The notes under the pieces: model-generated | What the model saw: only the letters and a program-made list of their open reading frames with translations | What the model was told of the DNA's origin: nothing | Databases searched by the model: none | Program-made: the position numbers and the translations under genes | NCBI RefSeq assembly: GCF_900102815.1 | Contig: NZ_FNGF01000002.1 | Coordinates: 930,001 to 994,000, forward strand | Direction of reading: 5' to 3' | DNA: 64,000 bases | Source: Glycomyces sambucus | GTDB lineage: Bacteria; Actinomycetota; Actinomycetes; Mycobacteriales; Micromonosporaceae | Shown here: positions 1-64,000 of the stretch, piece after piece | How positions within the stretch are numbered: the first letter of the stretch is position 1 | How the letters are laid out: each line of letters starts with the position of its first letter

Positions 1-3400
<3,400 letters not shown>

Positions 3401-3413
3401 CGGGCTCCTGAGC

Positions 3414-3445
3414 GGAACGGCGCGGCCGGCGGGCCGCGCCGTTCC
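3414..3445. terminator. Bidirectional Rho-independent-type hairpin
   Basis: A perfect 14-bp inverted repeat (GGAACGGCGCGGCC and its complement) flanks a 4-nt GGCG loop. It lies 13 nt past the beta-helix stop and 10 nt past the stop of the convergent hydrolase, so it can end both transcripts. There is no U-tract, as is common in high-GC actinobacteria. Confidence 0.85.
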
Positions 3446-3455
3446 TGTCTCGGGC

Positions 3456-4211
3456 TCAGGCGTGCCGGGCCGCGAAGGCCGCGGAGAGTTCGACCAGGCG
3501 CTCGCGGGCGGGCACGGTCTCGAAGCCGTGGCCGACGCCGGCGAAGAGGTGGAGGTCGAGCCGGTCGGCGTACGCGTCGCGGTAGCGGTCGAGGACGCCG
3601 TTCTCGAGGACGAAGTCGTCGGCGCCGACGGCGAGGAGCACCGGCCCGGTGTACGCGGCGGCGTCGGCAAACGGGTCGATGCGCGCGGCGTCGTCGACGA
3701 ACGGCCGGCGGATGGGCAGGCCGCCGAAGTCGTCGTAGCCGTGCTCGGCGATCGCCGCCGCGCGGCGCTTCGCGCCCTCCTCGGTCATCGCGACGGCGAG
3801 CGCGGCCGGGGCCCACAGGACGAGCGACCGGACCGGCCGGTGCGGGGCGGCCAGTGAGGCGGTGAGTCCGCCGAGGCTCATGCCGAGCAGGGAGAGCCGG
3901 TCGGCGTCGACCGCCGGGTGGGCGCCGACCGCGTCGAGGACGGCGACCGTCTGGGCGACCTGGTCGGACACGGTGAGGTCGTCGAACTCGCCGTCCGAGT
4001 CGCCGCAGCCGGCGAAGTCGAACCGGAAGGCGGCGATCCCCTGTGCGGCGAGCGCCGCGGCGGCGCGGACGAACGTGTACCCGAACTCGGCGCGGTTGCC
4101 GCCGAACCCGTGGCAGAGCACGACCGCCGGGACCGGCGCGTCCTTGTCGGAGGGCAGGTGCAGCGCGCCGCGGAGGGTGCGGCCGCGGTGTGCGATGTCG
4201 AGGAGTTCCAC
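3456..4211 (-). CDS. Alpha/beta hydrolase (dienelactone hydrolase / acyl esterase type)
   Basis: 251 residues from GTG at 4211. The fold landmarks are present: an oxyanion segment LCHGFGGNR, the nucleophile elbow GMSLGG, an acid region VGADDFVL and a C-terminal VGHGFE histidine. This is the layout of cytoplasmic serine hydrolases that act on small esters or acylated metabolites; the true substrate is unknown. The frame stays open to 4328, but the first 39 codons there look like non-coding Pro/Ala sequence, and the family consensus starts at VELLDIAHRGRTLRG. No ribosome site is seen, so the mRNA may be leaderless. It diverges from the SDR operon. Confidence 0.8.
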   Translation of the reverse strand: MELLDIAHRGRTLRGALHLPSDKDAPVPAVVLCHGFGGNRAEFGYTFVRAAAALAAQGIAAFRFDFAGCGDSDGEFDDLTVSDQVAQTVAVLDAVGAHPAVDADRLSLLGMSLGGLTASLAAPHRPVRSLVLWAPAALAVAMTEEGAKRRAAAIAEHGYDDFGGLPIRRPFVDDAARIDPFADAAAYTGPVLLAVGADDFVLENGVLDRYRDAYADRLDLHLFAGVGHGFETVPARERLVELSAAFAARHA

Positions 4212-4320
4212 GGCATCAGGGTCGCACAGGGCGGGACTCGGGGCGCCGGGTGCGGGGCGCCGTTCCGAAGGGTGGCGGCCGGGCGCTGGACAGGCGGCCG
4301 CGGCTGTGCCATGATCCTCG

Positions 4321-4336
4321 CTAAGCAAGCGCTTAG
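4321..4336. promoter_or_regulatory. Palindromic operator upstream of the SDR/acyl-CoA synthetase/TetR operon
   Basis: CTAAGCAAGCGCTTAG has 6-bp inverted arms (CTAAGC/GCTTAG). It sits 51 bp before the SDR start and resembles operators of TetR repressors that control acyl-CoA metabolism in actinobacteria. The third gene of the operon encodes a TetR protein, so autoregulation is the simplest reading (inference). Confidence 0.6.
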
Positions 4337-4387
4337 TAACCTGGAGGCGGCCGCGTGCCGCCGCGACCCGCCCGCGAAGGAGTGCAC

Positions 4388-5155
4388 ATGGGACGATTCG
4401 AAGGGCGCGTCGTGGCGATCACCGGCGCGGCCCGCGGGATCGGGCGGTCCTCGGCCGCGCGGTTCGCCGCCGAGGGCGCCTCGGTCGCTCTCATCGACCT
4501 CGACGCCCCGGCCGCGGCCGAAGCGGCCGCGGGCCTGCCGCTCGTCAAGGGCGCCAAGGCGATCGGCATCGGCGCGGACGTCACCTCCGCGTCCGACGCC
4601 GAGCGGGCCGTCGCCCGCGCCGCCGACGAGCTCGGCGGCCTCCACGTCCTCATGAACAACGCCGGCATCACCCGCGACAACCTCCTGTTCAAGATGTCCG
4701 AGGACGACTGGGACCAGGTCATCGGGGTGCACCTCAAGGGCGCGTTCCTGATGTCGCGCGCCGCGCAGTCCCGCTTCGTGGCCCAGCGGTACGGCAAGAT
4801 CGTGAACCTCTCCAGCATCTCGGCCCTGGGCAACCGCGGCCAGGCGAACTACGCGGCCGCGAAGATGGGCGTCCAGGGATTCACCCGCACGCTCGCGATC
4901 GAGCTGGGGCCCTTCGGGGTCAACGTCAACGCCATCGCGCCGGGCTTCGTGGCGACCGAGATGACGGACGCGACCGCGGCGCGCCTGGGGCTGAGCGCCG
5001 AGGAGTTCCAGCGGCGCACCGCCCAGGCCACCCTGGTCGGGCGCATCGGCAGGCCCGAGGACATCGCCGCCGCCGCGACGTTCCTCGCCGGCGACGAGTC
5101 CTCGTACATCACCGGCCAGACGCTGTACGTCGACGGCGGCCAGACGGTCGCGTGA
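4388..5155 (+). CDS. Short-chain dehydrogenase/reductase (FabG-like 3-oxoacyl reductase)
   Basis: 255 residues. The Rossmann motif TGAARGIG is at residues 12-19, NNAG follows at about 94-97, the catalytic Ser is in NLSSIS, and Tyr155/Lys159 form the YxxxK pair. The PGFVATEM loop and C-terminal YVDGGQ are typical of FabG-type NAD(P)H reductases. Start at 4388 is chosen over upstream in-frame codons because of the GAAGGAG site and because MGRFEGRVVAITG matches the family start. It is the first gene of an operon with an acyl-CoA synthetase and a TetR repressor, implying oxidation or reduction of a hydroxyacyl- or oxoacyl-CoA. Confidence 0.9.
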   Translation: MGRFEGRVVAITGAARGIGRSSAARFAAEGASVALIDLDAPAAAEAAAGLPLVKGAKAIGIGADVTSASDAERAVARAADELGGLHVLMNNAGITRDNLLFKMSEDDWDQVIGVHLKGAFLMSRAAQSRFVAQRYGKIVNLSSISALGNRGQANYAAAKMGVQGFTRTLAIELGPFGVNVNAIAPGFVATEMTDATAARLGLSAEEFQRRTAQATLVGRIGRPEDIAAAATFLAGDESSYITGQTLYVDGGQTVA

Positions 5156-5167
5156 GGCAGGGGAACC

Positions 5168-6805
5168 GTGCGAGGCATGATGCAGGACCGTCCACTGGAG
5201 ATCGGCGCGCTCATGCGCCGGGCGCAGCGGATGTTCGCGGGCAAGGCCGTGGTGACCGGGACGGTCGGCGGCGAGACGGCGGCGACCTGGGGCGGGGTCG
5301 TCGCCCGCGCCTGGCGGCTGTCGGCCGCGCTCGGCCTGCTCGGCGTCCCGCCCGGGGCACGGGTCGGCACCTTCGCGTGGAACACGCAGCGGCACTTGGA
5401 GCTCTACCTCGCCGTCCCCGCCGGCGGGCGGGTGCTGCACACCGTCAACCACCGGCTGCACGGCGACGACGTGGCCCACATCCTCCACGACGCCGCCGAC
5501 GACGTGGTCTTCGTCGACCGCTCGCTGCTGCCCGCCGTGTGGGACCTGGTGGCGGCGGCCGCGAGCGTGCGGCGGGTGGTCGTCATGGACGACGGCGCCG
5601 CGTGCCCGGTCCCGGACGACCCGCGCGTCCTCGACTACGAGGAGCTGCTCGGCACGGTCCCCGCCGACCACGAGCCGCCCCGGTCGCCGGCCGTCGCCGA
5701 GGACGACGCCGCCGGGCTCTGCTACACCTCCGGCACCACGGGCAGGCCCAAGGGGGTCCTCTACAGCCACCGGTCCGTCGTCCTGCACGCGCTCACCCTG
5801 CTCGGCGCCGACGCCCTCGCGGTCAGCGAGCGGGACACGGTGATGCCCGTCGTCCCGATGTTCCACGTCAACGCCTGGGGCCTGCCCTACGCCGCACTGG
5901 CCGCGGGCGCGGCGCTCGTGCTCCCCGGACCCGCGATGGCCCCGGAGGCGCTGGCGGACCGGCTCGCACGCCACCGCGTGACCCTCACCGCCGGGGTCCC
6001 CGCGATCTGGCGGGGGCTCCTGCCGCACCTGCCCTCGCACGACCTGTCCGCACTGCGGACGGTCGTCAGCGGCGGCAGTGCCCTGCCCGACTCCCTCTCG
6101 CGCGCATGGGAGGCGGCGGTCGGCATCCCGATCACCGGTTCGTGGGGCATGACCGAGTGCAGCCCGCTGGTCGCCGCGGGGCGCGTCGCCTCGGACCTGG
6201 ACGCCCTCGACGGCGACGGGCGCCGCGCGGTGGTCGGCCTCCCCGGCCCCACGGTGCCGCTGGTGGACGTCCGGATCGTCGACGACGCGGGGCGGCCGGT
6301 GCCGCACGACGGGGTCGCCTCGGGCGAGCTCCAGGTGGCGGGCCCGACGATCGCCGCCGGGTACTTCGGCGCGGACCCGGGCGCGTCCTCGTTCACCGCG
6401 GACGGGTGGCTGCGCACCGGCGACGTGGCCTCGCTCGACGCGCACGGGTACCTGAGGATCGTGGACCGGACCAAGGACATGATCAAGTCGGGCGGGGAGT
6501 GGATCTCCTCGGTCGCCTTGGAGCAGGCGCTGACGGACCATCCGCTGGTGCGGGAGGCCGCGGTCGTCGGCGTGGAGGACGAGCGCTGGGGCGAGCGCCC
6601 CCGCGCGTACCTCGTCCTCGAGCCGGGCGCGGCGGTCGGCGAGGACGAGCTGCGCCGCCACCTGCTGCGGCAGGTCGCGGCGTGGTGGATCCCGGACCGG
6701 TTCACCGTGGTGGACGCCGTTCCGAGGACCGCGACCGGGAAGACCGCCAAGGCGGTGCTGCGCTCGCTCGCCCGGGGCGGGCCCGGCGCCGGCACGGGCC
6801 TGTAG
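5168..6805 (+). CDS. Long-chain fatty-acid/acyl-CoA synthetase (AMP-forming)
   Basis: 545 residues. The AMP-binding P-loop motif CYTSGTTGRPKG lies near residue 185, the second core motif GSWGMTEC near residue 320, and the hinge/core motif GWLRTGDVA with a TKDMIKSGGEW segment near 415-440; the C-terminal Lys is in TATGKTAK. These are hallmarks of acyl-adenylate-forming ligases that activate carboxylates as CoA thioesters. GTG at 5168 is favoured over ATG at 5177 because AGGGG lies at good distance and relatives begin with a short MxxxMQDxPL segment. It starts 13 bp after the SDR gene. Confidence 0.9.
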   Translation: MRGMMQDRPLEIGALMRRAQRMFAGKAVVTGTVGGETAATWGGVVARAWRLSAALGLLGVPPGARVGTFAWNTQRHLELYLAVPAGGRVLHTVNHRLHGDDVAHILHDAADDVVFVDRSLLPAVWDLVAAAASVRRVVVMDDGAACPVPDDPRVLDYEELLGTVPADHEPPRSPAVAEDDAAGLCYTSGTTGRPKGVLYSHRSVVLHALTLLGADALAVSERDTVMPVVPMFHVNAWGLPYAALAAGAALVLPGPAMAPEALADRLARHRVTLTAGVPAIWRGLLPHLPSHDLSALRTVVSGGSALPDSLSRAWEAAVGIPITGSWGMTECSPLVAAGRVASDLDALDGDGRRAVVGLPGPTVPLVDVRIVDDAGRPVPHDGVASGELQVAGPTIAAGYFGADPGASSFTADGWLRTGDVASLDAHGYLRIVDRTKDMIKSGGEWISSVALEQALTDHPLVREAAVVGVEDERWGERPRAYLVLEPGAAVGEDELRRHLLRQVAAWWIPDRFTVVDAVPRTATGKTAKAVLRSLARGGPGAGTGL

Positions 6806-6852
6806 CGTCACGTCGTACCGAACGCACCGGACCCGCAGGGAGGGAGACGACC

Positions 6853-7512
6853 GTGCCCCAGGCTCCACCGCCGCCCCGCGCCGCGCCGCTGTCGGCCGCC
6901 GAGCTCGCGGCGGCGGACCTGCCCGGCGCCGAGTCCTATGCGGAGGTCCCCAGGCGGCTGCTGCTGTCCGCGGTGCGCGCCTTCGCCGCGAACGGCTTCC
7001 ACGGCACGACGACGCGCGACATCGCCTCCGGCGCGGGCCTGAGCCCCGCCGCGCTGTACGTGCACTTCCCGTCGAAGGAGCTGGCGCTGTTCGCGATCGT
7101 GCGGCTGGGGCACCGGCGCGCCCGCGACGTCCTCACCGGCCCCGAGCCCTCGCCCGACCCGGCCGCGCGACTGCGGGAGCTGGTATCGCGGTACACGGAG
7201 TTCCACGCCCGCCACCACGTGGTCGCCCGCGTGTGCCAGTACGAGCTGGGCGCGCTGGACGAGGAGCACTACACCGAGGTGCTGGGCATCCGGCACGAGA
7301 CGAACGAGGTGTTCCGCCTCGCGGTCGCCGCGGGCGTGGAGGCGGGCCGGTTCGACGCCGGCGTCGACGTCCACCGCACCTCCCGGGCGCTGATCTCGCT
7401 GGCGGTCGACCTCGCCCGCTGGTACCGCCCCGGCGGCGCCGACAGCCCCGAGGAGCTGGGCCGGTTCAACGCCGACCTGGCGGAGCGGCTCGTCGCGCCG
7501 AAGGGCGGCTAA
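6853..7512 (+). CDS. TetR-family transcriptional repressor (operon autoregulator candidate)
   Basis: 219 residues from GTG at 6853, with GGGAGGGAGA just upstream. The N-terminal DNA-binding region (residues about 35-80) has the TetR helix-turn-helix pattern TTTRDIASGAGLSPAALYVHF. The C-terminal ligand domain contains the stretch CQYELGALDEEHYTEV that is typical of actinobacterial regulators of acyl-CoA pathways. As last gene of the SDR/ligase operon it probably binds the palindrome at 4321 and is released by an acyl-CoA made by the ligase; that is inference. Its stop overlaps the stop of the convergent TetR gene by 4 bp. Confidence 0.85.
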   Translation: MPQAPPPPRAAPLSAAELAAADLPGAESYAEVPRRLLLSAVRAFAANGFHGTTTRDIASGAGLSPAALYVHFPSKELALFAIVRLGHRRARDVLTGPEPSPDPAARLRELVSRYTEFHARHHVVARVCQYELGALDEEHYTEVLGIRHETNEVFRLAVAAGVEAGRFDAGVDVHRTSRALISLAVDLARWYRPGGADSPEELGRFNADLAERLVAPKGG

Positions 7513-8198
7513 GGGAGTTCGGTCGCGCTGTCGCGCAGTGCGGTCAGCGTCCGGCGCACCTCGGGCGTGTCGGGCAGGGTCGCGAGCAGCACCTGCCGCA
7601 CCGGGCTCGGGTGCGCGTACTCGGCGGTGAGCCCGCGGACCCACGCCATGCCCGCGTGGAGCTCGGCCATCGCGTCGGTCGCGCCCTCGCTGCGCGCCCA
7701 GCCGCCCAGGGCCGAGCGGTGCATCGCGTCGATGAGCGCGGCCAGGCCCATGGCCTGGAACCCCGGCGCGTCCGGTGCCAGGCGGCCCCGCAGGAACGCC
7801 GAGGTCATCGCCACGTACCGCTCGTGCTCGACGATCTCGCGGTTGCGCAGCTCGGGGACGCGGCGGGTGAGCCGGTACCGGCGGAAGACCAGCTGCGGGT
7901 GCCGGAGGAAATCGCGCAGCGACGCCTCGGTGCCGCCGATGACGGCCTCCACCGGGTCCTCGTCGGGCCCGGCGGCGTTCAGGTGGGCCTCCAGGCGCCG
8001 CAGCCGCGCCGAGTGGTCGGGGAACGGCAGCTCGTCCTTGCCGCCGAAGTACCGGAAGACGGTGCGGCGCGAGACCTCTGAAGCCTCGGCGACCGCCTCG
8101 ACGGTGACCGTCTCGTAGCCCTCCTCCAGGAACAGGGCCATCGCGGTCTCGGCGATGCGGTACTTGGTGTCCTTGGACTCCCGGGCCTGTTCGGACAC
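7509..8198 (-). CDS. TetR-family transcriptional regulator
   Basis: 229 residues. The N-terminus has the TetR fold with VTVEAVAEASEVSRRTVFRYFGGKDEL as the helix-turn-helix; the C-terminal half is the usual helical ligand domain, here with several Arg-rich helices. GTG at 8198 is preferred to the upstream ATG at 8234 because GAGAGGGG precedes it by about six bases. The target is not evident: it is convergent with the previous TetR gene and lies downstream of, and on the same strand as, the carboxylesterase and MFS genes, which it could regulate. Confidence 0.82.
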   Translation of the reverse strand: MSEQARESKDTKYRIAETAMALFLEEGYETVTVEAVAEASEVSRRTVFRYFGGKDELPFPDHSARLRRLEAHLNAAGPDEDPVEAVIGGTEASLRDFLRHPQLVFRRYRLTRRVPELRNREIVEHERYVAMTSAFLRGRLAPDAPGFQAMGLAALIDAMHRSALGGWARSEGATDAMAELHAGMAWVRGLTAEYAHPSPVRQVLLATLPDTPEVRRTLTALRDSATELP

Positions 8199-8294
8199 CG
8201 TCGCCCCTCTCGTCTCGTCGTCGCTTCCCTGCACGCCAGTGTAGGAGCGCGGGCGCCCGGCCGCGGTGGCGCTTCCGGGCGCTCCGCGCCCCGC

Positions 8295-9935
8295 TCAGCC
8301 GAACCGGCCGGCGGTGATCCGCACCCGGCGGTCGTCGGCGTCGAAGACGACGCTCGCGGGCCACTGCCCCCACCGGACCGGGATCGCCGGGGTCTGCGGG
8401 CTGCCGGTCCTGATGAACTGGCGCAGCGCGCCGGCCATGCGGTCCGACAGCGCGAGCCGCCCGGGCTCGTTGGCCTCGCTGAACGCGTAGGAGAACACGT
8501 TCCGGTCGAAGTTCCCGAACACGAACGGCAGGTCCATGGCGTGGACGGCCCCGTAGACGTCGTCGAACGGCGCCGGCTCGTTGTCCCACGCGAACTGGTA
8601 GTAGTACACGCTCCGGTTCCCGCTGTCCTGCAGCGTGTCCATGGAGCGCTCGGCGATGCCCATGAACACCAGCTCCGTCAGCTCGTCGGACACCTCGTTC
8701 CAGCCGCCCGGGGCGTCCACCGGGAGGTACCGGTCGACCAGGAGGTCCTCGACCGTCACACCGGTCGGGCGGTCGGGGTCGAACTCGTACTGCATGGTGA
8801 AGCGGTCGTAGTCGCTCGGCCGGTGGGCGCCGACGAGCGAGCCGAACAGCTTGCCCTCCTCGGTGGTGTTCCCGGCCAGGACCGGGACGTCGCGCAGGGA
8901 GCCGTCGCCGAGGGCGGCATAGGGGTCGGCCGGGACCACGGCGCCGTCGGCGATGACCGCCGGGGTGGCGTCCAGCCCGTGCCGCAGGGCCAGGGCCACC
9001 AGGTCGTCGGCGGACATCGCCTCCAGCAGGGGCGCACCGGCTTCGGGCCCGGACAGGCCGGCCTCCTCGGCCGCCGCGGCGGCGAGGTTCGCGGCGTAGG
9101 CGCGCGCGGTCGCCGGCGGCGTGGTGCTCATCCCGCCGCTCATCGGCACGGCCTTGTCGAACAGGCCGCGGGCGTCGGGGGCGACCATGAGGGCCCACAC
9201 GTTCACCGCGCCCGCGGACTCGCCCATGATCGTGACGTTGCCCGGGTCGCCGCCGAAGGCGCGGGCGTTGTCGCCGACGAACCGCAGCGCCTCGATCTGG
9301 TCGAGGAGCCCGAAGTTGCCGGAGTCGGTCAGCGGGTCGCCGGTGTCCGCCCGGACCCCGTCGAACCAGCCGAAGAGCCCGAGGCGGTAGTTGACGGTGA
9401 CCACCACCGCTCCGGCCGCCTCGGCCAGCGCCCGCCCGTCGTACATCGGGTCGGCGGCGTAGCCGACGACGTTGCTGCCGCCGTGGACGAACACCACGAC
9501 CGGCAGGCGCTTGGCCGCGGTGGAGGGCCGGAACACGTTGAGCGTCAGGCAGTCCTCCTCCCCCACCGGCTGCCGGAGCCCGTCGCGGACCTCCAGGTCG
9601 TAGTGCGGGCCGTCGGGCGAGGGGCTGAAGAACCGGCCCGGTTGGGCGCAGCCGTCGCCGTACTCGTCGGCGTCGAGGACGGTGCTCCAGGGGCGGTGGG
9701 GGACGGTGGCCCGCCACCGGAGGTCGTCGACGGGCGGTTCGGCGTACGGGATGCCGAGCCAGGAGTAGGTGCCGGTGCCGCGCCGGTCGTCGACGCCGAG
9801 GACGGGGCCGAGGGTGGTCTGGCGCAGGAGGGGCGAGGCGCCGCCCTCGTGCCCGCGGTCGGCCACCGCGGCGGTGGGCGCGAGCACGAGTGCCAGCGCC
9901 GCGGCGAGGGCGGTGAGGAGGCGTCGGGTCGTCAT
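8295..9935 (-). CDS. Secreted type-B carboxylesterase
   Basis: 546 residues with a cleavable signal peptide (Arg-Arg n-region, Ala/Leu core, AVA-D site near 26). The carboxylesterase/lipase fold is shown by FVHGG (oxyanion hole), the nucleophile motif IMGESAG, an acidic residue in the NTTEEGK region and a VHAMD histidine segment near the C-terminus. Type-B esterases cleave carboxylic esters. The ATG overlaps the stop of the upstream MFS gene (GACATGACG region), so the two are translationally coupled: the esterase may release an acid outside the cell which the transporter imports. Confidence 0.88.
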   Translation of the reverse strand: MTTRRLLTALAAALALVLAPTAAVADRGHEGGASPLLRQTTLGPVLGVDDRRGTGTYSWLGIPYAEPPVDDLRWRATVPHRPWSTVLDADEYGDGCAQPGRFFSPSPDGPHYDLEVRDGLRQPVGEEDCLTLNVFRPSTAAKRLPVVVFVHGGSNVVGYAADPMYDGRALAEAAGAVVVTVNYRLGLFGWFDGVRADTGDPLTDSGNFGLLDQIEALRFVGDNARAFGGDPGNVTIMGESAGAVNVWALMVAPDARGLFDKAVPMSGGMSTTPPATARAYAANLAAAAAEEAGLSGPEAGAPLLEAMSADDLVALALRHGLDATPAVIADGAVVPADPYAALGDGSLRDVPVLAGNTTEEGKLFGSLVGAHRPSDYDRFTMQYEFDPDRPTGVTVEDLLVDRYLPVDAPGGWNEVSDELTELVFMGIAERSMDTLQDSGNRSVYYYQFAWDNEPAPFDDVYGAVHAMDLPFVFGNFDRNVFSYAFSEANEPGRLALSDRMAGALRQFIRTGSPQTPAIPVRWGQWPASVVFDADDRRVRITAGRFG

Positions 9936-11293
9936 GTCGGGCTCCCGGCGGTCGCGGTCTCGTCGTGTCCGGTGCGGTCGGTCGCGGTGCGGTCCTCGCG
10001 CCGGACGGTGGTGTGGAGGAGCGGGATGAGGGCCACGCCGAGCAGCGAGGAGCCGACGAGGACGATCCACGCGGAGGCGGCCGCGCCGGAGGCGGCCTCG
10101 GACCAGCCGTAGAGGTAGGGGCCGATGAAGCCGCCCATGAGTCCGATGGTGTTGATGAAGGCGAGGCCCGCGGCGGCCATGAGGCCCTGCATGCGCTGCT
10201 GCGCGACCGACCAGTAGAGCGGGAGGACGCCGATGAGGAAGAACATCGCGAGGTCGATGAGGAGGATGCGGGCGACGGGCGCGGTGGTGAGGACGTAGGC
10301 GACCGCGGAGGCGGCCGTGCCGAGGGAGCACCAGATGATGACCGCGACCTCGTTGCGGACGCGGCGCTGGACGGCGGGGATGGCGATGACGCCCAGCAGG
10401 GCGGCGATGCCGACGCTGCCGGAGACGAGGCCGATGAGGAACGGCCGGGTGATGTCGATGCTCTCGACGATGGAGGGGAAGTTGTACTGGATGGCGACCG
10501 AGGCGATCTGGTTGGCGAAGTAGACGGTCGCGAGGGCGAGGATGAACGGCCGTCCGAACGCGACCTTGACGTTGCCGCGGAGGGTGGGGTGGTCGGGGGC
10601 GGTGGCGACGCGGGCGCGCGCTTCGAGGACCGCGGCCTCGTCGGCGGTGAGCCACCTCGCCTCTGACGGCTTGTTCGGCAGCCAGCGCCAGACGGCGAGG
10701 CCGACGAGGACGGTGAAGCCGCCTTCGAGGAGGAACATCCACTGCCAGCCGTGCATGCCGCCGGTGCCGCCCATCTCCATGAGCGCGCCGCCGAGGGGGC
10801 TGCCGATGGCGAGGCCGAGGCAGACGGCCATGTATAGCAGGCCGACCATGGTGGCGCGCTGGGACTGCGCGAACCAGACCGTGATGATGTACATGAGGGC
10901 GGGGAACAGGCCGGCTTCGGCGGCGCCGAGCAGGAACCGGATGGCGTAGAAGCTCAGGTCGCCCTGGACGAGGGCCATGCAGGCGGTGAGGACGCCCCAG
11001 GTGATGGCGATGCGGGTGATCCAGGCCCGGGGGCCGACCCGGTGCATGATCAGGTTGCTGGGGACTTCGAGGAGGGCGTAGCTCAGGAAGAAGATGCCGG
11101 CGCCGAGTCCGTAGGCGGCGGCGCCGATGCCGACGTCGGCTTCGAGCTGGGTCTTGGCGAGGCCGACGTTGGTGCGGTCGACGAAGGCCATGAAGTAGGC
11201 GAGGCAGAGGAGCGGCAGGAGGTGGGTCAGGGCCTTCCTGGTGGCGGCGCGGTGCAGTGCGTCGTCGCGGGCCGCTGCGTGCGGCTGGGTCAT
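9932..11293 (-). CDS. MFS transporter of the anion:cation symporter (ACS) family
   Basis: 453 residues with about 12 membrane spans. The first loop motif FVDRTNVGLAKTQLEADVG and the LGAAEAGLFPALMYIITVWF segment are typical of ACS carriers for tartrate, phthalate, galactarate and other organic anions. A long upstream in-frame extension is ignored because ATG at 11293 has AGAGGA in front and begins a normal short cytoplasmic N-terminus. Coupled by overlap to the secreted carboxylesterase, which suggests uptake of an acid released by it. Substrate is not identifiable from sequence. Confidence 0.85.
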   Translation of the reverse strand: MTQPHAAARDDALHRAATRKALTHLLPLLCLAYFMAFVDRTNVGLAKTQLEADVGIGAAAYGLGAGIFFLSYALLEVPSNLIMHRVGPRAWITRIAITWGVLTACMALVQGDLSFYAIRFLLGAAEAGLFPALMYIITVWFAQSQRATMVGLLYMAVCLGLAIGSPLGGALMEMGGTGGMHGWQWMFLLEGGFTVLVGLAVWRWLPNKPSEARWLTADEAAVLEARARVATAPDHPTLRGNVKVAFGRPFILALATVYFANQIASVAIQYNFPSIVESIDITRPFLIGLVSGSVGIAALLGVIAIPAVQRRVRNEVAVIIWCSLGTAASAVAYVLTTAPVARILLIDLAMFFLIGVLPLYWSVAQQRMQGLMAAAGLAFINTIGLMGGFIGPYLYGWSEAASGAAASAWIVLVGSSLLGVALIPLLHTTVRREDRTATDRTGHDETATAGSPT

Positions 11294-11461
11294 GAGGGGT
11301 CCTCTCGACATTGAGTGGCACGCCGTGCCGCAGTTTGATCGACACTTTGGCATCTGGTGCCATGAGTGTGGCGCACCCGCATCCGAAAGGCAAGCCCCTG
11401 GCGCTCGCAGATCGATTGATTTCGATTCGCCGGGCGGCCCCGCGTGCACGGAGGCGAAACG

Positions 11462-11493
11462 GCGGAGGCCGGTGGGGTTCCACCGGCCTCCGC
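11462..11493 (-). terminator. Hairpin terminator after the GH39 gene
   Basis: A perfect 14-bp stem (GCGGAGGCCGGTGG with its complement) closes a 4-nt GGTT loop, starting 20 nt past the GH39 stop. It separates GH39 transcription from the downstream MFS gene. Confidence 0.82.
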
Positions 11494-11512
11494 TGTGATC
11501 GTGCGCGCGGGG

Positions 11513-13144
11513 TCAGACCGCCTGGCGCACCGAGGCGATCGCCCACGGGGCGAGTTCGAGGTCGATGTCGAGGACGCCGTCGTCGGTGGCGGTCAGTGTG
11601 AAGCGGTGCAGGGCGTCCGCGACGTCGTGCAGGTGGCGGCTCTGCTCCCTGGTCGGGTTGAGCGGGCTTCCCATCGCGTACCAGGCTTCGGCGGGGTTGC
11701 CGTGGTCCCAGTCGAGGACCTCGACGAGGAAGACGGCGCCGGGGGCGAGGCCGCCGACGGTGTGCCGGATGCGGCGGCCGGGGCCCTGCTCGGCCAGGGC
11801 GCGGGTCTGGGCGTACGAGTCGGCCGAGCCGACTGAACGCGTCCCCATGTCCTCGGGGTAGTTGAAGAACAGTCCGGCGACCGCGGCGGTGCGGCTGTCG
11901 CGGGTGAGGACGCCGTGCGGGGTGGACAGCAGCAGCCGGTCGCCGAGGCGTTCGAGCATGGCCATGGCGTGGAAGGTCGGCTTGTGGACGCCGTCCTCGG
12001 TGACGAGGCCGAACCCGCCGTGGAAGGGGCCGATGCCCGCGCCGCCCTCCTCGAACACGTCGGTGAACGCCCAGTAGGAGATGGAGTCGGCGAGCGCGGC
12101 GCACTGGAGGTAGGCGCGGGTGATGGCGGTGGCGGCGAACAGCGTGTCGTGCATGCGGTCGCGCGAGGACGGCGAGGTGGACCACTCGGTGATGTGGACT
12201 TCGGCGTCGGGGTAGGCGGAGCCGGCGATGAGGTCGCGCAGGAGCCGCAGGTCGTCGTAGGTGGCGTCGGCGTACCGGGCGAGGGCCACGCCGTTGCCGT
12301 CGGAGCCGAAGGCGTAGTCGGTGGGGTACAGGTGGGTGGTCACGAAGTCGACCGGGACGTCGCGCTCGCGGCACCAGGTGAGGAACTCCTCGATCCAGAC
12401 GGGGCGCCAGTCGAGGGCGTCGACGTCGGGGGCGGCGGCGGTGGCGTGGGAGGCGGCGCGGTCCTCGGTCTCGCCGAGGTAGCGGTCGTCGGGGACGAAG
12501 ACGCTCGTGGAGGGCCCGCCCACGCGCAGGTGCGGGTCGATGCGCTTGATCGCCAGCGCGGTCTGCTCGTAGAGCTCGAAGTACTCGGTGCGGGTCCCGG
12601 TCCAGAAGTGGGGCACGAGGTTCGGTTCGTTCCAGACCTCGAAGCGCCACTGCCGGACCTCGTCGAGGCCGTAGCGCCCGATCCAGTGCTCGACGGTGCG
12701 GGTGACGAGTTCGACCCACTTGCCCATGTCCTTGGGCGGGCTGCAGTGGGCGTTCCACCAGAAGAGGGTGTCGGTGACGGTGGCGAGGGCGCGGGGCATG
12801 AAGCCGAGTTCGACGAAGGGGCGGGCGCCGGTCTCGAGGATGAAGTCGAAGACCTTGTCGACGTAGCTGAAGATGTGGACGGGCGCGGGGAGCCGGTTGT
12901 CGGGGCCGAAGCCGCCGCCGTAGGTCTCGCGGTAGACGAACATGTCGTCGTGGAAGAGGCCGTGGAAGCGGATGTAGCGGAAGCCGAGGGTGTCGACGGC
13001 TTCGGCGAACTGGCGCTGCCAGTCGGCGCGGAGGGCCTCGTTGGCGCGTCCGGCGCCGGCGCAGTCGCTCCAGACGTGGCGGAGGGGGTCGTCGGCGCCG
13101 GGGCGGCCGTCGACGGTGAAGAGGGCGGTGCGGTCGCTGTCCAT
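11513..13144 (-). CDS. Glycoside hydrolase family 39 (beta-xylosidase-like)
   Basis: 543 residues, no signal peptide, so cytoplasmic. The (beta/alpha)8 clan-A layout is clear: acid/base Glu173 in VWNEPN and nucleophile Glu320 in HITEWS, plus the THLYPTDY segment between them. A C-terminal beta-sandwich follows from about residue 440. GH39 enzymes include beta-xylosidases and alpha-L-iduronidases; the length and the LacI partner favour a plant-oligosaccharide beta-xylosidase. ATG at 13144 is taken because upstream in-frame codons cross the operator. Divergent from a LacI repressor with shared operator repeats. Confidence 0.88.
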   Translation of the reverse strand: MDSDRTALFTVDGRPGADDPLRHVWSDCAGAGRANEALRADWQRQFAEAVDTLGFRYIRFHGLFHDDMFVYRETYGGGFGPDNRLPAPVHIFSYVDKVFDFILETGARPFVELGFMPRALATVTDTLFWWNAHCSPPKDMGKWVELVTRTVEHWIGRYGLDEVRQWRFEVWNEPNLVPHFWTGTRTEYFELYEQTALAIKRIDPHLRVGGPSTSVFVPDDRYLGETEDRAASHATAAAPDVDALDWRPVWIEEFLTWCRERDVPVDFVTTHLYPTDYAFGSDGNGVALARYADATYDDLRLLRDLIAGSAYPDAEVHITEWSTSPSSRDRMHDTLFAATAITRAYLQCAALADSISYWAFTDVFEEGGAGIGPFHGGFGLVTEDGVHKPTFHAMAMLERLGDRLLLSTPHGVLTRDSRTAAVAGLFFNYPEDMGTRSVGSADSYAQTRALAEQGPGRRIRHTVGGLAPGAVFLVEVLDWDHGNPAEAWYAMGSPLNPTREQSRHLHDVADALHRFTLTATDDGVLDIDLELAPWAIASVRQAV

Positions 13145-13169
13145 GGCCTCGTTCCGTTGCCGTGCGCTA

Positions 13170-13191
13170 TGTTTTCGAAATGTTTTCGAAA
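13170..13191. promoter_or_regulatory. Tandem LacI-type operators before GH39
   Basis: The 11-mer TGTTTTCGAAA occurs twice back to back (13170-13180, 13181-13191). Each copy centres on the CG-centred palindrome TTTCGAAA, the form expected for LacI/GalR operators. The pair lies 26 bp upstream of the GH39 start. Confidence 0.75.
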
Positions 13192-13300
13192 TAGATTCGA
13201 GCGCTGTCAGGCTAGCGTTTGCTTCACGAGCTGTCAATACACTGCCGGTTCTAGATCACGGTCACATCGAGTCATCATCATGACTATGGTATGGTCGAAA

Positions 13301-13311
13301 TGTTTTCGAAA
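13301..13311. promoter_or_regulatory. Third LacI operator copy before the repressor gene
   Basis: A third exact copy of TGTTTTCGAAA lies 17 bp before the LacI GTG start and 10 bp after a TATGGT -10-like element (13285-13290), where a repressor would block its own transcription. Confidence 0.7.
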
Positions 13312-13328
13312 CTCCGAAAGGATTGCCG

Positions 13329-14387
13329 GTGGTGCAGCGCCCCCGTCCCGAGAAGGTCACACTGGCCGACGTCGCGGCGCGCGCGGGGGTCTCGCCCGCG
13401 ACCGTCTCCAAGGTCCTCAACGGACGCAGCGACGTCTCCCCCAGCACCCGGGCGTACGTCCTCAACGTCATCGAGCAGGTGGGCTACCGGGGGACGACGC
13501 CGCGGCACGAGCGCCGGCGCAACCGCGCCCTGGTGACGGTCCTGGACTTCGTGGCCTCCCGCTACGCCGGCACCGTGCTCCAGAGCATCCTCGACACGGC
13601 CACCGAGGCCGACGCGGAGCTGCTGCTGCGCCTGCCCCCGGGCGAGAAGATCGCGAACTCCCGCACCAGCGCCCGCACCTGGGTCGCCCAGCAGCAGGCC
13701 GCCGGGGCGATCGGCGTCATCGGCCTCGCCGTCACCGTCCCCGACCCGATCATCGACGCCGCCAGGGACCTCGCACTGCCGGTGGTCGCCATCGACCCGA
13801 TCGACACCACCGACTCCCGGGTCGTCAGCATCGGCGCCACCAACTGGGCCGGCGGCCGCTCGGCGACCGACCATCTGATCGAACTGGGCCACAAGAGGAT
13901 CGCCTGGATCGGCGGCCCGCTCTCCTCCGCGCCCTCGGCCGAGCGCTTCCACGGCCTCCGCGCCGCGCTCGACGCCGCCGGCCTCCCCGCCGACCCCGAC
14001 CTCGTCCGCCACGGCGCCTTCGAGGTCGAGTCCGGCCGGCTCCACGCGCGCGAGCTGCTGTCGCTCGCCGCGCCGCCCACCGCGATCGTCGCCGGCAACG
14101 ACGAGATCGCCATCGGCGTCCTCGCCGCGGCGGCCGAACTCGACGTCGGCGTTCCGGCCGCTTTGTCCGTCACCGGATTCGACGACACCCCGCAGACTGA
14201 ATGGATGACGCCGCGCCTCACCTCCGTCCGCCAGCCGCTCGCCGGCATGGGCAGGATCGCCGTCGAGACGGTGCTCGCCATGGCCGAAGGCACCGCGCCC
14301 GTCTCCAGGCACCTCCAGCTCGCCACCGCACTCAGCATCCGCGACTCGACCGGCCCAGTGCTCATCACGAAGGGAGCCATCCGATGA
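13329..14387 (+). CDS. LacI-family repressor of the GH39 gene
   Basis: 352 residues. The N-terminus VTLADVAARAGVSPATVSKVLNGR is a standard LacI helix-turn-helix with hinge; residues 60-340 form a periplasmic-binding-protein-like sensor domain (VVAIDPIDTTDS, GHKRIAWIGG, GFDDTPQTEWMTP). AAAGGA (13317-13322) best fits GTG at 13329; TTG at 13323 is also possible. It probably represses GH39 and itself through the TGTTTTCGAAA repeats and is induced by a sugar. Confidence 0.88.
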   Translation: MVQRPRPEKVTLADVAARAGVSPATVSKVLNGRSDVSPSTRAYVLNVIEQVGYRGTTPRHERRRNRALVTVLDFVASRYAGTVLQSILDTATEADAELLLRLPPGEKIANSRTSARTWVAQQQAAGAIGVIGLAVTVPDPIIDAARDLALPVVAIDPIDTTDSRVVSIGATNWAGGRSATDHLIELGHKRIAWIGGPLSSAPSAERFHGLRAALDAAGLPADPDLVRHGAFEVESGRLHARELLSLAAPPTAIVAGNDEIAIGVLAAAAELDVGVPAALSVTGFDDTPQTEWMTPRLTSVRQPLAGMGRIAVETVLAMAEGTAPVSRHLQLATALSIRDSTGPVLITKGAIR

Positions 14388-14554
14388 GCGAAGATCCCCA
14401 CGTGCGCCGCAACCGCCTCCAGAACCGCTGGAGCGCCCGGCAGCAGCGCGAACGCGACCAGCAGCAGCACGAGCCCGCACAGTCCGCGGGCGGCGACCGC
14501 GACACCGAGGCGACGTCCTCCTCGGCGCGCGCCTCGGAGCACGTCGACCGCTGA
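14384..14554 (+). CDS. Small hydrophilic protein of unknown function
   Basis: 56 residues, very rich in Arg, Gln, Asp, Glu and Ser, with no Cys and no membrane segment; probably disordered. ATG overlaps the LacI stop (ATGA), so it is translationally coupled and likely expressed with the repressor. I do not recognise a family. The coupling, rather than composition, is the reason to accept it. Confidence 0.5.
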   Translation: MSEDPHVRRNRLQNRWSARQQRERDQQQHEPAQSAGGDRDTEATSSSARASEHVDR

Positions 14555-14641
14555 GGCCGGGCGCCCGCGCCTCCCCGAGTCGGGGAAGCGCATCGTCGGC
14601 GCGCGGTGCCGTCCGCGCGCTGATCGCCGCGCCGGCCCGGG

Positions 14642-15064
14642 TCAGCCGATGTCGCCGGTGTACAGGGTGCCCACCGAGGAGTAGTCGACGCGCTTGCCCG
14701 CGGGGCAGTACCCGCGGAGGGTCCGGCCGTCGGCGCGCAGGTAGGGGCCGAGCCGGATCTGCGACTCGCCGGTGCAGCTCCACTCGACCCGGAAGGCCCA
14801 GTAGTTGGGGTTGGGGGAGCCCGAGGCGTCGCAGCGCGCCCACGCGTAGTTCTGCGAGGTGGGGTTGTCGCCGGTCCAGCCGGTGCCGGTCGTGCACGGG
14901 ATCGCCAGGGTCCCGATGTCGTCGGCCGCCGCGCCCGTGGGCGCGTACTCGGGCGCCGGTGCCGCCGCGGCGGTGCCCGCGACGGCGAGTCCGCCGATCG
15001 ACACCGCGAACGCGGCGGTGACCGCCGCGAGCATCCGCATGCGGCCCTTGAGGTGTGCTGCCAT
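14642..15064 (-). CDS. Secreted protein of unknown function (140 aa)
   Basis: The start ATG at 15064 is preceded by CAGGAG at good spacing. The signal peptide has a basic n-region (KGRMR), a hydrophobic core and an AAAA-P cleavage region near residue 36. The mature part of about 105 residues has four Cys (in AIPC, ARCDASG, WSCTG, GYCPAG), probably two disulfides, and many aromatic residues. It resembles small extracellular actinomycete proteins without assigned function. No functional neighbour is evident. Confidence 0.75.
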   Translation of the reverse strand: MAAHLKGRMRMLAAVTAAFAVSIGGLAVAGTAAAAPAPEYAPTGAAADDIGTLAIPCTTGTGWTGDNPTSQNYAWARCDASGSPNPNYWAFRVEWSCTGESQIRLGPYLRADGRTLRGYCPAGKRVDYSSVGTLYTGDIG

Positions 15065-15411
15065 GATCCGCTCCTGTTCCCGCGACCGGGCGGACGCGTC
15101 GGTGCGCCTCGGTTCGCGTCGGGGTCCTCGACGCCGGTGCGTCGCGATGCTGCACAGTCTTTCGGTCCGGCGGCCCTCCCACCAGGCGGAAATCCGGCGG
15201 ATCACAGGCGGGACCGCCTCGTCTCCGGGATCGCCGAACCAGCGGTCGTCCTCCTCGTCCACCGGTTGACCACCCTGCACCGCAGGCAGATCGCGGACGC
15301 CTACACCTCCTGAGGGCGCACCTCCCCCGAGCGGCCGATCGGTCGAACGGCCCCCAACTGCGGAGCGGTCGGCCGAAGCGGAAGGGGCGTCCCACTGGAT
15401 ACGTTGTCCTC
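15065..15411. other. 347-bp intergenic region
   Basis: It separates divergent genes. The only site I can support is TACGTT (15400-15405), six bases before the ATG at 15412. No hairpin, repeat or credible small gene is visible. Confidence 0.5.
15400..15405 (+). promoter_or_regulatory. -10 element of a leaderless transcript
   Basis: TACGTT fits TAnnnT and ends six bases before the ATG at 15412, so transcription would begin at the start codon. No Shine-Dalgarno sequence is present. Confidence 0.5.
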
Positions 15412-15813
15412 ATGCATACACGTCGTGATCTCGGAGAACTGCTCGCCGCCCGTGAACTCGTCGAGCAATGGGCCCAGGCGTACTGGCAGGCCGGCCACGA
15501 CGACACCCCCGCCTGGGACGCCGTGCTGAACGGGGAGAACGTGGCCGCGGCCCGCGAGCGGTGGCTCGGAACGGTCGCGGCCGTGGACGGCCTCGACCGC
15601 GCCGTGTTCTTCGGCCGCATGGCGAACGAGCTCCTGGAGGCGAACCAGGCCCTCGGGCGCGCCGACGCCCTGGTCGAGCGGTCCGGGCGCACCTACGAGG
15701 CCGGGATCGAGGTCGGCGAGGCGCGGCACCGGCGGCAGGTGGCGCAGGACGAGTTCCTCAGCGCGGCGAAACCGCGGGTCGGCGGCGGCACCGCGGCGGT
15801 CGCCGCGGCCTAG
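15412..15813 (+). CDS. Conserved-looking helical protein of unknown function
   Basis: 133 residues, soluble, mostly alpha-helical, rich in Ala, Glu and Arg, with Trp residues near the N-terminus (EQWAQAYWQ, PAWDAV, ERWLG). It lacks Cys, membrane spans and a signal peptide. I do not recognise the family. The start is supported by a leaderless -10 arrangement. It is convergent with the CNNM/CBS gene. Confidence 0.65.
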   Translation: MHTRRDLGELLAARELVEQWAQAYWQAGHDDTPAWDAVLNGENVAAARERWLGTVAAVDGLDRAVFFGRMANELLEANQALGRADALVERSGRTYEAGIEVGEARHRRQVAQDEFLSAAKPRVGGGTAAVAAA

Positions 15814-15837
15814 ACCGCGGCACCCGCGAAGGCCCCG

Positions 15838-17124
15838 CTACTCGTCGTCGGGCTCCGGGGCCGGGTCGCGGCGGAGGCGGACCTTGGTGATGGCGTTGCG
15901 CTTGATCTCCAGGACCTCGGCGGTGTAGTCCTCGATGGACACGGACTCGCCGGGACGGTCGGGGACGCGGCCGAGGTGATCGAGGACGAGTCCGGCGACG
16001 GTGGCGTAGTCGCCGTGGCCGGTCCGGTCGAGGTCCACACCGAGGTCGACGAGGTCGTGGAGGGGGAAGCCGCCGGGCAGGACGATGGCGCCGTCGTCCT
16101 CGCGCTGCACGGTCTGGATGTCGCGGTCGAACTCGTCGTAGATCTCGCCGACGATCTCCTCGACCAGGTCCTCCATGGTGATGATGCCCTCGACGGCCCC
16201 GTACTCGTCGACGACGATCGCGAACTGCTCGTGGTCGTCGCGCATCTGGCGGAGCGCGTCGGTGACCTTGAGGCTCTCGGGGAGCACCATGCTCGGGCGG
16301 GCCCGCTCGGTCACGGGGAGGTCGGTGCCGACGAGGTCCCGCAAGTGGACGATGCCGACCACGTCGTCGATGCCGGAGGGGCCGGCGACCGGGGCGCGCG
16401 AGTGGCCGGTGTCGATGAGGATCTGCGCGGCCTCGGCGGTCGTGGCGGCGGCGGGGATCGAGGTGACGTCGCGGCGCGGGATGACGATCTCGCGCAGCAC
16501 CCGCTCGGCGATCTCGAACGCGCCGGAGAGGATGGTCCGCTGGTCGGCCGTGAAGTCGCGCTGGGCCTCGATGAGGTCGCGGATCTCCTCGGTGGTGACC
16601 TCGTCGCGCGAGGCGGCCGGATTGTTGCCGGTGATGCGCACGACCAGGTCGGTGCTGCGGCCCAGCAGCCAGACCGCGGGCCGGGCGATGCTCGCGAGGA
16701 CGTCGAGCGGCCGGGCGACCAGGAGCGCCCAGCGCTCGGCGCGCTGCATCGCGATCCGCTTGGGGGCCAGCTCGCCGAACACCAGCGTCACGAAGGTGAG
16801 CACGAGCGTGACGAGGACGATCGCGACCGATTCGGCGCCCGAGCCGAACATCGACAGCGCCGGCACCAGCGGCTGGGCGAGCGCGACGGCGGCGGTGGCC
16901 GAGGCGAGGAACCCGGCGAGGGTGATGCCGATCTGGATGGTGGCCAGGAACCGGTTCGGGTCGCGCGCGAGCCTGGCGAGCACCCGCCCGCCCCGGGACT
17001 CGCGTTCGAGGCGCTGGATCTGGCTGTCGCGCAGGGTCACCAGCGCCATCTCGCTGCCGGCGAACACCGCGTTCAGTCCGATGAGCACCACGACCAGCGC
17101 GAGCTGCCCTCCATAGCCGCCCAC
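15838..17124 (-). CDS. Hemolysin-family membrane protein: CNNM domain, CBS pair, CorC_HlyC domain
   Basis: 428 residues. Three to four membrane spans in the first 190 residues form the CNNM (DUF21) domain, including LNAVFAGSEMALVTLR and FGELAPKRIAMQRAE; a CBS pair spans about 205-335 (SRAPVAGP, VVDEYGAVEGIITMEDLVEEIVGEI), and a CorC_HlyC domain closes the protein. Relatives are linked to magnesium efflux or homeostasis despite the hemolysin name. GTG at 17124 is chosen because GAGGAGG precedes it by eight bases; the frame upstream is open but not membrane-like. Confidence 0.87.
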   Translation of the reverse strand: MGGYGGQLALVVVLIGLNAVFAGSEMALVTLRDSQIQRLERESRGGRVLARLARDPNRFLATIQIGITLAGFLASATAAVALAQPLVPALSMFGSGAESVAIVLVTLVLTFVTLVFGELAPKRIAMQRAERWALLVARPLDVLASIARPAVWLLGRSTDLVVRITGNNPAASRDEVTTEEIRDLIEAQRDFTADQRTILSGAFEIAERVLREIVIPRRDVTSIPAAATTAEAAQILIDTGHSRAPVAGPSGIDDVVGIVHLRDLVGTDLPVTERARPSMVLPESLKVTDALRQMRDDHEQFAIVVDEYGAVEGIITMEDLVEEIVGEIYDEFDRDIQTVQREDDGAIVLPGGFPLHDLVDLGVDLDRTGHGDYATVAGLVLDHLGRVPDRPGESVSIEDYTAEVLEIKRNAITKVRLRRDPAPEPDDE

Positions 17125-17351
17125 GGCAACAACCTCCTCGATCGATGTTGCCGCGAGCCTACCGACCGCTACCGGCACCGGAGCATGAGGATTCGGGCGA
17201 ATGCCCCGAAACGAACCCGAGGTGTGACCGCGGCCATACATAGGTGACACGGATGCGGCGGGCCGCGCTCGGACCTTCCGGAAGGGACCGGCAAGGGCGG
17301 TCATAGGATGCTGGGCATCCCGCCCGCTCCCTCGAAGGGACACGATTCCCC

Positions 17352-18551
17352 ATGGCCCGCACCACTCCCGCTCTGGCCCTGACGAACGCGCTCATGGCCC
17401 CGGTCGCCCGCTCCCGCCGCAACCCCGACGCCGCGTGGGACAAGGCGGTGACCGCCGCGCAGCGCGAGGCCGGCGTCGAGATCGACAAGTCCGATCAGGA
17501 CTGGATCGAGGAGTTCCGGTTCCTGCTCGGCTGCGTCGCCGACGTCCCCGGCCTGACGCCCATCGGCTGGATCAGCAGCCTCAACGACGCCCAGCAGCGG
17601 CTCGTCACCCGCCTGCGCGTGCGCCGCCTCCACCAGGAGCACCCCGGGATCGGCGCCGAGCCGATCGAGCGGCCGGTCTTCGTCGTGGGCCTGCCCCGCA
17701 CCGCGACGACCCTCGCGCACCGCATCCTCGCCGCCGCCCCCGCGCACCGCGGACCGCTGCGCTGGGAGATGGCCCACCCGGACCTGGCCGTCGACCCCGA
17801 GGTGGAGCGCAAGCGCGTCAAGCTCGCCGAGAAGGCCAAAGTGGTCACCAAGTGGGCCCCGGACTTCGACATCGTCCACCCCGTCGAGGCCACCAAGGCC
17901 GAGGAGAGCATCCTGCTGCTCCCCCAGGGCATGTACCACGTCCTGTACCACTCGCCGATGCCGAAGTACCAGCGCTGGCTCGGCGAGCGCGACGCCGCGC
18001 CGGACTACCGGTACCTCAAGGAGGTCCTCCAGGTCCTCCAGTACGGGCGCGAGCGCCGCCGCTGGGTCCTGAAGAACCCGTTGGACCTCGGCGAGATGGC
18101 CACGATCAAGCAGGTGTTCCCGGACGCGGTGTTCGTGTGGACCCACCGCGACCCGATCACCGTCATGGGCTCGCTGTGCTCGCTCATCGACCTGTCGTAC
18201 TCGCTGTTCCTCAAGCAGATCGACCGCGCGGCCATCGGGCGGCTCGCGCTGGAGGTCATGTCCGAGACGGTCGAGAAGGGCCGCACCTGGCGCCAGGGCA
18301 ACCGCGCCTCCGTCGTGGACGTGCCCTACCACCGGCTCAACGCCGACCCCGACCGCTATGTGCCCGAGCTGTACCGCCAGCTCGGCGCGACCTGGAGCAA
18401 CACCGACGCGGCCCACCTCGCGGACGCGCTCGCGCGCCCGGTCACCGACCGCCGCCACGAGTACTCGATCCGCCAGTTCGACCTGACCGAGGACGACATC
18501 GAGGGCGCCTTCGGCGACTACATGAACTGGGTGATGACCCTGAACAGCTAA
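17352..18551 (+). CDS. PAPS-dependent sulfotransferase family protein (Sulfotransfer_3-like)
   Basis: 399 residues, soluble. The 5'-phosphosulfate loop appears as VVGLPRTATTLAHRIL (about 113-128) and the 3'-phosphate region as VWTHRDPITVMGS (about 262-274). This is the large actinobacterial sulfotransferase-like family, whose acceptors are usually unknown lipids or metabolites. It is monocistronic and about 12 kb from the second sulfotransferase at 29223, to which it is only distantly similar (no PRKSGTH loop). No link to the lanthipeptide locus is evident. Confidence 0.82.
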   Translation: MARTTPALALTNALMAPVARSRRNPDAAWDKAVTAAQREAGVEIDKSDQDWIEEFRFLLGCVADVPGLTPIGWISSLNDAQQRLVTRLRVRRLHQEHPGIGAEPIERPVFVVGLPRTATTLAHRILAAAPAHRGPLRWEMAHPDLAVDPEVERKRVKLAEKAKVVTKWAPDFDIVHPVEATKAEESILLLPQGMYHVLYHSPMPKYQRWLGERDAAPDYRYLKEVLQVLQYGRERRRWVLKNPLDLGEMATIKQVFPDAVFVWTHRDPITVMGSLCSLIDLSYSLFLKQIDRAAIGRLALEVMSETVEKGRTWRQGNRASVVDVPYHRLNADPDRYVPELYRQLGATWSNTDAAHLADALARPVTDRRHEYSIRQFDLTEDDIEGAFGDYMNWVMTLNS

Positions 18552-18650
18552 CGTGGCGCCCGCCGGGCCGGCGCCGCCGCGCGGGCGGGGCCGGTCCCGG
18601 CGCCCATGGCGTGCAGGGCGTTCGGCCGCAACCATTCCCCTGCGACCGGG

Positions 18651-18917
18651 TCAGACCAGGAAGCACGCCTCGTCGGCGTGGTCGGGGTCGACGCGGATCG
18701 ACACGAGCCGGTCGAAGCACTTGACGTGCCCGTTCCACTCCAGCGCCTCCGTGCAGGCGAGGTAGACGTTCGGGCCGACGATGTACCCGTGGTCGCTCAG
18801 GAACCCCGTGCAGTCGAGGACGCCGGCCTGGGCGGGCGCGGGCGCGGAGAGCGCGAGGCCCCCCGCGAGCGCGAGCGCCGCCAGGCCCTGGACCGTGCGT
18901 CGAGCGAGTACGGACAT
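18651..18917 (-). CDS. Small secreted four-cysteine protein
   Basis: 88 residues starting at ATG 18917 behind a GAAGGAG site. A Sec signal peptide (LARR n-region, Ala/Leu core, AQA cleavage) leaves a mature protein of about 58 residues with four Cys (LDCTG, LACTE, VKCFD, EACFL), probably two disulfides. I recognise no family. It lies between the first sulfotransferase and the SARP gene but lacks the 11-bp repeats that mark the SARP-dependent promoters. Confidence 0.72.
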   Translation of the reverse strand: MSVLARRTVQGLAALALAGGLALSAPAPAQAGVLDCTGFLSDHGYIVGPNVYLACTEALEWNGHVKCFDRLVSIRVDPDHADEACFLV

Positions 18918-19190
18918 GCGGGTCTCCTTCGCAGTCGAGGCCCCCACCGGAGGCTCGTCGAGCGTAGGAGGCGCCGGGACGCCCCGCCGGGGGAACGCGG
19001 GAACCCGGACTGGCGGATACCCGACACGTCCTCGGCCGCTTCACCTCCGGCGGGTCGCCGCCGACCGGACGGTGCCCGCGGCAGCCGCCGAAGCCGACCG
19101 GGCGCCGTGGGTCCGGTGCGCATCACGACGCCCGCCCGCTTCGGGCCCGGTGGGCGCTCGCTTCCCCCGCATGAGCGGGTTGGGGCGCTT

Positions 19191-19196
19191 TATGAT
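19191..19196 (+). promoter_or_regulatory. -10 element for a leaderless SARP transcript
   Basis: TATGAT ends six bases before the SARP ATG at 19203, so the transcript likely starts at the AUG; no Shine-Dalgarno sequence is present. No clear -35 hexamer is seen. Confidence 0.6.
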
Positions 19197-19202
19197 GCAC
19201 GG

Positions 19203-22004
19203 ATGCCCCTCTCACGGCCCGCCGAGCCCACGCCGGCAGACGCCTCCGAACACTGCTCCGTGACGATCCTGGGCGAAGTCGGCGCCGTTGTGGACGGGTC
19301 GGAGGTCCCGGTGACCTCCCACCGGCTCCGAGCCCTGCTCGCGGGCCTGGCGGTCTCGGCCGACGCGACGGTGTCCTTCGACCGGCTCGCCGAGATCGTG
19401 TGGGGCGAGGACTTCCCCGGCAACGTGCGCCGCAGCCTCCAGACGTATCTCAGCCGGCTGCGCGCCGCGCTCGGGACGGGACGCGTCCTCACCTCTTCTT
19501 CCGGGGCGCGTCTTCGCGTCGATCCCGAGGACGTGGACGCGCTCCGATTCGAGCACCTGCTCGACCGGGCCGCCGCGGCGGGGGACGGCGAGGCGTACCC
19601 GCTCTTGGAAGAGGCCCTGGGTCTGTGGCGCGGCGAGCCGTTCACCGGGCTCGAGTCGCGGCTCCTGCTGGAGACCGATGCGCCCCGCCTGGTCGAGCGC
19701 CGCCTGGCCGCGATCGAACGCCTCGTCGACCTCGACCTCGCCGCCGGGCGGGCCGGCTCGCGCATCGCGGAACTGCGCGCCCTCGCCGCCGCGTACCCGC
19801 TGCGCGAGTCGCTGTGGACGCGGCTCGTCCTCGCCCTGTCGGCCACCGGCCGGGGCGCCGAGGCGCTGGAGGCGTACGAGACCGTGCGGACCCGTCTCGC
19901 CGAGGAGCTGGGCGCCGACCCCGGCGCCGATCTGCAACGGCTGCACCGCGAACTGCTCACCGAGGGCGCCGAGCCGCCCCCGTCCCCGCAGTCGGCGCCG
20001 CGGCCGGTGCCGGTGCCGCGGCAGCTCCCCATGGACGTCGACCACTTCGTCGGCCGCATCGACGAGCTGAAGGAACTCGAAGCGCTCGTGGCCGCCCCCT
20101 CCGGGCGGGGCTCGAAGGTCGCGGTCGTCACCGGCATGGCGGGGGTCGGCAAGACCTCCCTCGTCGTGCACTTCGCGCACCGGGCCGCCCCGAGGTTCCC
20201 CGACGGGCAGCTCTACATCGACCTCGCCGGATTCGGGCCCCGACCGCCGGTCGGGACCGACGAGGCCGTGCGGCGGCTGCTCGACGCCTTCGCCGTTCCG
20301 CCCGAACACGTCCCCGAAGACCTCGACGCCCGCGCGGGCCTCTACCGCAGCATCACCGCAGGGAAGCGCCTGCTCGTCGTCCTCGACAACGCCGCGGACC
20401 CCGAGCACGTGCGCGCCCTCCTCCCCGGCGGCCCCGGCTGCTTCACCCTCGTCGCCAGCCGCGACCGGCTCGGCGGCCTGGTCGCCGCCACCGCCGCCCA
20501 CCCGCTCCCGGTCGAGCCGGTGCCGCCCGCCGACGCCCGGCAGATGTTCATGCGCCGCATCGGCCCCGACCGCGCCGCACGCGAACGCGCGGCGTTTGAC
20601 GTGCTCGTCCAGCGCTGCTCCGGGCTGCCGCTCGCGCTCGCCGTCGCGTCGGCGCGCGCCGCCACCGCCGCCCACCTGCCGCTGTCGGACCTCACCGCGA
20701 CCCTGTCCTCCCCGGTCGGCGTCCTCGACGGACTCGCCGGGCACGGGCCGGACCTGCGCGCCGTCTTCTCCTGGTCGTACCGCGGGCTCGGCGAGGACGC
20801 CGCGCGGCTGTTCCGGAGCCTCGGCACCGTCCCCGGCGCCGAGCTCACCGCAGAGGCGGCGGCGAGCCTCGCCGGGCTCACCGTCGCCCAGGCCGCGGTG
20901 GCGCTGGGCGAACTCGCCCGCGCCAGCCTCGCCGCCGAGCGCCCCGGCGGCAGGATCACCCTGCACGACCTCCTGTGCGCGTACGCGGCCACGCTGGCCG
21001 AGGAGTGCGACGACGACGCCGGCATCGCCGCGGCGATCGGTCGCCTCTGCGACCACTACACGCACACCGCGCACCGGGCCGACGCGCTCCTGGACCCGCA
21101 GCGGGACCCGATCGCCCTGCCCGAGCCGACCGTTCCCGTGCGCGAGCTGCCCGACCGCGACGCGGCCCTGGCCTGGTTCGCGCACGAGCGGCACACCTTG
21201 GCCAGGCTGGTGCGCCTGGCCGCCGATCGCGGATTCGACCGCCGGTGCTGGCGGCTGGCCTGGGCGATGACGACCTACCTCGACCTGTCGAGCCTCTGGG
21301 AGGACTGGGCCGCCACCCAGCGCCTCGCGGCCGCCGCCGCGGCCCGCGAGGGCGAGCCGGCGCAGGTCGCGCTGTCGCGCCGGCTGCTCGGACGCGCGCT
21401 GGTCCGCATGGACCGGCTCGGCGAGGCGACCGGCCAGTTCCTGTCCGCGCTCGACCACTACGCGATCGCGCCCGACCCCGTCGGCGAGGCGATGACGTAC
21501 ATCAACCTCGGCTGGCTCGAAGAGACCCGCCTCGACTTCCAGGCCGCTCTGCGGCACAACCGGTGCGCACTGGACCGGTTCGAGGCGGCCGGGCACGTCG
21601 TCGGCCAGTCCAGGGCGCTCAACGCGCTCGGCTGGGACCACCTCAGACTCGGCGAGTTCGAACCGGCGCGCGAACTGTGCGAGACCGCCCTCGAACTCCA
21701 GATCCGGCTCGGCGACCGCCGCGGCGAGGCCGAGACCCTCGACAGCCTCGCCCATGTCCACCACGGGCTCGGTGCGCACGCCGAGGCCGAAGCGCACCTG
21801 GTCCGGGCGATCGGGATCTTCCGCGAGGTCGGCGACCGCTACAACGAGGCCGACCTGTACGGGACCCTCGCCGGCTTCCGCGAAGGATGGGGCGACGCCG
21901 ACGGGGCGCGCATCGCCCGCGACCGCGCCGCCGCGCTCCTTGAAGCGATCGAGCACGCCGGCGCACCCGAAGCCGGAGAGGGGCCCCAGGGATCCGGCTC
22001 CTGA
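19203..22004 (+). CDS. SARP-family pathway activator with NB-ARC ATPase and TPR domains (AfsR type)
   Basis: 933 residues. Residues about 15-110 are the winged-helix DNA-binding domain (VTSHRLRALLAGLAV, RRSLQTYLSRLRAALG), 115-260 the bacterial transcriptional activation domain, about 280-560 an NB-ARC ATPase with Walker A GMAGVGKTS near 312 and LLVVLDNA as Walker B, and 650-920 TPR repeats (INLGWLEE, NALGWDHLRLGEF, DSLAHVHHGLG). AfsR-type SARPs bind heptameric direct repeats spaced 11 bp and recruit RNA polymerase. Four matching promoters occur within the next 17 kb, so this is very probably the activator of the lanthipeptide genes. It ends 60 bp before the first repeat array. Confidence 0.93.
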   Translation: MPLSRPAEPTPADASEHCSVTILGEVGAVVDGSEVPVTSHRLRALLAGLAVSADATVSFDRLAEIVWGEDFPGNVRRSLQTYLSRLRAALGTGRVLTSSSGARLRVDPEDVDALRFEHLLDRAAAAGDGEAYPLLEEALGLWRGEPFTGLESRLLLETDAPRLVERRLAAIERLVDLDLAAGRAGSRIAELRALAAAYPLRESLWTRLVLALSATGRGAEALEAYETVRTRLAEELGADPGADLQRLHRELLTEGAEPPPSPQSAPRPVPVPRQLPMDVDHFVGRIDELKELEALVAAPSGRGSKVAVVTGMAGVGKTSLVVHFAHRAAPRFPDGQLYIDLAGFGPRPPVGTDEAVRRLLDAFAVPPEHVPEDLDARAGLYRSITAGKRLLVVLDNAADPEHVRALLPGGPGCFTLVASRDRLGGLVAATAAHPLPVEPVPPADARQMFMRRIGPDRAARERAAFDVLVQRCSGLPLALAVASARAATAAHLPLSDLTATLSSPVGVLDGLAGHGPDLRAVFSWSYRGLGEDAARLFRSLGTVPGAELTAEAAASLAGLTVAQAAVALGELARASLAAERPGGRITLHDLLCAYAATLAEECDDDAGIAAAIGRLCDHYTHTAHRADALLDPQRDPIALPEPTVPVRELPDRDAALAWFAHERHTLARLVRLAADRGFDRRCWRLAWAMTTYLDLSSLWEDWAATQRLAAAAAAREGEPAQVALSRRLLGRALVRMDRLGEATGQFLSALDHYAIAPDPVGEAMTYINLGWLEETRLDFQAALRHNRCALDRFEAAGHVVGQSRALNALGWDHLRLGEFEPARELCETALELQIRLGDRRGEAETLDSLAHVHHGLGAHAEAEAHLVRAIGIFREVGDRYNEADLYGTLAGFREGWGDADGARIARDRAAALLEAIEHAGAPEAGEGPQGSGS

Positions 22005-22064
22005 CGGCGCGGGCGCGACCGCGCGCCGTCGGACCGCACACGTGCGCGAGCGCGGCGCCGCCGC

Positions 22065-22108
22065 TGAAGCGGATCTGACGCAGCGGTGAAGCCGCGCTGC
22101 CGTTGAAT
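22065..22108 (+). promoter_or_regulatory. SARP-type direct-repeat promoter 1 (precursor 1 operon)
   Basis: Pentamers TGAAG, TGACG, TGAAG start at 22065, 22076 and 22087, with a weaker TGCCG at 22098, all 11 bp apart. TTGAAT starts at 22103, 38 nt after the first repeat. The precursor ATG is 39 nt downstream of this hexamer. The geometry matches three other promoters in the locus. Confidence 0.82.
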
Positions 22109-22147
22109 CGCCGGGTCACAACAGCGACCAGCGAAGGAAGTGAACCG

Positions 22148-22348
22148 ATGACCACGATCCTCATCGAGCCCGCGCGCAACGACGACATCTTCGACCTCGA
22201 CTTCCAATCGGAGGTGGACGTCGACCTGCTGCCGCACGGCAGCCAGCCGACCGACAACTGCGCGACCAGCCCCTGCGCCACCGCGACCTGTTTCACCGTG
22301 AGCTGCAACCAGTGCTGCGCGGCCTCGGACTGGAAGAGCGGCTGCTGA
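22148..22348 (+). CDS. lanA1: Class I lanthipeptide precursor 1
   Basis: 66 residues behind a GAAGGAAGTG site. The leader contains IFDLDF at 14-19, the FNLD-type box that LanB dehydratases recognise; residues 1-31 are acidic with almost no Ser/Thr after position 21. The Cys-rich core begins about residue 32-37 and has Cys at 38, 43, 48, 53, 56, 57 and 66, with ten Ser/Thr from residue 32 onward. Up to seven (methyl)lanthionines are possible, the last perhaps a tiny Ser64-Gly-Cys66 ring. No Tyr is present. The leader cleavage site is not certain; a Pro34 lies near the junction. It is followed after 82 bp by LanB1. Confidence 0.9.
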   Translation: MTTILIEPARNDDIFDLDFQSEVDVDLLPHGSQPTDNCATSPCATATCFTVSCNQCCAASDWKSGC

Positions 22349-22430
22349 CGGCACCGCAAGGCGACGGCCCGCGCACGCAGGCATAGCGGCGAGGCGGGAT
22401 GGCCCAGGCGACCAGGAAGCAGAGAGACCC

Positions 22431-25400
22431 ATGAGCAAGGACCTGTTCCGCGCGCAGCGGGCCGTCGTCGCCCGCATCGCGGTGACCCCGGCGGACCGGG
22501 CGGCCGAGACGTGGGCGGATCTCGCGCCCGACTCGCCTGGCTATCCCGACCGCCTCGCCGACTACCTGCGGCGGATCATCAAGGACCCCGTCGTCAGGGA
22601 GGCGCTCGCCGTCTCGAGTTCGAGCCTCTCGGAGACACTCGACCGGTTCGAGGCCGGGGAGGCCACGCCGGTGCCGAAACTGGAGCGGGCCGCGTTCGCC
22701 ACGACCCGCTACCTGCTGCGGATGTGCACCAGGGCCACGCCCTTCGGCCTGTTCGCGGGCGTGGCCGCAGGCGGCTTCGGCGCCGCCGCGCAGGCCGCGC
22801 TCGGCGAGGACCACCGCAAGTGGGCCCGCGTGGACACCGGCTGGCTCGCCGAGGCGGCCGAGGGCATGGAGTGCCGGCCGGAGGTCCGCGCGAGGCTCCG
22901 CCTGGTCGCGAACAACCTGCGCCGCGAGCGGGGCGACCGCCTGGAGCTGTTCTACACCCAGGAGAAGGAGCACGCCGCCGGATTCCGGGAGGCCGGCAGC
23001 TCCTCCATCCGCCGCACTCCCGCCGTGGCCGCCGCGATGCGGCTCGCCCGGCGCCCGATCTCCTACCGCGACCTCGAAGCCGCCCTGGGCCGCGAACTCC
23101 CCGGAGCCGAACCGGACGCGATCGCCGGGCTCGTCGACGACCTCGTGCGCCGGCGGTTCCTGCTGAGCGACCTCCCGCCGCACCCCACCGACACCGAACC
23201 GGCCGACCACTTCGCCGCCAAGCTCGCCGGCACGCCGGTCGCGCCGGTCCTGGACGCCGCTCGGGAGGCCGGCGAGGCGTACTGCCGCACCCCGCTGGGG
23301 GCCGGCCGGCCCGAACTGCGCGCGATGACCGAGGTGCTCTCGGCCCACCACCCGACCCGGTACCCGCCCGTTCAGGTCGAGCTGCGCTACGACGGCGACT
23401 TCACGCTCCCGCCGGCCGTCGCCCGCGAGATGGAGCGGGTCGCCGCCGCCGTGTACCGCATCGCACCGAAGCCCTTGCCGCCCAACCTGAACGAGTACCA
23501 CGGCGACTACCTCGAACGCTACGGCGTCGAGCAGGCGGTGCCGGTGCTCGACCTCCTCGACCCCGCCACCGGCCTCGACGCCCCGGCCGGGTACCGCATC
23601 CCCGCCTCCTCCCGGGAGACGCGCTCGGACGCCTCCTCGCCGTTCGACGCCGAACGCGCCGCCGCGCTCAACGAGCTCGCCTGGACCGCCGTCCGCGACC
23701 GCGGCGAACTGGTCCTGGACGAAGGGGCCGTCGACCGGCTCAGCGGTCCCCAGCCGGTGCGCGTCCCCGACGCGACCGAACTGTGCTTCAGGCTCTTCGC
23801 CGCCTCGCTCGCCGACCTCGACGAGGGCAGGTTCACCGCGGCGATGTCCCCGATCGGCGGCCCCACCAGGCCCGGCGCGATGGCCGGCCGGTTCATGCAC
23901 ATGTTCGACGGGGGAAGCGGCCTCGCCGATCCCGCGGGCCGCACCCGGCACGGCCGCGAGGTCCAACTGCTGTGCACGCCGGTGACCGAGCGGAACCGCA
24001 ACGTGGCGACCGTCCCGCGGCTGCCGCTCCCCTCCCTTCCCATGGGCGTCTTCGAGGACGAGCCCGCGGCGATCGACATCGAGGACCTCGCCGTGCGGGC
24101 CGACCACCACGGCTTCTACCTCGTGCGGCTCTCGACCGGCGACGTGGTGCGGCCGGTCCTGCCGCACATGCTCAACACCAGGCACCAGTACCCGAACGTG
24201 GTGCAGCTCCTCCTCGACATCGAGCAGTCCTCGGCCGCGCCCGCCGCCCGCTGGTGGGACTGGGGACGCCTCGACCGGCTGCCGTACCTGCCCCGCGTCA
24301 GATACGGCAGGACCGTCCTCTCCCCGGCGCGGTGGCGCCCGGGCGCCGCGCTCGGCCGCGATGAGGACCGGTTGGACGACCGGCTGTCCGCGTGGCGCGA
24401 ACGCTGGGACGTGCCCGCGCGCGTCGAGGCCGTCCTCCGCGACCAGCGCCTCGAACTCAACCTCGACTCCGGGCTCCACCGCACCATGCTCCAGCGGGAG
24501 CTGCACCGCAGTCCCGACCTGGTGCTGCACGAGAGCCTCACCGGCGAAGGCGCGGGACTGCGGTGGCTCGACGGGCGCGCCGCCGAGTTCATCGTCCAGC
24601 TCGACGCCGCCGACCCCGCCCCGGCCCGCCCCGACCGTGTGGCGGTGGCGCCGCCGCCGAGCGCGATCCGGTACGAGCCCGGGACCGAATGGCTGTACGC
24701 CAAGCTCTACGCCGTCGAACGCAGCCACGACGACGTCCTCTGCCGAAGCCTGCCCGCGCTGCTGGCCGACCTCCCCTCCGGCGTCGACCGGTGGTTCTTC
24801 ATCCGCTACCGCGACCCCGAGCCGCACCTGCGCCTGCGGTTCCACGGCGACCCCGAGGCCGTCAACGGCGCCCTCCTGCCCGCCCTCGCCCGCTGGGCGG
24901 CCGCAGCCCGCGGGAGCGGACTCATCAGGCGGTTCGCCCTCGACACGTACGAGCCCGAGGTCAACCGCTACGGCGGCCCCGAGGCGCTCGCCGCCGCCGA
25001 GCGGTTCTTCCACGCCGACAGCGAGGCCGTCATCGGCCAGCTCCAGCGGCGCGCCGCGGGCCTGCGGCACCTGCCGCCCGAGCTGCTCGCGGCCGTGAAC
25101 CACGTCGACATCCTCCGCTCGATCGGCGAGTGGGACTGGATGCGGTGGGCGGCCGAGACGCTCCCCACCGCGGCCGAGGACCGGTTCGAGCGGCACCTGC
25201 GCGACTACGTCGACCCCGCCGGGGAATGGACGCGGCTGTTCGCCGAGCCCGGGGGCCGGGGGCTGGCGGACTGCTGGACGGCCCGGGCCGGGGCCGGCGC
25301 CGAACTGGGCCGGTTCCTGCTCTCCGGCGACCTGTCCGGCGAGGAGTTCGACTCGATCCTGCGCAGCGTGCTCCATATGCACGCCAACCGCATGACCGGC

Positions 25401-25487
25401 GTCCACAAACCGCTCGAGTACCGCGCCCTGGACCTCGTCCGCGAACGGGCCCACGCCTTCCGGGCCCGAGCGGCGGCACGCGCATGA
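22431..25487 (+). CDS. lanB1: Class I lanthipeptide dehydratase LanB1 (full length)
   Basis: 1018 residues. The N-terminal Lant_dehydr_N domain carries the hallmark RMCTRATPFGLFAG (Arg97, Arg101, Thr103), which binds tRNA-Glu during glutamylation of Ser/Thr. Residues from about 750 form the SpaB_C elimination domain (WLYAKLYAVERSHDD, FIRYRDPEPHLRLRF), ending with the LHMHANRM histidine motif. Having both domains in one chain marks a true lanthipeptide LanB rather than the split enzymes of thiopeptides. It dehydrates precursor 1 in the cytoplasm using glutamyl-tRNA. Its TGA overlaps the LanC1 ATG. Confidence 0.94.
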   Translation: MSKDLFRAQRAVVARIAVTPADRAAETWADLAPDSPGYPDRLADYLRRIIKDPVVREALAVSSSSLSETLDRFEAGEATPVPKLERAAFATTRYLLRMCTRATPFGLFAGVAAGGFGAAAQAALGEDHRKWARVDTGWLAEAAEGMECRPEVRARLRLVANNLRRERGDRLELFYTQEKEHAAGFREAGSSSIRRTPAVAAAMRLARRPISYRDLEAALGRELPGAEPDAIAGLVDDLVRRRFLLSDLPPHPTDTEPADHFAAKLAGTPVAPVLDAAREAGEAYCRTPLGAGRPELRAMTEVLSAHHPTRYPPVQVELRYDGDFTLPPAVAREMERVAAAVYRIAPKPLPPNLNEYHGDYLERYGVEQAVPVLDLLDPATGLDAPAGYRIPASSRETRSDASSPFDAERAAALNELAWTAVRDRGELVLDEGAVDRLSGPQPVRVPDATELCFRLFAASLADLDEGRFTAAMSPIGGPTRPGAMAGRFMHMFDGGSGLADPAGRTRHGREVQLLCTPVTERNRNVATVPRLPLPSLPMGVFEDEPAAIDIEDLAVRADHHGFYLVRLSTGDVVRPVLPHMLNTRHQYPNVVQLLLDIEQSSAAPAARWWDWGRLDRLPYLPRVRYGRTVLSPARWRPGAALGRDEDRLDDRLSAWRERWDVPARVEAVLRDQRLELNLDSGLHRTMLQRELHRSPDLVLHESLTGEGAGLRWLDGRAAEFIVQLDAADPAPARPDRVAVAPPPSAIRYEPGTEWLYAKLYAVERSHDDVLCRSLPALLADLPSGVDRWFFIRYRDPEPHLRLRFHGDPEAVNGALLPALARWAAAARGSGLIRRFALDTYEPEVNRYGGPEALAAAERFFHADSEAVIGQLQRRAAGLRHLPPELLAAVNHVDILRSIGEWDWMRWAAETLPTAAEDRFERHLRDYVDPAGEWTRLFAEPGGRGLADCWTARAGAGAELGRFLLSGDLSGEEFDSILRSVLHMHANRMTGVHKPLEYRALDLVRERAHAFRARAAARA

Positions 25488-26797
25488 CCGCGCCGGAGGC
25501 CGCGCTCGACCGCTGCGTCGCGCAGACCGCCGAACGGCTCGCCGATCCCGGGGCCGTGGCCGCGGCGACCGTGCACGACTCCCCTTGGATCGAGCTCGGC
25601 GACGACGGCCGGCGACCGCGCTGGCAGCCGGTGTCCCTGTCGTCCGGGGCGCCCGGGATCGCCCTGCTGTTCGCCGAACTGGCGCACCACGACGACGGGT
25701 ACCGCCGCATCGCCCACGCCCACTTGACGGCGGCGGTCGCGCACGCGGGGCGGACCGGCGACGCCGGGCTCCAGACCGGACTCGCCGGGCTCGCCTTCGC
25801 CGCGCGGGCCGCGGCGCGGTCCCCGGCCGACTACGCGACGCTGCTGGAGAAGCTCGACCGCCGCATCATCGCGACCGCCGCGACCCTGCTCCCGGCCCGC
25901 CGGCACGTGGACGGCGCCTTCCGCGGAGCCTCGTTCCGCGAATACGACGCGGTGTCCGGGCTCGCCGGCATCGGCAGGTACCTCCTCGGTCGCCCCGAGC
26001 ACCGCGGGTTCACCGCGGACGTCCTCGCGCGCCTCGTGGCGTTCACCGAGCCGCGCCGGGTGGACGGCGCCGAGCTGCCCGGCTGGTGGGTGGGCCACGG
26101 CCCGACCCCCGGCATGCCCGACGCGGGCGGGCACGTCAACTTCGGGCTCGCCCACGGCGCCGCCGGCCCGCTCGCGCTCCTGGCGATCGCCTGGAGCGAG
26201 GGCGTGCGCGTCCCCGGCCATGAGGAGGCGATCGGAAGGCTGGCCGACTGGTTCGTCGAGCAGCGCGATCGCGACTTCGGCGGCCCGGACTGGCCCGCGG
26301 CGCTCTCGCTGGCCGAGTACACCCGGGGACTCAGGCCCGATCGGCACCGCATTCCGCCCACATGGTGCTACGGCGCTCCGGGCATCGCGCACGCGATCCT
26401 GCTCGCCGGGGTCGCTCTGGACGAGCCGGCCTGGCGCGAGACCGCCCGAACGGTCCTGCGGGACGTGGTCGAGCGGCTCCGCCGCTCCCCCGGCCTCCCC
26501 GAGTCCATGCTGTGCCACGGCTGGTCGGGCCTGCTCCAGACCTTCCGGCGCGCCGACGCCCACCTCGCGGACCCGCTGATCCGGGAGGGCGCGGACGAGG
26601 CCGCCGCGCAGGCGCTCGCCGCGTTCGATCCCGAGCGGCACCCGTTCGGCTTCCGGGCCCGCAAGATGGGCGACAGCACCGGCCTCGACATGCCGGGGCT
26701 CCTCGAAGGCGCGGCGGGCACGGCGCTGGCCCTGCACGCCCACGCGCGGGACGGGGCTCCCGCGAGCGGCTGGGACGCCGCGCTCCTGCTGGCGTGA
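25484..26797 (+). CDS. lanC1: Lanthipeptide cyclase LanC1
   Basis: 437 residues, all-helical toroid. The zinc ligands are visible: Cys295 in WCYGAPG and Cys344-His345 in LCHGWSG; GLAHGAAGP and LLEGAAGTALAL are further family repeats. LanC adds Cys thiols to dehydroalanine and dehydrobutyrine to make lanthionine rings. ATG at 25484 overlaps the LanB1 stop (ATGA), so LanB1 and LanC1 are made in a fixed ratio. It ends 4 bp before the convergent ABC exporter gene. Confidence 0.94.
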   Translation: MTAPEAALDRCVAQTAERLADPGAVAAATVHDSPWIELGDDGRRPRWQPVSLSSGAPGIALLFAELAHHDDGYRRIAHAHLTAAVAHAGRTGDAGLQTGLAGLAFAARAAARSPADYATLLEKLDRRIIATAATLLPARRHVDGAFRGASFREYDAVSGLAGIGRYLLGRPEHRGFTADVLARLVAFTEPRRVDGAELPGWWVGHGPTPGMPDAGGHVNFGLAHGAAGPLALLAIAWSEGVRVPGHEEAIGRLADWFVEQRDRDFGGPDWPAALSLAEYTRGLRPDRHRIPPTWCYGAPGIAHAILLAGVALDEPAWRETARTVLRDVVERLRRSPGLPESMLCHGWSGLLQTFRRADAHLADPLIREGADEAAAQALAAFDPERHPFGFRARKMGDSTGLDMPGLLEGAAGTALALHAHARDGAPASGWDAALLLA

Positions 26798-26801
26798 GGA
26801 C

Positions 26802-28556
26802 TCAGCCGACGCCGCTGGGCAGCAGGAGCTGACGGCGCAGCATCTCGCGGTAGAGCGGGCTGGAGGCGACCAGTTCGTGGTGGTGCCCGGCCGCGGCGAC
26901 CCGGCCCCGGTCGAGCAGCACGATCCGGTCGGCGTCGACGACCGTCGACAGCCGGTGCGCCACCACGAGCACGGTCCGGTCGCGCGCGACCTCGGCGATC
27001 GCGTCGCGGAGCGCGGCCTCGTTGCGGGCGTCGAGGTTGCTCGTCGGCTCGTCCATCAGCATGATCGGCGCGTCGGTCAGCAGGGCGCGGGCGATGGCGA
27101 GCCGCTGCCGCTCGCCGCCGGAGAGCCTGACCCCGTTGTCCCCCACCGGGGTGTCGAGGCCCTGCGGCGCCCGTGCGACGACTTCGGCGAGGCCCACCCG
27201 CTCCAGCACCGACGCCAGCCGCAGACCGCCCGCGTGCGGGGCCGCCAGCAGCAGGTTCTCCCGGATGGTGCCCGCCAGTACCGGAGCGCTCTGCTCGACG
27301 TAGCCGAGCCGCCCGCGCAGCCGCCCGGTCGTCATCCGGTCCACCGGGACGCCGTCGATGCGGATGGTCCCCGAATCCGGTTCGTAGAAGCGCTCGATGA
27401 GCGCGAGCACCGTCGACTTCCCCGCCCCGGACGGGCCGATGACCGCAGTGAGGCCGCCCGCCGGGACGGCGAAGCTGACGTCGCTGAGCACCGGCCGCCG
27501 GTCGTAGGAGAACGAGACCCGCTCGAACCGGATCGCCGCCCGGTCGGGCATGGCACCGGTCGGCCCCTCCGGTGCGGAGCGCTCGGCCGGCAGCCGCAGG
27601 ACCTCCTCAATGCGCCCGAACGCGGCCAGGCCGGTCTGGAGCTGGGCGACGGCGCTGATCGCCTGGTTGATCGGCATCGTCAGCATCAGCAGGAACAGGA
27701 CGAAGGCCACCAGGTCGCCGAGGGTCATCGCGCCGTTCGCGACACGGGTCGCCCCGACGGCGAGCACGAGCAGGAACGCCCCCTGCGACGCCACGCCGAC
27801 CAGCGGGCCGAGGGAGGACTGGAGGCGGTTCAGCCGCAGTCGCGCCTCGTACGCCCGCCTGGCGCCGGCGGCGACGCCGGCGGACTCGCGGTCCTCGGCG
27901 CACGAGGCCCGGATGGTCCGCAGCGCCGACAGCGCGCGCTCGACGTCAGCGGTCATGGTGCCGAGCGCGTCCTGCACCGCTTCCGCCTCCTTGCGCAGGC
28001 GCCGCATCAGGAGGACCCCGGACGACATGCCGGCGGCGCCGGCCAGCGTGATGGCGGACATCAGCGGGTCCAGGAGCACCATCATCGCCATCGCACCGCA
28101 GACGACCAGCGCCCCGGACACGGATTCGATCAGGCCGCCGGTGAACACCGACTGGAAGAGCGCGGTGTCCGCGCCGACCCGCGAGATCAGGTCGCCGGTG
28201 CGGCGCCGGTCGAACTCCGCGACCGGCAGCCGCAGCATGTGGTCGACCAGGCGGCGGCGGGTGCCCAGCACCAGGCGGTCGGCGGTGCGGGTGAGCAGGA
28301 ACTGCTGGAGGCCGGACAGGGCCGCGGTGCCCACGGCCAGTGCGGCGAGGAGCGCCACTTGGGGCCAGACCGGTCCCGACCGGCCCAGGCCGTCGAGGAG
28401 GCCGCGGGCGACGAGCGGCTGCGCCAGCGACATCGCCGCCCCGGCGAGTGAGAGCACCGCGACCACTGCCAGTGGGCGCCGGTACGGGCGGACGTGCGGC
28501 AGCAGCGCCGCGATCCCGGCCCTGGGCGCCGGATCGGGCTCCGGGGCCGGGCTCAT
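26802..28556 (-). CDS. lanT: ABC exporter, fused membrane and ATPase domains (LanT-like)
   Basis: 584 residues. Six membrane spans occupy residues 1-310; the ATPase has Walker A GPSGAGKST near 372, signature LSGGERQR near 475, Walker B IMLMDEPTS near 497 and the AHRLSTV H-loop. There is no N-terminal C39 peptidase domain, as usual for class I LanT, so leader removal must happen elsewhere. Being one half-transporter it should act as a homodimer. It is the only peptide exporter in the locus, and has its own SARP-type promoter, so it probably exports both products. ATG 28556 lacks a ribosome site and overlaps the stop of a 20-codon ORF. Confidence 0.88.
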   Translation of the reverse strand: MSPAPEPDPAPRAGIAALLPHVRPYRRPLAVVAVLSLAGAAMSLAQPLVARGLLDGLGRSGPVWPQVALLAALAVGTAALSGLQQFLLTRTADRLVLGTRRRLVDHMLRLPVAEFDRRRTGDLISRVGADTALFQSVFTGGLIESVSGALVVCGAMAMMVLLDPLMSAITLAGAAGMSSGVLLMRRLRKEAEAVQDALGTMTADVERALSALRTIRASCAEDRESAGVAAGARRAYEARLRLNRLQSSLGPLVGVASQGAFLLVLAVGATRVANGAMTLGDLVAFVLFLLMLTMPINQAISAVAQLQTGLAAFGRIEEVLRLPAERSAPEGPTGAMPDRAAIRFERVSFSYDRRPVLSDVSFAVPAGGLTAVIGPSGAGKSTVLALIERFYEPDSGTIRIDGVPVDRMTTGRLRGRLGYVEQSAPVLAGTIRENLLLAAPHAGGLRLASVLERVGLAEVVARAPQGLDTPVGDNGVRLSGGERQRLAIARALLTDAPIMLMDEPTSNLDARNEAALRDAIAEVARDRTVLVVAHRLSTVVDADRIVLLDRGRVAAAGHHHELVASSPLYREMLRRQLLLPSGVG

Positions 28557-28615
28557 GCGCGCGGCCCGCGGCCGCTGCGGACCGGGGGCACGGGGAGGCG
28601 GGCTGCTGCGGTCAT
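28553..28615 (-). CDS. 20-codon leader ORF coupled to the ABC exporter
   Basis: ATG at 28615 follows AAAGGG at normal spacing, and the ORF ends in a TGA that overlaps the exporter ATG (ATGA). Its ATG, not that of the exporter, stands 38 nt from the promoter hexamer, the same distance as in the other three SARP-type promoters. Product is Pro/Arg-rich and has no recognisable motif, so the role is likely translational coupling of the exporter. Confidence 0.5.
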   Translation of the reverse strand: MTAAARLPVPPVRSGRGPRA

Positions 28616-28653
28616 CGCGGACCCTTTCAGACGGCGAGCGAAGGAGCCGACCG

Positions 28654-28697
28654 ATTCAAGCGGCCGACGGCTTCAGAACGGCGTCAGAGCCGCTTCA
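28654..28697 (-). promoter_or_regulatory. SARP-type direct-repeat promoter 2 (ABC exporter)
   Basis: Read on the minus strand, TGAAG, TGACG, TGAAG begin at 28697, 28686 and 28675 (11-bp steps) and TTGAAT begins at 28659, 38 nt after the first. The order of pentamers is identical to the precursor 1 promoter. Confidence 0.82.
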
Positions 28698-28734
28698 CGC
28701 CCCGCGGCGGCGGCCTTCGGTCCAGTTCGCCCTC

Positions 28735-28911
28735 GGCGTGCCCTCACGTTCCGCGATGTCCGGCAGCCTCGGCCACCTCCACTCCCGCCCCGGACCGGAG
28801 TCCGCGGCCTTCGACTGCTGCGCCCGCGCGAAGCGGATCTCCGGCGAACTCGGCGACCGCTTCGAGGAGGCCGACACCCGAGCCGTTCGGTCGATTCGTC
28901 CCGGAGTGTGA
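28735..28911 (+). pseudogene. Relic of a SARP/TPR regulator C-terminus
   Basis: From 28756 the frame encodes a fragment including GSLGHLHSR and KRISGELGDRFEEADT. Aligned by eye with the last TPR of the intact SARP (DSLAHVHHG to EVGDRYNEAD), about 16 of 40 residues are identical, with no gaps needed. There is no start, DNA-binding or ATPase part, and the frame stops at 28911 inside the first promoter repeat. It sits in front of precursor 2 just as the intact SARP sits in front of precursor 1, so it looks like the decayed end of a second regulator. Confidence 0.6.
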
Positions 28912-28952
28912 AGCAGATGTGAAGCCGCGGTGAAGCGCCGCGGCCGTTGACT
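28909..28952 (+). promoter_or_regulatory. SARP-type direct-repeat promoter 3 (precursor 2 operon)
   Basis: TGAAG occurs at 28909, 28920 and 28931, exactly 11 bp apart, with GGCCG at 28942 in the fourth position. TTGACT starts at 28947, again 38 nt from the first repeat, and the precursor ATG is 40 nt beyond the hexamer. Confidence 0.85.
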
Positions 28953-28992
28953 GGCGGACGTCATCAATCCACACTTCGATCGGAGTCCGACC

Positions 28993-29181
28993 ATGACGAT
29001 GATGGAAACCCCGTGCACGACCCATCCCACGACCGCCGAACTCGACGACGACGGCTTCGACCTCGACATCCGCATCGCCGTCGCCAAGGACGCGGCGCTG
29101 CCGGAGGCCGGCTTCTCCTGCTCCTGGTACACCTGCTCGAAGTGCTGCACCCACACGTCGAACCCCGACAGGTGCTGCTGA
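28993..29181 (+). CDS. lanA2: Class I lanthipeptide precursor 2
   Basis: 62 residues; GGAG lies seven bases before the ATG. The leader has GFDLDIRI at 21-28, the classic LanB recognition box of actinomycete class I lanthipeptides. The core begins near residue 41 and contains Cys 43, 48, 51, 52, 61 and 62 with seven Ser/Thr (42, 44, 47, 49, 53, 55, 56), so up to six rings. Trp45-Tyr46 lies in the N-terminal ring region; Tyr46 is the only Tyr. The peptide ends in Cys-Cys, but no LanD decarboxylase gene is present. An unusual Cys8 lies in the leader. It is cotranscribed with a sulfotransferase, LanC2, LanB2 and a methyltransferase. Confidence 0.9.
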   Translation: MTMMETPCTTHPTTAELDDDGFDLDIRIAVAKDAALPEAGFSCSWYTCSKCCTHTSNPDRCC

Positions 29182-29222
29182 GCTTCGGCTGAGGGTCCAC
29201 TCGTGCCGAGGAGCACCGCCAC

Positions 29223-30188
29223 ATGAGCGCCGAACGCGTACTCGCCATCTCGCCGCGAAAGTCCGGAACCCACCTGCTGCAGCAGCTCATGGTGCGGCTC
29301 GGGTACGGCATCTACGGCGAACCCGTCCCGCCGGAGGCCGGCCGCGCGGCGTTCAGCCTCCGCGAGCGCGTGGAGCTGGCGGAGCGGTTCGCGGCTCCCG
29401 CCGAGTTCGCGGACGTCGACGTCAGAAGCGACACCGACGAGTTCGTCCGCCGGACCGACCGGCTGCTGGTGCAGCTCGGCTGGGTCTGGCAGGTCAGGCT
29501 CGCCGCTCGGAACCTGTCGAACCTCGACCTGCTCATGCCGGACGCCGATTTCACCATGGAGATGTCACCGCTGGCGTGGACGCGTCCGTTCAACCAGACG
29601 CCGCCGCGGTTGTGCTGGATCTTCCATTCGGTGGACATCTGGAAGATGGACCAGCGGTTCCTCCACGAGTGGACCGTCGAAGGCGAGCCGCGGATCGTCC
29701 TGAACATCCGCGACCCGCGCGACGCACTGGTCTCGATGGTCGACTTCTTCGCCGGCGAGGGCGGCCTGAAGTTCCGCAGGTTCCCCGAGTCGGCGGTGTT
29801 CGGCCCGATCCTGCAGAGCATCCCCGAGACCGCCGACCGGATCACCTACGCGCTGCACGACCCCGCCATGCCGCTGCTCGCCGACTACGAGGCGGCGATC
29901 AGCCTGCTGCACCACCCCGAGGTCTGCACCGTGGCGTTCGAGGACCTGGTCGGCCCGCGGGGCGGCGGCAGCCGGGACGCCCAGGTGGAGGCGACGCGCC
30001 GCGTCGTCGCGCACGTGGACTCCGGTCTCGACCCCGAGCACCTCGTCGACACGCTGTTCGACCCCGGGTCCTTCAGCTTCCACAAGGGGCGGATCGGGCG
30101 CTGGCGCGAGGTCTTCACCGCCGAGCACGAGGCGCTGTTCGCGCAGCGGTTCGGTCATCTGCTGAAGGTGTTCGGCTATGAGCGGTGA
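29223..30188 (+). CDS. PAPS-dependent sulfotransferase in the lanthipeptide operon
   Basis: 321 residues, soluble. The 5'-phosphosulfate loop is SPRKSGTHLL at residues 10-19, the 3'-phosphate motif RDPRDALVS begins at Arg163, and the C-terminal FHKGRIGRW (Lys288) is the conserved GxxGxW-type PAPS clamp. All key parts of a Sulfotransfer_1 enzyme are intact. It lies between precursor 2 and LanC2, 41 bp after the former and overlapping the latter by 11 bp, so it is part of the biosynthetic operon. Likely acceptors are Tyr46, or a Ser/Thr hydroxyl, of precursor 2. A small-molecule acceptor cannot be excluded. Confidence 0.88.
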   Translation: MSAERVLAISPRKSGTHLLQQLMVRLGYGIYGEPVPPEAGRAAFSLRERVELAERFAAPAEFADVDVRSDTDEFVRRTDRLLVQLGWVWQVRLAARNLSNLDLLMPDADFTMEMSPLAWTRPFNQTPPRLCWIFHSVDIWKMDQRFLHEWTVEGEPRIVLNIRDPRDALVSMVDFFAGEGGLKFRRFPESAVFGPILQSIPETADRITYALHDPAMPLLADYEAAISLLHHPEVCTVAFEDLVGPRGGGSRDAQVEATRRVVAHVDSGLDPEHLVDTLFDPGSFSFHKGRIGRWREVFTAEHEALFAQRFGHLLKVFGYER

Positions 30189-31509
30189 CATCCCCGGGCC
30201 CCTGGCCGATCGCGCCCGGGCCGCGGCGGCGCTCATCGCGGAGCGCCTGGCCGACACCGACCGCGTCGAGCAGGCGGTCCGCGCCTCGGTCGAACGGGCC
30301 GCCAACCCCTTCGGCTGGGGCGGCCCCTCCCTGCTCGGAGGCCACGCCGGACAGGCGCTGTGCTTCGAGTACGCCGCCCGCGCCGACCGCGGCTCGGCCC
30401 GGCGGTGGCGGGCGGCCGCGAAGGAAGCACTGCGCTCGGTGGCCCGCCACACCCGCGAGACGCCGCTGACCGACGCGAGCTTCGGCTACGGCACCGCCGG
30501 CCTGGCGCTGGCGCTGTCCGAATGCGCCGCGCACGAACCGGGCTACGCCCGCGCGCTGGCGTCGGCGCACGCGACGCTGGCCGAGCAGGTCCACGGGCTC
30601 CCCCGGCTCCGCGAACCCGACGGCGCCGACCCGCTGCGGTACGACCTGATCCAGGGCGGCGCCGGGGTCCTCGGCTACCTCGCGTCCGTTCCCGACCCGG
30701 ACGCGGCGCTGCGGTCGGCCGCCGAACGGCTTATCGACGACCTCGCCTGGAGGTTCGCTCCCGTCACCGCCCGGAACGGGAACGACCGCAGGTACGTGGC
30801 GCCGCGGTTCCTCGAATACCCCGAGGACGCCGCGCGCTATCCGGACGGCTACCTCGATCTCGGCCTCGCCCACGGCATCGCAGGGCCCCTCGCGGCCCTG
30901 AGCCGCGCCTGGAGGGCCGGCTACCGGCGGCCCGGGCTCTTCGAGGCCCTGCGGCACACCGCCGACCAGATGGTGGCGTGGAGCGTGACCGACGAGTGGG
31001 GCCGCAACTGGCCGCGGATCCTGCCGCTGGACGCGGTCGGCGCGCCGCTGCCGACCGCCGGCCCGGTCGGGCGCCTCGCCTGGTGCTACGGCGCTCCGGG
31101 GATCTGCTCCGCGCTGCTGGACGCCGCGATCGCGCTCGACGACGACCGGCTTCGGTCGGTCGCCGCCGACGGGCTGCGGTCCGACCTGTGCCGGTCGCTC
31201 CGCGGCGACCGCCGCATGGATACGGCCACCTTGTGCCACGGGGCGGCGGGCGTGCTGACGATCGCCCAGAAGTTCGCCGCGCACGGCGACGCGGCGATCG
31301 TCGCGCACCTCGCCGACCTGACCGAGCGCGTGCTCGACGGATGCGACCCGGAGCTGCCGCTGGTGGTGCAGCAGATCCACACCAACGCGCGGGAAACCGG
31401 CCTGGACACCCCGAGCGTGCTCGAAGGATCGGCGGGCGTCGCATTGGCACTGTGGACGGTTGTCGGAGACACCGACCGGCGATGGCACCGGGCCCTGCTC
31501 GTCGACTAG
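30178..31509 (+). CDS. lanC2: Lanthipeptide cyclase LanC2
   Basis: 443 residues. Zinc ligands are Cys303 in WCYGAPG and Cys353-His354 in LCHGAAG; repeats such as GYGTAGLALAL, GLAHGIAGPLAAL and LEGSAGVALAL show the LanC toroid. ATG at 30178 lies within the sulfotransferase end. It precedes LanB2, reversing the order seen in the first module (LanB then LanC). It should cyclise dehydrated precursor 2. Confidence 0.93.
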   Translation: MSGDIPGPLADRARAAAALIAERLADTDRVEQAVRASVERAANPFGWGGPSLLGGHAGQALCFEYAARADRGSARRWRAAAKEALRSVARHTRETPLTDASFGYGTAGLALALSECAAHEPGYARALASAHATLAEQVHGLPRLREPDGADPLRYDLIQGGAGVLGYLASVPDPDAALRSAAERLIDDLAWRFAPVTARNGNDRRYVAPRFLEYPEDAARYPDGYLDLGLAHGIAGPLAALSRAWRAGYRRPGLFEALRHTADQMVAWSVTDEWGRNWPRILPLDAVGAPLPTAGPVGRLAWCYGAPGICSALLDAAIALDDDRLRSVAADGLRSDLCRSLRGDRRMDTATLCHGAAGVLTIAQKFAAHGDAAIVAHLADLTERVLDGCDPELPLVVQQIHTNARETGLDTPSVLEGSAGVALALWTVVGDTDRRWHRALLVD

Positions 31510-31523
31510 GACAGGAGAACGCG

Positions 31524-34500
31524 ATGGCGACTTCAGCGGAGACCGGGGCAGGCGCCCGCGCGGCGTACACCGCCGGGGCGTTCCTCATGCTGCGGGCCCC
31601 GGTCCTGCCCGTCGAGGAGTTCCTGTGGTTCACCGGCGCCGACCGGGGCGACTCCCCCGAGCGGCTTCGGGACACCGGGCGCGAACGGCTCTGGGAGCTG
31701 GCATCGCGGCCGCGGGTCGCGCACGCCCTGCACATCGCGAGCGCGGGCCTGACCGAGCAGTTGCGGTCCCTGGACGGGCGGGCGCCGACCGGCGCGTCGG
31801 GCGACCGGATCTTCGCGACCCTGCTGCGCTACGCGACGCGGATGTCGACCCGGCCGACACCGCTGGGGCTCTTCGGCGCGGTGGGCATGGCCCGGTTCGG
31901 GCCCGCCACCACGCTCGCGCTGCGCGCCGACCCGGTGCTGCGGACCAGGACGCGCGCCGATTCCGCGTGGCTCGCCGAGATCGTGGCCGAGATCGCGGCC
32001 GAGCTCGAGCGCGACCCGTCGCGGTTCGCGGACCTGCCGGTGCGCGCGAACGACCTGACGTACCGGGTGGGCGGGCTCGCGGTGCTCGTGGCCGGCGAAC
32101 CGGGCAGCGCGACACGGGTCACCGTGCACGTGACGCCGCCGGTCGAGGCGGTACTGAACCTGGCCCGGGACGGCATCGGCTTCGCGGCGCTGCTGTCCGA
32201 GATGGAGCGCCGTTTCCCACGGGTCGGTCGGGAACGGGTCCGCGGGCTGCTGGCGCAGTTGTGGGAGCGGCGACTGCTCATCGCCGACGTGAGCGCACCG
32301 ATGCGCTCGCCCCTGCCGGAGGCCGATCTGGCCGAGCGCCTCGCAGGCGCGGCCGGGCACGCGCCGGTCGCGGCGGACCTGCGCCGCTCGCGCGAACTCG
32401 CCGACGCCGTCGACGCGGCCCGCGGGGCCGCCGGACCGGACCTGCTCGACCGCTACGCCGCGCACCAGCGCCGGACGTCGACCTACAAGGGCAGGTCGAC
32501 GTACCAGACCGACACCGCGCTCGCACTGACCGCGACCGGCCTGTCCGAGCGCGTCGCGGCCACGGCCGCAGAGGCCGCCGAACTGGTCATGCGGCTCAAC
32601 TGCGTGAGCCCGCGGCAGCCGCACCTCGTCGATTACCACCACGCGTTCCTGGAGCGGTACGGCTCGAACGCGGAGATCCCGCTCCTCGAAGCACTGAGTC
32701 CGGAACGCGGCATCGGCCCGCCCAACGGGTACCTCGGTCCGCCCCGCGCCGTCCCCCTGCCCGCGCGCCCGCCGACACGGCACGACCGGCGCGACAGGGC
32801 CCTCGTCGACCTGGTCACCGGGGCCGTGCACCGCGGCGACCGCGAGATCGACCTCTCCGACGCGGACCTCGCGGCGCTGACCGTCTGGCCGGCCGATTCC
32901 TCGCCCGCCGGACGGCTGCCCTCGCTCGACCTGTACGCCAGGATCGCGGCGGCGTCGGGCGAGGCGATCGACCGCGGCGACTGGCGACTCGTTCTGGCCC
33001 CCAGCGCGTTCCAAGGACTCCAGAGCTTCGGGCGGTTCGCCGACCTGCTCGATGAGGACGCCCTGGCGGCGGTGCGCGCATTCGCGCGGGCCGAGGAGGC
33101 CCTGCATCCCGACGTCACGTTCGCGGAGCTGAACAGCGCGCCCTGGCGGGCCCGCCTCGGCAACCTCATGGGCAGGCCGCCGATCAGGGAGTGGGAGGTC
33201 TGCGTCAACGCCGAGCCGGCGCTGCCCCCCGACCGGCGGATCCCGCTGTCGGACATCCTCGTGGGCGCCACCGGCCACATGTTCTACCTGCGGTCGCGCC
33301 GCACCGGCGGGCGCCTGGCGGTGACCAGGTCGCACGCCGTGACCGCGTCGCAGGGGCCGAACGTCGCCCGGGCGCTGCTGGAGCTGTCGGAGGACATGTT
33401 CGCGGTCCCGTCGATGTTCCACTGGGGACCGATGAGCGAGGCGCCCTTCCTGCCCCGCCTCACGCGCGGGAACATCGTACTGAGCCCGGCGTACTGGACC
33501 CTCGGGCCCGACGCGATCGGCGGAGCGGCCGCGAGGGACGCCGACGACGGCTTCGAGGCGTTGCAGCGCTGGCGGACCGAGTGGGGGGTACCGCGGTACG
33601 TCTCGCTGACCGAGGCCGACAACCGGCTGCTGCTGGACCTGGAGCGACCGCTGTGCGCGGACGCGCTGCTGCGCGAGGTCCGCCGCGCCGGCCGGAAGTC
33701 CCGGCCCGCGCCGGTGCGCTTGTACGAGATGCTGCCCGACTTCGAGCAGATGTGGCTGCGCGACGAAAGGGGCCGCCGCTACCAGGCGGAAGTGGTCGTC
33801 CCGGTCATGCCGGCGTCGGTCCAGACCGATCACGCGCCCGTGCCGGCCGCCCCGGCCGTGCCCGGTGGCGCGGCCGAGCCGGTCGCCGCGGCGGTCTCGC
33901 GCCGCTGCCTGCCGGGCGGCGAGTGGACCTTCCTCAAGCTGTACACCGCGGCCACACAGCAGGAGGACGTCCTCACCGGTCCGCTCCGGTCCCTGCTGGC
34001 GGATCTGCGGGAGGAGGGCCTCGTCGACGGCTGGTTCTTCGTCAGGTACGCCGACCCGCAACCGCATCTGCGACTGCGGTTCCACGCCGCCGACGCCGCC
34101 GCGGCACCCGCGGCACCCGCGGTGCCGTCCCGGTGCGCCGCGTGGGCCGCAGCGCTGGTCACCGCCGGGTGGGCGTCGGACTTCGGCTTCGCCGCCTACG
34201 ACCGCGAGCTGGAGCGGTACGGCGGCGCCGACGCGTTCACGGCGGTCGAGCGCGCCTTCCACGCGAACAGCGAGGCCGCGCTCCGACTGCTCGCGGCGTT
34301 GCAGGCATCGGACCTCGAACGCGACTTCGCCTGCGTCGCGGCCTTCCACGCACTGTGCCGCAGCTGGGGTGCGGACCCGCTCGCGCACGCCGGGGCCAGG
34401 TGGAGCGGCGCCGCTTCGGACGAGGTCCGGCGGCGGTTCCGGGCCGCCCGACCGCTGCTGTGGGAGCTGCTCGAGCCGGGCGGACCCGCTCCGGACCCGT

Positions 34501-34796
34501 CCGCGCAGCGGCACGCGGCGATGCTCGAACCGGTCTTCGCCGCGCAGCACGGCGCGCTCGCGGAGGCGGGCGGCCTGGTGCGCAAACTGGCGGGCGGCGG
34601 GCGCCTCCACGGCACCGAGGGCGAACTGCTGGAGAGCCTGCTGCACATGCAGGCGAACCGGCTGCTCGGTATCGACCACGACGACGAACGCGCATGCCGC
34701 GACCTGTGGAGTCTGACCGCGCGGGCGATCGGGAACCGGGCCGCCGCCGTTCGCGAACCCTTCCGAACCGCACCGCCCACAGGGAAGAGAGACTGA
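31524..34796 (+). CDS. lanB2: Class I lanthipeptide dehydratase LanB2 (full length)
   Basis: 1090 residues behind an AGGAG site. RMSTRPTPLGLFGAV (Arg106, Arg110, Thr112) is the glutamylation-domain hallmark; the SpaB_C elimination domain starts near 799 (WTFLKLYTAATQQED, FVRYADPQPHLRLRF) and ends with LLHMQANRL. It differs widely from LanB1 outside these motifs, so the two are ancient paralogues rather than a recent copy. An Ala/Pro-rich linker near residue 765-795 separates the two domains. Its stop overlaps the methyltransferase start (TGATG). Confidence 0.94.
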   Translation: MATSAETGAGARAAYTAGAFLMLRAPVLPVEEFLWFTGADRGDSPERLRDTGRERLWELASRPRVAHALHIASAGLTEQLRSLDGRAPTGASGDRIFATLLRYATRMSTRPTPLGLFGAVGMARFGPATTLALRADPVLRTRTRADSAWLAEIVAEIAAELERDPSRFADLPVRANDLTYRVGGLAVLVAGEPGSATRVTVHVTPPVEAVLNLARDGIGFAALLSEMERRFPRVGRERVRGLLAQLWERRLLIADVSAPMRSPLPEADLAERLAGAAGHAPVAADLRRSRELADAVDAARGAAGPDLLDRYAAHQRRTSTYKGRSTYQTDTALALTATGLSERVAATAAEAAELVMRLNCVSPRQPHLVDYHHAFLERYGSNAEIPLLEALSPERGIGPPNGYLGPPRAVPLPARPPTRHDRRDRALVDLVTGAVHRGDREIDLSDADLAALTVWPADSSPAGRLPSLDLYARIAAASGEAIDRGDWRLVLAPSAFQGLQSFGRFADLLDEDALAAVRAFARAEEALHPDVTFAELNSAPWRARLGNLMGRPPIREWEVCVNAEPALPPDRRIPLSDILVGATGHMFYLRSRRTGGRLAVTRSHAVTASQGPNVARALLELSEDMFAVPSMFHWGPMSEAPFLPRLTRGNIVLSPAYWTLGPDAIGGAAARDADDGFEALQRWRTEWGVPRYVSLTEADNRLLLDLERPLCADALLREVRRAGRKSRPAPVRLYEMLPDFEQMWLRDERGRRYQAEVVVPVMPASVQTDHAPVPAAPAVPGGAAEPVAAAVSRRCLPGGEWTFLKLYTAATQQEDVLTGPLRSLLADLREEGLVDGWFFVRYADPQPHLRLRFHAADAAAAPAAPAVPSRCAAWAAALVTAGWASDFGFAAYDRELERYGGADAFTAVERAFHANSEAALRLLAALQASDLERDFACVAAFHALCRSWGADPLAHAGARWSGAASDEVRRRFRAARPLLWELLEPGGPAPDPSAQRHAAMLEPVFAAQHGALAEAGGLVRKLAGGGRLHGTEGELLESLLHMQANRLLGIDHDDERACRDLWSLTARAIGNRAAAVREPFRTAPPTGKRD

Positions 34797-35584
34797 TGCT
34801 CGCCGAAGACGCCGACCCGGAGCTGGTCGCCGAGAAGCTGATCCATCCGCAGTTCCCCCGCTCCGCCGCGTACGACCCGGTGTGGCAGGGTCGCTACGCC
34901 CTGGGGCCGAACCCGCTGTGGCTGACCGAGTCGCTGTCGGGCCTGCTCGACCTGTCGCCGGGGATGCGGGTGCTGGACCTGGGATGCGGCTGGGCGACGA
35001 GCGCGATCTTCCTCGCGAAGGAGTACGGGGTCGACGTCGTGGCCGTCGACCAGCGGATGCCGCCGCACCTGAACTGGCCGGTCATCGTGGAGGCCGGAGT
35101 GCAGTCGCAGGTCATGCCGCTCCAGGCCGAGGCGCACGACCTCAGGTTCGCGCGGGGGTACTTCGACGCCGTCGTCAGCATCGACGCCTACCACTACTTC
35201 GGGACCGACGAGCTGTACGCGGGCTATCTCCAGCAGTTCCTGGCGCCCGGCGGGGTGCTCGCGTTCGTGACATTGGGCCTGGCCGAGGAGATCGACGGCG
35301 TCGTCCCCGAGCATCTCGCCGACGCCTGGGAGCCGGACTTCCACGCGTTCCACAGCCCCGAGTGGTGGCGCGCGCACCTCGGCCGCTCCGGGCAGCTCGA
35401 CGTGGAGCACGCCGACCTGCTCCCCGACGGATGGAAGCACTGCATGCGCTGGCATGAACTGGGAGCGCAGGCGGCAGAGCCGCAGTGGCGGGGATTCTGC
35501 GAGGGCTGGGTCCGACGGTTCGGGATCGACCGGGGGCGGACCATCGGCCTGCCGCGGGTCGTGGCCCGCAAGCCGCCTGCGTGA
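34796..35584 (+). CDS. SAM-dependent class I methyltransferase (tailoring enzyme candidate)
   Basis: 262 residues. Motif I is VLDLGCGWATS at about 60-70, with an acidic end of beta-2 (VAVDQ), and post-I/II regions FDAVVSIDAYHYFG and LAPGGVLAFV. It belongs to the small-molecule/Erg6-like group, not to the PIMT-type (LanSA) enzymes that methylate Asp in some lanthipeptides. Overlap with the LanB2 stop argues that it acts on the same product, perhaps at the N-terminus or a side chain. It is the last gene of the operon. Confidence 0.85.
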   Translation: MLAEDADPELVAEKLIHPQFPRSAAYDPVWQGRYALGPNPLWLTESLSGLLDLSPGMRVLDLGCGWATSAIFLAKEYGVDVVAVDQRMPPHLNWPVIVEAGVQSQVMPLQAEAHDLRFARGYFDAVVSIDAYHYFGTDELYAGYLQQFLAPGGVLAFVTLGLAEEIDGVVPEHLADAWEPDFHAFHSPEWWRAHLGRSGQLDVEHADLLPDGWKHCMRWHELGAQAAEPQWRGFCEGWVRRFGIDRGRTIGLPRVVARKPPA

Positions 35585-35667
35585 GCAGACCCGGCGCGGG
35601 ACGAGGGCCGCTTCGAGGCAGGAGGGCGGGCTCCGCCGACCCGGGGGGACGGCGGAGCCCGGTCCTA

Positions 35668-35817
35668 TCAGTGGTTGCAGCAGTCGTTGTCGTTGACGCT
35701 GTACCCACCGGACGCGACCTCCGCCTGGGCGGGGGTCGCGGCGAGCGCGATGCCGCCGAGCGCGAGCGCGCAGGTGGCCGCGGCCGCGAGCAGTCGTCCC
35801 ATCACCTTGGTGGTCAT
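35668..35817 (-). CDS. 49-residue Sec-exported peptide under SARP-type control
   Basis: ATG at 35817 has AGGAG six bases upstream. Residues 1-32 form a textbook signal peptide (MTTKVMGR n-region, Ala/Leu core, AQA cleavage), leaving about 17 residues, EVASGGYSVNDNDCCNH. The mature peptide has one Tyr, an acidic NDND stretch and a vicinal Cys pair. It is not a LanB substrate by leader type. Its promoter carries the same 11-bp repeats as the lanthipeptide genes. The role is unknown: signal, partner peptide or immunity factor are all possible. Confidence 0.75.
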   Translation of the reverse strand: MTTKVMGRLLAAAATCALALGGIALAATPAQAEVASGGYSVNDNDCCNH

Positions 35818-35855
35818 TGTCGGCTCCTATCGGTTCGTTGAAGGGATACCGGACC

Positions 35856-35899
35856 AGCCAATCGAAGGGCCGCTTCAACACTGCTTCGCATTCGCTTCA
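35856..35899 (-). promoter_or_regulatory. SARP-type direct-repeat promoter 4 (secreted peptide)
   Basis: On the minus strand TGAAG, CGAAG, TGAAG begin at 35899, 35888 and 35877, 11 bp apart; TTGGCT begins at 35861, 38 nt after the first. The peptide ATG is 38 nt past the hexamer. This is the same architecture as at the two precursor operons and the exporter. Confidence 0.78.
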
Positions 35900-35930
35900 C
35901 TCCGGCGGGACGCCGTTCTTACCTCGATCG

Positions 35931-37442
35931 TCATGCCTTGGTCGCCGCGACCGGCTCGCGCACCGCGGGGCCCTCAGTCGCGTCGGTGCGGGCCGCTCCC
36001 CCGGCGTCCCGGCGTGTTCCGCGCGGGAGTCGGCGGTGGCAGACCAGCGCGACCGCGGCCAGGGCGAGGGCGGGCAGCAGGTAGGCGGCCCGCACGGCGG
36101 TGGTGAACTCCGCGGCGAGTGCGGGGTCGAGGGGGCCGAGGCGGGCGGCGGTGTCGTAGTCGTCGGCGTCGAGGCGCAGCATGAGCACCGCTTGGAGGAG
36201 GGCGCCGACCGCGGCGCCGCCGAGGGCCCCGCCGAGCATGCGCACGGTGTTGAGCGCGCCGGAGGCGGCGCCGGTCATGTCGGGGCGGATGTGCGCCATG
36301 GCGAGTGCGGCCGGCGGGGCGAAGGCCACGCCCATGCCGACGCCGAACAGCACCAGGCCCGGGAGCAGCGCCGCCCATCCGCGGTCGGGCCCCGCGGCCG
36401 CGGGCAGCAGCGCGAGCCCGCCCGCCATGAGCCACAGGCCGGTCAGCAGCGGGGCGCGGCCGCCGTAGCGGTCGGTCAGGCGGCCCGACCACGGTGCGAA
36501 GGCCAGTGACGCGACCGGCGGGACCGCCACGACCATCCCGGCGGTCAGCACGTCGAGGCGGGCGACGACCTGGAGGTGCACCGCGGTCACGAACGTCATG
36601 GCCGCGACCGCGCTCACCAGGACGGCGCCCACCGCGCCCATGAGGAGGAAGGCGCCCGCGCGGGCCAGCGCGGGCGGGACGAGCGCCGCGTCACCCCGCT
36701 TACGCTGCATCGCGGCGAACCAGGCCAGGCCCGCCGCGCCCGCGCCGATCGCCCACCACAGGCGCTGCCATTCGAGCAGGCCCGCGACGAGGAACAGCAG
36801 CGCCGTGCCGAGCACGATCGCGCCCTTGAGGTCGAAGCGGGACGGCCCGGCCGTCCGCGGGTTCGGCAGCATCCGGGCGAACGCCAGCGCGGCGCCGATC
36901 GGCACGACCCCCGCGGCGAACGCGCCGCGCCAGCCGACCGTGTCGACCAGGAGCCCGCCGACCGCGGGCCCGGCGGCCACCGCGAGGCCGGCGACCACGC
37001 CCCAGATCCCGAGGACGGTGCCGCGCCGGTGGGGCGGGAAGACGTGGACCACCATGGTCAGGGCCTGCGGGGTGACGGCGGCGGCGCCCGCGCCCTGGAC
37101 CGCCCTGGCGGCGATGAGGGTCGCGGCGTTCGGGGCGAGGGCCGCCGCGACCGCGGCGAGGGCGAACAGGACCGCGCCGCCGAGGAGGAGGGGCCGCGGG
37201 CCGATCCGGTCGGCGAGGCGCCCGGACGCGGGCGTGAGCACGGTGAGCACCACGGTGTAGCCGTTGATGAGCCACAGCGCGTCGGCGAGGTCGGCGCCGA
37301 GGTCGCGGGCGGTCGCGGGCAGGGCGATGGATACGAAGGTGACGTTCGCGCCGATCGCGAACGTGGCGAGCAGGAGCACGGCGAGGACCGCCCACTGCCG
37401 CGTGCCGGTGCGGGGGTCCTCTGGAGGTCGAACGGTTCTCAT
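35931..37442 (-). CDS. MFS drug/metabolite exporter, DHA2 family (EmrB/QacA type)
   Basis: 503 residues with about 14 membrane spans. Motif C-like and motif A segments are visible (GRLADRIGPRPLLLGGAV, AVQGAGAAAVTPQAL, GPAVGGLLVDTVGWR). DHA2 carriers expel drugs or secondary metabolites using the proton gradient. ATG at 37442 is chosen because it lies at the divergent promoter; the frame upstream is antisense to the MocR gene. It could serve self-resistance for the neighbouring lanthipeptide locus, but it has no SARP-type promoter and is paired with the MocR regulator. Confidence 0.87.
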   Translation of the reverse strand: MRTVRPPEDPRTGTRQWAVLAVLLLATFAIGANVTFVSIALPATARDLGADLADALWLINGYTVVLTVLTPASGRLADRIGPRPLLLGGAVLFALAAVAAALAPNAATLIAARAVQGAGAAAVTPQALTMVVHVFPPHRRGTVLGIWGVVAGLAVAAGPAVGGLLVDTVGWRGAFAAGVVPIGAALAFARMLPNPRTAGPSRFDLKGAIVLGTALLFLVAGLLEWQRLWWAIGAGAAGLAWFAAMQRKRGDAALVPPALARAGAFLLMGAVGAVLVSAVAAMTFVTAVHLQVVARLDVLTAGMVVAVPPVASLAFAPWSGRLTDRYGGRAPLLTGLWLMAGGLALLPAAAGPDRGWAALLPGLVLFGVGMGVAFAPPAALAMAHIRPDMTGAASGALNTVRMLGGALGGAAVGALLQAVLMLRLDADDYDTAARLGPLDPALAAEFTTAVRAAYLLPALALAAVALVCHRRLPRGTRRDAGGAARTDATEGPAVREPVAATKA

Positions 37443-37464
37443 CCTCGAAGCGTGATCTCCGAGC

Positions 37465-37482
37465 GGACCAATGTTAAGGTCC
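37465..37482. promoter_or_regulatory. Inverted repeat in the MFS/MocR divergent promoter
   Basis: GGACC and GGTCC flank an A/T-rich 8-bp spacer (AATGTTAA) between the two start codons, which are only 46 bp apart. It is the only symmetrical site here and a candidate operator for the MocR protein. Confidence 0.4.
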
Positions 37483-37488
37483 ACTGCC

Positions 37489-38880
37489 ATGGCCGAAGAC
37501 TGGACCACTTTCAGGGAACTGCTCGTCGCCGACGCGAACCGATCGGCCCCGGGGCGCCGCCGCAGCGGCCTGGAGCACGCCCTGCGCGAGGCGGTGCGCA
37601 CCCGCACCCTCCACCAGGGGACTCGTCTGCCGTCTTCGCGCGACCTCGCGGCCCAGCTCGGCCTCTCGCGCGGCACCGTGACCGCGGTGTACGAGCAGCT
37701 CACGGCGGAGGGGTACCTGCACGCGAAGCGGGGCTCGGGCACGCGGGTGGCCCTGCTCGGCGAGGCGGGCGCCGGACCCGCGCCCGCGGCATCCAGCGAC
37801 CGTCCCTTGTGGCCTTACGATCTCGGGCCCGGCCTGCCCTCGCTCGGGGCGTTCCCGCGCAGCGCCTGGCTGTCGGCCATGCGCGCGGCGCTCGCCGGTC
37901 TCGGCGACCACGAGCTCGGCTACCCCGACCCGGCCGGGCTGCGCGGCCTGCGCACCGAGCTCGCGGCCTACCTCGGGAGGGTCCGATCGACCCATGCGGG
38001 CGCGGACGACCTCGTGATCACGCACGGGACGTTCGCGGCCCTCGCGCTGGTCCTCGGCGGCCTCGAAACCGGGGACCGCGTCGCCGTGGAGGACCCGAGC
38101 GGGCCGGACCTGATCGAGGCGATCCGCTCGCACGGGCTCGAAGCGGTCCCGGTCCCGGTGGACGACGAGGGCCTGCGCACCGACGCGCTCGCCGCGACCG
38201 GCTGCCGCACCGTGGTCGTGACCGCGTCCCACCAGTACCCGCTCGGGGTCACGATGAGCGCGCGGCGCCGCCGCGCCCTCGTCTCCTGGGCGCGGCGGTG
38301 CGAGGGCACGATCATCGAGGACGACTACGACTCCGAGTACCGCTACGGGCGGGTCGCGCTCGGCGCGCTCCAGGGCATGGCGCCCGAACGCACCGTGTAC
38401 CTCGGGACCCTGAGCAAGACCCTCGCCCCGGCCGTCCGGCTCGGCTGGATGGCCGCGCCGCCGCCGCTGCGCGACGCCTGCGTGCGCCGGGCGTCCCTGA
38501 CCAGCCGCGGCTGCTCCGCGCTGGAGCAGTCGACGTTCGCGAACCTGCTCGCCGGGGGTGCGTACGACCGTCACCTCCGCCGCACCCGGGCGCACTACCG
38601 GCGCCGTCGCGACGCACTGGTCGAGGCTTTGGCCGAGCACCTGCCCGAATGGGAGCCGATCGGCACCGACGCAGGACTCCACGTGGTCGTCCGCCTCCCT
38701 TCGGGCCCCGACACCGAGACCGCGCGGCGGCTCGCCGCCGCCGGGGTGCGCGTCGCGCCGCTGTCGGCGTACCGCCACCGGGAGCCCGGGTTCCCGGGAC
38801 TGGTCCTGGGGTTCGCCGGGCTCAGCCCCGACCGCCTGCGTGCGGCGATAGCGACGGCCGCCAGGACGCAGCGCGCGTGA
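37489..38880 (+). CDS. MocR/PdxR-type regulator (GntR winged helix plus aminotransferase-like domain)
   Basis: 463 residues. Residues 10-85 are the GntR winged helix (LPSSRDLAAQLGLSRGTVTAVYEQL). The rest is a fold-type I aminotransferase domain with PLP-binding features: HQYPLG, DDYDSEYRY and the Schiff-base Lys in GTLSKTLAPAVRLGW. Such proteins sense PLP or amino compounds. Divergent from the DHA2 exporter with only 46 bp between starts, so the exporter is the likely target. Confidence 0.88.
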   Translation: MAEDWTTFRELLVADANRSAPGRRRSGLEHALREAVRTRTLHQGTRLPSSRDLAAQLGLSRGTVTAVYEQLTAEGYLHAKRGSGTRVALLGEAGAGPAPAASSDRPLWPYDLGPGLPSLGAFPRSAWLSAMRAALAGLGDHELGYPDPAGLRGLRTELAAYLGRVRSTHAGADDLVITHGTFAALALVLGGLETGDRVAVEDPSGPDLIEAIRSHGLEAVPVPVDDEGLRTDALAATGCRTVVVTASHQYPLGVTMSARRRRALVSWARRCEGTIIEDDYDSEYRYGRVALGALQGMAPERTVYLGTLSKTLAPAVRLGWMAAPPPLRDACVRRASLTSRGCSALEQSTFANLLAGGAYDRHLRRTRAHYRRRRDALVEALAEHLPEWEPIGTDAGLHVVVRLPSGPDTETARRLAAAGVRVAPLSAYRHREPGFPGLVLGFAGLSPDRLRAAIATAARTQRA

Positions 38881-38886
38881 CGAACA

Positions 38887-38905
38887 CGCGTTGGCGCGCA
38901 ACGCG
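38887..38905. terminator. Weak hairpin between convergent MocR and AraC genes
   Basis: CGCGTTG and CAACGCG form a 7-bp stem with a 5-nt loop seven bases past the MocR stop. There is no U-tract; the placement between two convergent stops is the main support. Confidence 0.35.
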
Positions 38906-38938
38906 AATCGTCTCGGGGCCAGCGGCGTCGACGGCCTT

Positions 38939-40495
38939 CTAGTGGCGGCCTTCGCGTTCGCGGTACTCGCGCGCCGACAGGCCGTGGAAGCGGGTGAAGG
39001 CGGCACTGAACGTGGGCAGGTGGGTGTAGCCGACGCGGCGCGCGACGGCGCCGGGTCTGGCGCCGCCGTCGAGCAGGTCGCGGGCGATGCGCATGCGGGC
39101 GGCGTAGCGCCAGCGGGCGAACGTCATGCCGGTCTGCTCGCGGAACGCCCGGTGGACGGCCGCGGAGACGTCCTGATCGGCCGGTTCGCCGCTCGTGCCG
39201 ATGCGGCGCAGGTAGTCCATCGCCGCCTTGCGCGCGTCCCGGTCGGCGGGCATGGTCACCGACAGCGCCCGCTGGGCGGCGACCTGCTCGGCGAACAGGC
39301 CGAGGAGGTGGCGGGGGTCGTAGTCGTCGGGTTGGAGTCCGGACCGGGCGCTGACCGAGCAGGACATCAGGTAGTCGGTCCAGGCGGGCGAGAACCGCAC
39401 CTGGAGCGGCTCGGTCAGGCGCAGGTCGCCGGTGTCGGCCTCCCCCAGCGGGAGTGAGATGGAGTTCTCGCGGAGGCCGGTGACGTGCTCCGCGTCCGCG
39501 GGGATCCAGGTCGCGACGCCGCAGGGCCGCTCGTAGCGGGTCCCGCCGAGGTCGACGTAGCCGCTGCCGCGGTACATCCAGGTCAGCACGTGCCGGTCGT
39601 TGACGTGCGGGGGCGTGCGGGCGGCGGGCAGCGGATCGGGCGCGGCGGACGCGCCGTGGCCCTGCACGATCCGCACGAGGTCGCCGGTGCGGCGCGCCAG
39701 CGCGGCGCGCTGCGTCAGGTCGATGCTGCCGGAGCCGGCGGCGAGCCGCCGCTTGAACTCGTGCGGGGTCGGCCCATAGCGCTCCTTGAACGCGCGGGTG
39801 AAGCCGTTGCGGCTGGCGAAGCCGACCCGCGCGGCGACCTGGCCGACGTCGAAGCCCGCGGCGAGGAATTCGACGGCCGCGATCAGGCGGTTGCGCAACC
39901 GCCACTGCTCGAAGGTGAGTCCGGTGTCGGCGAGGAAGTCGCGGCGGAGCGTCCGCGGGCTCGAGAGCGCCCTGGTGGCCCACTGCGCGACGGTGAGGTC
40001 GAGCGCGGGATTGCGGATCAGCTGCTCGGCCACCGCCCTGGCACCGGTGGCCCGGGGCATCTCCGGCAGGGCGAGCGGGGACTCGCCGCCGCTGGGGCGG
40101 CGGAGGAGGCCGGTGATCGCGTCCTGGAAGCGGGCGCCGCCGCTCAAGGGGGTGACCTGGAGGTTGTAGTGCTGGATCAGCCAGTCCTGCCGTTCGGCGG
40201 GCACGTCGAAGCGCGTCGGTTCCGGGAGCGAGCCGTCGTCGGGGTGGAGCCACAGGGGGAAGGCGACGGTGCCGGGCTCGGTGAGGACCGCGCGGTGGTC
40301 CCATCCGTCGGCGGGGATCAGCACGCCCTGCCCGGCGGCGAGGTGGAACCTCGCGGCGCCGTCGATGTGTATGTGGGCCATGCCGACGCGGACCCAGATG
40401 AGCAGCGCGCGGCGGGGGTGCCCGGTCGAGTCGGCCCGCGCCGCCGGGATGGGCGGCGGATCGCTCGCGTCGGCGGGCAGCGGCGGGGAGGTCAC
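38939..40495 (-). CDS. Tandem AraC-family regulator (two cupin-HTH units in one chain)
   Basis: 518 residues from GTG 40495. Residues 1-255 form one AraC unit: cupin sensor (AHIHIDGAARFHLAAGQGVLIPADG) and a double helix-turn-helix (RNRLIAAVEFLAAGFDVGQVAARVGFASRNGFTRAF split across it). Residues about 270-518 repeat the plan (HVLTWMYRGSGYVDL, then RMRIARDLLDGG and VARRVGYTHLPTFSAAF), with a poorly preserved first helix. Ordinary AraC proteins have one unit. It shares a promoter region and iron box with the siderophore operon, so it probably regulates siderophore use. Confidence 0.82.
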   Translation of the reverse strand: MTSPPLPADASDPPPIPAARADSTGHPRRALLIWVRVGMAHIHIDGAARFHLAAGQGVLIPADGWDHRAVLTEPGTVAFPLWLHPDDGSLPEPTRFDVPAERQDWLIQHYNLQVTPLSGGARFQDAITGLLRRPSGGESPLALPEMPRATGARAVAEQLIRNPALDLTVAQWATRALSSPRTLRRDFLADTGLTFEQWRLRNRLIAAVEFLAAGFDVGQVAARVGFASRNGFTRAFKERYGPTPHEFKRRLAAGSGSIDLTQRAALARRTGDLVRIVQGHGASAAPDPLPAARTPPHVNDRHVLTWMYRGSGYVDLGGTRYERPCGVATWIPADAEHVTGLRENSISLPLGEADTGDLRLTEPLQVRFSPAWTDYLMSCSVSARSGLQPDDYDPRHLLGLFAEQVAAQRALSVTMPADRDARKAAMDYLRRIGTSGEPADQDVSAAVHRAFREQTGMTFARWRYAARMRIARDLLDGGARPGAVARRVGYTHLPTFSAAFTRFHGLSAREYREREGRH

Positions 40496-40535
40496 GGTCC
40501 TAAACAATACGGCAGTCTGCGCACGCCAATCAAGT

Positions 40536-40554
40536 TTAGGATTGCCTAACCTTA
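40536..40554. promoter_or_regulatory. IdeR/DmdR-type iron box
   Basis: TTAGGATTGCCTAACCTTA matches 16 of 19 positions of the actinobacterial consensus TTAGGTTAGSCTAACCTAA. It lies between the divergent AraC and siderophore-interacting-protein genes, where iron-loaded IdeR/DmdR would repress both. Confidence 0.85.
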
Positions 40555-40621
40555 GCTGTGGTTCGCCGCCGACGACGGCGCGCGGCCCTGCCAGCCCCGA
40601 TGCGACCGGAGAGCCCTCATC

Positions 40622-42505
40622 ATGCCGAAGACCTCACGCCGACTCACCGTGCACGCGCTGACCCTGCGCGAGGCCGAGGTCGTCCGGGTGCGGGACCTGA
40701 CACCGGGGATGCGGCGGATCACGCTGGGCGGCGACCAGCTTCGCGCGTTCACCTCGGCCGGCGGCCACCCGCGGCCCGCGTTCGACTCGCTCGGCTTCGA
40801 CGACGACGTCCGGCTGGTCTTCCCCTACCCCGGGCGGACCGAACCGGTGCTGCCTGTGCAGCGGGCGACGGGCGTGGACCTGCCCCGGGACCCCCGCCCC
40901 CTGACGCGGGCGTACACCGTCCGGCGCTGGGACGCCGCGGCCGGTGAACTGGACGTGGACTTCGTCAAGCACGGCATCGGGATCGGCACCACCTGGGCCT
41001 ACCGGGTGCGGCCGGGCGACCGGATCCACCTCTACGGCCCGTCGGCGTCGCGCTCGCTGCCGGAGGCCGCGGACTGGCTCGTCGTCGCCGGGGACGACAC
41101 CGCGGTCCCCGCGATCGCGCGGCTGCTCGACGAGCTGCCGGGCGACGCGCGGGCGCAGGTGTTCATCGAGGTCGCCGCCGAAGACCAGCGGCTGGAGTTG
41201 CGCGATCTCCCCGGCGTGGAGGTGACCTGGCTGGTGCGCGGCGAAAGGGGTCTGGTGGACGCGGTCCGGGACTGCGCCTGGTGGGACGGCCGGCCGTTCG
41301 CCTGGGTCGCCGGGGAGCACACCGCCGTGCGGGACCTCCGCCGCCACCTGGTCGAGGACCGCGGCATGGCGAAGGAGGACGTCGAGTTCACCGGGTACTG
41401 GCGGCACGGCGAGGTCGTCGCCCTCGACACCGACGCGGCGGTGCCCGACCCGGCGAAGTCGGCGACCCCGTTCGAGCGGCTGCACGACCTCACCGAGATC
41501 GTCGCGCCGGTCGCGATCCGCACCGCCGTCGAACTCGGGCTCCCCGACCTGATGTCGCGCGGCGTCACCGGCACGGCCGACCTGGCCGCCCGGACCGGCG
41601 CCGATGCGCGGGCACTGGGCAAGCTGCTGCGCTACCTGCACGCCCTCGACGTCGTGGCCGAGACCGGGCCGGGCCGCTACCGCCTGGCCCCGGTGGGCGA
41701 GGTGCTGACCAACGACTTCATGACCGACGCGCTGCACCCGGAAGGGGTGCGCGGCCGCGAGATGCTCGGCATCCACGGGCTCACCGAGTCGATCCGCACC
41801 GGCCGCGCCGCGTACGCCTCGGTGGCGGGCCGGACGTTCGCCGAGGTGCGCACCGGGCAGGACTACGAGGACCGCTACCTGGAGCGCCTCGCGAAGTTCC
41901 AGCCCGCGCTCACCGAACCGATCGCGAAGTCCGAACTCCTCGATGGAGTCGGCCACCTCGTGATCCACTCCGGCGGCGCGGGAGCGCAGGCCGCCGGGTT
42001 CGTCGCCGCCCACCCGGACCTGCGCGTGACGATCTGCGCGCTGCCCGCCCAGGCCGACTGGCTGCGCCGCGACCTCCCCGACACCCTCCCCGAGGCGGCC
42101 CAGCGGGCGCGCGTCGCCGTGGTCGAGCAGTCGGTGTTCGAGCCGAGCCCGGCGGCCGACGCGGTGTTCGTCAGCCGCGTGCTCAAAGCGCTCCCCGACG
42201 CCGACGCCGCGCACGCCCTGCGCCGCGCGGCGACCAATCTCGCCCCCGGCGGCCGGGTGCTGCTGGTCGAGGAGACCTTCGGCACCGAAAACCCCGATGT
42301 TCACGGCCCTGATGAACACGACGGCGAGGCGGACCTGCTCGCCCTCGCCGTCCACGGCTCCGGCCTGCGCACCGCGGCCGAACTCGACGCCGTGATCGCC
42401 GCCGCCGGCCTGACCTGCGCCCAGGCGCACACGGTCGGGTGGGGCACGACCGTCCGCGAACTCGTCCCGACCCGTCCTGCGACCGCGCGACCGCCCGTCG
42501 CGTAG
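40622..42505 (+). CDS. Siderophore-interacting protein fused to an O-methyltransferase-like domain
   Basis: 627 residues. The N-terminal 265 residues are a siderophore-interacting flavoreductase: FAD-binding RAYTVRRW near 100, LYGPSASRS, and an NAD(P)H half with VAGDDTAVPAI; these reduce ferric chelates. From about 275 a dimerisation winged helix (LGLPDLMSRGVTGTADLAARTG) and a methyltransferase fold follow. Its SAM loop reads VIHSGGAGAQAAGF instead of DVGGGxG, so catalytic activity is doubtful. It starts the iron-box operon with the FecBCDE-type transporter. Confidence 0.85.
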   Translation: MPKTSRRLTVHALTLREAEVVRVRDLTPGMRRITLGGDQLRAFTSAGGHPRPAFDSLGFDDDVRLVFPYPGRTEPVLPVQRATGVDLPRDPRPLTRAYTVRRWDAAAGELDVDFVKHGIGIGTTWAYRVRPGDRIHLYGPSASRSLPEAADWLVVAGDDTAVPAIARLLDELPGDARAQVFIEVAAEDQRLELRDLPGVEVTWLVRGERGLVDAVRDCAWWDGRPFAWVAGEHTAVRDLRRHLVEDRGMAKEDVEFTGYWRHGEVVALDTDAAVPDPAKSATPFERLHDLTEIVAPVAIRTAVELGLPDLMSRGVTGTADLAARTGADARALGKLLRYLHALDVVAETGPGRYRLAPVGEVLTNDFMTDALHPEGVRGREMLGIHGLTESIRTGRAAYASVAGRTFAEVRTGQDYEDRYLERLAKFQPALTEPIAKSELLDGVGHLVIHSGGAGAQAAGFVAAHPDLRVTICALPAQADWLRRDLPDTLPEAAQRARVAVVEQSVFEPSPAADAVFVSRVLKALPDADAAHALRRAATNLAPGGRVLLVEETFGTENPDVHGPDEHDGEADLLALAVHGSGLRTAAELDAVIAAAGLTCAQAHTVGWGTTVRELVPTRPATARPPVA

Positions 42506-42558
42506 TCACGGCTCCACCGCACACCCCCCGAACCCGATACGAGAAGAAGGCGACGCCA

Positions 42559-43539
42559 ATGTCCCTGATCCCCAACCGAAGCCGGGCCGCGGCCCTGGCC
42601 GCGGGCCTGCTCGGCACCGTCCTCGCCCTGACCGCGTGCGGCAGCGGCGACGACGCGACCGAGTCCGACGTCGAGACCCACACCGTCCAGGCCGACAACG
42701 GGGCCGTCGAGGTGCCCGTCGACCCGCAGCGGGTCGTCACCATCGGCAACACGACCCTGCCGTTCATCGACATGGGCGGCGAACCGGTGGCGGTCACCGA
42801 GGTGAGCGAGTCCGAGCGGGCCCTCATCCCCGAAGCGCAGCAAGCGGTCTACGAGGGGGCCGCGGTCCTCGCCTCCAGCGCCGACCAGGTCGACATGGAG
42901 GAGCTCGCGAGCCTCGAACCGGACCTCATCCTGGCCCAGTTCCCCGCCAGCGAGTTCGAACCGCTCCAAGAGCAGCTGGAGACGATCGCCCCCACGGTCT
43001 TCTGGGGGCTCGACGTCGAATGGAAGGCCCTCGCGGACGGCCTCGGCGAGGCCGGCGCCGTGTCCGACGCGCTCGACGAGCAGAAGGCGGCGTTCGACGA
43101 GCGGATCGCCGGGATGCAGGCGACCTACGCCGAGGTCATCGCCGGCACCTCCTTCGTCAACGTCGACCGCTGGGCCAGCTCCGACGCCGGGACCTTCTCC
43201 ATCTCCGACTTCGGCTGCGTCGAGATCGCCCAAGGCGACCTCGGCATGGACTTCCCGCAGGCGGCAGAAGGCGAAGACCCTCTCGGCTGGACGTCACTGC
43301 CGTTCGAGCAGATCGCCGGACTGTCCGAATACGACGTCATCACCTACCCCGTTGATGCGGAAGGGAACCCGACCGAGGCGTTCGCGCCCGTGGTCGAGAC
43401 CAACACCTGGCAGGCGCTCCCGGCCGTGGGCTCGGGCCACGCGCTCGGACTCTTCTGCCCCGGCAACAACTCCTACGGGTCCGTCCTCCAGTACCTCGAC
43501 TCGCTCGAGGCCGCCCTGGCGACCCTGCCGACCGAGTAG
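42559..43539 (+). CDS. Siderophore-binding lipoprotein (FecB/FhuD type)
   Basis: 326 residues. A lipoprotein signal with lipobox LTAC (Cys near 27) anchors it to the membrane outside. The two-lobed type III binding-protein fold is indicated by RVVTIGNTTLPFIDMGG, LEPDLILAQ and the long helix around 150-190. RBS AGAAGAAGG precedes ATG. It delivers ferric siderophore to the two permeases encoded next; stop and next start overlap by one base. Confidence 0.88.
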   Translation: MSLIPNRSRAAALAAGLLGTVLALTACGSGDDATESDVETHTVQADNGAVEVPVDPQRVVTIGNTTLPFIDMGGEPVAVTEVSESERALIPEAQQAVYEGAAVLASSADQVDMEELASLEPDLILAQFPASEFEPLQEQLETIAPTVFWGLDVEWKALADGLGEAGAVSDALDEQKAAFDERIAGMQATYAEVIAGTSFVNVDRWASSDAGTFSISDFGCVEIAQGDLGMDFPQAAEGEDPLGWTSLPFEQIAGLSEYDVITYPVDAEGNPTEAFAPVVETNTWQALPAVGSGHALGLFCPGNNSYGSVLQYLDSLEAALATLPTE

Positions 43540-44582
43540 TGGCAGCACTCGCCCTGCGGCACGACGGTCCGGACACCGCCGCGGTGTCCGGACCGCGCCG
43601 CCGCGCGCTCGGACTGACCGCCGCGCTCGTACTGCTGCTGGTCCTAGTGGTGCTGAGCGTCATGATCGGGTCGACCACGATCGCCCCGACGGTCGTCTGG
43701 GACGCCCTGGTCCACCCCGCGGCCGACATTGACCAGTTCGCGATCCGCGACTACCGGCTGCCGCGGACCGCGGTCGGGCTCGTCGTGGGCATGGCGCTCG
43801 GCGTCGCGGGGGCGCTGATCCAGGCGGTGACGCGCAACCCCCTGGCCGACCCCGGCATCTTCGGCGTCCACGCGGGCGCCTCCTTCGCGGTGACGGTCGC
43901 CGTGGGCGTGTTCGGGGTCTCCGGCGTCGCGGGCTACATGTGGTTCGCCTTCGCGGGGGCGCTGGCGGTCACGCTGCTGGTCCTGGCCCTCGGGTCCACC
44001 CGGCGCGGCCGGTCGCCGGTGGTCATGGTCCTGGCCGGGGTGTGCGTCGGCGCGGTCCTCGGCGGCGCCAGGGACGGGCTGCAGCTGACGGACCCGGACG
44101 CGTTCGACGCGATGCGCTCCTGGGTCGCCGGCTCGCTCGTCGGCCGCCCCCTCGACGTGGTCTGGCCGGTCCTGCCGCTCTTCGCGATCGCACTCGTCCT
44201 CGCGTTCGCCGTCACGGGCCCGCTCAACGCCATGGCCCTGGGCGACGACCTGGCGAAGTCGCACGGCGTGCGCCTGGTGCGCACCCGCGTGCTCGCGGTC
44301 GCCGCGCTCACGCTGCTGGCCGGCGGCGCGACCGCGATCGCCGGTCCGATCGGGTTCGTCGGGCTCATGGTCCCGCACGTGGCCCGCTGGCTCGTCGGCC
44401 CCGACCAGCGGTGGATCTTCGCCTACAGCGTCCTCCTCGCTCCGAGTCTGCTCCTCGCCGCCGACATCCTGGGCCGGATCGTGATGCGCCCCAGCGAGAT
44501 CCCCGTCGGGATCGTCACCGCCTTCGTCGGCGCCCCGGTCCTCCTCGCCCTGGTGCGGCGCAAGAAGGCGAGCGGGCTGTGA
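43539..44582 (+). CDS. FecCD-family siderophore permease 1
   Basis: 347 residues, about ten membrane spans. Family motifs are RLPRTAVGLVVGMALGVAGALIQ, RNPLADPGIFGVHAGAS, and GPIGFVGLMVPHVAR (the ATPase contact helix). GTG at 43539 shares one base with the preceding TAG. It forms a heterodimeric channel with the next gene product. Confidence 0.9.
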   Translation: MAALALRHDGPDTAAVSGPRRRALGLTAALVLLLVLVVLSVMIGSTTIAPTVVWDALVHPAADIDQFAIRDYRLPRTAVGLVVGMALGVAGALIQAVTRNPLADPGIFGVHAGASFAVTVAVGVFGVSGVAGYMWFAFAGALAVTLLVLALGSTRRGRSPVVMVLAGVCVGAVLGGARDGLQLTDPDAFDAMRSWVAGSLVGRPLDVVWPVLPLFAIALVLAFAVTGPLNAMALGDDLAKSHGVRLVRTRVLAVAALTLLAGGATAIAGPIGFVGLMVPHVARWLVGPDQRWIFAYSVLLAPSLLLAADILGRIVMRPSEIPVGIVTAFVGAPVLLALVRRKKASGL

Positions 44583-45670
44583 GCACCTCCTTCACGCATG
44601 CGCGCGCGACGCAGACCGCGCCCGGGGAACGCGTGGACTTCGGTCGGCGCGTGCTGGTGGTGCGGCGCCGCGGGATCGCGGTGCGGCTGGAGTGGCGGTC
44701 GGTCCTCGTCTGCGCCGCGCTCGCGCTCGCGGCCGCCGGCATGGCGGTCCTCGCGCTGATGACGGGGTCCTACCGGCTCGGCCCCGACCAGGTGCTCTCC
44801 GCGCTGGCCGGCGGTGAGACCGGGCTCGTCCACGACATCGTGGTCGAGTGGCGCCTGCCCCGGGTGGCGGCCGCACTGGTGTTCGGCGCCGCGCTCGGCG
44901 CCAGCGGCGCGGTGCTCCAGTCGCTGCTGCGCAACCCGCTCGCCGACCCCGGCATCATCGGGTTCACGCAGGGCTCCTACACCGGCGCGCTGATCGTGAT
45001 CCTCGTCGTCAACGGCACCTACTGGCAGCTCGTCGGCGGCGCGCTGCTCGGCGGCATGGCCACCGCCCTCGCCGTGTACGTGCTCGCCTACAAGCAAGGG
45101 GTGCAGGGGTTCCGGCTGATCGTCGTCGGCATCGGCGTCTCCGCCATGCTCGAATCGCTGAACATCTGGCTGGTCCTCAAGGCCGACCTGGAGCAGGCGA
45201 TGGCCGCCGCCGCATGGGGCGCCGGCTCGCTCAACGGCGTCTCCTGGGACCAGGTCGCGATCGGAGGCGCCGCCATCACCGTCCTGCTCCTGCTCGCAGG
45301 GCTGCTGAGCCGGCCGATGCGGCAGATGGAACTGGGCGACGACGCCGCGGCCTCCCAAGGGGTCCGGGTCGCACCGGCCCGCCTGTGGCTGATCGTGGTC
45401 GGCGTGGCGCTGACCGCGACCGTCACCGCGGCGTCGGGACCGATCGTGTTCATCTCCCTCGTCGCGCCCCAGATCGCCCGCCGACTCGCCCGCACCGCGC
45501 GGATCGCCCTCGCCCCCGCCGCCTTCGTCGGCGCGCTGCTGTGCCTGGCCGCGGACTACATCGCCCAGCACCTCGCCCCGACCCCCCTGCCGGTCGGGGT
45601 CGTCACCGTCGTACTCGGCGGCGGCTACCTCGGCTGGCTGCTGTTCACCGAAGCCAGGAGACGCCTGTGA
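44579..45670 (+). CDS. FecCD-family siderophore permease 2
   Basis: 363 residues, about ten membrane spans after a 45-residue basic N-terminus. RLPRVAAALVFGAALGASGAVLQ, RNPLADPGIIGFTQGS and GPIVFISLVAPQIAR are the characteristic segments. GTG overlaps the stop of permease 1 by 4 bp. Confidence 0.9.
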   Translation: MSTSFTHARATQTAPGERVDFGRRVLVVRRRGIAVRLEWRSVLVCAALALAAAGMAVLALMTGSYRLGPDQVLSALAGGETGLVHDIVVEWRLPRVAAALVFGAALGASGAVLQSLLRNPLADPGIIGFTQGSYTGALIVILVVNGTYWQLVGGALLGGMATALAVYVLAYKQGVQGFRLIVVGIGVSAMLESLNIWLVLKADLEQAMAAAAWGAGSLNGVSWDQVAIGGAAITVLLLLAGLLSRPMRQMELGDDAAASQGVRVAPARLWLIVVGVALTATVTAASGPIVFISLVAPQIARRLARTARIALAPAAFVGALLCLAADYIAQHLAPTPLPVGVVTVVLGGGYLGWLLFTEARRRL

Positions 45671-46512
45671 GCACCCCGACCAGCACCGGTGACGGCCCGC
45701 GCCTGCGCGTGGAGTCGGCGACGATCGGCTACGACAAGCGCGTCATCAGCGAGGGCCTGTCGGCCGCGATCCCCGACAAGTCGTTCACGGTCATCATCGG
45801 CCCCAACGCATGCGGCAAGTCCACCCTGCTTCGCGGCCTGTCCCGGCTGCTCAAGCCGTCGGCCGGGCGGGTGGTCCTCGACGGCGCCGACATCAACTCC
45901 TTCAAGACCAAGGAGGTCGCGAAGCGGGTCGGCCTGCTCCCCCAGACCTCGGTCGCCCCCGACGGCATCACCGTCGCCGACCTGGTCGCCCGGGGCCGCT
46001 ATCCGCACCAGGGGTTCATGCGCCAGTGGACCGAGGACGACGAGCGGGCCGTGCTGCGCGCCATGCACCAGACCTCGGTGACCGACCTGTCCGGGCGGGC
46101 GGTGGACGAGCTGTCGGGCGGGCAGCGCCAGCGCGTGTGGGTGGCGATGGCGCTCGCGCAGCACACGGGCATCATGCTGCTCGACGAGCCGACCACCTTC
46201 CTGGACATCACGCACCAGATCGAGCTCATGGAGCTGTTCACCGACCTGCACCACGTCGGCCACACCCTGGTCGCCGTCCTGCACGACCTGAACCACGCCG
46301 CCCGCTACGCCACCCACCTGATCGCGATGAAGGAGGGCCGGATCGTCGCCGAAGGCGCCCCCGAGCAGGTGGTCACGGCCGAACTGGTCGAGGAGGTCTT
46401 CGGCCTGCGCTGCCTGGTCGTGCCCGATCCGGTCGCCGGCACCCCGCAGGTGGTGCCGCTGGGCCGGGACCGGACCCCGCGATTCGAAGTGGAGAGTGGA
46501 AGCCGTGGCTGA
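45667..46512 (+). CDS. Siderophore ABC transporter ATPase (FecE/FepC type)
   Basis: 281 residues. Walker A is GPNACGKST near 46, the Q-loop LLPQTSVAP, signature ELSGGQRQRVW near 152, Walker B MLLDEPTTFLD near 175 and H-loop LHDLNHA. All catalytic residues are present. It powers import of ferric siderophore; it overlaps both neighbours in typical operon style. Confidence 0.92.
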   Translation: MSTPTSTGDGPRLRVESATIGYDKRVISEGLSAAIPDKSFTVIIGPNACGKSTLLRGLSRLLKPSAGRVVLDGADINSFKTKEVAKRVGLLPQTSVAPDGITVADLVARGRYPHQGFMRQWTEDDERAVLRAMHQTSVTDLSGRAVDELSGGQRQRVWVAMALAQHTGIMLLDEPTTFLDITHQIELMELFTDLHHVGHTLVAVLHDLNHAARYATHLIAMKEGRIVAEGAPEQVVTAELVEEVFGLRCLVVPDPVAGTPQVVPLGRDRTPRFEVESGSRG

Positions 46513-47719
46513 CCCGTCCGTCGAGAGGCTGGCCTCCGGCGAGTGGAGCCCGGAGCGGTTCAGACGGCACCTCGCGGAGGCGGGTGCGCCGCTCGTCGCG
46601 CGGGCCGGCGCGGGCGAAGTGGACGTCACCTTCGTCGACGAGCCCGGAGCGGACCGGACCGTCGCCCTCGCGGTCGCCATCGGGGAACGCATCGGCCGCA
46701 ACAGGGTCGAGGAGGCGTTCACGGCGGTGCCCGGGACGCCGTTCCAGGTCCTCACGCTGCGGATGCGCTCGGATCTGCGCTTCTCGTACGTCTTCACACG
46801 GCGAGACGCGACGGGGGAAGAGGAGCAGGTCGCGGACCCGTTCAATCCTGCGCCGCGCTTCGCCGAGTATCCGGAGCCGCGGTTCTCCGGGTCGTCGGTG
46901 GCGGCGCTGCCCGATGCGGTGCCGCTGCCGTGGCTCGCCGCGGCCGAAGCGGGGCCGGCCCCGGCCCTGGAGTCGGCCGTGTTCGCGAGTGCGGTGCTCG
47001 GGAACGAGCGCCGCGTCTGGGTCTCACCGCCTCCTGGGGACCTCCCCGCGGACGGCTTGCTGCCCTTCGTGATCCAGTTGGACGGCACGCCCGGCCACAG
47101 TGCGCCGAGCGTGCGCGACGCCCTCGTCCGGGCCGGGCTCGTCCGGCCGTGCGCGGTGGTGCTCGTCGATGCGCTCGGGGCGCAGCGCTACACGGAACTG
47201 CTCTGCGATCCGGCGTTCTCGCGGATGCTGGTCGAGGAGCTGCTGCCGTGGCTGCGCGAGCGGTACCCGCTCTCGCCTGACCCCTCGGACGCGGCGCTGG
47301 CCGGGGAGAGCTTCGGCGGGCTGTGCGCGGCCTGGACGGCCCTGCACCACCCGGCCGCGTTCGGCAACGCGATCCTCCAGTCCCCTTCGTGCGGGTACCA
47401 CCCTGACGTCAAGTGGGGCACCGGGGACCTGCTGCGCCGCGCTCCCGTGCCGACGCTGATGGCCGACTTCCTGGCCGTCGAACGGGCGCCGGTCCGCGTC
47501 TTCCACGACGTCGGCGAGCTGGAGGCGTCGCTCACCCACAGCCGCTGGCTGGACGGGGTGCTCACCGGGAAGGGCTACGACACGCGCTACGTGGAGTTCG
47601 CGGGCGGGCACGACTACGCGTGGTGGCGCGGGCTGTTCGCCGACGCGCTGCGCTGGTGCTTCCCGCCCGCGGCGCTCGGGCCTCGAAGCGCGGACACCGC
47701 GGGCCGGGGTCCACTGTGA
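46505..47719 (+). CDS. Enterochelin-esterase-like siderophore hydrolase (Fes/IroD family)
   Basis: 404 residues, no signal peptide. The N-terminal 150 residues are an Ig-like beta-domain typical of Fes; the alpha/beta-hydrolase part has QLDG near 185, nucleophile elbow GESFGGLCAAW and a C-terminal GGHDYAWWR with catalytic His. Fes enzymes hydrolyse tri-ester catecholate siderophores after uptake to free iron, so the imported chelate may be an enterobactin-like tri-ester. GTG 46505 is taken; GTG 46496 is an alternative. Confidence 0.83.
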   Translation: MADPSVERLASGEWSPERFRRHLAEAGAPLVARAGAGEVDVTFVDEPGADRTVALAVAIGERIGRNRVEEAFTAVPGTPFQVLTLRMRSDLRFSYVFTRRDATGEEEQVADPFNPAPRFAEYPEPRFSGSSVAALPDAVPLPWLAAAEAGPAPALESAVFASAVLGNERRVWVSPPPGDLPADGLLPFVIQLDGTPGHSAPSVRDALVRAGLVRPCAVVLVDALGAQRYTELLCDPAFSRMLVEELLPWLRERYPLSPDPSDAALAGESFGGLCAAWTALHHPAAFGNAILQSPSCGYHPDVKWGTGDLLRRAPVPTLMADFLAVERAPVRVFHDVGELEASLTHSRWLDGVLTGKGYDTRYVEFAGGHDYAWWRGLFADALRWCFPPAALGPRSADTAGRGPL

Positions 47720-49455
47720 CCCCTCACCCCGACCCGGCGGGTCTGGGTCGGGGGCGCCTGACCCGGCGGCTGCCGGTGCTGCTGCTCGCCCCGCCGGAAC
47801 CCGGCGAAACCACACCGTTCGCGGCCGAACAAGGGACCGCGCCGGGCCGGTTCCTGCTGCGCGTGATCCTCTCGGCGCCACGGGTCTCCGTCCCCGCGAT
47901 GCTGCTGGCGATCGTGTGGCAGGTGGGCGAGGCGGCGGTCCCGGTGGTGACGGGCCTCGCGATCGACCAGGCGCTGGCGACCGGAAGCGAAGGCCGCCTG
48001 GTGTTCTGGCTCGGCGTGCTGGTGGCGCTGTACCTGGTGCTGACGACGGCGGCGAAGCTCGCGAACCGGCTGACCGCCTACCTGGTGCAGGTGCTCCAGC
48101 ACCGGCTCCGCGCCACCCTCTCGACCGCGGTGCTGCATCCGGTCGGCGGCGCGGTCCGACCGCCGGACGGCGCGGTCGTGTCGGTGATGACCAATGACGT
48201 GGCCCGGCTCGCCAACGGCGGCATCCTGCTGGTGATGCCCGCGGCGAGGATCGCCGCCATCGGGTTCATCGCGGTCTCGCTGCTGGCGGCGCACTGGGCG
48301 CTCGGGCTGATGGTGCTGGTGGGCGCGCCCGTGGCGGTGTGGGCGATGGGGATGCTCAGCGAGCGGTACTCCCGGGACACCCGCGAGTACCAGGGGCTGC
48401 TGGCCTCCACCGTGGGGCGCGCCGCGGACCTGGTCGCCGGCTACCGGGTGGTCAAGGGCGTGCGGGCCGAAGCGGAGGCGACCAGGCGCTACCGGGAGGC
48501 GAGCCGGGAGACGCTCGTCGGGGCGCAGCGCAACGCGGGTCTGCTGGGGCGGTTCCTCGTCAGTTCGGGCGCGGTCAGCGGCGTGTTCGTCGCCGCGGTG
48601 ACGGGCCTGGCGGGCTGGTTCGCGGTGCAGGGGCGGCTCAGTACCGGCGCGCTGATCGCCGCCGTCGGCCTCACCCAGGCGCTGCTGCCGCAGATCCAGT
48701 CGATCGCGAACGTCTCCATCCCCAATCTCGCCGGAGCCCGCGCCGCATCCGCACGCGTCCTCGACGCGCTCGGGAACGGCGCATCCGGCGAGCACGAGGC
48801 GGAGGAAGCGGACGGCGCCTCGACGCCGGCTCCCGGCGTGCTGGAGATCAGCGGGTGCGGCGCACCCATCAGAGTGGAACCCGGTGAGCTGGTGGGCGTG
48901 CGCGCGGGCGACCGCACCGCCGCCCGGATCGTCGGCGCGCTGCTGAGTCCTCGGGCCGACGACGAGATCGAAGTGCGTCTGGACGGACGGGCGGCCCGAG
49001 AACTGTCCCCTGTGCACTACCGCTCGCGCGTCACCGTCGCACCGCACCGGGCGACGCTGTTCACCGGCACCATCCGCGACAACGTCACCGTCGGCGGCAG
49101 ACCCGAGCTGTTCGAAAGCGCTTGCGAGGCAGCGGCATGCGGTGACTTCGCCGCCGACGCCGACAGCCCGGTGGGCGAGGACGGCAACCGCCTCTCCGGC
49201 GGCCAGCGCCAGCGGATCGCCCTCGCCCGGGCCTTGGCGACCGACGCCCCGGTGCTCGTGCTCCACGACCCGACCACCGCGGTCGACCCGGTCACCGAGC
49301 AGGCCGTCGCCGAGCGGCTGGCCGACTTCCGTTCCGGCCGTTCGACACTGGTGATCGCCTCGTCGCCGGTCCTGCTCGGGGCCTGCGACCGCGTGGTCGA
49401 CCACCTGGGGGACGGGCCGGTCCGGACCGCTCGCGAACGGTCCATGGCGCCATGA
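47716..49455 (+). CDS. ABC exporter half A (degenerate nucleotide site)
   Basis: 579 residues, six membrane spans then an ATPase domain. Its Walker A is GVRAGDRTAAR near 392, lacking the essential Lys, and Walker B ends VLVLHDPTT, with His and Asp in place of Asp-Glu; the signature LSGGQRQR near 493 is intact. Such a half cannot hydrolyse ATP at its own Walker site and needs a partner, which is the next gene. In iron loci similar pairs export siderophores or import carboxymycobactin-like chelates; direction is not decidable here. Confidence 0.85.
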   Translation: MTPHPDPAGLGRGRLTRRLPVLLLAPPEPGETTPFAAEQGTAPGRFLLRVILSAPRVSVPAMLLAIVWQVGEAAVPVVTGLAIDQALATGSEGRLVFWLGVLVALYLVLTTAAKLANRLTAYLVQVLQHRLRATLSTAVLHPVGGAVRPPDGAVVSVMTNDVARLANGGILLVMPAARIAAIGFIAVSLLAAHWALGLMVLVGAPVAVWAMGMLSERYSRDTREYQGLLASTVGRAADLVAGYRVVKGVRAEAEATRRYREASRETLVGAQRNAGLLGRFLVSSGAVSGVFVAAVTGLAGWFAVQGRLSTGALIAAVGLTQALLPQIQSIANVSIPNLAGARAASARVLDALGNGASGEHEAEEADGASTPAPGVLEISGCGAPIRVEPGELVGVRAGDRTAARIVGALLSPRADDEIEVRLDGRAARELSPVHYRSRVTVAPHRATLFTGTIRDNVTVGGRPELFESACEAAACGDFAADADSPVGEDGNRLSGGQRQRIALARALATDAPVLVLHDPTTAVDPVTEQAVAERLADFRSGRSTLVIASSPVLLGACDRVVDHLGDGPVRTARERSMAP

Positions 49456-51180
49456 CCGACTCCTCCACAGTGGTTGGTCAAGGGCTGCCCGTCGCGTCCG
49501 GCCGCCGGACGGCCCGGGAGTTGTGGCGGCTCAGCCGCGGGCACCGGCTCCCGCTCGCCGCCGCCGGGGTGCTGGGGGTCGTCGGCACCGCCGTCGACCT
49601 GGTCGGGCCCCTGGCGATCGGCTTCCTCATCGACCGGGTGCGGGCCGGTGCTGCGGACCTGGGCACCGTCCTGGCGGCCACCGCTGTCTTGGCGCTCGCG
49701 GCGGTCCTCGGCGCGGTCGGCACCGCGGCGACGATCGTGCTCGCCACCCGGGTCTACCACGCCGTCCTCGCCCGGTTGCGCGAGCGGCTGGTGGGCCGCG
49801 CCTTCCTGCTCCCGCAGCACGAGGTGGAGCGGGCCGGGACCGGGGACCTGGTCTCGCGGTCCAGCGACGACGTGACCGCCGTGGCCGATGCCGCGCCCGC
49901 GGTGATCCCGGTCCTCACCGTCACCGCGTTCACGATCGTGGTGTCGCTGGGCGGGCTCGCGGCGCTGGAATGGCCGTATGCGGCCGCGTTCGCGGTCGTG
50001 CTGCCGGTCTACGCGCTCGCGATGCGGTGGTACCTGCGGACCGGGCCGCGGGTGTACGGCGCCGAGCGCGCGGCGATGAGCGCGCGTGCCCAGCAGATCC
50101 TCGAATCCCAGCGCGGCTACGCCACCGTGCTCGGCCACGGGCTCGGCGAGCGGCGGCACCGCGCCGTGACGACCGCTTCGTGGGCCGTCGCGGTGCAGGC
50201 GCTGCGGGCGCGGACCGTGCAGAGCATGCTCAACGGCCGCTTGAACTTCGGCGAGTGCTTGAGTCTGGCCGCGGTGCTCGTTGTGGGCTTCGTCCTGGTC
50301 GACCGCGGCGCCTCCACGGTCGGTGGCGCCACCGCCGCGGTGCTGCTGGTGCTGCGGCTGCTCGGGCCGGTGAACCAGGTGCTGTTCGTCGTCGACACCC
50401 TCCAGTCCGCGCTCGCCTCCCTGAACCGCATGGTCGGCGTCGTCACGATGCCGGTGCCTCCGGCTCCGCCCGGCGGCGCTGGCACTGGCACTGACGGCAC
50501 TGTTGTGCTCGGCGGGGTCGTGTTCGGCTACGGCGACGGTCCGCTCGTCCTCGACGGCGTCAGCATCGACATCCCTGCGGGCCAGCGGGTCGCGGTCGTC
50601 GGGGCGTCCGGGGCGGGCAAGACGACGCTCGCCGCGGTGATCGCCAGCATCCACGTGCCCAGCGCCGGGACAGTCGCGCGGCCCGAGCGGACCGCGGTGA
50701 TCTCCCAGGAGGTCCACGTGTTCGCCGGGACCGTGCGCGACAACCTCACCCTCGCCGCTCCCGGGGCCACCGACCGCGACCTGCGCGCCGCGCTCGCCGC
50801 CACCGGTGCGACCGGGCTGCTCGATCTGCTGCCGGACGGCCTCGACACCGCGCTCGGCGCGGGCGGGCACCCGCTCACCGATGCGCAGGCGCAGCAGCTC
50901 GCGCTCTCCCGTCTGCTGCTGGCCGACCCGGACCTGGCGATCCTCGACGAGGCCACCGCCGAAGCCGGCTCCGCGCACGCCGAACGGCTCGACCGCGCGG
51001 CGCAGGCGGTCGTGGCCGGCCGGACCGCGCTGGTGATCGCGCATCGCCTCGCGCAGGCCGCGGCCTGCGACCGGATCCTCGTCATGGACGGCGGGCGCAT
51101 CGTCGAGTCCGGCACCCACGCCGAGCTTCTGGCCGCGGGCGGCCGGTACGCCCGGTTGTGGGCGGCGTGGCGAGCGTTAG
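49452..51180 (+). CDS. ABC exporter half B (canonical Walker motifs, degenerate signature); no in-frame stop at expected end
   Basis: About 575 residues of recognisable transporter. Walker A GASGAGKTT (near 383) and Walker B LAILDEATAE (near 494) are intact but the signature is LTDAQAQQ (near 474). It complements half A, making one working and one dead composite site. The domain ends at 51176 (RYARLWAAWRA), yet the frame has no stop there and stays open to 52916 through sequence antisense to the next gene. A TAG lies at 51178-51180 one base out of frame; removing one T from GTTAG would end the protein there. Start ATG overlaps half A. Confidence 0.8.
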
Positions 51181-52868
51181 CGCGGCGGGCGGATGCGGGG
51201 CGCGGGGTTGTGGACGCCCTTGGGGCGGTAGCCGAGCCGGTCGGCGATGCCGGCGAGGTCGCAGAGGTACCACAGGATCGCGAGCCACATCTCGGTGCCT
51301 TGGAGGCCCGGGGCGGTGTCGGGGCGGTCGCCGGCCCGGGGCGTGGTGAAGCCGAATCCGGTTCCGGGGGTCCAGTCGGCGAGGACCGACGCGATGAGGG
51401 TGCGGGCGTGCGCGGTGACCTCGTCGGTGCGGTGGCCGGACTTCCTGGTGAGCCACAGGGGGTAGGCGACGTCGAGGACGTTGCAGGCGTTGAGGCGGTC
51501 GGGGGCGAACCGGGTCCGGTCGTCCAGGTGCCGCAGGACCGTGTCGACGACGCGCTGCGGGTGCGGCACCGCGAGTCCGAACTGGCCGAAGGTGCCGCGC
51601 ACGGCCCGGTACCAGCCGTTGACGGTCAGGAGGAGGTCGTCGTGGTCGATGCGCCCCCACATGCCGGTGCCCGGGTCGACGCGGGTGAGCATCCACCCGA
51701 ACAGGGCCTCTTCGGTACCGGTGGGGTTGCCGTTGCCGCCCAGGCGGTTCCAGGCCATGGCGGTGCCGAGGGCGTCGGTATGCGCTCCGGCGGTCCAGGG
51801 GTCGGTGTCCCAGGGGAGCGCGTCGAGCCAGGCGGCGACCGCGGGGGCGGAGTCGGCGGGGCGCAGTGCGACCGGGTGCGCGAAGGCGCTGCCGAGGAGG
51901 TCGAGGGCGTACCCGACGCTGAGGACGTGGTAGGCGGCGCCGCCGTCGTCGAGGTCCTGGCCGCCCGGCCGGTGGGCGCCGTGCCCGTCGAGTTCGCCGA
52001 CCAGGCCGGTCCGGGGGTCCTGCCAGGAGCGGAGCCGGGCGATCTGCTCGTCGGCGGGGAGCTGGCGGGGGGCGGTGCCGAGCAGGAGGTCGGCGATCTC
52101 GATCGCGTCGCACTGCGCGCGCACGTTCGGCGCTTCGCCCGGGCGGTCGCTGAAGAGGGCGGCCTCGGCGTTCCAGCACCGCTCCAGCAGCGCCTCGGCT
52201 TCGGTGCGGGCGCGGTCGGCGAAGGCGGCGACCTCGCCGGCGAGTCCGCGGTCGGTCTCGCGGTCCGCGCCCGGTGCGCCGTTGCGCCACTTCAGGACTC
52301 GGGCCGGGCTGCCGCCGACGATCGCGCCTTCGGGCACGTCCTTGGTGACGACCGCCCCGGCTGCCAGCACCGACTTGCGCCCGACGGTGACGCCGTCGAG
52401 CACGACCACGTGCGAGCCGATCCACACGTCGTCGCCGATCGTGATCCCCTGCGAGGTCAGCCCCTGCGCGGAGAACGGCGTCTCGTAGTCGCCGATGACG
52501 TGGTTGAACGCGATGATCGAGGTGTGGGCGCCGATGCGGACGCCCTCGCCGATCGTGATGTCGCCGCGCACGACCGTGTAGGGGTTGATCGAGCAGTCGG
52601 CCCCGAGCACGAGGTCGCCGCTGAGGTAGGCCCCGGCGGCGACGTAGGTGCGGTCGCCGAGGCGCAGGGCCTCGTTCTGGATCGCCGCCAGCGGGGAGAC
52701 GAAGCAGTCGCCGCCGAACTCGTACCCGCGCTCGGCCTTCAGCGACTCCTGCAGCCGCCGCTGCTCCTCGCGCCGCTCTTCCGGGGCGTCCTCCCAGAAG
52801 TCCCACGGCGAGAAGTCGAAGTGGTGCTGCTCGTAGGGGAGGGCGGCGCCGGTCGGATCGGCAGGCAT
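51177..52868 (-). CDS. Left-handed beta-helix acyltransferase fused to an alpha/alpha-toroid domain
   Basis: 563 residues; GGAGG precedes ATG 52868. Residues about 45-200 are a hexapeptide-repeat (LbH) transferase, ending in the VGGSPARVLKWR signature of maltose/galactoside acetyltransferases. Residues about 230-563 are a helical region with repeated aromatic motifs (GWYRAVRGTFGQFGL, MAWNRLGGNGN, WLAILWYL) like toroid glycosidases or prenyltransferase-fold proteins. I know no characterised protein with this pair. It is convergent with the ABC exporter, sharing the TTAG overlap. Function unknown, perhaps glycoconjugate modification. Confidence 0.75.
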   Translation of the reverse strand: MPADPTGAALPYEQHHFDFSPWDFWEDAPEERREEQRRLQESLKAERGYEFGGDCFVSPLAAIQNEALRLGDRTYVAAGAYLSGDLVLGADCSINPYTVVRGDITIGEGVRIGAHTSIIAFNHVIGDYETPFSAQGLTSQGITIGDDVWIGSHVVVLDGVTVGRKSVLAAGAVVTKDVPEGAIVGGSPARVLKWRNGAPGADRETDRGLAGEVAAFADRARTEAEALLERCWNAEAALFSDRPGEAPNVRAQCDAIEIADLLLGTAPRQLPADEQIARLRSWQDPRTGLVGELDGHGAHRPGGQDLDDGGAAYHVLSVGYALDLLGSAFAHPVALRPADSAPAVAAWLDALPWDTDPWTAGAHTDALGTAMAWNRLGGNGNPTGTEEALFGWMLTRVDPGTGMWGRIDHDDLLLTVNGWYRAVRGTFGQFGLAVPHPQRVVDTVLRHLDDRTRFAPDRLNACNVLDVAYPLWLTRKSGHRTDEVTAHARTLIASVLADWTPGTGFGFTTPRAGDRPDTAPGLQGTEMWLAILWYLCDLAGIADRLGYRPKGVHNPAPRIRPPR

Positions 52869-53065
52869 GGAACCTCCAGGTCGGGGACGGTTGCGAGCTT
52901 TTGTCAGCATAAGTGACGTGCCCGGCGCACGCCACGCCGTTATCCGGCCGATCCCGCTCTCGTCCGCGTCCTCCGGGCCAGCCGATGCCAACAGCGCCTT
53001 GAGATCCTGCCATCCGCCGGAAGTGAACATCGCCGCTGAGGAACGTGCCCGCCTGGCCGTGCAGT

Positions 53066-53106
53066 GCATGGGCGTGAGCGGCCACCGGGTCGATGGCCGC
53101 CCATGC
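53066..53106 (-). terminator. Imperfect hairpin after the second carboxylesterase
   Basis: GCATGGGCG (53066) pairs with the segment ending CCCATGC (53106), with GGCCA/TGGCC forming the inner stem and a small bulge. It begins 28 nt past the esterase stop. The stem is long but imperfect. Confidence 0.4.
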
Positions 53107-53133
53107 TCAGGTGTCGCTTTCGCGCCGTCCGCC

Positions 53134-54717
53134 TCAGAGGCGCGGCAGCCAGAACCCGCAGTGGTGGCCGGCGGCGATGTTCACCGGGCCGGTGTGGTCC
53201 ACCGAGAAGGTGACGCCCCGGCCGTCCCGGTACGGACGCCATCCGGGGTCGCCGGTGGCGGCGAAGTCCGTCCACGCTCCGATGAGGACCTCCGCGAGCT
53301 CCGCCCGCCCGCCGGTCTGCGGCTGCTGAGTGGCACCGGCCCAACGGGAGTCGAAGAACAGCGGGATGTCCGCGCCGTGCGTCGCGCCCTGGGGGAACTC
53401 GCCGGGCGCGGAGGGGACCGGCTCGGCGAACTCGTAGGTGTGGACGCTCCCGTGCCGCGCGGCCGCTTCGAGCGCCGGCAGTTGCGAGCAGGTGCCGATC
53501 ATCCCGCCGTAGTCGGTGGCCAGGGTCGCCAGCGCCAGGCTCGGGCTCGGGTAGTCCTCCAGCGGGTACCGGTCGAGGATGCGCGCCGCGTCCCGGCGTC
53601 CGAAGAGGCCGCGGAGGATGCCCGGGTACTCCTCGGCGGTCACCGGGCGGCCGGCGCCGTCGTAGGTGTTGTTGACAGCGAAACGCGCCTCGTCCTTGGT
53701 CGCGCCGTGCAGGAGCGGGATGTCGGCGGCGGCACCGCGGCGCAGTGCGTCCAACGGCTGCCGAGGCAGGACCTCGGTGCCCGCCACCGGGAACCACGGC
53801 AGCTCATTGATGTGGCGCCGCAGCTGCCCGACCTCGTCGGCGCGGTAGGTGACGAACGACTCCAGGGGGGCGTCGCGGAGGCAGTCGGCCGCGGTCGCGG
53901 CCTCGGTGCATCCGGCGTGCTCGGCCATGGCCTGTCCGCGAGTGTTCGCCTCGGCGACGTCGAGGACGTCGTTCGAGCAGGTCGCCGACTGCACGATGGC
54001 CTTGTGGAACAGTCCTTCCGCTGCGGGGGACGCGAGCTGGGCGCAGGTGGTGAACCCGCCTGCGGACTCGCCCCACAGCGTGATGTTGCCGGGGTCGCCG
54101 CCGAACGCGGCGATGTTCTCGCCGACCCATCGCAGCGCCTCCTGCTGGTCCCCCAGCGCGAAGTTCCCGGCGTACGGGTCGTCGATCGCCGGGTGGGAGA
54201 GGAATCCCAAGGCGCCCAACCGGTAGTTGACGGTGACGACGACGACTCCGCCCTGGTCGACGATGCGCGTCGGGTCGTACGGTGCGCCTTGGCCGCCGAT
54301 GAGGCCGCCGTGCAGGAACACCATCACCGGCATCCGTGCTTCGGCCTCCAGCGGGGTGTCGACGTTGAGGAACAGGCAGTCCTCGCTCCCGCCGACGATC
54401 TGCCCCTCCTCCCAACCGGGCTGCGGGCACGGCGAGCCCGCCGCGGTGGCGTCGCGGACCTCGTCCCACGCCTCGACCGGTTCCGTTGCCCGCCAGCGCA
54501 GGTCGCCGACGGGCGGCTGCGCGTACGGGATGCCCTGGAAGGTGCGGGTGGTCTCGGTGGCGGCACCGCGCACCCACCCGGTCCCGGTCTGGACGAGGGT
54601 CGTGTCCTCAGCGGTGGCGGGACCGGCCGCGACGAGCCCGGTCACCGCAGCGGCGACCGCGGCTATGGCCGCGATGAACGCCGTACGTCTTGCTCTCGAA
54701 TGTGTCATGCAGGCCAT
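53134..54717 (-). CDS. Secreted type-B carboxylesterase (second copy)
   Basis: 527 residues with signal peptide (SRARR n-region, Ala/Val core, ATA-E near 36). Motifs: FLHGG oxyanion hole, LWGESAG nucleophile, TKDEARF acid region and THGADIP histidine. It aligns throughout with the esterase at 8295 (SEDCLFLNV, NFALGDQQEALRWV, GGDPGN), so they are paralogues. ATG 54708 is an alternative start; neither has a convincing ribosome site. It is monocistronic with no clear partner. Confidence 0.86.
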   Translation of the reverse strand: MACMTHSRARRTAFIAAIAAVAAAVTGLVAAGPATAEDTTLVQTGTGWVRGAATETTRTFQGIPYAQPPVGDLRWRATEPVEAWDEVRDATAAGSPCPQPGWEEGQIVGGSEDCLFLNVDTPLEAEARMPVMVFLHGGLIGGQGAPYDPTRIVDQGGVVVVTVNYRLGALGFLSHPAIDDPYAGNFALGDQQEALRWVGENIAAFGGDPGNITLWGESAGGFTTCAQLASPAAEGLFHKAIVQSATCSNDVLDVAEANTRGQAMAEHAGCTEAATAADCLRDAPLESFVTYRADEVGQLRRHINELPWFPVAGTEVLPRQPLDALRRGAAADIPLLHGATKDEARFAVNNTYDGAGRPVTAEEYPGILRGLFGRRDAARILDRYPLEDYPSPSLALATLATDYGGMIGTCSQLPALEAAARHGSVHTYEFAEPVPSAPGEFPQGATHGADIPLFFDSRWAGATQQPQTGGRAELAEVLIGAWTDFAATGDPGWRPYRDGRGVTFSVDHTGPVNIAAGHHCGFWLPRL

Positions 54718-54927
54718 GTTTCGGGCACGGCCCGCCCCAGGACATCGACCGAGGCGCGTATCCCCGCCTACGCCCCATCACGTACGGCGGCGGCAGGTCG
54801 CTGTTGGAAGCGCGCCGATCCCGGACCGGCACGCCGCGTTGGAGGGACCACCGCCGCGGGAACCGTGGTCCCATAATCGAGTCGAGAGCGCGGCCACCGG
54901 CCGCGTCACTGCCGGACGGACCCCCGC

Positions 54928-55689
54928 ATGCCCGAATCCAGCCCGATCCCCGCCCAACCGGTCGTCCCCGACTTCGTCAACACGCTCCTGCTCGCGCTGG
55001 CCGACTTCGGTGTGCCGCTGGTGTTCCTGATCATCATCGCCACGCTGTTCGCGATCGAGTCCTGGTACGCCAACGGGCGCAGGATCATCACGGGCGCCAG
55101 AGCCGCCGGGGGCGTGCTCAGCCGGGCCGCGGCTCGGGCCGCGAGCATGACCTGGACGCGGGTAGCCGTGGCCGGCGTCTCGACCCTCGTGTCGCTCGCG
55201 CTCCAGATCGGGTTCCTCGCGGTGGGCTACGTCGGCGGCAGCTACCTCTCGGCGCCGTTCGATCCCGCCCGCACCGACGCCCTCCTGGCGAGCGTCGAGT
55301 CGGAGCCGTTCGCGCTGTTCCGGGTCGAGACGGTCACCGCGAACCTGAAGCTCGACCTGATCGCCGGGGTGCACCTCACGCTGATCGTGGTCGCCCTGCT
55401 CGCCGCCTACAGGGTGAAGAGCGCCGCCGGACCGATGCTCCTGGCGCTCCCCTACCCGCTCATCGCGTTCGGCGGCGGCCTGTGGGTGCTGCTGTCGATC
55501 CTGCTCGACCTGCTGGTCAACACCGCCAGATGGGACTTCACCGGCCCCGAGAGCTGGCCGGCGATGCGCGACGGCAGCGGCGGCATCATCGCCGTGAGCC
55601 TGTTCGCGCTCGCCTACGTGGCGGCGTTCCTCACCGCACTGGTCAGTGCCGCCACCGTGCGACGGCACTGGACGGGGGTGCAGGACTAG
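54928..55689 (+). CDS. Membrane protein of unknown function
   Basis: 253 residues with about five hydrophobic spans (residues 20-45, 75-105, 145-165, 175-200, 220-245). The loops contain no recognisable catalytic motif. I do not recognise the family. It lies between a minus-strand esterase and the convergent SMR genes and appears to be transcribed alone. Confidence 0.7.
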   Translation: MPESSPIPAQPVVPDFVNTLLLALADFGVPLVFLIIIATLFAIESWYANGRRIITGARAAGGVLSRAAARAASMTWTRVAVAGVSTLVSLALQIGFLAVGYVGGSYLSAPFDPARTDALLASVESEPFALFRVETVTANLKLDLIAGVHLTLIVVALLAAYRVKSAAGPMLLALPYPLIAFGGGLWVLLSILLDLLVNTARWDFTGPESWPAMRDGSGGIIAVSLFALAYVAAFLTALVSAATVRRHWTGVQD

Positions 55690-55711
55690 CGGATCGGGAC
55701 CGACTGTCCGT

Positions 55712-56029
55712 CTAATGTGCGCCCAGTTCGACCAGGAGCACCCCGGCGCCCACGAGCGCGATGCCCAGGCCCATGAGCTTCGTGAGGGGCTCCTTGAACA
55801 GGATCCGGCTCGCCATCGCGGTCAGGGCGACGCCGGCGGCCACCCAGATCCCGTACGCCACACCGATGCCCAGGCCCGCGTCGAGCGCGAGCGTCAGGCC
55901 GGTGAACGCGAGGCCGTAGCCGACCACCACCACGGCGTACCACCGCTTGCGGCCGTCGGCCGCCGCCTTCAACGACAGGCTCGCCGCGACCTCGGAGAGG
56001 ATCGCCGCCACGAGGAACACCCAGGCCAT
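55712..56029 (-). CDS. Small multidrug resistance (SMR) protein, subunit B
   Basis: 105 residues, four membrane helices. The invariant Glu is in the first helix (ILSEVAASLSLKAA), followed by AYGIWVAAGVALTA and ILFKEPLTKLMGLG, all typical of EmrE-like proton-coupled exporters. Start ATG overlaps the stop of the second SMR gene (TGATG). The pair probably forms a heterodimer. Confidence 0.9.
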   Translation of the reverse strand: MAWVFLVAAILSEVAASLSLKAAADGRKRWYAVVVVGYGLAFTGLTLALDAGLGIGVAYGIWVAAGVALTAMASRILFKEPLTKLMGLGIALVGAGVLLVELGAH

Positions 56030-56385
56030 CACGCGGCCCCTTCCGTCCGGCGGGCCGCGGCCCGCTCCGCACCGAGTTCGATCGTCACGACCCCGGCGAT
56101 GATGAGCGCGATGCCCGCGCCCATGGTCGCGGTGAGCGGCTCGCCGTACAGGATCGCGCCGAACACCGCGGTGAGGACCACGCCCATCGCGCCCCACACC
56201 CCGTACGCGACGCCGAGCGGCATGCCCGCCTTCAGGACCGCGCCGAGGAACGCGAACGCCGAGACGAAGCCGACGGCCACGACGACGTACAGCAGCGGCC
56301 GCTCGATCGCGGCCTTCAGGGAGAGCGAGGCGGTGACCTCGCTGACGATCGCGCCGGCCAGCAGCAGCCAGGGTCGCGCGTTCAT
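56029..56385 (-). CDS. Small multidrug resistance (SMR) protein, subunit A
   Basis: 118 residues, four membrane helices, with Glu in IVSEVTASLSLKAA, AYGVWGAMGVVLTA and ILYGEPLTATMGAG. The C-terminus carries an extra basic tail. ATG overlaps the upstream TetR stop, so repressor and both pump subunits are one operon, as in EbrAB/YkkCD-type paired SMR systems. Confidence 0.9.
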   Translation of the reverse strand: MNARPWLLLAGAIVSEVTASLSLKAAIERPLLYVVVAVGFVSAFAFLGAVLKAGMPLGVAYGVWGAMGVVLTAVFGAILYGEPLTATMGAGIALIIAGVVTIELGAERAAARRTEGAA

Positions 56386-56912
56386 CGGGCACCCTCCAGC
56401 AGGGACCGGGCGAGGCCGCGAAGCGCCTCGCGCTCTTGCGCATCGGGGGGCAGGTTGTCCATCGCGTCGGCGAACCAGAGGCCGTCGGCGATGAGCCGCA
56501 CTGCCGAGAGCCTGGCCCGCTCGGGGGCCGGAAGGCCGTCGGGGACGGTGAGCCAGGGCCGCATCCGCTCGCTCCAGCGCGCGGTGAGCCGTTCGCACAG
56601 GCGCGGGTCGGCGAACATCACGAGGTCGCTCAGGTCGGCCTCGCCCTTGAGCGCCCACTCCAGGTAGGCCCCGATCCTCTCGGCGGGCGCGGCCGCATCG
56701 AGCGGGCCGTCGAGCTGCGCGGCGACCTCGTGCTCCCAGTCGTCGACCACGCGGTCGACCAGGGCGACCATCAGCGCCTCCTTGGTCGGGAAGTGGTACA
56801 TCAGGCCCGGTTTGGTCAGCCCGGCGTGCTTCGCGGCCGACTCCAGGGACAGGGACTCGCCCGCCCGGAGCATCGCTATCGCGCCGTCGAGTATCTGCGG
56901 TCTCGCACTCAT
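56382..56912 (-). CDS. TetR-family repressor of the SMR pair
   Basis: 176 residues. The helix-turn-helix is LSLESAAKHAGLTKPGLMYHFPTKEAL, placing it in the YdgC/AcrR-like branch that controls efflux genes. The C-terminus is a small helical drug-sensing domain. A perfect palindrome overlaps its promoter, and TAAAGT seven bases before ATG suggests a leaderless message. Confidence 0.87.
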   Translation of the reverse strand: MSARPQILDGAIAMLRAGESLSLESAAKHAGLTKPGLMYHFPTKEALMVALVDRVVDDWEHEVAAQLDGPLDAAAPAERIGAYLEWALKGEADLSDLVMFADPRLCERLTARWSERMRPWLTVPDGLPAPERARLSAVRLIADGLWFADAMDNLPPDAQEREALRGLARSLLEGAR

Positions 56913-56923
56913 GCCCGCTACTT

Positions 56924-56939
56924 TACCTTCCGGAAGGTA
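56924..56939. promoter_or_regulatory. Perfect palindromic TetR operator
   Basis: TACCTTCCGGAAGGTA is a perfect 16-bp palindrome centred 20 bp upstream of the TetR start. It covers the first bases of the TAAAGT -10 element of the TetR/SMR operon, a position fit for repression. Confidence 0.8.
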
Positions 56940-57103
56940 GGTGAGTGCAAGCGCGTGTGACGCGCACCATCCCGACACCGGGTCAAGGGCCCGGCCCTCG
57001 CCGCGCGACGGTTGACGTCGCGAACCTGCCAGCACTCCGCGGCCCCGCCTGGTGAGCTTGAGGGAACTCGATCCCCAAGGGCCCCAGAACAGGACGTAGG
57101 TTC

Positions 57104-58315
57104 ATGCGCACAGCCGCCCCACCCGGCACGGACTCCACCGCTCCGATCGCCGCGACCGCCGCCTGGCCGGCGGTGGTCGCGGTGACGGCGGGCATCTTCG
57201 CCATCGTCACCACCGAGATCCTGCCCATCGGCCTGCTGACCGAGATCGGCGCGGACTTCACGATCTCCGACGGCACGGCCGGCCTGACGATGACGATGCC
57301 GGGCCTCCTGGCCGCGGTCGCCGCCCCGGTGGCGACGGTCGCGACGGCGCGCGTCGACCGCCGGATCATGCTGTGCGCCTTCATCCTCCTGCTCGCGGTC
57401 GCGAACTTCCTCGCCGCCGCGGCCACCGGGTACTGGGTGCTGCTGGCCTCCCGCGTGCTCGTCGGCATCACGATCGGCGGCTTCTGGTCGATCGGCGCGG
57501 GCCTGGCGGGCCGCCTCGTGCCGCCCGCCTCGGTCGCCAAGGCAACCGCCGTTATTTTCGCCTCGGTACCGCTCGGATCGGTCCTCGGCGTCCCGGCCGG
57601 GACGTTCATCGGCGGCATCGCCGGGTGGCGCACGGCCTTCGTGGTCCTGGGCGTCTTGAGCACCGCCGCCCTCGTCGCCCTGCTCCTGACGGTGCCGCGC
57701 CTGCCCGCCGAACGCCCGACCCGGGCCTCCGAACTCACCGGCCTGCTCCGGACGACCGGCACGCGGTCCGCGCTGGTCCTGACGTTCCTCGTCGTGACGG
57801 CGCACTTCGGCGCCTACACCTATGTGACGCCGTTCCTCGAAGACGTCTCGGGGGCGGGACCGGGCACCGTCACCACCGTCCTGCTCGTGTACGGCGCGGC
57901 CGGTATGGTCGGCAACTTCGTCTGCGGCGCAACGGTGTCCAGTTACCCGCGGGCCACTTTCGCCGCAGTGGCCGCCGCGGTCGCCGCGGCCACGCTCCTG
58001 CTCCCCGTCCTGGGCCGAGACCTGGTCGGGGCCCTCGCCCTGCTGATCCTCTGGGGAGCGGCCTACGGCGGCGTGCCGGTCTGCTCGCAGACCTGGTTCG
58101 CGAAGGCCGCACCCCGCTCCGCAGAGGCCGCCTCGGTGCTGTTCACCGCGTCATTCCAGGCGACCATCGCGCTCGGCGCCCTCACCGGCGGCCTCGTCGT
58201 GGACCACTCCGCTCCGGCGACCGTGATGACCCTCGCGGGCGTCACCGCCGCCCTCGCGGTCGTGGTCGTCGCCGCGCACCGGTCGAGACGCGTCGTCAGG
58301 CCGCAGGGCGGGTGA
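57104..58315 (+). CDS. MFS exporter, DHA1 family (AraJ/NepI-like)
   Basis: 403 residues, 12 membrane spans. FAIVTTEILPIGLLTEIGADF at the first helix, the loop motif ATARVDRRIMLC and RVLVGITIGGFWSIGAGLAGRL are typical of DHA1 sugar/nucleoside/drug exporters. It diverges from the TetR/SMR operon with 190 bp between, and its 3' end overlaps the convergent MFS gene by 20 bp. Substrate unknown. Confidence 0.86.
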   Translation: MRTAAPPGTDSTAPIAATAAWPAVVAVTAGIFAIVTTEILPIGLLTEIGADFTISDGTAGLTMTMPGLLAAVAAPVATVATARVDRRIMLCAFILLLAVANFLAAAATGYWVLLASRVLVGITIGGFWSIGAGLAGRLVPPASVAKATAVIFASVPLGSVLGVPAGTFIGGIAGWRTAFVVLGVLSTAALVALLLTVPRLPAERPTRASELTGLLRTTGTRSALVLTFLVVTAHFGAYTYVTPFLEDVSGAGPGTVTTVLLVYGAAGMVGNFVCGATVSSYPRATFAAVAAAVAAATLLLPVLGRDLVGALALLILWGAAYGGVPVCSQTWFAKAAPRSAEAASVLFTASFQATIALGALTGGLVVDHSAPATVMTLAGVTAALAVVVVAAHRSRRVVRPQGG

Positions 58316-59501
58316 TGACGGCGATCGCGGCGGCGACGGCGATGGCGCCGAGCAGCGGGACGGCGAGCGCCACGGCGATGCCGGGGTAGCCGAAGAGGGT
58401 GAGGCCGAGGCCGCCGAGGGCCGCTCCGGCGAAGGTGCCGAGGCTCATTCCGGCGGCGTTGAGGCTCAGAGCGGCCGAGCGCACGGGACCGCCGCGGCGG
58501 ACGATGAGGGCGGTGATCGCGGCCGCGGCCACCGCATGGCCGGCGGCCTGGAGTGCGCTGCCCGCCAGGGCGAGTGCGATCGAGGAGGCGGAGAAGAGGA
58601 GTCCCAGGCCCGCGGTCGCGGCGACGATGCCGCCGAGGAGGACGAGCGCGACGCGGCGCTGGTCCGTGGTGCGGCCGATCCCTCTGCCGCCGAAGTAGTT
58701 GCCGAGGAAGAACGAGAGCCCGCTGAGCGTCCAGACGAGGGTGAACACCGCGGCGTCGAGGTCGAAGGCGTGGTCGTACCAGGCGGCCATGTACGCGAGG
58801 CAGCCCATGAAGGCGGCGGTGCGGAACGACGCGGCGGCGATGAGCACCAGGAGCATCCGACTGCCCGCGAGCCGGCGGAACGCGTCCCGGTATCCCGGTA
58901 GTGCCCCCTGGCCGCGCCGGGGCGGCTCCGATCGGATCGCGAAGCCGGTCGCGAGCGCGGCGGCGACGGCGGCGGTCGCGATGAGGGCGCCGCGCCAGCC
59001 GGTCTGGACGGCGATGACGCCGATGACCGGGCCCGCGGCGACCGCCGCGAGGGACTGCGCCGCGGAGACGAGCGTGGCGGCGCGGCCGGAGGTCGCGGCG
59101 TCGGTGTAGCGGTCGGCGGCGGCGGCCAGGAGCGCGGGCGTCAGCAGAGCGGTGGCGGCCCCGATGGCGGCGCAGAAGACGGCGAGGGCGAGCAGCCCGC
59201 CCTGCAGGGCCGCAAGTGATCCGGCGGCGAGGAGGCCCAGGGCGAGCGCGCTCACGCGGCGTTTGGCGAACCGTTCGAGGAGCGGGGCGGCGGCGACGCC
59301 GACCGCGAGGGCGGCGATGCCGCCGAGGCCCCGGAGGGCCCCGACGGCGGCCACGTCGGCGCCCGCGTCGCGGCTGATGGGCACCAGGAACGTCGCGTAG
59401 ACGGTGAACGGGAGCAGGCCGACCGCCGACGCGAGCAGCAGCGGCCACAGGTCGGCCCACAGCCGCGCCTCGCTCGGCGCTCCCTGGTGCACGGCGGTCA
59501 C
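58296..59501 (-). CDS. MFS transporter coupled to a metal-chelate uptake operon
   Basis: 401 residues, 12 membrane spans. GTG at 59501 overlaps the binding-protein stop (GTGA), so it is the fourth gene of the uptake operon. Segments such as LPFTVYATFLVPISRDAG and GPVIGVIAVQTGWRGAL mark the MFS fold. Its position suggests export of the chelator or release of the imported chelator after metal removal, as with EntS-like carriers. Confidence 0.83.
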   Translation of the reverse strand: MTAVHQGAPSEARLWADLWPLLLASAVGLLPFTVYATFLVPISRDAGADVAAVGALRGLGGIAALAVGVAAAPLLERFAKRRVSALALGLLAAGSLAALQGGLLALAVFCAAIGAATALLTPALLAAAADRYTDAATSGRAATLVSAAQSLAAVAAGPVIGVIAVQTGWRGALIATAAVAAALATGFAIRSEPPRRGQGALPGYRDAFRRLAGSRMLLVLIAAASFRTAAFMGCLAYMAAWYDHAFDLDAAVFTLVWTLSGLSFFLGNYFGGRGIGRTTDQRRVALVLLGGIVAATAGLGLLFSASSIALALAGSALQAAGHAVAAAAITALIVRRGGPVRSAALSLNAAGMSLGTFAGAALGGLGLTLFGYPGIAVALAVPLLGAIAVAAAIAVITRPAA

Positions 59502-60481
59502 TGGATGCCGTTGAGGTACTGGGAGAAGGACTCCATGCCGTCGATGACGCGGGGGCCGCTGATGGCCTCGTTGTAGTCGAGGATGAAGAACCGGTCGTTG
59601 AGGACCGCGGGGAGGTCCTTGGTGTTGGGGTTGGCCTTGAGGAAGGCGATCTTCTCCTCGGCGGGCTGGTCCTGGTAGTCGAGGATGGCGATGACGTCGG
59701 GCTGCGACTCCACGACCGACTCCCAGCCGACCTGGGTCCACCGCTCGTCGAGGTCGGCGAAGACGTTGACGGCGCCGGCCTTGGTGAAGATGTCGTTGGG
59801 CGGGACCTGGTTCCCGGCGGTGTAGGGCTGGTCGGTGCCGGAGTCGTAGAGGAACACCTTGAGCGGCTCGCCCTCGGGGGCGGCGGCTTCGACGGCGGCG
59901 ACGCGCGCCCGGTAGTCGGCGATGACCTCGGCGGCCTTCGCTTCGACGCCGAAGATCCGCCCCAGGCGCTCGAGGTCGGTGTACAGGCCCTCCAGCGGGG
60001 TCGTGGCCAGGGGGTACTCCGGGTAGTTGAAGCACGATTCGGTGTGCATGAAGCTCTGGATGCCGAGGCCGTCGAGGATCTCGGGGGTGATGCCGCGCTC
60101 GTCGCTGAACCCGGAGTTCCAGCCGGCGACGACGAAGTCGGCCCCGGCGTCGACCACGAGTTCGCGGTTGAGGAGGTCGTCGCCGAGGAATTCGAGTTCG
60201 GCGTACTCGGCGGCGTACGGGGACTCCTCGACGGGCGGGTTGGCCGGGGGCATGACGTAGCCCTTGATGCGGTCGGCGAGGCCGAGGACGAGCAGCTTGT
60301 CGGTGCTGCCCGCCTCGTAGGTGACCGCGCGCTCGGGCACGGTGTACTCGATCGTCTCACCGCAGCGGTCGACGGCGACGGTGGCGCCGTCGCCGCCGGA
60401 CTCGACGTCGGCGCCGCAGGCGGCGAGCGCTCCGGCGAGTGCGAGGGCGGTGCCGGTGCTGATGGCGGTGCGGGTGTTCAC
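59498..60481 (-). CDS. Metal-chelate-binding lipoprotein (FecB/BtuF-like)
   Basis: 327 residues from GTG 60481, lipobox LAAC near 22. Binding-protein features are TDKLLVLGLADRIKGYV, DAGADFVVAG and QPDVIAILDYQD. Cys in DRCGE and SCFNY suggest a disulfide. It overlaps the ATPase gene before it and the MFS gene after it by 4 bp each. Whether the ligand is a ferric siderophore, a zincophore or a cobalamin-type molecule is not clear. Confidence 0.86.
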   Translation of the reverse strand: MNTRTAISTGTALALAGALAACGADVESGGDGATVAVDRCGETIEYTVPERAVTYEAGSTDKLLVLGLADRIKGYVMPPANPPVEESPYAAEYAELEFLGDDLLNRELVVDAGADFVVAGWNSGFSDERGITPEILDGLGIQSFMHTESCFNYPEYPLATTPLEGLYTDLERLGRIFGVEAKAAEVIADYRARVAAVEAAAPEGEPLKVFLYDSGTDQPYTAGNQVPPNDIFTKAGAVNVFADLDERWTQVGWESVVESQPDVIAILDYQDQPAEEKIAFLKANPNTKDLPAVLNDRFFILDYNEAISGPRVIDGMESFSQYLNGIQ

Positions 60482-61269
60482 TTCGGTGTTCCTTCCGTCG
60501 GGGACGTTTCGGGGAGTTCGAGGAGGACTTGGGGGCGTCCGGTGCGGGGGTGCGGAACGACCTGGGCGCCGACGTCGAAGACGTCGCGGAGGAGTCCGGT
60601 GGTGAGGACTTCGTGCGGCGTGCCCAGCGCGGCGAGCGCGCCGTCTTGGAGGACGGCGATCCGGTCGCATACGGCCGCGGCGAGGTTGAGGTCGTGGAGG
60701 ACGACGAGGACGGTGATGTCGGCTGCGGCGATGAGCGCGAGCAGGTCGAGCTGGTGGCGCAGGTCGAGGTGGTTGGTGGGCTCGTCGAGGACGAGGATCT
60801 TGGGTCGCTGGACGAGGGCCCGGGCGAGCAGGACCCGCTGCATCTCGCCGCCGGAGAGGGTGAGGGCGCCGCGGTCGGCGAGGTGGGTGACGTCGGTGCG
60901 GGCCATGGCGTCCCGGCAGAGCGCGCGCTCGTCGGCGCTGAGGCGGCCTCCGCCGCGGTGCGGGTGGCGGCCCATGGCGACGATCTCGGTGACGGTGAAG
61001 TCGAGGTAGGTGCGGTGCTGCTGGGTGAGGGCGGCGACGGTGCGGGCGGCTTCGCGGCGGGTCAGGGCCCACAGGTCGTCGCCGCCGGCGAGCACGGCGC
61101 CGCTCTCGGGAGGCAGGGCCCGGTACACGGCGCGGAGCGCGGTGGTCTTGCCGGAGCCGTTGGGGCCCAGCAGGCCGAGGACGCTGCCGGAGGGGACGTC
61201 GAGGGTGAGGTCGCGGACGATGCGGACGCCGTCGAGGGCGACGTTCAGGTCCTGGAGGCGGAGGTCCAT
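60478..61269 (-). CDS. Metal-chelate ABC transporter ATPase
   Basis: 263 residues. Walker A GPNGSGKTT near 35, LTQQ Q-loop, signature LSGGEMQR near 137, Walker B ILVLDEPTNHLD and LHDLNLA H-loop are all intact. It follows the permease gene by one base gap and energises it. This operon has a single permease gene, implying a homodimer as in BtuCD, unlike the two-permease system at 43.5 kb. Confidence 0.91.
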   Translation of the reverse strand: MDLRLQDLNVALDGVRIVRDLTLDVPSGSVLGLLGPNGSGKTTALRAVYRALPPESGAVLAGGDDLWALTRREAARTVAALTQQHRTYLDFTVTEIVAMGRHPHRGGGRLSADERALCRDAMARTDVTHLADRGALTLSGGEMQRVLLARALVQRPKILVLDEPTNHLDLRHQLDLLALIAAADITVLVVLHDLNLAAAVCDRIAVLQDGALAALGTPHEVLTTGLLRDVFDVGAQVVPHPRTGRPQVLLELPETSPTEGTPK

Positions 61270-61270
61270 G

Positions 61271-62347
61271 TCAGCTCCCGCCGAACAGGTAGGCGCGGCG
61301 GCGCAGCATGTAGACGAACACCGGCACCCCGATGAGGGCGGTGACGGCGCCGACGGGGATCTCCCTGGGCGCGACCAGGGTTCGGGAGGCGAGGTCGATC
61401 CAGACCATCAGGAGCGCGCCGGCGAGCGGGGCGACGGCGAGCACGCGTGCGTGGGAGGCGCCGACCCAGATGCGGATCAGGTGCGGGACGACGAGGCCGA
61501 CGAACCCGATCGCGCCGGAGACGGCGACCATGGCACCGGTGACGACCGCGGTGAGGACCAGGAGCCACCGCAGTTCGCGGCCGGTGTCGACGCCGAGGCT
61601 GGCGGCGGCCTCGTCGCCGAGGGAGAGGACGTCGAGGCGCCCGGCCCGGGAGGCGAGGACCGCGATGCCCGCGGCGACGGCGAGGGCGACGACCGGCAGG
61701 GTGGACCAGCCGGCCGCGCCGAACCCGCCCATGGTCCAGAACAGGACGGTGCTCGCGGCCTCGGCGTTCGGGGCGAAGTAGACGATGACGCTCGTGGCGG
61801 CCTGGAACGCGAACGACATCGCGACGCCGACGAGGACGAGCCGGAGCGGGCTGAGGACGGCGGCCCTGGCGGCGGCGAGGTAGACGACGGCGCAGGCGAT
61901 GAGTCCGCCGAGGAACGCGCCGGTGGAGACGGCGTAGATCCCGAGCGCGCCCAGCCCGCCCCAGACACCGACCGAGACCGCCCCGGTCGCGGCGCCCGCG
62001 GAGACGCCGAGCAGGTAGGGCTCGGCGAGCGCGTTGCGGACCATGGCCTGCACGGCGACGCCCATGGCGCCCAGCCCGGCGCCCACGACGGCCGCGAGGA
62101 GGACGCGGGGCGTGCGGATCTGCCAGATGATCTGGTAGCGGCTCACCTCGTCGCCCGCAATGGGGCCGCCGGTGAGCGCCGCCCACAGGTACCCGGCGGT
62201 GTCGGCCGGGGCGATCGAGGCGGGCCCCGCGCCGATCGCGATCAGCACCGACACGGGGAGCAGGAGGGCCATCGCCGCTACGGGAACGGCGATCCGCCGC
62301 GGCCGCACGGCGGATGGCGCCGCCGGCGGGTCGTCGAGTCTGGGCAT
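61271..62347 (-). CDS. FecCD-family metal-chelate permease
   Basis: 358 residues, about ten spans. RTPRVLLAAVVGAGLGAMGVAVQ, RNALAEPYLLGVSAGAA and GAIGFVGLVVPHLIR identify the family. ATG 62347 is preceded by GGAAGGA. First gene of the operon, 32 bp from a Fur/Zur-like box. Confidence 0.9.
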   Translation of the reverse strand: MPRLDDPPAAPSAVRPRRIAVPVAAMALLLPVSVLIAIGAGPASIAPADTAGYLWAALTGGPIAGDEVSRYQIIWQIRTPRVLLAAVVGAGLGAMGVAVQAMVRNALAEPYLLGVSAGAATGAVSVGVWGGLGALGIYAVSTGAFLGGLIACAVVYLAAARAAVLSPLRLVLVGVAMSFAFQAATSVIVYFAPNAEAASTVLFWTMGGFGAAGWSTLPVVALAVAAGIAVLASRAGRLDVLSLGDEAAASLGVDTGRELRWLLVLTAVVTGAMVAVSGAIGFVGLVVPHLIRIWVGASHARVLAVAPLAGALLMVWIDLASRTLVAPREIPVGAVTALIGVPVFVYMLRRRAYLFGGS

Positions 62348-62379
62348 CGGTGCGGGGTCCTTCCGAGATGAGGCCCAGA

Positions 62380-62401
62380 AATAATGACAATCATTTCTAT
62401 T
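62380..62401. promoter_or_regulatory. Fur/Zur-like metal box
   Basis: AATAATGACAATCATTTCTATT contains TGACAATCATTTCTA, which matches 12 of 15 positions of the actinobacterial Zur consensus (TGAAAATCATTTTCA) and 14 of 19 of the classic Fur box. It is the most A/T-rich spot in the region and lies before the permease gene. Confidence 0.65.
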
Positions 62402-62537
62402 AAGAGACCGGCGCCCCGCCCGGATGTGAGGCGCAATACTGTCCGATCCGACGCCCCGAACCGGATCGGGCCCTCGGACCGCGTTCCGGCCTCACGTCAC
62501 CGAACCGAGCGCCGCCCCCGTGCTAGCTTTGGCGCCC

Positions 62538-63308
62538 ATGGGCGAACATGCAGGCGTCAACTACGCCGAGATCCCCGGGTTCCGGCCTCTGGCGCTCGAC
62601 CTCCACGTACCCCATGGCAAGGGGCCGTTCCCACTGGTGGTCTGGATCCACGGCGGGGCGTTCCTGTTCGGCGATCGCAGGTTCCTGCCCGAGACGCTGC
62701 GACCGGGATCGGTGTTCCAGGCACTCGTCGACGCCGGGATCGCCGTGGCCACGATCGACTACCGGTTCTCGAGCGAAGCCCTGTTCCCCGCCCAACTGGA
62801 CGACGTCCAAGCGGCACTGGCCTTCCTGCGGGAATCCTCGGCGCGGTTCGACCTCGACACCGACCGCATCGGACTGTGGGGCGAATCAGCCGGCGGCCAC
62901 CTCGCCGCCCTCGCCGGGCTCACGGACGGCGCCATCGCCGCCGTCGCCGCCTGGTATCCCCTCACCGACCTCCGCGTCCTCGACCCGCACAACCCCGACA
63001 CCCCTTGGGCGAAGCTGATCGGCGGCTCGCCCGCCGACCTGCCGGCCCCCGCGGCACAGGCCAGCCCGGTCAGCCATGTCTCCGCAACTGCGCCGCCGTT
63101 CCTGATCGTCCACGGCACCAACGATGAAGCACTTCCGCTCAGCCAGAGCGAGCAGCTGCATGCACTGCTGGTGGACTCGGGAGCGAACTCGACCCTCCTA
63201 CCGGTCGAAGGAGCGGGCCACACCTTCACCGGTCACGACGACGTCGAAGGCATCATCGCCCTCACCGTCGCATTCCTCGCGAAGCACCTGACCGTTCCGC
63301 ATCCCTGA
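62538..63308 (+). CDS. Alpha/beta hydrolase (BD-FAE / HSL-like esterase)
   Basis: 256 residues, cytoplasmic. HGG oxyanion motif (VWIHGGAFLFGD), nucleophile GESAGG, acid in HGTNDEALP and His in EGAGHTF complete the triad. The size and order match BD-FAE-like acyl or feruloyl esterases. TAGCTT eight bases before the ATG suggests a nearly leaderless message. It diverges from the metal-chelate operon, and could be under the same box. Confidence 0.84.
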   Translation: MGEHAGVNYAEIPGFRPLALDLHVPHGKGPFPLVVWIHGGAFLFGDRRFLPETLRPGSVFQALVDAGIAVATIDYRFSSEALFPAQLDDVQAALAFLRESSARFDLDTDRIGLWGESAGGHLAALAGLTDGAIAAVAAWYPLTDLRVLDPHNPDTPWAKLIGGSPADLPAPAAQASPVSHVSATAPPFLIVHGTNDEALPLSQSEQLHALLVDSGANSTLLPVEGAGHTFTGHDDVEGIIALTVAFLAKHLTVPHP

Positions 63309-63381
63309 TGCAGTTCGCGCCAGGGCTGACATTCGCAAGGAAATCGACGGCCGCGTCTCCCCGTCTAGTGCCGTCTCGGCC

Positions 63382-63951
63382 TCAGAGATCGAATCCGAAA
63401 CTGCTGCAAGCCTGCTGAATCTCGTAGAGGACCGATTCGGTGTCGTCCTCGGCAGGACCGATGCCCTCCTCCTCGAACTCGATACAGGCCGGCACCCAGT
63501 ACCGGTAGGCCCCCATGAGATCGCTGACCTCGTAGATGCCCTCCACATCCGCGAACTCCTGGATGAACTCCTCCGACCGGTCGGCATCGGTCAGCTTGAC
63601 CCGGAAGGCGGACGGCAGCGTGTCCGCGTCGACGGAATCAAGGATGTCGGGCTGGTCCGCGAAGGTGTCCTGGAACTGCTCGAAAGCTTCGGCCTGGGAC
63701 TCGAACTGGACCTCTTCGGTCAGCGGGTGGTCTCGGAGCGCCGCTTCGACCTGTTCGAGGACACTGTCATCGATATCGCGTTCGAGATAGACGATCACAT
63801 GGTGGTCACCGGGAAACTCAGGAGTCGTCGCCTCGTCCTCCCGGAGGAGGAAGTACGCGAGCGTCCCCGCGGCTGCGACCGCCACGCAGAGGGCCGCGAG
63901 CGCGAGCTTCCGGCCGAGGGGCCGCTTCGCTTTGACGGGCATTGTGGTCAT
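63382..63951 (-). CDS. Membrane-anchored FtsX-ectodomain-like protein
   Basis: 189 residues. One membrane helix near 15-38 follows a basic N-terminus; the rest is outside. Residues about 48-145 match the FtsX extracellular domain pattern: VIVYLERDI, VQFESQAEAFEQFQDTFADQP, LPSAFRVKL and a final FADVEGIYEV. The four-span permease part of FtsX is absent. A C-terminal extension has two Cys. ATG 63951 is picked because TACCTT precedes it by six bases (leaderless); 63957 and 63942 are alternatives. Confidence 0.72.
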   Translation of the reverse strand: MTTMPVKAKRPLGRKLALAALCVAVAAAGTLAYFLLREDEATTPEFPGDHHVIVYLERDIDDSVLEQVEAALRDHPLTEEVQFESQAEAFEQFQDTFADQPDILDSVDADTLPSAFRVKLTDADRSEEFIQEFADVEGIYEVSDLMGAYRYWVPACIEFEEEGIGPAEDDTESVLYEIQQACSSFGFDL

Positions 63952-64000
63952 GACCACAAGGTACTGAGCGACTGCAATCCCGAGGCAGAGCAGGGAGGTC

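What the first reader, a model, noticed from the sequence alone, without database searches (positions are those of the whole stretch)
29223..30188. Sulfotransferase embedded in a class I lanthipeptide operon: possible sulfated lanthipeptide
An intact PAPS sulfotransferase (SPRKSGTH loop, RDPRDA, C-terminal KGRIGRW) is cotranscribed between precursor 2 and LanC2, overlapping LanC2. Precursor 2 has one Tyr (residue 46) next to Trp45 in the first ring region; precursor 1 core has none. I am not aware of a characterised sulfated class I lanthipeptide.
Basis: partly seen in the sequence, partly recalled or inferred. Interest (0 to 1): 0.85.

Follow-up and report, generated by a model that had tools for sequence, protein, structure and literature searches.

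The report
Sulfotransferase in a lanthipeptide gene cluster
A soil actinomycete (Glycomyces) and several Streptomyces carry a conserved gene cluster that very probably makes a ring-shaped antibiotic-like peptide with a sulfate on a tyrosine; sulfated peptides of this general kind were already known, but this branch, built by a different ring-forming machinery, seems not to have been described.

Summary
An intact PAPS-type sulfotransferase (ST, 29223-30188) lies in a tight operon: FDLD class I lanthipeptide precursor, ST, LanC, LanB, methyltransferase. The precursor-ST-LanC-LanB order recurs in Glycomyces harbinensis and four Streptomyces lineages. In 15 of 15 pairs of six lineages the ST is the most conserved of the three enzymes. 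Of nine precursors in this LanC clade, eight carry Trp-Tyr in the first ring segment (GFS-(CS/N)-WY-(S/T)-C) while most of the remaining core diverges; none of 22 distinct FDLD precursors without a detected ST has WY. The exception, G746, has Trp-Leu and no Tyr; its ST keeps the catalytic motifs but departs unusually often at otherwise invariant sites. One WY precursor (G. harbinensis B) has no ST of its own, only one 10 kb away. Best reading: the ST sulfates ring-A Tyr46. Sulfotyrosine lanthipeptides are already in print (SslST, SscST; recalled as LanM, class II), so this is a new variant, apparently class I. No chemistry has been shown, and a non-Tyr acceptor is not excluded.

The parts
28993..29181 (+). 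Precursor 2, FDLD class I lanthipeptide precursor; core ...GFSCSWYTCSKCCTHTSNPDRCC; Trp45-Tyr46 in the first ring segment
   Evidence: homologous precursors; alignment of five
29223..30188 (+). PAPS-type sulfotransferase, 321 aa
30178..31509 (+). LanC2 cyclase (overlaps ST by 11 nt)
31524..34796 (+). LanB2 dehydratase with both N-terminal and C-terminal Lant_dehydr domains
34796..35584 (+). SAM-dependent methyltransferase, shared with G. harbinensis (80% identity) but not found in the fetched flanks of the Streptomyces operons
22148..22348 (+). Precursor 1 of the neighbouring class I system; no Tyr; not predicted to be sulfated
22431..25487 (+). LanB1 of the neighbouring system
25484..26797 (+). 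LanC1 of the neighbouring system
26802..28556 (-). ABC exporter (membrane plus ATPase domain); that it serves both systems is inferred
18606..22004 (+). BTAD-type regulator (ORF as listed; the true start is probably further in); homologs border the ST operons in L002, L006, L007, L008 and L027

Best explanation
The operon makes a class I lanthipeptide. LanB2 dehydrates Ser/Thr and LanC2 closes thioether rings; the first ring segment (GFS-CS-WY-T-C) holds Trp45-Tyr46. The sulfotransferase moves a sulfonate from PAPS, made by the cell's general APS kinase, to the phenol oxygen of Tyr46, giving a sulfotyrosine beside Trp in ring A, while most of the rest of the core is free to vary between species. 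Shown here by sequence: the operon, its conservation, intact ST motifs, an APS kinase gene elsewhere in the genome, and WY confined to this LanC clade among the precursors compared. Inferred: that the peptide is the substrate, Tyr46 as acceptor, ring pattern, order of steps, export.
For: Same order FDLD-type precursor-ST-LanC-LanB in G. harbinensis, S. goshikiensis, Streptomyces sp. Mg1, S. globosus, G467 and G746; an FDLD feature is annotated just before the ST in all 7 Streptomyces plasmid records that hold a full-length ST at 56-58% identity (3 of these 7 opened). ST is the most identical enzyme in 15 of 15 pairs of six lineages; dN/dS 0.24 for ST against 0.56 for LanC2, window against G. 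harbinensis. WY in 8 of 9 precursors of the clade, 0 of 22 distinct FDLD precursors without a detected ST. The LanC proteins that go with the nine precursors fall in one clade, SH-aLRT 93, quick tree, midpoint root. In Glycomyces, ST and NF038155 precursors are in 2 of 22 genomes, the same two, which alone have strong LanC2 matches (about 419 bits or more; no other match in the genus exceeds 101). APS kinase in 22 of 22 Glycomyces. G746, the one lineage without Tyr, is also the one whose ST departs most at sites invariant in the other five: 19 of 152, against 10 of 118 in its LanC and 24 of 290 in its LanB; against the three other long lineages Fisher p 0.011, against all five 0.006. Precedent: sulfotyrosine lanthipeptides with SslST and SscST (passages of PMC12135136).
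Against: G746 has an ST with intact motifs but no Tyr anywhere in its only detected precursor. G. harbinensis has a second WY precursor in an operon without an ST; the nearest ST is about 10 kb away, so WY could be kept for a reason other than sulfation. The clade is one lineage, so WY and ST could share ancestry without a functional tie; the Fisher p values count related sequences, and the G746 comparison was made after its WL precursor was seen. Sampling is thin: six lineages. Tyr46 does not lie in the acidic context that I recall for eukaryotic tyrosine sulfation. No usable structure (pLDDT 35.9).
Confidence: 0.7

Rival explanations
1. The ST modifies the lanthipeptide, but not at Tyr: it O-sulfates a conserved Ser/Thr (position 42 or 47), or adds sulfonate to a dehydro residue.
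For: G746 keeps ST motifs without Tyr; a Ser at position 42 and Ser/Thr at 47 are present in 9 of 9 precursors of the clade (read from the strings and earlier outputs). [quoted passage not shown] dehydroalanine is such a group.
Against: Tyr46 is conserved in 8 of 9 although most of the core varies, and the ST of the one exception is the one that drifts. Ser/Thr in this segment are expected to be used for dehydration and ring closure. The six earlier ST-encoding clusters surveyed in PMC12135136 give products sulfated on a phenolic hydroxyl (section 6).
Confidence: 0.12
2. The ST acts on a small molecule or an envelope component, and its place in the operon is incidental.
For: The nearest outside homologs are not lanthipeptide-linked: of those at about 36-45% identity, L029, L032, L034 and L100 have a carbamoyltransferase-like ORF beside or near the ST (Pfam-tested in L032 only, the others by eye), and L030 and L031 show neither that nor LanB or LanC.
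Against: Same position between precursor and LanC in six lineages of two genera, 11-nt overlap with LanC2, ST more conserved than LanB and LanC; absent from the 20 Glycomyces genomes that also lack a strong LanC2 match.
Confidence: 0.1
3. The ST is a passenger in decay, or is used only for self-protection of the producer.
For: None direct; G746 shows that an ST can persist when Tyr is gone.
Against: dN/dS 0.24 and 133 of 320 gapless positions invariant in six lineages.
Confidence: 0.04

Closest known systems
Sulfonated (sulfotyrosine) lanthipeptides with sulfotransferases SslST and SscST (Wang et al. 2024, Acta Pharm Sin B, doi 10.1016/j.apsb.2024.02.016; only the title seen, in a reference list; further passages in PMC12135136)
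   Same: Lanthipeptide clusters with a PAPS sulfotransferase that makes sulfotyrosine; from recall, the Tyr lies in ring A and the ST needs that ring.
   Different: The ssl and ssc clusters hold a partial or complete PAPS cassette, here no APS kinase in the window; recalled as LanM (class II), here LanB plus LanC (class I). ST homology could not be tested, I had no sequence of either enzyme.
FDLD-family class I lanthipeptides (NCBIfam NF038155)
   Same: Leader motif FDLD, Cys/Ser/Thr-rich core, LanB and LanC.
   Different: Linked ST and an invariant Trp in ring segment A, followed by Tyr in 8 of 9; none of the 22 distinct FDLD precursors without a detected ST has WY.
RaxX / RaxST (sulfatyrotide RiPP; class name seen in a passage of PMC9484694)
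   Same: Bacterial ribosomal peptide sulfated on Tyr by a sulfotransferase.
   Different: RaxX is not a lanthipeptide (recalled).
AdpST (di-sulfation of adipostatins, PMC12135136, passages and section 6)
   Same: PAPS sulfotransferase in an actinomycete biosynthetic cluster.
   Different: Adipostatin substrate and a dedicated PAPS cassette.
Cytosolic sulfotransferases (SULT, Pfam Sulfotransfer_1)
   Same: PAPS-loop and C-terminal GxxGxW-type motif; best PDB matches by profile.
   Different: Remote, barely over the Pfam cut-off.

Membership tests
Class I lanthipeptide cluster | LanB with N-terminal and C-terminal dehydratase domains | tested here: met
   PF04738 E 4.2e-155 and PF14028 E 7.5e-53 in LanB2
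Class I lanthipeptide cluster | LanC cyclase | tested here: met
   PF05147 E 2.9e-36
Class I lanthipeptide cluster | Precursor with FDLD-type leader and Ser/Thr/Cys core | tested here: met
   NF038155 29.5 bits, cut-off 20
Class I lanthipeptide cluster | Thioether rings in the product | not testable with these tools
   needs mass spectrometry
PAPS-dependent sulfotransferase | 5'-PSB loop, conserved Arg/Ser of the 3'-phosphate site, C-terminal GxxGxW motif | tested here: met
   identical in six lineages except one Ser-to-Ala in the loop of G. harbinensis; assignment of motifs to PAPS sites is recalled
PAPS-dependent sulfotransferase | Pfam Sulfotransfer_1 membership | tested here: met
   22.5 bits against cut-off 22; ortholog in G746 42.4 bits
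PAPS-dependent sulfotransferase | PAPS supply in the genome | tested here: met
   APS kinase PF01583 E 8.4e-56 at G000:C11; ATP sulfurylase not searched
PAPS-dependent sulfotransferase | Sulfotransferase fold | tested here: inconclusive
   model pLDDT 35.9 with two rows, not searched
Sulfotyrosine lanthipeptides (SslST, SscST type) | ST in a lanthipeptide cluster with Tyr in the first ring segment | tested here: met
   the ring itself is inferred
Sulfotyrosine lanthipeptides (SslST, SscST type) | Partial or complete PAPS cassette in the cluster | tested here: not met
   tested by APS kinase only: the genome's matches lie at C11:430179 and, weakly, C6:820834, both outside the window
Sulfotyrosine lanthipeptides (SslST, SscST type) | LanM synthetase (class II, recalled) | tested here: not met
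   separate LanB2 and LanC2
Sulfotyrosine lanthipeptides (SslST, SscST type) | ST homologous to SslST/SscST | not testable with these tools
   the paper is not held and I had no sequence of either enzyme
Sulfotyrosine lanthipeptides (SslST, SscST type) | Sulfated Tyr in the product | not testable with these tools
   needs mass spectrometry

The most novel reading that the evidence does not exclude
The enzyme is a lanthipeptide-ring sulfotransferase whose acceptor is not restricted to Tyr: in the Tyr-less G746 branch, and perhaps throughout, it places sulfonate on a Ser/Thr of ring A or on a dehydro residue, giving a sulfate ester or C-sulfonate that I did not meet for lanthipeptides in the held papers I searched (listings capped, few papers opened).
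Probability: 0.1. Interest if true: 0.75.

Novelty: new variant of a known kind. Interest (0 to 1): 0.52.

Why it matters
It would extend enzymatic tyrosine sulfation from the published sulfotyrosine lanthipeptides to the LanB/LanC (class I) branch, with a natural series of cores that keep the putative sulfated ring and vary most of the rest, plus a natural Tyr-to-Leu variant (G746) as a built-in control. That makes the role of a sulfate in a lanthipeptide directly testable.

Tried and rejected
Structure: AlphaFold from a two-row alignment gave pLDDT 35.9; not used for a fold search. A scan of viral contigs with the ST alignment found no relative. Rejected: that any core Tyr marks the ST clusters; 7 of 22 distinct FDLD precursors without a detected ST also have a Tyr after the FDLD motif, so the signal is the WY position. 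Rejected: that the Sulfotransfer_3 gene at 17352-18551 belongs to the cluster; its family has five or more matches in each of 22 Glycomyces genomes. Considered and not pursued: that the ST activates Ser/Thr for elimination in place of LanB; LanB2 has both dehydratase domains.

Limits of the control set: 28 FDLD hits in 24 of 392 genomes of the genus of G399, which I take for Streptomyces because G1038 in it matches the S. globosus record in coordinates. Three hits are ST-linked, 25 are not. Wide flanks were fetched for 24 of these 25; the other one (second copy in G782) is identical in the compared stretch to one fetched. Flanks in L079, L086 and L088 are strongly cut by contig ends, in L083 and L084 slightly, so an ST there is not fully excluded. 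Only homologs of this ST were looked for (tblastn E 1e-5); STs of other families were not. Three exact duplicates were dropped, leaving 25 distinct, 22 without ST. The NF038155 search missed the G. harbinensis ST-linked precursor, whose motif is FDPD, so other precursors may be missed. S. goshikiensis and Mg1 precursors differ by one residue and are counted as two of the nine. Identities were computed on ORFs not trimmed to their true starts. The LanC tree was the quick kind, with long branches flagged.

Full report
What is there. The window is G000:C6:930001-994000 of a 5.6 Mb genome. Genome G008 of the same genus has a contig of the same length as NZ_FNAD01000006.1 of Glycomyces harbinensis, with the ST at the same coordinates, so the window is Glycomyces (inference). 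It starts 41 nt after the FDLD precursor 28993-29181, overlaps LanC2 by 11 nt, and is followed by LanB2 and a methyltransferase with a 14-nt gap and a 1-nt overlap. A simple scan found no terminator-like site in 28500-35900, against a mean of 1.5 in shuffles, and no sigma-70-like promoter either. Pfam and NCBIfam name the parts: Lant_dehydr_N and _C, LANC_like, lanthi_I_FDLD, Sulfotransfer_1 just over its cut-off. A profile of 14 homologs finds cytosolic sulfotransferases in the PDB at E 1.6e-6 and weaker.

Is the association more than chance? Close orthologs (53-77% identity to the window ST) were found in G. harbinensis, in S. goshikiensis, Streptomyces sp. Mg1 and S. globosus plasmids of 0.5-0.6 Mb, and in G467 and G746. 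In each of these loci that I opened (L002, L006, L007, L008, L027/L094, L028/L095) the order is FDLD-type precursor, ST, LanC, LanB, followed in the Streptomyces loci by an ABC exporter. All seven plasmid records with full-length STs at 56-58% also carry an annotated FDLD precursor next to it; I opened three of the seven. The ST is rare: 2 of 22 Glycomyces; of 394 genomes of the class, only the own one has a close match and two have weak ones; 15 of 392 Streptomyces match the S. goshikiensis ST at E 1e-10, of which two (G467, G746) at 65% or more. Two further, overlapping draws (394 genomes at E 1e-40, 266 at E 1e-90) added one close ortholog, G1038, which by its coordinates is the S. globosus locus already seen. 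In the fetched flanks of the other 13 Streptomyces loci no LanC homolog was found at E 1e-8; one of them (L036, ST 29% identical) has a LanB-like gene about 3 kb away, which I did not follow. In Glycomyces the ST and the NF038155 precursors occur in the same 2 of 22 genomes, and these two alone have strong LanC2 matches: 981, 611 and 419 bits, against 101 bits or less for every other match listed.

Constraint. In 15 of 15 pairs of six lineages the ST is more alike than LanC or LanB (for example window against S. goshikiensis 58, 45 and 43%). Between the window and G. harbinensis dN/dS is 0.24 for ST, 0.56 for LanC2 and 0.20 for the methyltransferase. The motifs are the same in all six except one Ser-to-Ala in the PAPS loop of G. 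harbinensis.

The acceptor. Nine precursors belong to this LanC clade: window; G. harbinensis A and B; S. goshikiensis; Mg1; S. globosus; G467 a and b; G746. Eight have WY in the segment GFS-(CS/N)-WY-(S/T)-C; further on the cores diverge. As a control, NF038155 gave 28 FDLD hits in 24 of 392 Streptomyces genomes. Twenty-five are not linked to a detected ST (flanks of 24 of the 25 seen); of the 22 distinct ones none has WY, and 7 have a Tyr elsewhere. Fisher p is 1.1e-6 by precursor (8 of 9 against 0 of 22) and 6e-5 by lineage (5 of 6 against 0 of 22), but the ST clusters lie in one clade (SH-aLRT 93, quick tree, midpoint root, with G. harbinensis B inside), so these are not independent events. 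I therefore rest more on the contrast between a conserved first ring segment and a variable remainder.

Results against. G746 has Trp-Leu (codon CTC) and no Tyr in its only detected precursor, yet its ST keeps all motifs. Its ST is, however, the only one that departs from the others at a higher rate than its LanC and LanB do: 19 of 152 otherwise invariant ST sites, 10 of 118 in LanC, 24 of 290 in LanB; p 0.011 against the three other long lineages, 0.006 against all five. Four of the 19 lie together at 108-116. That fits an ST that lost or changed its substrate when Tyr was lost, but equally an ST with another acceptor. The comparison was made after seeing the WL precursor and rests on one lineage. 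G. harbinensis B has WY but no ST in its own operon (precursor, LanC, LanB, ABC); the ST lies about 10 kb upstream. It could be served in trans, or WY could be structural.

Mechanism. Likely order, inferred: LanB2 and LanC2 build the rings; the ST, with PAPS from the general APS kinase (present in 22 of 22 Glycomyces, none in the window), sulfates Tyr46; an exporter, probably 26802-28556, secretes the peptide. Precursor 1 with its own LanB1 and LanC1 has no Tyr and is probably not a substrate.

What is known. PMC12135136 (passages; [quoted passage not shown] PMC13417212 (passages) cites Wang et al. [quoted passage not shown] I could not read Wang et al.; that its clusters are LanM-based, that Tyr5 of ring A is the target and that the ST needs ring A but not the leader is recalled. 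If right, the window cluster is the class I counterpart, with the Tyr in a like place. I found no report of an ST in a class I cluster, on this basis: 18 papers listed for sulfotransferase plus lanthipeptide, five of them opened for passages; three for class I lanthipeptide, Streptomyces and sulfated, two opened; no paper for five exact phrases or for sulfotransferase with lantibiotic dehydratase; other searches seen as listings only, some of them capped. Most subscription papers are not held, so this is weak evidence. Two reviews of lanthipeptide modification and enzymes hold no word beginning with sulfat, sulphat or sulfotrans.

Verdict. Real, conserved, very probably a sulfated lanthipeptide; a new variant of a known kind rather than a first. 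The open points are the acceptor in G746, the missing ST beside G. harbinensis B, and all chemistry.

Noticed in passing
window 17352-18551 (+): A second sulfotransferase of another family (Sulfotransfer_3, E 6.4e-36) upstream of the regulator; its family has five or more matches in each of 22 Glycomyces genomes, so probably unrelated to the peptide.
   Followed up: yes
window 34796-35584 (+): Methyltransferase at the end of the operon, 80% identical in G. harbinensis (dN/dS 0.20) but not found in the fetched flanks of the Streptomyces operons; its target is unknown.
   Followed up: partly
window 35668-35817 (-): Small ORF (49 aa) with a signal-peptide-like start, judged by eye, and Cys-Cys near its end, next to the operon on the other strand; no Pfam or NCBIfam match.
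   Followed up: no
L002:20636-20845 and L107:3153-9709: G. harbinensis has a second operon, WY precursor-LanC-LanB-ABC without ST, about 10 kb from the ST operon: possibly a two-peptide system.
   Followed up: partly
L036, L038, L039, L040, L041 and L004: Distant ST homologs (about 27-33%) in Streptomyces lie near a small, apparently secreted peptide ending in LPLSLPRNHCGxSGIVCTAVF or close variants; a possible separate ST-peptide system.
   Followed up: no
L036:2115-5408: A LanB-like gene (37% to LanB1) about 3 kb from a distant ST homolog; relation unknown.
   Followed up: no
L033 (ST at 8027-8980, -): An ST homolog of 33-34% identity beside an apparently secreted peptide with several Tyr (GLPAYDNYC...); could be another sulfated peptide.
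   Followed up: no
L032, L034, L100 (also L029): ST homologs (about 31-45%) near carbamoyltransferase-like and transporter-like ORFs, with an APS kinase in L032 (Pfam) and ORFs that look like it in L034 and L100: a likely sulfated small-molecule cluster.
   Followed up: partly
L006:8063-9622, L007:8053-9483, L008:6054-7622, L027: A PqqD-domain / HEXXH-motif protein sits upstream of the precursor in these Streptomyces clusters; it was not found in L002 (G. harbinensis) or L028 (G746), and the window was not searched for it.
   Followed up: no
window 22148-22348 (+): Precursor 1 has a weak, sub-threshold match to the elgicin/penisin lantibiotic family (16.9 bits, cut-off 40).
   Followed up: no
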